DNA from: Stramenopiles sp. TOSAG23-6
Taxonomy: Eukaryota > Sar
Length of the DNA stretch: 23,912 bases
Reading direction: 5' to 3'
NCBI GenBank assembly: GCA_900128565.1
Contig: LT636008.1
Location: 1 to 23,912 of the forward strand
The position numbers and the translations under genes are program-made. This document shows, in pieces, positions 1 through 23,912 of the stretch. The notes beneath the pieces were generated by a model. The model ran no database searches. It worked only from the letters and a program-made list of their open reading frames with translations, and was not told the origin of the DNA. Numbering within the stretch: position 1 is the first letter of the stretch; every line of letters begins with the position of its first letter.

Positions 1-1
1 T

Positions 2-1828
2 ACAAATATACAGCAGGGAAATCAAAATACACAAAATACACAAAATACACAAAATACATCACAAAATACACAAAATATGTCAGGCTGTACATTAAAAATT
101 GGTCGTGTCGCTGATTGGGGTCTTCGAGTAATTATAAAATTACAAATGTGCAAATCAAAAGATCAAACTCCATATGTTTTAGTATCTGTGACTGAATTAA
201 TTGCATTGTCAGTTTGGCAATTTCGTTTAAGTGGTCCTTCTTTAACTAGTTTATTTTTTGGTACAAATAACACTAATAAGCAGACTGAAAATATTTTTTC
301 TTTAGATACAGTTTCATCGAACTCAATATTTACTGTGCTTTCGTGTGCAGCACCAATTATGATAAATCAAACTCGAACTTCTTTGCAAGCTTCAGCATTA
401 GCTGGAGAACTATGTCGTTTGAAAAAACAAAATGAAAAAGAGCAAGTAAAAGCAAAACAGAACCATATTGCTATACAAAGTTGGATGAAATCTCAAGAAC
501 AAGATGATGCTACAATGAAAAAAAAACTAAAAGCTTTAATAGAAAGTATAAAACTAGAGTCTGTAAAACTAAAACACCTTAAAATGAAAATAAATCAAAA
601 CGATCTTGAAAACTCGAGGATATTTCCAATGCAAGATAAAACAAAAATACAGATAAAACATCTTCGGAACGAAAATAATAATAATAAAGTTGATGATGAT
701 AGTTCTACACAAAATATAAAAGATCTTGATAGAAAATATAAAATTTTAGAAGAAAAAGTGTCTACCATGGAAGCCAATGCGATGATGCAAATTGATAATG
801 TTATCCACGCAGCGGAGGAAAGGCTCGCAAAAGTAAAAAATGATGAATTGAAAATAAAACCAACAAAATTTGAAGAAACTCCTGAAACTGATGAAACGTT
901 TGTTAAACCTATGACGGAAAATAGAATTTTATGTTTATTTGAAGAGAGAAATGTGTCGCAGGCGAAAGAACAAAAACGAATTTTAGAGATGGAATTAAAA
1001 GCCTTACATTTTGACAAAAGTTATGAAAATATTAAACATCAAAACGAAACTTTGCAAATACAAAATGAAGAAAATGGGCGAAAGAGTCCTCATATATATC
1101 CAATCACGAAACGGGTTTTACTTCACCGACAAAGAGAGACTCCATTACTTCTTGGAGGTGTGTTTAATGGAATGCTAGTCAAGACGAAGTCGGCTGCAAA
1201 TTTATTAAATACAGAATTATCATGCTGGGAAACACTTTTTGGCGAAGATATGGCAGAGCATACTCGAAAAGAATATGCCAAGTGGGGCGATTCGGTTGCA
1301 GAAGTTGACGGTGAAGTCGATCCATCTGATGGATCGATCAAACTAAAAAATTTTCTTGTTCATGATCCAAGTCTACCTCATATAAATGGAGGTGCTTGGT
1401 GGCCAACCGAAATGCTTGAACCTGCCCAATTAGATACATTACGTTTGAAAAAAAAAATGAATAATTATCAAATCAAGCAAATAGTAAATAGTACAAAGGA
1501 TGCTTGTCAAGATGAGAAAGTTGAAATAGACACCTCAAATAATGAAAATGAATCTTCAAAATTTGATCTTGTAAAGACTGAAAGTTCCAATGTGATCAAA
1601 AATCTCCCAATGATGCGATGGAAACAACTTTTTGGTGAAGATGTGGCAGAGCATACTCGAAAAGAATATGCCAAGTGGGGCGATTCGGTTGCAGAAGTTG
1701 ACGGTGAAGTCGATCCATCTGATGGATCGATCAAACTAAAAAATTTTCTTGTTCATGATCCAAGTCTACCTCATATAAATGGAGGTGCTTGGTGGCCAAC
1801 TGAATTATTGACATATCTTAAGATATGA
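2..1828 (+). CDS. Gene A: coiled-coil protein with a duplicated 59-residue C-terminal module; 5' end open
   Basis: I do not recognise this family. From the ATG at 77 it encodes 583 residues, but the frame is open to base 2 through a Gln-Asn-Thr tract, so the true start may lie outside the window. Residues about 1-110 are mixed and partly hydrophobic. Residues about 105-350 are rich in Lys, Glu, Asn and Gln with heptad-like spacing, as in a long coiled coil. Two nearly identical modules follow (residues 387-445 and 518-576), each with LFGEDxAEHTRKEYAKWGDS, an acidic VDGEVDPSDGS stretch and a terminal NGGAWWPTE. They are separated by a Lys/Asn/Glu-rich linker. A structural or scaffold role is only a guess. 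The stop TGA lies inside a 16-bp palindrome. A candidate AATAAA signal is at 1973. The neighbour B is convergent. Confidence 0.8.
   Translation, partial: TNIQQGNQNTQNTQNTQNTSQNTQNMSGCTLKIGRVADWGLRVIIKLQMCKSKDQTPYVLVSVTELIALSVWQFRLSGPSLTSLFFGTNNTNKQTENIFSLDTVSSNSIFTVLSCAAPIMINQTRTSLQASALAGELCRLKKQNEKEQVKAKQNHIAIQSWMKSQEQDDATMKKKLKALIESIKLESVKLKHLKMKINQNDLENSRIFPMQDKTKIQIKHLRNENNNNKVDDDSSTQNIKDLDRKYKILEEKVSTMEANAMMQIDNVIHAAEERLAKVKNDELKIKPTKFEETPETDETFVKPMTENRILCLFEERNVSQAKEQKRILEMELKALHFDKSYENIKHQNETLQIQNEENGRKSPHIYPITKRVLLHRQRETPLLLGGVFNGMLVKTKSAANLLNTELSCWETLFGEDMAEHTRKEYAKWGDSVAEVDGEVDPSDGSIKLKNFLVHDPSLPHINGGAWWPTEMLEPAQLDTLRLKKKMNNYQIKQIVNSTKDACQDEKVEIDTSNNENESSKFDLVKTESSNVIKNLPMMRWKQLFGEDVAEHTRKEYAKWGDSVAEVDGEVDPSDGSIKLKNFLVHDPSLPHINGGAWWPTELLTYLKI
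23..76 (+). repeat. CAAAATACA microsatellite encoding Gln-Asn-Thr repeats
   Basis: About six imperfect copies of an ACACAAAAT-type unit lie just before the first ATG of gene A. In the frame of gene A they read CAA AAT ACA, i.e. Gln-Asn-Thr triplets, with no stop back to base 2. The tract may therefore be coding (a low-complexity N-terminal region) rather than a 5' leader. The mirrored copy is at 23837-23890. Confidence 0.75.
1235..1411 (+). repeat. Internal duplicated module of gene A, copy 1
   Basis: This 177-bp segment recurs at 1628-1804, exactly 393 bp downstream, with only three differences by eye (GGC/GGT, ATG/GTG, ACC/ACT in the respective codons). Two are synonymous and one changes Met to Val. 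Such near-identity at the DNA level, including third codon positions, means recent duplication or gene conversion. Confidence 0.95.
1628..1804 (+). repeat. Internal duplicated module of gene A, copy 2
   Basis: Second copy of the 177-bp module of gene A. It ends 24 bases before the stop codon. The similarity continues in part: the last bases of this module (GCCAACTGAA plus the following palindrome) are copied again just after the stop, around 1838-1874. Confidence 0.95.
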
Positions 1829-1870
1829 TTTGTGGTTGCCAACTGAACTATTGACATATCTTAAGATATG
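1812..1870. repeat. Two copies of a 16-bp perfect palindrome at the 3' end of gene A
   Basis: CATATCTTAAGATATG occurs at 1812-1827 and 1855-1870, 43 bp apart. Each copy is preceded by GCCAACTGAAYTATTGA, so the whole 43-bp end of gene A, stop codon included, is tandemly duplicated. The first copy contains the TGA stop (1826-1828). The second is non-coding and looks like a remnant of a further module copy. Confidence 0.9.
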
Positions 1871-2161
1871 ATTGGTAAAAGCATGCATGATGATGACATG
1901 ATGTGGAAAAATAGAGAACTTTTGTTCAATTGTCAAATGTTTGTTAAAACAGTTGGTGAAGGTAATCTTATAAATAAAAGAGGTAAATGTTTTAAATGAA
2001 ACTGTAGTACGTACTACTAAGTATACCGTTTTATATAATAAATTAACAAATGAAGTATTGTAGCTGTATGGTCCTGCTGGGTATCACATTTCAGTGCCTA
2101 CACAATCATTTGCTATGCGTACGTGTACATCATGTAGTTTTAGTGTTGCTTGTTATTGTTG
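1829..2161. other. Intergenic region between the 3' ends of genes A and B
   Basis: It holds the second palindrome copy, then AT-rich sequence with a candidate polyadenylation signal AATAAA at 1973-1978 for gene A. The remainder is presumably the 3' untranslated regions of A and of B (opposite strand). I see no further gene. Confidence 0.6.
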
Positions 2162-3049
2162 TTACCTCTTCTTCTTTTTCTTCTTAGAAGAAGAAGATTT
2201 CTTGGCTGTCTTCTTCTTGCCTGCTTTCTTGGCTTTGACTGGGCTGCCGTCCTTCCACTCCCCATCGTGGATTACTTTGCCTTTTTTATCCTTCTTGACG
2301 CCATAACCATGAAACTCGCCATCCTTATGGTCACCCACATACGTATTGCCGGTTTTTATCCAGTAGAACGTACCCTTGCCTTCTTGCTTGTCGTTAAAGT
2401 AGTCACCAACATACGTGTTACCACTTGCATGTATTTTGGAAAAACATTTCAAAAAATATATATTGTTAGGTACAAAGTTTCGTACGAAAAAAATATTAAA
2501 TTTGAAATTAAAAAAAACTAAAACATACATAAAGGTATATGAGCCCTTACCTTGGCGTTTATCATCCTTGTAGTCACCAACGAACTTGGCACCATCGACA
2601 TAGATCATGGTACCTTTACCTTCGCGTTTGGCATCCTTCCACCAGCCATCATATTTTGCTCCGCTCTTGTAGACCATCTCGCCCTTGGCATGGTACTTGC
2701 CATCCAACATGTTGCCAGTGTATTTAGAACCATCGTGCTCCTTGTACACGCCATGGCCGTTTGCAATGCCATCCTTCAATTCGCCTGCATATTCATCGCC
2801 ATTCGCCCAGCTCTTCTCGCCCTTACCATTCTTCACACCACCCTTAAATGTAAAAACGCCCCTGTAATCCTCCGTTCCGAGGTTCAACAGTGCCATCTGA
2901 GATGCTGTGTCTCTATCTTCCTTCGCTCTGATGTTTGCTTCCTCCGCTCTGATCTTGGCTTGGAGTTCGGCGGCCTCTTCATAGTTCTCTTCATCAACTG
3001 CCTTGTTTTTCGCTTCCCTGAGCGCTCTCAATATCGCTGAATCGGTCAT
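2162..3049 (-). CDS. Gene B: MORN-repeat protein with UVR-like N-terminus and basic tail (one intron)
   Basis: Exons are 2529-3049 and 2162-2429; the spliced product is about 262 residues. Residues about 16-45 (ENYEEAAELQAKI and flanks) resemble a UVR-type helical hairpin. Seven to eight MORN repeats of about 23 residues follow (about 60-235), with the usual Y-x-G-x-(W/Y)-x-(D/N)-G-x-x-x-G-x-G pattern. The last about 25 residues are Lys/Ser-rich. MORN proteins typically act as membrane-associated or cytoskeletal scaffolds, or in phosphoinositide-linked enzymes; no catalytic domain is present here. The intron (99 bp, a multiple of three, without a stop) interrupts a MORN repeat; removing it gives SYTFIASGNTYVGDY, which aligns residue for residue with the next repeat. 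Codons favour G/C third positions (AAG, GGC, GTC) more than those of neighbours A, C and F. The gene is divergent from C. Confidence 0.92.
   Translation of the reverse strand: MTDSAILRALREAKNKAVDEENYEEAAELQAKIRAEEANIRAKEDRDTASQMALLNLGTEDYRGVFTFKGGVKNGKGEKSWANGDEYAGELKDGIANGHGVYKEHDGSKYTGNMLDGKYHAKGEMVYKSGAKYDGWWKDAKREGKGTMIYVDGAKFVGDYKDDKRQGKGSYTFMYVLVFFNFKFNIFFVRNFVPNNIYFLKCFSKIHASGNTYVGDYFNDKQEGKGTFYWIKTGNTYVGDHKDGEFHGYGVKKDKKGKVIHDGEWKDGSPVKAKKAGKKKTAKKSSSSKKKKKKR
2430..2528 (-). other. Intron of gene B
   Basis: On the coding strand it starts GTATGTTTTAG, carries a TTCGTACGAAACTTTGTAC core with CTAAC directly behind, and ends in TTTTTCCAAAATACA before TGCAAGT. The placement that keeps the MORN register gives a GT...CA intron (35 nt after CTAAC). 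An alternative shifted by a few bases (GTTTTA...ACAT, 96 bp) also keeps the frame and places an ATG direct repeat at the junction. A GT-AG form (to GCAAG) also stays in frame but shortens the repeat. Confidence 0.8.
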
Positions 3050-3417
3050 GTTTTTGCTGTTGTTTGTATCTGGTTTGTATCTAAAAACTTAAAAGATCTT
3101 GTGATTAGATTAGTTACTAACAGTTACTAGTAGTAGTAGTCCTACGTGTAAGTGTCGTGGTCAAAAGATCGCAACCTAAAAGATATCGATCGGCGTATTT
3201 CGATTCGTACCATTTTTTTGTACGTAAAAACCGCTTCACGAATTTTCAATACGGATTTTGAAAAATCGAAAAGAGCAGAAACTATTTTTTTGACAGCCAT
3301 TCCCTTGGCCAGAGCGTCCATAATATTTTTGATTACCTTTGCGAATTGCAATAATATTAAACTGTATTACACATTGTGTCGCACACGATTTCCCCCTAAG
3401 GTTTTGCTGTTGCAAAG
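3050..3417. promoter_or_regulatory. Divergent promoter region between genes B and C
   Basis: This 368-bp gap must hold both promoters and both 5' leaders. It contains a GATTCGTACCATTTTTT motif (3202-3218) also found upstream of gene E. I see no confident TATA box and no additional gene. Confidence 0.6.
3202..3218 (+). promoter_or_regulatory. Shared 17-bp upstream motif, copy before gene C
   Basis: GATTCGTACCATTTTTT is 216 bp upstream of the gene C start. The identical 17 bases occur 167 bp upstream of the gene E start in the same orientation. It could be a core promoter or factor site. It could also be a degraded intron-type element, since TCGTAC/GTACGT strings are also intron motifs here. 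Confidence 0.45.
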
Positions 3418-6400
3418 ATGGTACAATTCGGACACCAGTTAACTGCAAATGCCGTCGTCGAGTGGCAAAATCATTACATGGATTACAAACGTTTGAAGAA
3501 ACTGATTGTAGAAGTATGTCGAGGTCACCGTGAGCTCTTACAACAGCAGCAAGACGCCCCACAACGTTCCGTAGTCATACCATTGGCTGGAGACCATTCA
3601 GCTCCATCATCTTCAACGTCATTGTTGTCACATATACTTTCGCCTGCTCCTATCACCGCGAAGAGTAGTGATGACACTGTGGATGCAAAAATAGCTTCTG
3701 GAAATCAGGCATCGGATCTTGAGGAAACTTTCATAAGTGGTTGTCTTGAAGAAGTCCAAAAAGTCGATGAGTTCTTTATATCGAAGCTCCAAGAGTGTCG
3801 CGAACGATTAGAACTTTTGACAAATGTACAAGGGCATGAATCATTAATTGAAGATGAAATCGATGAAGATACAAATCTTCTCAAGGATAAAAAGGAACTT
3901 TCTAAGTCTGATTCATCGAAGTTGAAACTCATTGATAAAGAACGAAAGGCATATGAAGGTTCTATTCATCGTGCATGTACAGATTTGTATAGATGTATTT
4001 GTTTATTGGAAAATTTTGCTGTTTTAAATTTGACCGGATTCATTAAAATCTTAAAAAAATTTAAGAAAAATATGGTCAAGGTTGAGACAGAATATTTGTT
4101 GAAAAGAGAGAATACAAATTTTCATCGTAGTAAAAGCTACGGTAATCTTTACTCATCTATCCCGACTGCGCTACCACTATTATGTTCTGGTGGGAAAGAA
4201 GTAGCAAAATTAGTAATGGACAATGTGAGATCGCATTCTGTATTCTTTCATTATTCATTTCAAATTTGAAAAATTCAATTTTATTTTTTTTTAATTTTTT
4301 TATCCGAATCTGAAATTGTATATTGTTTTTCATACCTAACAAAAAAAAACAAATTTGACATATTTTTCATCAACACATTTTTCGCATCATGAAGATTCAA
4401 TTAAAGGTCTTTCAAATGATCTTGAAATATTATATGCAAATAAGTTTTGCGGAGGTGAGCGTTCTGTGGCTCGGGCGCTTTTGCTTGTACGTTGTCCNTT
4501 TTATTTTCAAAAAATTTTTTAAAACCCTGACCCTAAATTTTTTTTTAAACCCTAACCCTAAAATTTCATATGCCTAACAAATCTCAAATATGAAAACATA
4601 TTTTTTTACAATACTTGTAAAACAAAAACCAAAAAGTGACTGGTATATGTTTCGATCTGGTCTCCACTCAGGAATGCTTATAATTCTATTGTTTTGGGTC
4701 ATCTGGATTAATGTACGTTTTTTTTTAAATATGAAATTAATTTTTTTTCATACGAAATTCCGTACGTAACAAATTTCGAATTTGAAATATTTTTTCAAAT
4801 GCATGTAACTCCATTTAAAGAGACGGTATACGCTCTCATGGTGCATCCACTACTCCCTGTGTTTCGATTATTATTGTCTTGTGTATTAATTCAGTGGTGT
4901 TGTGGAATATCTGTTTATCTGTGGACCAAGTACTTATTTCTTATGAATTTCATTTTTTTATTTTTCATACGAAATTTTGTACCTAACGATTTTTCAAGTT
5001 TTTTTTTTGAAATATTTTTTCACAATACAATGCTCGTATTAATTATATATACTTATTCGGATTAGATCCAGAAAATTCTCTCACATATGAGCAGATATTT
5101 TATTCTGCAACAAACAACTCAATTTTACTCCTTGTATCGATTCTCTTATTTAGCAAGCTAAAAATAGAAAATATGTTTTTTCTCCATATATTATTGACTG
5201 GTATTGTTCCCTTGATGATCACATTTTGGTTAATTTATTTATGCCTCCATACAAAATGGAGTTGGAGAATAATTAAAGAAATTGGAAAAGTTTTTTTTGC
5301 TCCATTATTTCCTGTGACTTTTCTTTCGTCATTTATTGGTGATATTGCGACATCTCTAGTGAGGCCTTTAACAGATTTGGCATATACAGTATGTTATATG
5401 GGAAGTGGCGGATTCGTTCTTCATCATCAAGAATTATCTAAATCACACAATTTGATGGCTTGTACGTTTTCATCATGGGTTAGGGTTATCTTTTTATGTT
5501 TTCTTAGTTAGTTTTGTAGGTAACAAAACAAAATTTACAAAGAAAAAAAATAATATATATATATTTTCACAATATATGTACGTCATCAGACACATATACC
5601 AGAATCATTCTTCCTATTATTTGTTTTCTACCTTTGTGGCTTCGAATGCAACAAAATCTCCGAGTGTACTATGATACAAGAAAGCGCTGGCCATCAATGT
5701 ACGTGTTCATTTCAATTTTTTGTCTAAATTATTTTTCAAACGAAATTTTGTACGTAACAATTTTTTTTTGAAATATTTTTTCATAATCCATGGGTAATGC
5801 AATGAAGTATGCAGTATCACATGTAGTAGTCTTATTTGGTACGATGCATCCTATGTGGGCTAAGACAGATTATTCTCATGCAAACAGTTTTGAATGGGCA
5901 TGGATTACATCTTACTTGATTGCCACAATATATGCATTTCTTTGGGACATAAAAATGTACGTTTTCAAAATTGAATTTTGAATATTTTTTTCATAGAAAA
6001 TTTTGTACCTAACAATTTTTTATTAAAAAAATATTTTTCCAAAATACATGGATTGGGGTTTGCTTTCACGTCCGGATGGATTGCGAAAGCATTTAATGTT
6101 TGGTGTCAATAATCGACATCTTTATTATACTGCAATAGTATTTGATGCTTTAGGTCGTTTTATTTGGTGCCTTACTCTATTACCTGGCTCAAAATCTGTC
6201 GGTCATTTTCTTGAAACTCCAAATTATGTTTTTTTTCTATCTTGTTTAGGACCTCTTGAAATATTACGTCGCTGTATGTATGTTTTACTTTTTTTTTTGT
6301 ATGATTTTTTTTTCATACGAAATTTCGTACCTAACTTTTTTTTTCCATTAAAAAAAAAAAAAAATTCACATTATATGTGGTCTTGGTTTAGATTAGAACA

Positions 6401-6599
6401 AGAACATTTGCATAATACTATGGGATTCCGTAAAGTAAATTTTATTCCATTACATTTTGAGACGCCAGTCAAAAGAATGAGCAGGAAATCACATGATAGA
6501 GTCGCGGGAAAATCCGTATTTTTTGAGATGATTTTTGTTTTTGTTTTTGTAGTGACAATTTCTATTTATGCCGCATTTACTGGATCAAAAAACAGTTAA
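3418..6599 (+). CDS. Gene C: SPX-EXS (XPR1/SYG1/PHO1-type) phosphate exporter homologue, nine exons
   Basis: Exons: 3418-4239, 4391-4486, 4617-4712, 4805-4929, 5031-5461, 5578-5698, 5792-5956, 6050-6277, 6377-6599. Total 2307 bases, 768 residues in one frame. Residues 1-about 230 form an SPX domain: N-terminal MVQFGHQLTANAVVEWQNHY, the YKRLKKLI helix (23-30) and a Lys-rich TGFIKILKKFKKNM helix near 205-220 of the kind that binds inositol pyrophosphates. The SPX is split by a long acidic/Ser-rich insert, as usual. The rest is a multi-pass EXS region with the family landmarks WTNARINYIYLFGLDP, LWDIKMDWGL and LRRCMWSWFRLEQEHLHN. Family members export inorganic phosphate across plasma or internal membranes under inositol pyrophosphate control. 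After EXS there is an extra C-terminal hydrophobic segment (about 745-765) that human XPR1 lacks as far as I recall. Convergent with D, 88 bp apart; AATAAA at 6613. Confidence 0.93.
4240..4390 (+). other. Gene C intron 1
   Basis: It begins GTATTC, has TTTTTCATACCTAAC near its middle and ends TTTTTCGCATCAT before GAAGATTC, where the SPX-EXS linker resumes. No AG acceptor restores the frame from this donor. The donor is weaker than in the other introns, so the left boundary is the least certain of the set. Confidence 0.65.
4487..4616 (+). other. Gene C intron 2 (contains telomere-like repeats and an N)
   Basis: Donor GTACGT; core TTTCATATGCCTAAC; end TTTTTTTACAATACTT. The hexamer CTTGTA spans both boundaries (direct repeat), so the exact cut is ambiguous but the spliced product is not (ALLL-VKQKPKSDW). 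Unlike the other introns, it carries CCCTAA-type repeats (4525-4563) and the window's only N (4498). Confidence 0.8.
4525..4563 (+). repeat. Interstitial telomere-like repeats inside intron 2 of gene C
   Basis: CCCTGACCCTAAA, a T-run, then AAACCCTAACCCTAAAA. The units match the complement of TTTAGGG/TTAGGG-type telomere repeats, which are common in plants, many algae and alveolates. Two further short tracts are in intron 5 and before gene E. Confidence 0.7.
4713..4804 (+). other. Gene C intron 3
   Basis: Donor GTACGT; core TCATACGAAATTCCGTACGTAAC; end GAAATATTTTTTCAAATGCAT, 34 nt after GTAAC. ATGTA is repeated at both ends. An AG acceptor 18 nt further downstream (AAAGAG) would also keep the frame, so this intron alone does not prove a non-AG end. 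Confidence 0.75.
4930..5030 (+). other. Gene C intron 4, non-AG acceptor
   Basis: Donor GTACTT; core TCATACGAAATTTTGTAC with CTAAC directly behind; end GAAATATTTTTTCACAATACAA. Joining gives WTNARINYIYLFGLDP, which matches the XPR1-type WRQAGVNHVLIFELNP position for position. The first usable AG would delete that motif. The intron is thus GT...AA. Confidence 0.85.
5462..5577 (+). other. Gene C intron 5
   Basis: Donor GTACGT; end ATATTTTCACAATATAT. The heptamer TGTACGT is present at both boundaries, the longest direct repeat of the set. The core is degenerate (GTAGGTAAC only). It contains GGGTTAGGGTTA (5477-5488). A GT-AG alternative using CATCAG 12 nt downstream stays in frame, but the AT end keeps the Cys-to-Arg spacing of XPR1. 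Confidence 0.75.
5477..5488 (+). repeat. Telomere-like GGGTTAGGGTTA inside intron 5 of gene C
   Basis: Two TTAGGG-type units, in opposite orientation to those in intron 2. Confidence 0.6.
5699..5791 (+). other. Gene C intron 6, non-AG acceptor
   Basis: Donor GTACGT; core TCAAACGAAATTTTGTAC followed by GTAAC; end GAAATATTTTTTCATAATCCAT, 33 nt after GTAAC. ATG is repeated at the ends. Joining gives WPSMGNAMKY, in register with FPHLVNAGKY of XPR1. No AG acceptor preserves this motif. Confidence 0.85.
5957..6049 (+). other. Gene C intron 7, non-AG acceptor
   Basis: Donor GTACGT; core TCATAGAAAATTTTGTAC with CTAAC directly behind; end ATATTTTTCCAAAATACAT, 36 nt after CTAAC. Joining gives LWDIKMDWGL, the strongly conserved WDLKMDWGL motif of the family, with the junction inside the Met codon. 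There is no AG within the ambiguity window, so this is the clearest GT...AT intron. Confidence 0.92.
6278..6376 (+). other. Gene C intron 8, non-AG acceptor
   Basis: Donor GTATGT; core TCATACGAAATTTCGTAC with CTAAC directly behind; end TTCACATTATAT. TATGT is repeated at the ends. Joining gives RRCMWSWFRLEQEH, equal in length to RRFVWNFFRLENEH. The nearest in-frame AG would delete the MWSWFR part. Confidence 0.88.
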
Positions 6600-6687
6600 G
6601 GTTTTTTAAAATAATAAAGTACATTTTTTATATTTTTTTTGAATACTTTTTGTATAAACTCAACTTTCACACTATACTCCTCAAGAA

Positions 6688-8943
6688 CTACTTATGGACG
6701 CTTGGTTTGCACTGCTTTTTGTGTAATTTCCAGTGGATCCTTTGACATGTTTTAGAACAGTAAGCTACAGACTTACAACGCCCGCATTGGAAGAAATTAC
6801 ATTTATCTTCTTTTACTGTAGAACAATTCAAGCAGGCCATAATGGTACTACGCTTTAAGGCAGCAGTTCGCGAGTTATTTACTGGACCCCAGACGCTTAA
6901 ATGTTTCATATCCTCTACAACACTTGTTCTCCGTGCTTTTCGGAACCATTTTTGCGAAGTTTTCAAACATTTATTAACACCATGCCCTTCTCTATAGCAG
7001 ACACCCAACTGGAACTGTGCATCTAAATTATCTTGTTTCGCAGCCTTCTCAAACAGTTTTACTGCTTTTTCAATAGATTTAGTAACAACAGATCCTTCTT
7101 TATAGCAGATCCCTAAATGACATTGTGCTGCTGGATGGCCTTGTTTCGCAGCCTTTTCATAATACGCCACTGCAGTCTTTCGACATTTAGTAACTACTTC
7201 GCCCTTAGCGTAGAAAGCACCTACATTATACTGTGCATCTGAATTATCTTGTTCTGCAGCCTTTTCAAACCACTTAAATGCAGTCTTTGGACATTTACCT
7301 TCGCCAAAATAGTACAAATAGGCTAGAGCACACTGTGCCTCTGGATGACCTTGTTCTGCAGCCTTCTTATACCACTTAAATGCAGTCTTTGGACATTTAC
7401 TAACACTTTCGCCATAAAGGTAACAATAGCCTAGAGAGTACTGTGCCTCTGGTTGATCTTGTTCTGCAGCCTTCTTATACCACTTAAATGCAGTCTCTAG
7501 GCATTTATTAACACCCCAGCCATTGTAGTATGAATCAGCTAGAAACAACTGTGACAAATCATGACCTCGATTCGCAGCCTTTTCATACCAAATTGCAGCA
7601 GTCTTCAGCGATTTAGATACACCCTCGCCAGAATGGTAGCAGTTACCTGTATTATACTCTGACAATAAATGACCTTGTTCCGCAGCCTTTTCATATAACT
7701 CAGCTGCAGTCTTTAGACATTTTTGAACAACTTTACCTTCCTTATAACAGCAAGCTAGATTGTACTGTGCGAAGAAATAACCTTGTTTCGCTGACTTCGC
7801 ATACCACATTACTGCAGTCTCCATATTTTTATTAACACCACTACCATCCTCATATAGCCCAGCAAGACGACACTGTGCCACTCGACAGCCCTGTTCTGCA
7901 GCCTTTTCATACCACTTTGCTGCTGTTTTATAACAAGTGGCGAAATCATCCCCATACGTATCACCGACTGCGTGGCAGAGACCCAGTTGAAACTGTGCTT
8001 CCATACAACCCTGTTCCGCAGCCTTTTCATACCAAATTGCAGCAGTCTTCAGCGATTTAGATACACCCTCGTCACCATTATAGTAGAAATTACCACATTG
8101 AAGCTGGGCCATCTTACAGCCTTGTTCCGCAGCCTTTTCATACCAGTGCAATGCAGTTTTCATACATTTACTAACATTCATACCACCTTGATAGATAGTA
8201 GCTAGGTATAATTGTGCCTCTAACTGACCTTGTTCTGCCGACTTCTTATACCATGCTATCGCAGTCTCCATACATTGATCAATACCTTCCCCATCTGAAT
8301 AACAGCGACCGATATTATATTGGGCCACTGAATTACCTTGATTTGCAGCCTCCTTATACCAACCTGCTGCTTTTTCCAAGGACTTTGTAACACCCTTGCC
8401 TTCCGTGTAGTTTTGAGCAGTAACAACTTGTGCTGTTATATGACCTTGTTTCGCAGCTCTCTCAATCCAGTTTGCTGAGGTTGTTATATTTTTAGTAACA
8501 CCATCGCCTAATAAGTACCACTTTCCTAATTCATACATTGCCCTCGGAAACCCGTTTTCCGCAGCTTTCTTAACCCACTTTACTCCAGTCGTCTCATTTT
8601 TAGTAACACCATCGCCTTGAGAGTAGGCCATTCCTGTCCAGAACTGTGCATCTATGTGACCTTGTTCGGCAGCCTTCTCGAACCATTTGACTGCAGTTTT
8701 TGTACTTCTAGGTACACCTATTGCGCAACAATAGAATATGCCAATACGATACTCTGCTTCTATATGACCTTGATGCGCAGCCTTTTCAAGCCACCCAAAC
8801 GCAGTCTTTTGGCACTTACGAACACCTTGACCATTCTCATAGCAGCAAGCTAAAACAAACTGTGCCTCCATTTTACCTTCTTTCGCAGCGTCCATCAAAA
8901 CCGTCAAATCTTCATCATATATTTCATTAGTTGCACCAGTCAT
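6688..8943 (-). CDS. Gene D: SEL1-like repeat protein with C-terminal MYND zinc finger
   Basis: Intronless, 751 residues from the ATG at 8943. The frame extends seven codons further to a GTG at 8964, which is unlikely as a start in a eukaryote. About 18 SEL1-like repeats of 36 residues (AAEQGHxxAQYxLGxxYxxG followed by xGVxKxxxTAxxWYEK) fill residues about 15-665. A short linker follows, then a MYND finger at about 704-745 with C-x2-C, C-x2-C, C-x3-C and H-x3-C zinc ligands. SEL1 arrays form curved solenoids that hold protein complexes; MYND fingers bind short proline-containing peptides. An adaptor role in signalling, transcription or protein turnover is an inference. Some repeats are almost identical in DNA (repeats 8 and 12 share about 55 bases), implying recent repeat exchange. 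Convergent with C, divergent from E. Confidence 0.93.
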   Translation of the reverse strand: MTGATNEIYDEDLTVLMDAAKEGKMEAQFVLACCYENGQGVRKCQKTAFGWLEKAAHQGHIEAEYRIGIFYCCAIGVPRSTKTAVKWFEKAAEQGHIDAQFWTGMAYSQGDGVTKNETTGVKWVKKAAENGFPRAMYELGKWYLLGDGVTKNITTSANWIERAAKQGHITAQVVTAQNYTEGKGVTKSLEKAAGWYKEAANQGNSVAQYNIGRCYSDGEGIDQCMETAIAWYKKSAEQGQLEAQLYLATIYQGGMNVSKCMKTALHWYEKAAEQGCKMAQLQCGNFYYNGDEGVSKSLKTAAIWYEKAAEQGCMEAQFQLGLCHAVGDTYGDDFATCYKTAAKWYEKAAEQGCRVAQCRLAGLYEDGSGVNKNMETAVMWYAKSAKQGYFFAQYNLACCYKEGKVVQKCLKTAAELYEKAAEQGHLLSEYNTGNCYHSGEGVSKSLKTAAIWYEKAANRGHDLSQLFLADSYYNGWGVNKCLETAFKWYKKAAEQDQPEAQYSLGYCYLYGESVSKCPKTAFKWYKKAAEQGHPEAQCALAYLYYFGEGKCPKTAFKWFEKAAEQDNSDAQYNVGAFYAKGEVVTKCRKTAVAYYEKAAKQGHPAAQCHLGICYKEGSVVTKSIEKAVKLFEKAAKQDNLDAQFQLGVCYREGHGVNKCLKTSQKWFRKARRTSVVEDMKHLSVWGPVNNSRTAALKRSTIMACLNCSTVKEDKCNFFQCGRCKSVAYCSKTCQRIHWKLHKKQCKPSVHK

Positions 8944-9084
8944 GATACCTTTACAAGCATACACGCCTAAGAGTTACTTTCCTTAAATAAATACGTCGTC
9001 GCGCAATAATATCTCTCGAGACTCGTGACTCGACCACCGTTTTGACTGACGTCCAATTCTCAATTCGCGCATTTGTACGTAAAG

Positions 9085-9096
9085 CCCTAACCCTAA
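9085..9096 (+). repeat. Telomere-like CCCTAACCCTAA upstream of genes D and E
   Basis: Two CCCTAA units following GTACGTAAAG. This is the third telomere-like tract in the arm, and the only one outside an intron. Confidence 0.55.
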
Positions 9097-9363
9097 TTGA
9101 TGTGTTGTTTGTATATGTATACCACTTTTCATATCATAATATTCTTTTAGATTTCTTCCGTTTTATTGCGTTTCATTGTTCATTGTAACCTTTCTTTCAA
9201 TTTTTTTTAAACTTTTGGTTTTTCTTTATTCTTCTCCATTATTATTATTAATGTTTTTTATTCGTCTTAGGATCAAATTACTAGTAATTTACCATGTGCA
9301 CGAAATCCGAAAAAAATGCAAGAGTAAAAAAAACAATATATTGGACTTTTTTTTTCGCTATGA

Positions 9364-9380
9364 GATTCGTACCATTTTTT
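9364..9380 (+). promoter_or_regulatory. Shared 17-bp upstream motif, copy before gene E
   Basis: GATTCGTACCATTTTTT, identical to 3202-3218 and in the same orientation, 167 bp before the gene E start. In both places it is followed within a few bases by GTA(C/A)GTAA. Confidence 0.45.
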
Positions 9381-9530
9381 CGTAAGTAAGTAACAACCTA
9401 ATAATAACGGACGAGGCGAATTACCTGACTACACGACTACACGAGTACTACTTTCTTCTAACGGTTGTTTTCATTTTTTTACTAAAACTAAGATTGAAAA
9501 GAACAGCATAAAATTTTACTTACTCCAACA

Positions 9531-10166
9531 ATGAAAACATTTTCTATACTCATTCTTTGCTGTGTTATAACACTTATAACAATGGGTATACACGTGGATG
9601 CTGGGGATGCTGCTGATGGTGGTGATCGTGAAGAACTTGATACTGTCAGTCGTATCCTTCGTGGAATTGACCCTAGTTTGGCAAACTTAGCGGCACAATT
9701 TCACGAATTTGGTGTTACACGCTACGAAGATTTTGGCGGCCTTGAACTGGAAGATCTAAAAGAAATCGGCGTAGATGACGTTTTGCGAGATATATTCATG
9801 ATATGGCAAAAAGAAGCCAGGAAAGCGGATCAGGTTGCACGTTCAACTTCTTCAGAGATACAACGAATATTAGCAATTGCTGATATTCGTCATATCCTTG
9901 AACAAATTGAACGTAATTTAGGCCGCCACGCAGAAGAGTTTTTGCGAGCGTTTTCGGGTGGCCCAAAAGATTTTGACTTAGATTTTGAAGGTTTTCAAGA
10001 TGAAGATGAAGGAAATTTGGCCAGAATTCAACAATTTCTTGAACAACCTAGCCACGATGATCGCGATAATATCACACATTTCGCAAGAGAATTCGCAAAT
10101 CATGTGTGGCTGCGTCGGCCCACACAAAGACGGACCCGGGCTGTGTCCCGTCTTGGGGCGCTTTGA
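9531..10166 (+). CDS. Gene E: secreted or luminal protein with SAM-like domain
   Basis: 211 residues, intronless as read. The N-terminus (MKTFSILILCCVITLITMG) is a clear signal peptide, with likely cleavage after VDA near residue 24. Residues about 47-96 resemble a SAM domain: an LAAQFHEFGVTRYEDF helix, then LELEDLKEIGVDDVLRDI, matching the family pattern of L-x-x-x-DL-x-x-(I/L)-G-(I/V). A helical segment (about 98-145) and an acidic, Asp/Phe-rich stretch (about 147-165) follow, then a basic C-terminus. SAM domains mediate protein-protein association and are usually cytosolic, so one behind a signal peptide is unusual. No catalytic residues are seen. The C-terminal 30 residues are the least certain, because another frame stays open past the stop to 10233. 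Candidate AATAAA at 10290. Convergent with F. Confidence 0.8.
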   Translation: MKTFSILILCCVITLITMGIHVDAGDAADGGDREELDTVSRILRGIDPSLANLAAQFHEFGVTRYEDFGGLELEDLKEIGVDDVLRDIFMIWQKEARKADQVARSTSSEIQRILAIADIRHILEQIERNLGRHAEEFLRAFSGGPKDFDLDFEGFQDEDEGNLARIQQFLEQPSHDDRDNITHFAREFANHVWLRRPTQRRTRAVSRLGAL

Positions 10167-10512
10167 AGATGAGGCCACAAAGCTCCGCGATAAAAAGATG
10201 AGGAAAACATCAGACTACCTGGGGATTCAATAGAATCACTGGATTAGGCCTCAAATCCTCAGCCAAAAAAAAAGAAAAACAAACAGAAAAATAAAATTAA
10301 AAAAAAAACAAGGGTGTTAAAAAAAATCGAAAATTTTTATCTTTTACTTACGTGTACTATGTATCTCTTTATTTATCTAGTTACATTCAATGTTGAAGTA
10401 TTATATATATGTAACTTTGTACATTTACCTCGTATATTTTTCAAATAATATATATTATTTGATATTATTCTTGTCCAAATATGGATTGCAGTATTTACCT
10501 CTACACACACTA
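10167..10512. other. Intergenic region between the 3' ends of genes E and F
   Basis: AT-rich 3' untranslated sequence of both genes. It contains AATAAA for E at 10290, AATAAA for F on the minus strand at 10368-10373, and a perfect 22-bp AT palindrome at 10441-10462 (half-site TCAAATAATAT). No gene seen. Confidence 0.6.
10441..10462. repeat. 22-bp perfect AT palindrome between convergent genes
   Basis: Half-site TCAAATAATAT followed by its exact complement. It could form a hairpin in the 3' end of F. Its position between two convergent genes is suggestive, but an AT-rich palindrome may arise by chance. Confidence 0.6.
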
Positions 10513-11956
10513 CTACTTTATATTTTTAACTGTATTTGAATCATTTGTTGTCCTCAGGAGTACAAATAATAAGTAGCAACTTAAACACAAAAGTAGTATT
10601 ACTAGAACAAGTACAACAATATTAAATGTCTTGTCTTGATTTCCTCCTGTATTTTGAAAAATAGTTCACATTCAAAATTTGTTAGATAAAAAATTTCGTA
10701 CGAAAAAAAAACAATTGAAATGAAATGAAAACATACTCGACACATTAGCTGATATGGCTTTCATTCTTTCGTTTTGTACACTCACTACTCTTCCTGAAAT
10801 TGTTTTCATTCGCTTTTCTATTGATATTTTTTCTGAATTAGGTTTTTTTATTAATTCTTTCATTTTTTTAATTTCCATTAATTCTTTTATTTCTTTTATT
10901 TCTTCTTTTGATTTTTTTAAGTTTTCTGTGGATTCTAATACATTTTCAGTCTCAACAATCCTAGGTGAAGTTTCACATTTTGCATCTTCTTCTAAAGTAC
11001 AAGGCTGGATTTCTGTTCCAGGTGTACAATAAGTACACGCTTTGCAAAAATAATCTTTATAAGTCTTACCATTTTTTTGCCTTTCGTAATAGTTTCATCT
11101 TGTTTCTATACACTAATCCTTCATTTGGACATTTATTAACACATTTCAATTGAGATGGATCAAAAGCGTATTTGCAATTTAAACAATCATCAATATTTGG
11201 TCCAGAACAACCGTCGTTACCACATAAAGGATGGCACATTGAACATTTTCTGTCTTGATAATTATCTTTTTCTCGACCTGTACAACCACCACAAACTTTA
11301 GTAGTACTATTAGTGCTATTTTCAATACATTTTCTATCCCAATATTTTCCTAGTTGACACGTTGTGCACGGTTTACAAATTACAGGTTCAATCACTAATT
11401 TTGCAGTAAATTTTTCGTTGTTTACGACTACCTGAGTTAGAGCAGGTTTAAATCTATACGTGTCAACAGTTGGGGATCCTGGTATGGATCCTCGAGAGCA
11501 CACTTTAGCCTTCATACACTCAGCATCTCTCTTGGCTGGAACTGCGCTATAGTTAGTTGGACATTCTGATACACACTTACCATTGAAACGAACATTATAG
11601 CAATTATTACAGTGTTCTTTTAAAGTTGTTCCATATGCTCGACAACCTTTATCTCCACATTCTTGATGACATGCTTTGCAAATAACATCCTGGTCCCCTA
11701 TGCAACCTTCTGCGTACATACCAATAGGACATTTACCACAAGGAGTACAAACACCTTCAACTGAAAATGTATTTTGGAAAAATACTTCAAAAAAAATTCG
11801 TTAGGTACGAAAATTCGTATGAAAAATATATTCGAATTTGAAAAAAAATAAAACATACATTCTCCAATGGGACACTCATTCACACATTTATTATTTGACA
11901 TGAATCGCTTACAATGACACGTTTGATGTGTGCATGTACATGTGCTGTGAAAAAAT
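10513..11956 (-). CDS. Gene F: cysteine-rich single-pass membrane protein, 5' part missing, with a frameshift
   Basis: Exons as visible: about 11859-11944, 10737-11760 and 10513-10646. The part upstream of 11956, which should include the signal peptide, is lost at the fold point. The product has many Cys pairs in furin-like or TNFR-like spacing (CVNECPIG, CTPCGKCPIG, CKPCTTCQLGKYWDRKC, CSMCHPLCGNDGC), then a Lys/Glu-rich stalk, one hydrophobic helix (FNIVVLVLVILLLCLSCYLL) and a short tail ending TVKNIK. This suggests a type I surface protein; ligand and function are unknown. The reading frame breaks at a run of seven A's (11074-11080): with six A's it would run on into NGKTYKDYFCKACTYC, continuing the Cys pattern. 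A homopolymer error is likelier than a true pseudogene. The first visible exon is followed by a GT-AG-compatible intron. Confidence 0.8.
10647..10736 (-). other. Gene F last intron (canonical GT-AG)
   Basis: On the coding strand: donor GTATGTTTTC, core TTCGTACGAAATTTTTTAT followed by CTAAC, end TATTTTTCAAAATACAG, 34 nt after CTAAC. Joining gives VSRGNQDKT in frame. It has the same architecture as the non-AG introns but ends in CAG where they have CAT. Confidence 0.88.
11761..11858 (-). other. Gene F penultimate visible intron (GT-AG or GT-AT)
   Basis: On the coding strand: donor GTATGTTTTA, core TCATACGAATTTTCGTAC with CTAAC directly behind, then TATTTTTCCAAAATACAT and TTTCAG. Ending at CAG gives CPIGEFEGVC (98 bp); ending six bases earlier at CAT gives CPIGEFSVEGVC (92 bp, 33 nt after CTAAC). 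Both are in frame, so this locus could use either acceptor. Confidence 0.8.
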
Positions 11957-11964
11957 ATTTTTTC
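11949..11964. other. Fold point (palindrome centre) inside an intron of gene F
   Basis: The centre lies between 11956 and 11957 in GAAAAAAT/ATTTTTTC. Read rightwards, ATTTTTTCACAGCACATG resembles the 3' end of the window's other introns (for example AAATATTTTTTCACAATACAA in gene C). The turn thus sits on an AAATATTT-type self-complementary stretch near the 3' end of an F intron. Such a stretch could prime fold-back synthesis. The rest of gene F upstream of this point is absent from both arms. Confidence 0.8.
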
Positions 11965-13400
11965 ACAGCACATGTACATGCACACATCAAACGTGTCATT
12001 GTAAGCGATTCATGTCAAATAATAAATGTGTGAATGAGTGTCCCATTGGAGAATGTATGTTTTATTTTTTTTCAAATTCGAATATATTTTTCATACGAAT
12101 TTTCGTACCTAACGAATTTTTTTTGAAGTATTTTTCCAAAATACATTTTCAGTTGAAGGTGTTTGTACTCCTTGTGGTAAATGTCCTATTGGTATGTACG
12201 CAGAAGGTTGCATAGGGGACCAGGATGTTATTTGCAAAGCATGTCATCAAGAATGTGGAGATAAAGGTTGTCGAGCATATGGAACAACTTTAAAAGAACA
12301 CTGTAATAATTGCTATAATGTTCGTTTCAATGGTAAGTGTGTATCAGAATGTCCAACTAACTATAGCGCAGTTCCAGCCAAGAGAGATGCTGAGTGTATG
12401 AAGGCTAAAGTGTGCTCTCGAGGATCCATACCAGGATCCCCAACTGTTGACACGTATAGATTTAAACCTGCTCTAACTCAGGTAGTCGTAAACAACGAAA
12501 AATTTACTGCAAAATTAGTGATTGAACCTGTAATTTGTAAACCGTGCACAACGTGTCAACTAGGAAAATATTGGGATAGAAAATGTATTGAAAATAGCAC
12601 TAATAGTACTACTAAAGTTTGTGGTGGTTGTACAGGTCGAGAAAAAGATAATTATCAAGACAGAAAATGTTCAATGTGCCATCCTTTATGTGGTAACGAC
12701 GGTTGTTCTGGACCAAATATTGATGATTGTTTAAATTGCAAATACGCTTTTGATCCATCTCAATTGAAATGTGTTAATAAATGTCCAAATGAAGGATTAG
12801 TGTATAGAAACAAGATGAAACTATTACGAAAGGCAAAAAAATGGTAAGACTTATAAAGATTATTTTTGCAAAGCGTGTACTTATTGTACACCTGGAACAG
12901 AAATCCAGCCTTGTACTTTAGAAGAAGATGCAAAATGTGAAACTTCACCTAGGATTGTTGAGACTGAAAATGTATTAGAATCCACAGAAAACTTAAAAAA
13001 ATCAAAAGAAGAAATAAAAGAAATAAAAGAATTAATGGAAATTAAAAAAATGAAAGAATTAATAAAAAAACCTAATTCAGAAAAAATATCAATAGAAAAG
13101 CGAATGAAAACAATTTCAGGAAGAGTAGTGAGTGTACAAAACGAAAGAATGAAAGCCATATCAGCTAATGTGTCGAGTATGTTTTCATTTCATTTCAATT
13201 GTTTTTTTTTCGTACGAAATTTTTTATCTAACAAATTTTGAATGTGAACTATTTTTCAAAATACAGGAGGAAATCAAGACAAGACATTTAATATTGTTGT
13301 ACTTGTTCTAGTAATACTACTTTTGTGTTTAAGTTGCTACTTATTATTTGTACTCCTGAGGACAACAAATGATTCAAATACAGTTAAAAATATAAAGTAG
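11957..13400 (+). CDS. Gene F', mirror copy of gene F (5' part missing, frameshifted)
   Basis: Exact complement of 10513-11956. Exons about 11969-12054, 12153-13176 and 13267-13400; introns 12055-12152 and 13177-13266. The frame breaks at the seven-A run 12833-12839, exactly as in the other arm. Sharing the same apparent error supports copying of one read rather than two genomic copies. Confidence 0.8.
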
Positions 13401-13746
13401 TAGTGTGTGTAGAGGTAAATACTGCAATCCATATTTGGACAAGAATAATATCAAATAATATATATTATTTGAAAAATATACGAGGTAAATGTACAAAGTT
13501 ACATATATATAATACTTCAACATTGAATGTAACTAGATAAATAAAGAGATACATAGTACACGTAAGTAAAAGATAAAAATTTTCGATTTTTTTTAACACC
13601 CTTGTTTTTTTTTTAATTTTATTTTTCTGTTTGTTTTTCTTTTTTTTTGGCTGAGGATTTGAGGCCTAATCCAGTGATTCTATTGAATCCCCAGGTAGTC
13701 TGATGTTTTCCTCATCTTTTTATCGCGGAGCTTTGTGGCCTCATCT
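13401..13746. other. Mirror of the E/F intergenic region
   Basis: Exact complement of 10167-10512, with the 22-bp palindrome at 13451-13472. Nothing additional is present. Confidence 0.6.
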
Positions 13747-14382
13747 TCAAAGCGCCCCAAGACGGGACACAGCCCGGGTCCGTCTTTGTGTGGGCCGACG
13801 CAGCCACACATGATTTGCGAATTCTCTTGCGAAATGTGTGATATTATCGCGATCATCGTGGCTAGGTTGTTCAAGAAATTGTTGAATTCTGGCCAAATTT
13901 CCTTCATCTTCATCTTGAAAACCTTCAAAATCTAAGTCAAAATCTTTTGGGCCACCCGAAAACGCTCGCAAAAACTCTTCTGCGTGGCGGCCTAAATTAC
14001 GTTCAATTTGTTCAAGGATATGACGAATATCAGCAATTGCTAATATTCGTTGTATCTCTGAAGAAGTTGAACGTGCAACCTGATCCGCTTTCCTGGCTTC
14101 TTTTTGCCATATCATGAATATATCTCGCAAAACGTCATCTACGCCGATTTCTTTTAGATCTTCCAGTTCAAGGCCGCCAAAATCTTCGTAGCGTGTAACA
14201 CCAAATTCGTGAAATTGTGCCGCTAAGTTTGCCAAACTAGGGTCAATTCCACGAAGGATACGACTGACAGTATCAAGTTCTTCACGATCACCACCATCAG
14301 CAGCATCCCCAGCATCCACGTGTATACCCATTGTTATAAGTGTTATAACACAGCAAAGAATGAGTATAGAAAATGTTTTCAT
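13747..14382 (-). CDS. Gene E', mirror copy of the secreted SAM-like protein
   Basis: Exact complement of 9531-10166, with identical 211-residue product (signal peptide, SAM-like domain, acidic stretch). See gene E for interpretation. Probably not a separate gene. Confidence 0.8.
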   Translation of the reverse strand: MKTFSILILCCVITLITMGIHVDAGDAADGGDREELDTVSRILRGIDPSLANLAAQFHEFGVTRYEDFGGLELEDLKEIGVDDVLRDIFMIWQKEARKADQVARSTSSEIQRILAIADIRHILEQIERNLGRHAEEFLRAFSGGPKDFDLDFEGFQDEDEGNLARIQQFLEQPSHDDRDNITHFAREFANHVWLRRPTQRRTRAVSRLGAL

Positions 14383-14969
14383 TGTTGGAGTAAGTAAAAT
14401 TTTATGCTGTTCTTTTCAATCTTAGTTTTAGTAAAAAAATGAAAACAACCGTTAGAAGAAAGTAGTACTCGTGTAGTCGTGTAGTCAGGTAATTCGCCTC
14501 GTCCGTTATTATTAGGTTGTTACTTACTTACGAAAAAATGGTACGAATCTCATAGCGAAAAAAAAAGTCCAATATATTGTTTTTTTTACTCTTGCATTTT
14601 TTTCGGATTTCGTGCACATGGTAAATTACTAGTAATTTGATCCTAAGACGAATAAAAAACATTAATAATAATAATGGAGAAGAATAAAGAAAAACCAAAA
14701 GTTTAAAAAAAATTGAAAGAAAGGTTACAATGAACAATGAAACGCAATAAAACGGAAGAAATCTAAAAGAATATTATGATATGAAAAGTGGTATACATAT
14801 ACAAACAACACATCAATTAGGGTTAGGGCTTTACGTACAAATGCGCGAATTGAGAATTGGACGTCAGTCAAAACGGTGGTCGAGTCACGAGTCTCGAGAG
14901 ATATTATTGCGCGACGACGTATTTATTTAAGGAAAGTAACTCTTAGGCGTGTATGCTTGTAAAGGTATC
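14383..14969. promoter_or_regulatory. Mirror of the D/E promoter region
   Basis: Exact complement of 8944-9530. It carries the 17-bp motif at 14533-14549 (minus strand) and the telomere-like tract at 14817-14828. Confidence 0.6.
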
Positions 14970-17225
14970 ATGACTGGTGCAACTAATGAAATATATGATG
15001 AAGATTTGACGGTTTTGATGGACGCTGCGAAAGAAGGTAAAATGGAGGCACAGTTTGTTTTAGCTTGCTGCTATGAGAATGGTCAAGGTGTTCGTAAGTG
15101 CCAAAAGACTGCGTTTGGGTGGCTTGAAAAGGCTGCGCATCAAGGTCATATAGAAGCAGAGTATCGTATTGGCATATTCTATTGTTGCGCAATAGGTGTA
15201 CCTAGAAGTACAAAAACTGCAGTCAAATGGTTCGAGAAGGCTGCCGAACAAGGTCACATAGATGCACAGTTCTGGACAGGAATGGCCTACTCTCAAGGCG
15301 ATGGTGTTACTAAAAATGAGACGACTGGAGTAAAGTGGGTTAAGAAAGCTGCGGAAAACGGGTTTCCGAGGGCAATGTATGAATTAGGAAAGTGGTACTT
15401 ATTAGGCGATGGTGTTACTAAAAATATAACAACCTCAGCAAACTGGATTGAGAGAGCTGCGAAACAAGGTCATATAACAGCACAAGTTGTTACTGCTCAA
15501 AACTACACGGAAGGCAAGGGTGTTACAAAGTCCTTGGAAAAAGCAGCAGGTTGGTATAAGGAGGCTGCAAATCAAGGTAATTCAGTGGCCCAATATAATA
15601 TCGGTCGCTGTTATTCAGATGGGGAAGGTATTGATCAATGTATGGAGACTGCGATAGCATGGTATAAGAAGTCGGCAGAACAAGGTCAGTTAGAGGCACA
15701 ATTATACCTAGCTACTATCTATCAAGGTGGTATGAATGTTAGTAAATGTATGAAAACTGCATTGCACTGGTATGAAAAGGCTGCGGAACAAGGCTGTAAG
15801 ATGGCCCAGCTTCAATGTGGTAATTTCTACTATAATGGTGACGAGGGTGTATCTAAATCGCTGAAGACTGCTGCAATTTGGTATGAAAAGGCTGCGGAAC
15901 AGGGTTGTATGGAAGCACAGTTTCAACTGGGTCTCTGCCACGCAGTCGGTGATACGTATGGGGATGATTTCGCCACTTGTTATAAAACAGCAGCAAAGTG
16001 GTATGAAAAGGCTGCAGAACAGGGCTGTCGAGTGGCACAGTGTCGTCTTGCTGGGCTATATGAGGATGGTAGTGGTGTTAATAAAAATATGGAGACTGCA
16101 GTAATGTGGTATGCGAAGTCAGCGAAACAAGGTTATTTCTTCGCACAGTACAATCTAGCTTGCTGTTATAAGGAAGGTAAAGTTGTTCAAAAATGTCTAA
16201 AGACTGCAGCTGAGTTATATGAAAAGGCTGCGGAACAAGGTCATTTATTGTCAGAGTATAATACAGGTAACTGCTACCATTCTGGCGAGGGTGTATCTAA
16301 ATCGCTGAAGACTGCTGCAATTTGGTATGAAAAGGCTGCGAATCGAGGTCATGATTTGTCACAGTTGTTTCTAGCTGATTCATACTACAATGGCTGGGGT
16401 GTTAATAAATGCCTAGAGACTGCATTTAAGTGGTATAAGAAGGCTGCAGAACAAGATCAACCAGAGGCACAGTACTCTCTAGGCTATTGTTACCTTTATG
16501 GCGAAAGTGTTAGTAAATGTCCAAAGACTGCATTTAAGTGGTATAAGAAGGCTGCAGAACAAGGTCATCCAGAGGCACAGTGTGCTCTAGCCTATTTGTA
16601 CTATTTTGGCGAAGGTAAATGTCCAAAGACTGCATTTAAGTGGTTTGAAAAGGCTGCAGAACAAGATAATTCAGATGCACAGTATAATGTAGGTGCTTTC
16701 TACGCTAAGGGCGAAGTAGTTACTAAATGTCGAAAGACTGCAGTGGCGTATTATGAAAAGGCTGCGAAACAAGGCCATCCAGCAGCACAATGTCATTTAG
16801 GGATCTGCTATAAAGAAGGATCTGTTGTTACTAAATCTATTGAAAAAGCAGTAAAACTGTTTGAGAAGGCTGCGAAACAAGATAATTTAGATGCACAGTT
16901 CCAGTTGGGTGTCTGCTATAGAGAAGGGCATGGTGTTAATAAATGTTTGAAAACTTCGCAAAAATGGTTCCGAAAAGCACGGAGAACAAGTGTTGTAGAG
17001 GATATGAAACATTTAAGCGTCTGGGGTCCAGTAAATAACTCGCGAACTGCTGCCTTAAAGCGTAGTACCATTATGGCCTGCTTGAATTGTTCTACAGTAA
17101 AAGAAGATAAATGTAATTTCTTCCAATGCGGGCGTTGTAAGTCTGTAGCTTACTGTTCTAAAACATGTCAAAGGATCCACTGGAAATTACACAAAAAGCA
17201 GTGCAAACCAAGCGTCCATAAGTAG
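14970..17225 (+). CDS. Gene D', mirror copy of the SEL1-repeat/MYND protein
   Basis: Exact complement of 6688-8943. The ATG at 14970 is chosen over the in-frame GTG at 14949. Product and repeats are the same as gene D, with the near-identical repeat DNA at about 15840-15895 and 16288-16340. Confidence 0.93.
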   Translation: MTGATNEIYDEDLTVLMDAAKEGKMEAQFVLACCYENGQGVRKCQKTAFGWLEKAAHQGHIEAEYRIGIFYCCAIGVPRSTKTAVKWFEKAAEQGHIDAQFWTGMAYSQGDGVTKNETTGVKWVKKAAENGFPRAMYELGKWYLLGDGVTKNITTSANWIERAAKQGHITAQVVTAQNYTEGKGVTKSLEKAAGWYKEAANQGNSVAQYNIGRCYSDGEGIDQCMETAIAWYKKSAEQGQLEAQLYLATIYQGGMNVSKCMKTALHWYEKAAEQGCKMAQLQCGNFYYNGDEGVSKSLKTAAIWYEKAAEQGCMEAQFQLGLCHAVGDTYGDDFATCYKTAAKWYEKAAEQGCRVAQCRLAGLYEDGSGVNKNMETAVMWYAKSAKQGYFFAQYNLACCYKEGKVVQKCLKTAAELYEKAAEQGHLLSEYNTGNCYHSGEGVSKSLKTAAIWYEKAANRGHDLSQLFLADSYYNGWGVNKCLETAFKWYKKAAEQDQPEAQYSLGYCYLYGESVSKCPKTAFKWYKKAAEQGHPEAQCALAYLYYFGEGKCPKTAFKWFEKAAEQDNSDAQYNVGAFYAKGEVVTKCRKTAVAYYEKAAKQGHPAAQCHLGICYKEGSVVTKSIEKAVKLFEKAAKQDNLDAQFQLGVCYREGHGVNKCLKTSQKWFRKARRTSVVEDMKHLSVWGPVNNSRTAALKRSTIMACLNCSTVKEDKCNFFQCGRCKSVAYCSKTCQRIHWKLHKKQCKPSVHK

Positions 17226-17313
17226 TTCTTGAGGAGTATAGTGTGAAAGTTGAGTTTATACAAAAAGTATTCAAAAAAAATATAAAAAATGTACTTTATT
17301 ATTTTAAAAAACC

Positions 17314-20300
17314 TTAACTGTTTTTTGATCCAGTAAATGCGGCATAAATAGAAATTGTCACTACAAAAACAAAAACAAAAATCATCTCAAAAAATACGGA
17401 TTTTCCCGCGACTCTATCATGTGATTTCCTGCTCATTCTTTTGACTGGCGTCTCAAAATGTAATGGAATAAAATTTACTTTACGGAATCCCATAGTATTA
17501 TGCAAATGTTCTTGTTCTAATCTAAACCAAGACCACATATAATGTGAATTTTTTTTTTTTTTTAATGGAAAAAAAAAGTTAGGTACGAAATTTCGTATGA
17601 AAAAAAAATCATACAAAAAAAAAAGTAAAACATACATACAGCGACGTAATATTTCAAGAGGTCCTAAACAAGATAGAAAAAAAACATAATTTGGAGTTTC
17701 AAGAAAATGACCGACAGATTTTGAGCCAGGTAATAGAGTAAGGCACCAAATAAAACGACCTAAAGCATCAAATACTATTGCAGTATAATAAAGATGTCGA
17801 TTATTGACACCAAACATTAAATGCTTTCGCAATCCATCCGGACGTGAAAGCAAACCCCAATCCATGTATTTTGGAAAAATATTTTTTTAATAAAAAATTG
17901 TTAGGTACAAAATTTTCTATGAAAAAAATATTCAAAATTCAATTTTGAAAACGTACATTTTTATGTCCCAAAGAAATGCATATATTGTGGCAATCAAGTA
18001 AGATGTAATCCATGCCCATTCAAAACTGTTTGCATGAGAATAATCTGTCTTAGCCCACATAGGATGCATCGTACCAAATAAGACTACTACATGTGATACT
18101 GCATACTTCATTGCATTACCCATGGATTATGAAAAAATATTTCAAAAAAAAATTGTTACGTACAAAATTTCGTTTGAAAAATAATTTAGACAAAAAATTG
18201 AAATGAACACGTACATTGATGGCCAGCGCTTTCTTGTATCATAGTACACTCGGAGATTTTGTTGCATTCGAAGCCACAAAGGTAGAAAACAAATAATAGG
18301 AAGAATGATTCTGGTATATGTGTCTGATGACGTACATATATTGTGAAAATATATATATATTATTTTTTTTCTTTGTAAATTTTGTTTTGTTACCTACAAA
18401 ACTAACTAAGAAAACATAAAAAGATAACCCTAACCCATGATGAAAACGTACAAGCCATCAAATTGTGTGATTTAGATAATTCTTGATGATGAAGAACGAA
18501 TCCGCCACTTCCCATATAACATACTGTATATGCCAAATCTGTTAAAGGCCTCACTAGAGATGTCGCAATATCACCAATAAATGACGAAAGAAAAGTCACA
18601 GGAAATAATGGAGCAAAAAAAACTTTTCCAATTTCTTTAATTATTCTCCAACTCCATTTTGTATGGAGGCATAAATAAATTAACCAAAATGTGATCATCA
18701 AGGGAACAATACCAGTCAATAATATATGGAGAAAAAACATATTTTCTATTTTTAGCTTGCTAAATAAGAGAATCGATACAAGGAGTAAAATTGAGTTGTT
18801 TGTTGCAGAATAAAATATCTGCTCATATGTGAGAGAATTTTCTGGATCTAATCCGAATAAGTATATATAATTAATACGAGCATTGTATTGTGAAAAAATA
18901 TTTCAAAAAAAAAACTTGAAAAATCGTTAGGTACAAAATTTCGTATGAAAAATAAAAAAATGAAATTCATAAGAAATAAGTACTTGGTCCACAGATAAAC
19001 AGATATTCCACAACACCACTGAATTAATACACAAGACAATAATAATCGAAACACAGGGAGTAGTGGATGCACCATGAGAGCGTATACCGTCTCTTTAAAT
19101 GGAGTTACATGCATTTGAAAAAATATTTCAAATTCGAAATTTGTTACGTACGGAATTTCGTATGAAAAAAAATTAATTTCATATTTAAAAAAAAACGTAC
19201 ATTAATCCAGATGACCCAAAACAATAGAATTATAAGCATTCCTGAGTGGAGACCAGATCGAAACATATACCAGTCACTTTTTGGTTTTTGTTTTACAAGT
19301 ATTGTAAAAAAATATGTTTTCATATTTGAGATTTGTTAGGCATATGAAATTTTAGGGTTAGGGTTTAAAAAAAAATTTAGGGTCAGGGTTTTAAAAAATT
19401 TTTTGAAAATAAAANGGACAACGTACAAGCAAAAGCGCCCGAGCCACAGAACGCTCACCTCCGCAAAACTTATTTGCATATAATATTTCAAGATCATTTG
19501 AAAGACCTTTAATTGAATCTTCATGATGCGAAAAATGTGTTGATGAAAAATATGTCAAATTTGTTTTTTTTTGTTAGGTATGAAAAACAATATACAATTT
19601 CAGATTCGGATAAAAAAATTAAAAAAAAATAAAATTGAATTTTTCAAATTTGAAATGAATAATGAAAGAATACAGAATGCGATCTCACATTGTCCATTAC
19701 TAATTTTGCTACTTCTTTCCCACCAGAACATAATAGTGGTAGCGCAGTCGGGATAGATGAGTAAAGATTACCGTAGCTTTTACTACGATGAAAATTTGTA
19801 TTCTCTCTTTTCAACAAATATTCTGTCTCAACCTTGACCATATTTTTCTTAAATTTTTTTAAGATTTTAATGAATCCGGTCAAATTTAAAACAGCAAAAT
19901 TTTCCAATAAACAAATACATCTATACAAATCTGTACATGCACGATGAATAGAACCTTCATATGCCTTTCGTTCTTTATCAATGAGTTTCAACTTCGATGA
20001 ATCAGACTTAGAAAGTTCCTTTTTATCCTTGAGAAGATTTGTATCTTCATCGATTTCATCTTCAATTAATGATTCATGCCCTTGTACATTTGTCAAAAGT
20101 TCTAATCGTTCGCGACACTCTTGGAGCTTCGATATAAAGAACTCATCGACTTTTTGGACTTCTTCAAGACAACCACTTATGAAAGTTTCCTCAAGATCCG
20201 ATGCCTGATTTCCAGAAGCTATTTTTGCATCCACAGTGTCATCACTACTCTTCGCGGTGATAGGAGCAGGCGAAAGTATATGTGACAACAATGACGTTGA

Positions 20301-20495
20301 AGATGATGGAGCTGAATGGTCTCCAGCCAATGGTATGACTACGGAACGTTGTGGGGCGTCTTGCTGCTGTTGTAAGAGCTCACGGTGACCTCGACATACT
20401 TCTACAATCAGTTTCTTCAAACGTTTGTAATCCATGTAATGATTTTGCCACTCGACGACGGCATTTGCAGTTAACTGGTGTCCGAATTGTACCAT
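17314..20495 (-). CDS. Gene C', mirror copy of the SPX-EXS phosphate exporter homologue
   Basis: Exact complement of 3418-6599. Exons in transcript order: 19674-20495, 19427-19522, 19201-19296, 18984-19108, 18452-18882, 18215-18335, 17957-18121, 17636-17863, 17314-17536. The N of intron 2 is at 19415. Interpretation as for gene C. Confidence 0.93.
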
Positions 20496-20863
20496 CTTTG
20501 CAACAGCAAAACCTTAGGGGGAAATCGTGTGCGACACAATGTGTAATACAGTTTAATATTATTGCAATTCGCAAAGGTAATCAAAAATATTATGGACGCT
20601 CTGGCCAAGGGAATGGCTGTCAAAAAAATAGTTTCTGCTCTTTTCGATTTTTCAAAATCCGTATTGAAAATTCGTGAAGCGGTTTTTACGTACAAAAAAA
20701 TGGTACGAATCGAAATACGCCGATCGATATCTTTTAGGTTGCGATCTTTTGACCACGACACTTACACGTAGGACTACTACTACTAGTAACTGTTAGTAAC
20801 TAATCTAATCACAAGATCTTTTAAGTTTTTAGATACAAACCAGATACAAACAACAGCAAAAAC
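20496..20863. promoter_or_regulatory. Mirror of the B/C promoter region
   Basis: Exact complement of 3050-3417, with the 17-bp shared motif at 20695-20711 (minus strand). Confidence 0.6.
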
Positions 20864-21751
20864 ATGACCGATTCAGCGATATTGAGAGCGCTCAGGGAAG
20901 CGAAAAACAAGGCAGTTGATGAAGAGAACTATGAAGAGGCCGCCGAACTCCAAGCCAAGATCAGAGCGGAGGAAGCAAACATCAGAGCGAAGGAAGATAG
21001 AGACACAGCATCTCAGATGGCACTGTTGAACCTCGGAACGGAGGATTACAGGGGCGTTTTTACATTTAAGGGTGGTGTGAAGAATGGTAAGGGCGAGAAG
21101 AGCTGGGCGAATGGCGATGAATATGCAGGCGAATTGAAGGATGGCATTGCAAACGGCCATGGCGTGTACAAGGAGCACGATGGTTCTAAATACACTGGCA
21201 ACATGTTGGATGGCAAGTACCATGCCAAGGGCGAGATGGTCTACAAGAGCGGAGCAAAATATGATGGCTGGTGGAAGGATGCCAAACGCGAAGGTAAAGG
21301 TACCATGATCTATGTCGATGGTGCCAAGTTCGTTGGTGACTACAAGGATGATAAACGCCAAGGTAAGGGCTCATATACCTTTATGTATGTTTTAGTTTTT
21401 TTTAATTTCAAATTTAATATTTTTTTCGTACGAAACTTTGTACCTAACAATATATATTTTTTGAAATGTTTTTCCAAAATACATGCAAGTGGTAACACGT
21501 ATGTTGGTGACTACTTTAACGACAAGCAAGAAGGCAAGGGTACGTTCTACTGGATAAAAACCGGCAATACGTATGTGGGTGACCATAAGGATGGCGAGTT
21601 TCATGGTTATGGCGTCAAGAAGGATAAAAAAGGCAAAGTAATCCACGATGGGGAGTGGAAGGACGGCAGCCCAGTCAAAGCCAAGAAAGCAGGCAAGAAG
21701 AAGACAGCCAAGAAATCTTCTTCTTCTAAGAAGAAAAAGAAGAAGAGGTAA
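20864..21751 (+). CDS. Gene B', mirror copy of the MORN-repeat protein
   Basis: Exact complement of 2162-3049. Exons 20864-21384 and 21484-21751, intron 21385-21483. Interpretation as for gene B. Confidence 0.92.
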   Translation: MTDSAILRALREAKNKAVDEENYEEAAELQAKIRAEEANIRAKEDRDTASQMALLNLGTEDYRGVFTFKGGVKNGKGEKSWANGDEYAGELKDGIANGHGVYKEHDGSKYTGNMLDGKYHAKGEMVYKSGAKYDGWWKDAKREGKGTMIYVDGAKFVGDYKDDKRQGKGSYTFMYVLVFFNFKFNIFFVRNFVPNNIYFLKCFSKIHASGNTYVGDYFNDKQEGKGTFYWIKTGNTYVGDHKDGEFHGYGVKKDKKGKVIHDGEWKDGSPVKAKKAGKKKTAKKSSSSKKKKKKR

Positions 21752-22084
21752 CAACAATAACAAGCAACACTAAAACTACATGATGTACACGTACGCATAG
21801 CAAATGATTGTGTAGGCACTGAAATGTGATACCCAGCAGGACCATACAGCTACAATACTTCATTTGTTAATTTATTATATAAAACGGTATACTTAGTAGT
21901 ACGTACTACAGTTTCATTTAAAACATTTACCTCTTTTATTTATAAGATTACCTTCACCAACTGTTTTAACAAACATTTGACAATTGAACAAAAGTTCTCT
22001 ATTTTTCCACATCATGTCATCATCATGCATGCTTTTACCAATCATATCTTAAGATATGTCAATAGTTCAGTTGGCAACCACAAA
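21752..22084. other. Mirror of the A/B intergenic region
   Basis: Exact complement of 1829-2161. Palindrome copies fall at 22043-22058 and 22086-22101 (the latter overlapping the stop of A'). Confidence 0.6.
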
Positions 22085-23911
22085 TCATATCTTAAGATAT
22101 GTCAATAATTCAGTTGGCCACCAAGCACCTCCATTTATATGAGGTAGACTTGGATCATGAACAAGAAAATTTTTTAGTTTGATCGATCCATCAGATGGAT
22201 CGACTTCACCGTCAACTTCTGCAACCGAATCGCCCCACTTGGCATATTCTTTTCGAGTATGCTCTGCCACATCTTCACCAAAAAGTTGTTTCCATCGCAT
22301 CATTGGGAGATTTTTGATCACATTGGAACTTTCAGTCTTTACAAGATCAAATTTTGAAGATTCATTTTCATTATTTGAGGTGTCTATTTCAACTTTCTCA
22401 TCTTGACAAGCATCCTTTGTACTATTTACTATTTGCTTGATTTGATAATTATTCATTTTTTTTTTCAAACGTAATGTATCTAATTGGGCAGGTTCAAGCA
22501 TTTCGGTTGGCCACCAAGCACCTCCATTTATATGAGGTAGACTTGGATCATGAACAAGAAAATTTTTTAGTTTGATCGATCCATCAGATGGATCGACTTC
22601 ACCGTCAACTTCTGCAACCGAATCGCCCCACTTGGCATATTCTTTTCGAGTATGCTCTGCCATATCTTCGCCAAAAAGTGTTTCCCAGCATGATAATTCT
22701 GTATTTAATAAATTTGCAGCCGACTTCGTCTTGACTAGCATTCCATTAAACACACCTCCAAGAAGTAATGGAGTCTCTCTTTGTCGGTGAAGTAAAACCC
22801 GTTTCGTGATTGGATATATATGAGGACTCTTTCGCCCATTTTCTTCATTTTGTATTTGCAAAGTTTCGTTTTGATGTTTAATATTTTCATAACTTTTGTC
22901 AAAATGTAAGGCTTTTAATTCCATCTCTAAAATTCGTTTTTGTTCTTTCGCCTGCGACACATTTCTCTCTTCAAATAAACATAAAATTCTATTTTCCGTC
23001 ATAGGTTTAACAAACGTTTCATCAGTTTCAGGAGTTTCTTCAAATTTTGTTGGTTTTATTTTCAATTCATCATTTTTTACTTTTGCGAGCCTTTCCTCCG
23101 CTGCGTGGATAACATTATCAATTTGCATCATCGCATTGGCTTCCATGGTAGACACTTTTTCTTCTAAAATTTTATATTTTCTATCAAGATCTTTTATATT
23201 TTGTGTAGAACTATCATCATCAACTTTATTATTATTATTTTCGTTCCGAAGATGTTTTATCTGTATTTTTGTTTTATCTTGCATTGGAAATATCCTCGAG
23301 TTTTCAAGATCGTTTTGATTTATTTTCATTTTAAGGTGTTTTAGTTTTACAGACTCTAGTTTTATACTTTCTATTAAAGCTTTTAGTTTTTTTTTCATTG
23401 TAGCATCATCTTGTTCTTGAGATTTCATCCAACTTTGTATAGCAATATGGTTCTGTTTTGCTTTTACTTGCTCTTTTTCATTTTGTTTTTTCAAACGACA
23501 TAGTTCTCCAGCTAATGCTGAAGCTTGCAAAGAAGTTCGAGTTTGATTTATCATAATTGGTGCTGCACACGAAAGCACAGTAAATATTGAGTTCGATGAA
23601 ACTGTATCTAAAGAAAAAATATTTTCAGTCTGCTTATTAGTGTTATTTGTACCAAAAAATAAACTAGTTAAAGAAGGACCACTTAAACGAAATTGCCAAA
23701 CTGACAATGCAATTAATTCAGTCACAGATACTAAAACATATGGAGTTTGATCTTTTGATTTGCACATTTGTAATTTTATAATTACTCGAAGACCCCAATC
23801 AGCGACACGACCAATTTTTAATGTACAGCCTGACATATTTTGTGTATTTTGTGATGTATTTTGTGTATTTTGTGTATTTTGTGTATTTTGATTTCCCTGC
23901 TGTATATTTGT
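22085..23911 (-). CDS. Gene A', mirror copy of the coiled-coil/duplicated-module protein; 5' end open
   Basis: Exact complement of 2-1828. First ATG at 23836; the frame stays open to the window end through the Gln-Asn-Thr tract. The duplicated modules are at 22109-22285 and 22502-22678. Interpretation as for gene A. Confidence 0.8.
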   Translation of the reverse strand, partial: TNIQQGNQNTQNTQNTQNTSQNTQNMSGCTLKIGRVADWGLRVIIKLQMCKSKDQTPYVLVSVTELIALSVWQFRLSGPSLTSLFFGTNNTNKQTENIFSLDTVSSNSIFTVLSCAAPIMINQTRTSLQASALAGELCRLKKQNEKEQVKAKQNHIAIQSWMKSQEQDDATMKKKLKALIESIKLESVKLKHLKMKINQNDLENSRIFPMQDKTKIQIKHLRNENNNNKVDDDSSTQNIKDLDRKYKILEEKVSTMEANAMMQIDNVIHAAEERLAKVKNDELKIKPTKFEETPETDETFVKPMTENRILCLFEERNVSQAKEQKRILEMELKALHFDKSYENIKHQNETLQIQNEENGRKSPHIYPITKRVLLHRQRETPLLLGGVFNGMLVKTKSAANLLNTELSCWETLFGEDMAEHTRKEYAKWGDSVAEVDGEVDPSDGSIKLKNFLVHDPSLPHINGGAWWPTEMLEPAQLDTLRLKKKMNNYQIKQIVNSTKDACQDEKVEIDTSNNENESSKFDLVKTESSNVIKNLPMMRWKQLFGEDVAEHTRKEYAKWGDSVAEVDGEVDPSDGSIKLKNFLVHDPSLPHINGGAWWPTELLTYLKI

Positions 23912-23912
23912 A

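Follow-up and report, generated by a model that had tools for sequence, protein, structure and literature searches.

Introns that spread as repeated elements and introns that depart from the GT-AG rule are both known. Introners, surveyed in 175 genomes (PMC9860276), are described as repeated intron-sized elements that lie in many genes, create target-site duplications of 3-9 bp and are mostly spliced so that length is preserved; there are families in which the element supplies one splice site and the duplication gives the other, around a GY/AG core with rare GC or GA donors. In Amoebophrya, more than 60% of introns are reported to be non-GT-AG, and some are repeated elements with border-spanning direct repeats of 3-5 nt (PMC7789003). 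These introns are described as having no clear terminal dinucleotides, and 11% and 30% of those that are non-canonical carry inverted repeats of 8-20 nt between their ends; the stramenopile Aureococcus is named in the same report as another organism with non-canonical introns. In the tunicate Fritillaria borealis (PMC13326754), 3' ends are diverse, AT and AC among them, and divergent U2AF subunits are proposed to recognise its non-GT/AG introns; its 5' sites diverge too, with AG-A(N) patterns, and the available text of that report describes no single repeated family. The nonconventional introns of euglenids and diplonemids also break the GT-AG rule and are described as lacking conserved borders, with their ends joined by structure. 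Introners and non-canonical introns are therefore familiar, in Amoebophrya even together; the variant described below is new.

The window analysed here, 23,912 bases long, is contig C58 of a 408-contig, 8.03-Mb assembly. It is a perfect palindrome (1..23912), with 0 mismatches to its own reverse complement over 23,912 bases, and even the N at position 4498 is mirrored. Because of this, the mirror copy of each feature offers no independent support and only one half is informative. Mirrored or near-duplicate stretches also occur in contigs C2 and C37 and, by match coordinates, in C13/C14, which suggests an artefact of amplification or assembly in a single-cell genome; the whole-contig palindrome is probably such an artefact. 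In total, 174 kb of sequence was examined, comprising half of the window, contigs C1-C3 and loci L008-L034. The loci were picked by motif, while C1-C3 and the window were picked without it. By eye, the first gene of the window contains a near-identical direct repeat (~1230-1405 and 1620-1805), and the minus strand at 6688-8973 carries a 761-codon open frame for a long Sel1/TPR-like repeat protein with a C-terminal MYND-type zinc finger.

The gene at 3418..6599 (plus strand; palindromic mirror copy at 17314-20495, minus strand) encodes an SPX-EXS protein of the XPR1/PHO1 type, i.e., a phosphate exporter. With ATG at 3418 and stop at 6599, its nine exons splice to a CDS of 2319 nt in a single 772-codon frame (772 aa), which replaces the 2307 bases given by the sequence-only reading. 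Our guess is that the 12-nt difference reflects use of a frame-compatible AG lying 12 nt past the start of the exon that follows intron 5, which would delete four residues. The spliced product matched Pfam SPX at 94.1 bits and EXS as one match of 246.5 bits, compared with separate EXS pieces of 86.4 and 60.5 bits when unspliced, and aligned to solved XPR1/SLC53A1 chains with a best E=2.1e-53. The EXS motifs that had prompted the sequence-only reading are continuous in this product, and the junctions of introns 4, 6, 7 and 8 are gap-free against the solved chains. A search of 5.8 billion proteins returned seven matches to the SPX-EXS protein. Among them, P0002 (755 aa, from a 3,910-base contig) is a full-length relative with 48% identity, which in this protein-level comparison aligns across all eight intron positions with 0 gaps at the junctions.

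All eight introns begin with GT (GTAYGT in six, GTACTT in one, GTATTC in one) and none of the eight ends in AG. The conserved residues are all kept only if six introns are removed as GT...AT, one as GT...TT and one as GT...AA. Introns 4, 6, 7 and 8 had been proposed to end in AA or AT, and their ends are indeed AA, AT, AT and AT, with conserved residues kept only so; the class was drawn too narrowly, however, since introns 1, 2, 3 and 5 are non-AG as well (AT, TT, AT, AT). All lie on the plus strand. Intron 4 (4930..5030, GTACTT...CAATACAA) is preceded by AA and ends in AA. The same agreement, with AT on both sides, holds for intron 6 (5699..5791, GTACGT...TAATCCAT), intron 7 (5957..6049, GTACGT...AAATACAT), intron 8 (6278..6376, GTATGT...CATTATAT) and intron 3 (4713..4804, GTACGT...AAATGCAT), the last keeping NVTPFKE where P0002 has NLSPMSD. 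Intron 2 (4487..4616, GTACGT...CAATACTT, containing the N at 4498) shows a TT/TT duplication, and ALLLVKQKP is uninterrupted in P0002 and P0003. Intron 5 (5462..5577, GTACGT...CAATATAT) has TT before the donor and AT last, keeping ACTSSDT where P0002 has SCTESRL. Intron 1 (4240..4378, GTATTC...CACAT) has CT before the donor and AT last, and the exon keeps S (TCT).

For each of these introns, the search for AG started 30 nt inside the intron and continued until 90 nt beyond its proposed end. No frame-compatible AG was present in this span for introns 2, 4, 6 and 7. Those available for introns 1, 3, 5 and 8 cost 4 to 30 residues or, in a single case (intron 5), retained a stop; for the intron 1 alternatives, stops from the unspliced next intron were left uncounted.

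The same layout recurs in the 174 kb examined, where family introns were found in many unrelated genes: GTAYGTTT, a branch-like TACCTAAC, a stretch rich in T, and YAMAATAC with two more bases behind it. Scanning the 8.03-Mb assembly for the core CATACGAAATTTCGTACCTAAC with up to 3 mismatches yielded 970 + 879 = 1,849 matches, and 0 matches to its reversed control. Duplicated and palindromic contigs inflate this count, and we place the copy number of the family in this marine, single-celled stramenopile at roughly a thousand or more. These transposon-like copies of one family had no place in the sequence-only reading. Across the genome, exact 3' ends (TACCTAAC...CAMAATAC) number 530 + 481 = 1,011, duplicated contigs included, and the dinucleotide that follows is AT in 831, AG in 26 and another in 154. 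In contrast to the GY/AG core of the surveyed introners, AG is thus rare. Consistent with the GT...non-AG class that had been postulated, a GT-AG search over the examined DNA, which is partly motif-chosen, detected 17 coding junctions, 16 of which belong to the family, 15 recognised by pattern and 1 by eye. The 17th, at 11066-11094, is an overlap of two receptor-like gene frames beside an A-run and a probable frameshift. A stricter run gave 11 junctions, 10 with the motif and 1 same-frame gap. As the junction method senses few junctions, the genome may contain a minority of GT-AG introns.

We tabulated 68 family introns, located by donor and branch patterns, so that some of the constancy of those letters follows from the way the introns were selected. 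Under the search pattern GTA[CT][GT]T, their donors were GTATGT (34), GTACGT (26), GTATTT (7) and GTACTT (1), and a single intron ended in AG. Among the 47 that carry GTA.GT and either TAC or TAT (the strict subset), each of the next three donor bases was T in 44 to 46 introns, and the branch A lay 26-51 nt before the exon (median 40). The TACCTAAC-like site and the T-rich tract are present before the intron end, an arrangement in which the site would be recognised as a branch site by the spliceosome. At L010 3588-4231, element copies lie in tandem or nested in one another's span.

The last two intron bases equal the two exon bases before the GT in 42/68 introns, whereas 10,000 shuffles gave a mean of 20.8 and a maximum of 31. 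The strict subset showed 33/47 matches (shuffles: mean 16.8, maximum 26). Taken per base, the excess is confined to positions -2 (48 observed vs 29.1 expected) and -1 (52 vs 44.5), with none at -3 (26 vs 23.5), and the pairs duplicated include AT, TT, GT, AA, AC, CT and TG. We read this copy as a 2-bp target-site duplication, shorter than the 3-9 bp of known introners (PMC9860276). The first exon base is G in 28/47 introns of the strict subset, and the duplication may therefore be NTG, with the donor G shared (3 bp). Since the intron end mostly copies the insertion-site dinucleotide, it varies among AT, GT, TT, AA, CT and AC. The relaxed acceptor A-C/T-A-N formulated earlier came close to this but passed over the probable cause: the recurrent element is YAMAATAC, and the two bases after it are mostly a copy of the two exon bases before the donor.

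Coding frames were called independently on both sides of each intron. Placing the start of the next exon 2 nt past TAC satisfies 32/38 frames (from 54 introns) and, with an automatic landmark, 39/48 (from 68 introns), compared with 20/48 for a first-AG rule. Protein continuity agrees with this rule at other loci: a UCH_1 domain runs over a GT...GT intron, DEAD_2 and Helicase_C_2 domains run over junctions spliced in the same way, and the junction in RPA2 (RNA polymerase I, contig C3) is gap-free against solved RPA2/RPA135 chains. A kinase junction in L032 is gap-free against a calcium-dependent kinase and has a one-residue gap beside it against ULK3; we did not count it as support, as six residues are missing slightly upstream in both comparisons.

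Nine of the 48 confident frames do not fit. Two of them (window 6277 and L032 939) are script landmark errors and are in frame in the 38-frame count, and L010 4116 has intron sequence upstream. L015 828, L030 1224 and C2 15420 look real; the remaining misfits are L027 1463, L030 1452 and C1 1520. The three that look real begin with ATGTATGT, as does an intron of the same family in a MORN-repeat gene of the window (2429..2528, minus strand; mirror 21385-21484, plus strand), which lies outside the 48. All four would come into frame if the intron ended one nt sooner or began two nt sooner; for the MORN intron this means either an exon start 1 nt upstream of the usual position or removal of the pre-donor AT as well. 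When the protein of a MORN relative (P0008, 97% identical) is followed into the intron, it points to a difference of 2 nt immediately upstream of the donor. These four exceptions may reflect a splicing slip or assembly indels. Two further family introns lie in a gene that extends into the centre of the palindrome and that, by eye, is of a cysteine-rich receptor-like kind. One (11767..11858, minus strand, GTATGT...AAAATACAT; mirror 12055-12146, plus strand) is ambiguous, with an in-frame AG 6 nt downstream. The other (10647..10736, minus strand, GTATGT...AAAATACAG; mirror 13177-13266, plus strand) is the AG-ending intron among the 68.

Together, these observations make it highly probable, in our judgement, that the introns belong to a single family of transposon-like introners, non-autonomous and inserting at NT(G), which produce a 2-bp duplication and are removed by U2-type splicing without AG. 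The mobility of the element and the splicing of its RNA are what the repeated copies, the duplication and the restored frames lead us to expect.

Where the two dinucleotides match, GT...AT and AT...AC cuts give the same product, so the mRNA would be identical if the cut lay two bases further left and the introns were XYGT...TAC, mostly AT...AC, perhaps removed by a U12-type minor spliceosome. AT is also the commonest pre-donor dinucleotide (24/47). Where the pairs differ, however, the exon appears to keep the upstream one, giving S and not Y in both SPX-EXS intron 1 and RPA2. At the former position relatives have A, S and L, while the alternative cut would give Y; in RPA2 the deciding residue is S in the relative P0129 and M in the solved chains. 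L018 and L021 point in the same direction, judged against what we take to be the family consensus. The upstream letters thus fit relatives better, which favours GT...NN introns. Moreover, at other sites the shifted cut would yield introns beginning with GT, TT, AA, CT or AC. U12-type introns have an ATATCC donor and a branch site 10-20 nt from the end, whereas the donor here is GTAYGTTT and the branch-exon distance of 26-51 nt is too long. We therefore regard the shifted cut as unlikely.

A still less likely explanation is that, as in euglenids or Amoebophrya, these are nonconventional introns joined by a hairpin, with borders set by pairing of the ends. In the introns at 4713-4804, 4930-5030 and 6278-6376, the GTAYG-like 5' start can pair with YGTAC just 5' of the branch site, a pairing that would place the donor close to the branch point. 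Some introns are also more stably folded than their shuffled versions (z -0.27 to -4.13 for 7/8 SPX-EXS introns, intron 2 being excluded for its N). Mirroring of the intron ends is clear for GTA...TAC only. Yet longer pairing of the two ends of one intron gives no advantage over ends swapped between introns (-2.33 vs -2.42 kcal/mol). The lack of conserved borders and the structural joining described for euglenid and diplonemid introns are not seen here. Unlike the Amoebophrya introns, moreover, those described here have a recurrent GTAYGT, a branch-like site and a motif before the end.

Short AT-rich elements in coding exons, with a 2-bp duplication and apparently scarless removal, also call to mind the internal eliminated sequences of ciliates, which are removed from DNA during nuclear development. 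Such elimination needs no orientation, but among the family copies 60 lie in sense with the gene and 3 in antisense (10 unclear, 8 at an edge), i.e., 60/63 assignable copies are sense. An asymmetric branch-like site and a T-rich tract recur, and the best protein matches are labelled MAST, not ciliate. We consider this explanation very improbable.

The deposited gene models bear on the remaining alternative. P0001 (eukprot GSMAST32) is identical to the SPX-EXS protein outside mis-predicted stretches. In the P0001 model, VTPFKE, the ARINYIYLFGLDP region, GNAMKYA, DWGLLSRPDGLRK and WSWFR are deleted or replaced by intron translation, and most of ARINYIYLFGLDPENSLTYEQ is lost; counterparts of all these segments exist in P0002. 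Similarly, RPA2 compared with GSMAST32 P0128 gives 430/580 agreeing columns, 146 gap columns and 4 mismatches. At the junction P0128 reads FRSV--RRFF, our introner model FRSVHRGRFF and the relative P0129 FRSVHRGQFF. Several segments absent from P0128 lie in one open frame of contig C3, which indicates that this model also cuts true coding sequence. It seems from these comparisons that non-AG introns garbled the deposited gene models that we checked. That the introns are ordinary GT-AG introns obscured by sequencing errors or with overlooked AG sites nearby is equally improbable: the assembly does have artefacts such as the perfect palindrome, and EukProt models of identical sequence appear to use AG ends, but these models lose segments that P0002 retains, and non-AG ends recur in 985 of 1,011 cases, beyond what error can produce.

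The labels of the two matched proteins also indicate that the host is probably a MAST stramenopile; kinship with euglenids or Amoebophrya, which the sequence-only reading had brought into play, finds no support, given that the best protein matches carry the MAST label. We take GSMAST32 to denote MAST-3, although the label itself says MAST. MAST-3 single cells were sequenced by Seeleuthner et al. 2018 (PMC5778133), and GSMAST32 may be linked to these. Among the matches listed from the open-licence literature, none dealt with introns of this kind in MAST lineages. Of the MAST genome papers, PMC8163842 and PMC12614181 have 0 uses of the word "intron" in their main text and PMC5778133 has two.

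The introner reading would imply the following course of splicing. Each element would supply GUAYGU as a strong 5' splice site, UACCUAAC as a branch site and a tract rich in pyrimidines with YAMAAUAC at its end. The 5' site and the branch site would be recognised as usual, while the 3' cut would be placed by distance and the AAUAC motif instead of AG. The second cut would fall two nucleotides past UAC, behind the downstream copy of the dinucleotide and a median of 40 nt after the branch A, so that removal of GT...TAC+NN would restore the frame whatever the target letters. A spliceosome is to be expected, as PRP8 (an open frame of 2021 codons whose PROCN domain scores 766.8 bits) and Slu7 (185 bits over part of the profile) are encoded. 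Searches of this incomplete assembly, run without a positive control, gave no match for U2 or U6 snRNA and no candidate with a human U2AF35 query. By analogy with Fritillaria, a diverged U2AF pair could account for the predicted tolerance of non-AG ends. More tentatively, and with somewhat less than even confidence, we propose that the spliceosome of this organism ignores AG altogether: the transposon would have taught it a letter-blind cut 2 nt past YAMAAUAC, scarless at nearly any NT, with nearly all introns stemming from one family and the end of the element serving as the 3' code.

If the introner reading is true, this organism provides a clear example from nature of a spliceosome that operates on a large scale with no AG rule. 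The reason would be visible in the sequence itself, in that the target-site duplication serves the introner as its second splice site, and the choice of a 3' splice site without AG would become testable. The EukProt GSMAST32 gene models may then be widely wrong, given that both proteins compared (2/2) have conserved segments deleted or replaced by intron translation. Finally, intron gain would be linked to a change in the splice code in a lineage far from dinoflagellates and tunicates, in a host whose proteins, unlike those of Amoebophrya, match a stramenopile.
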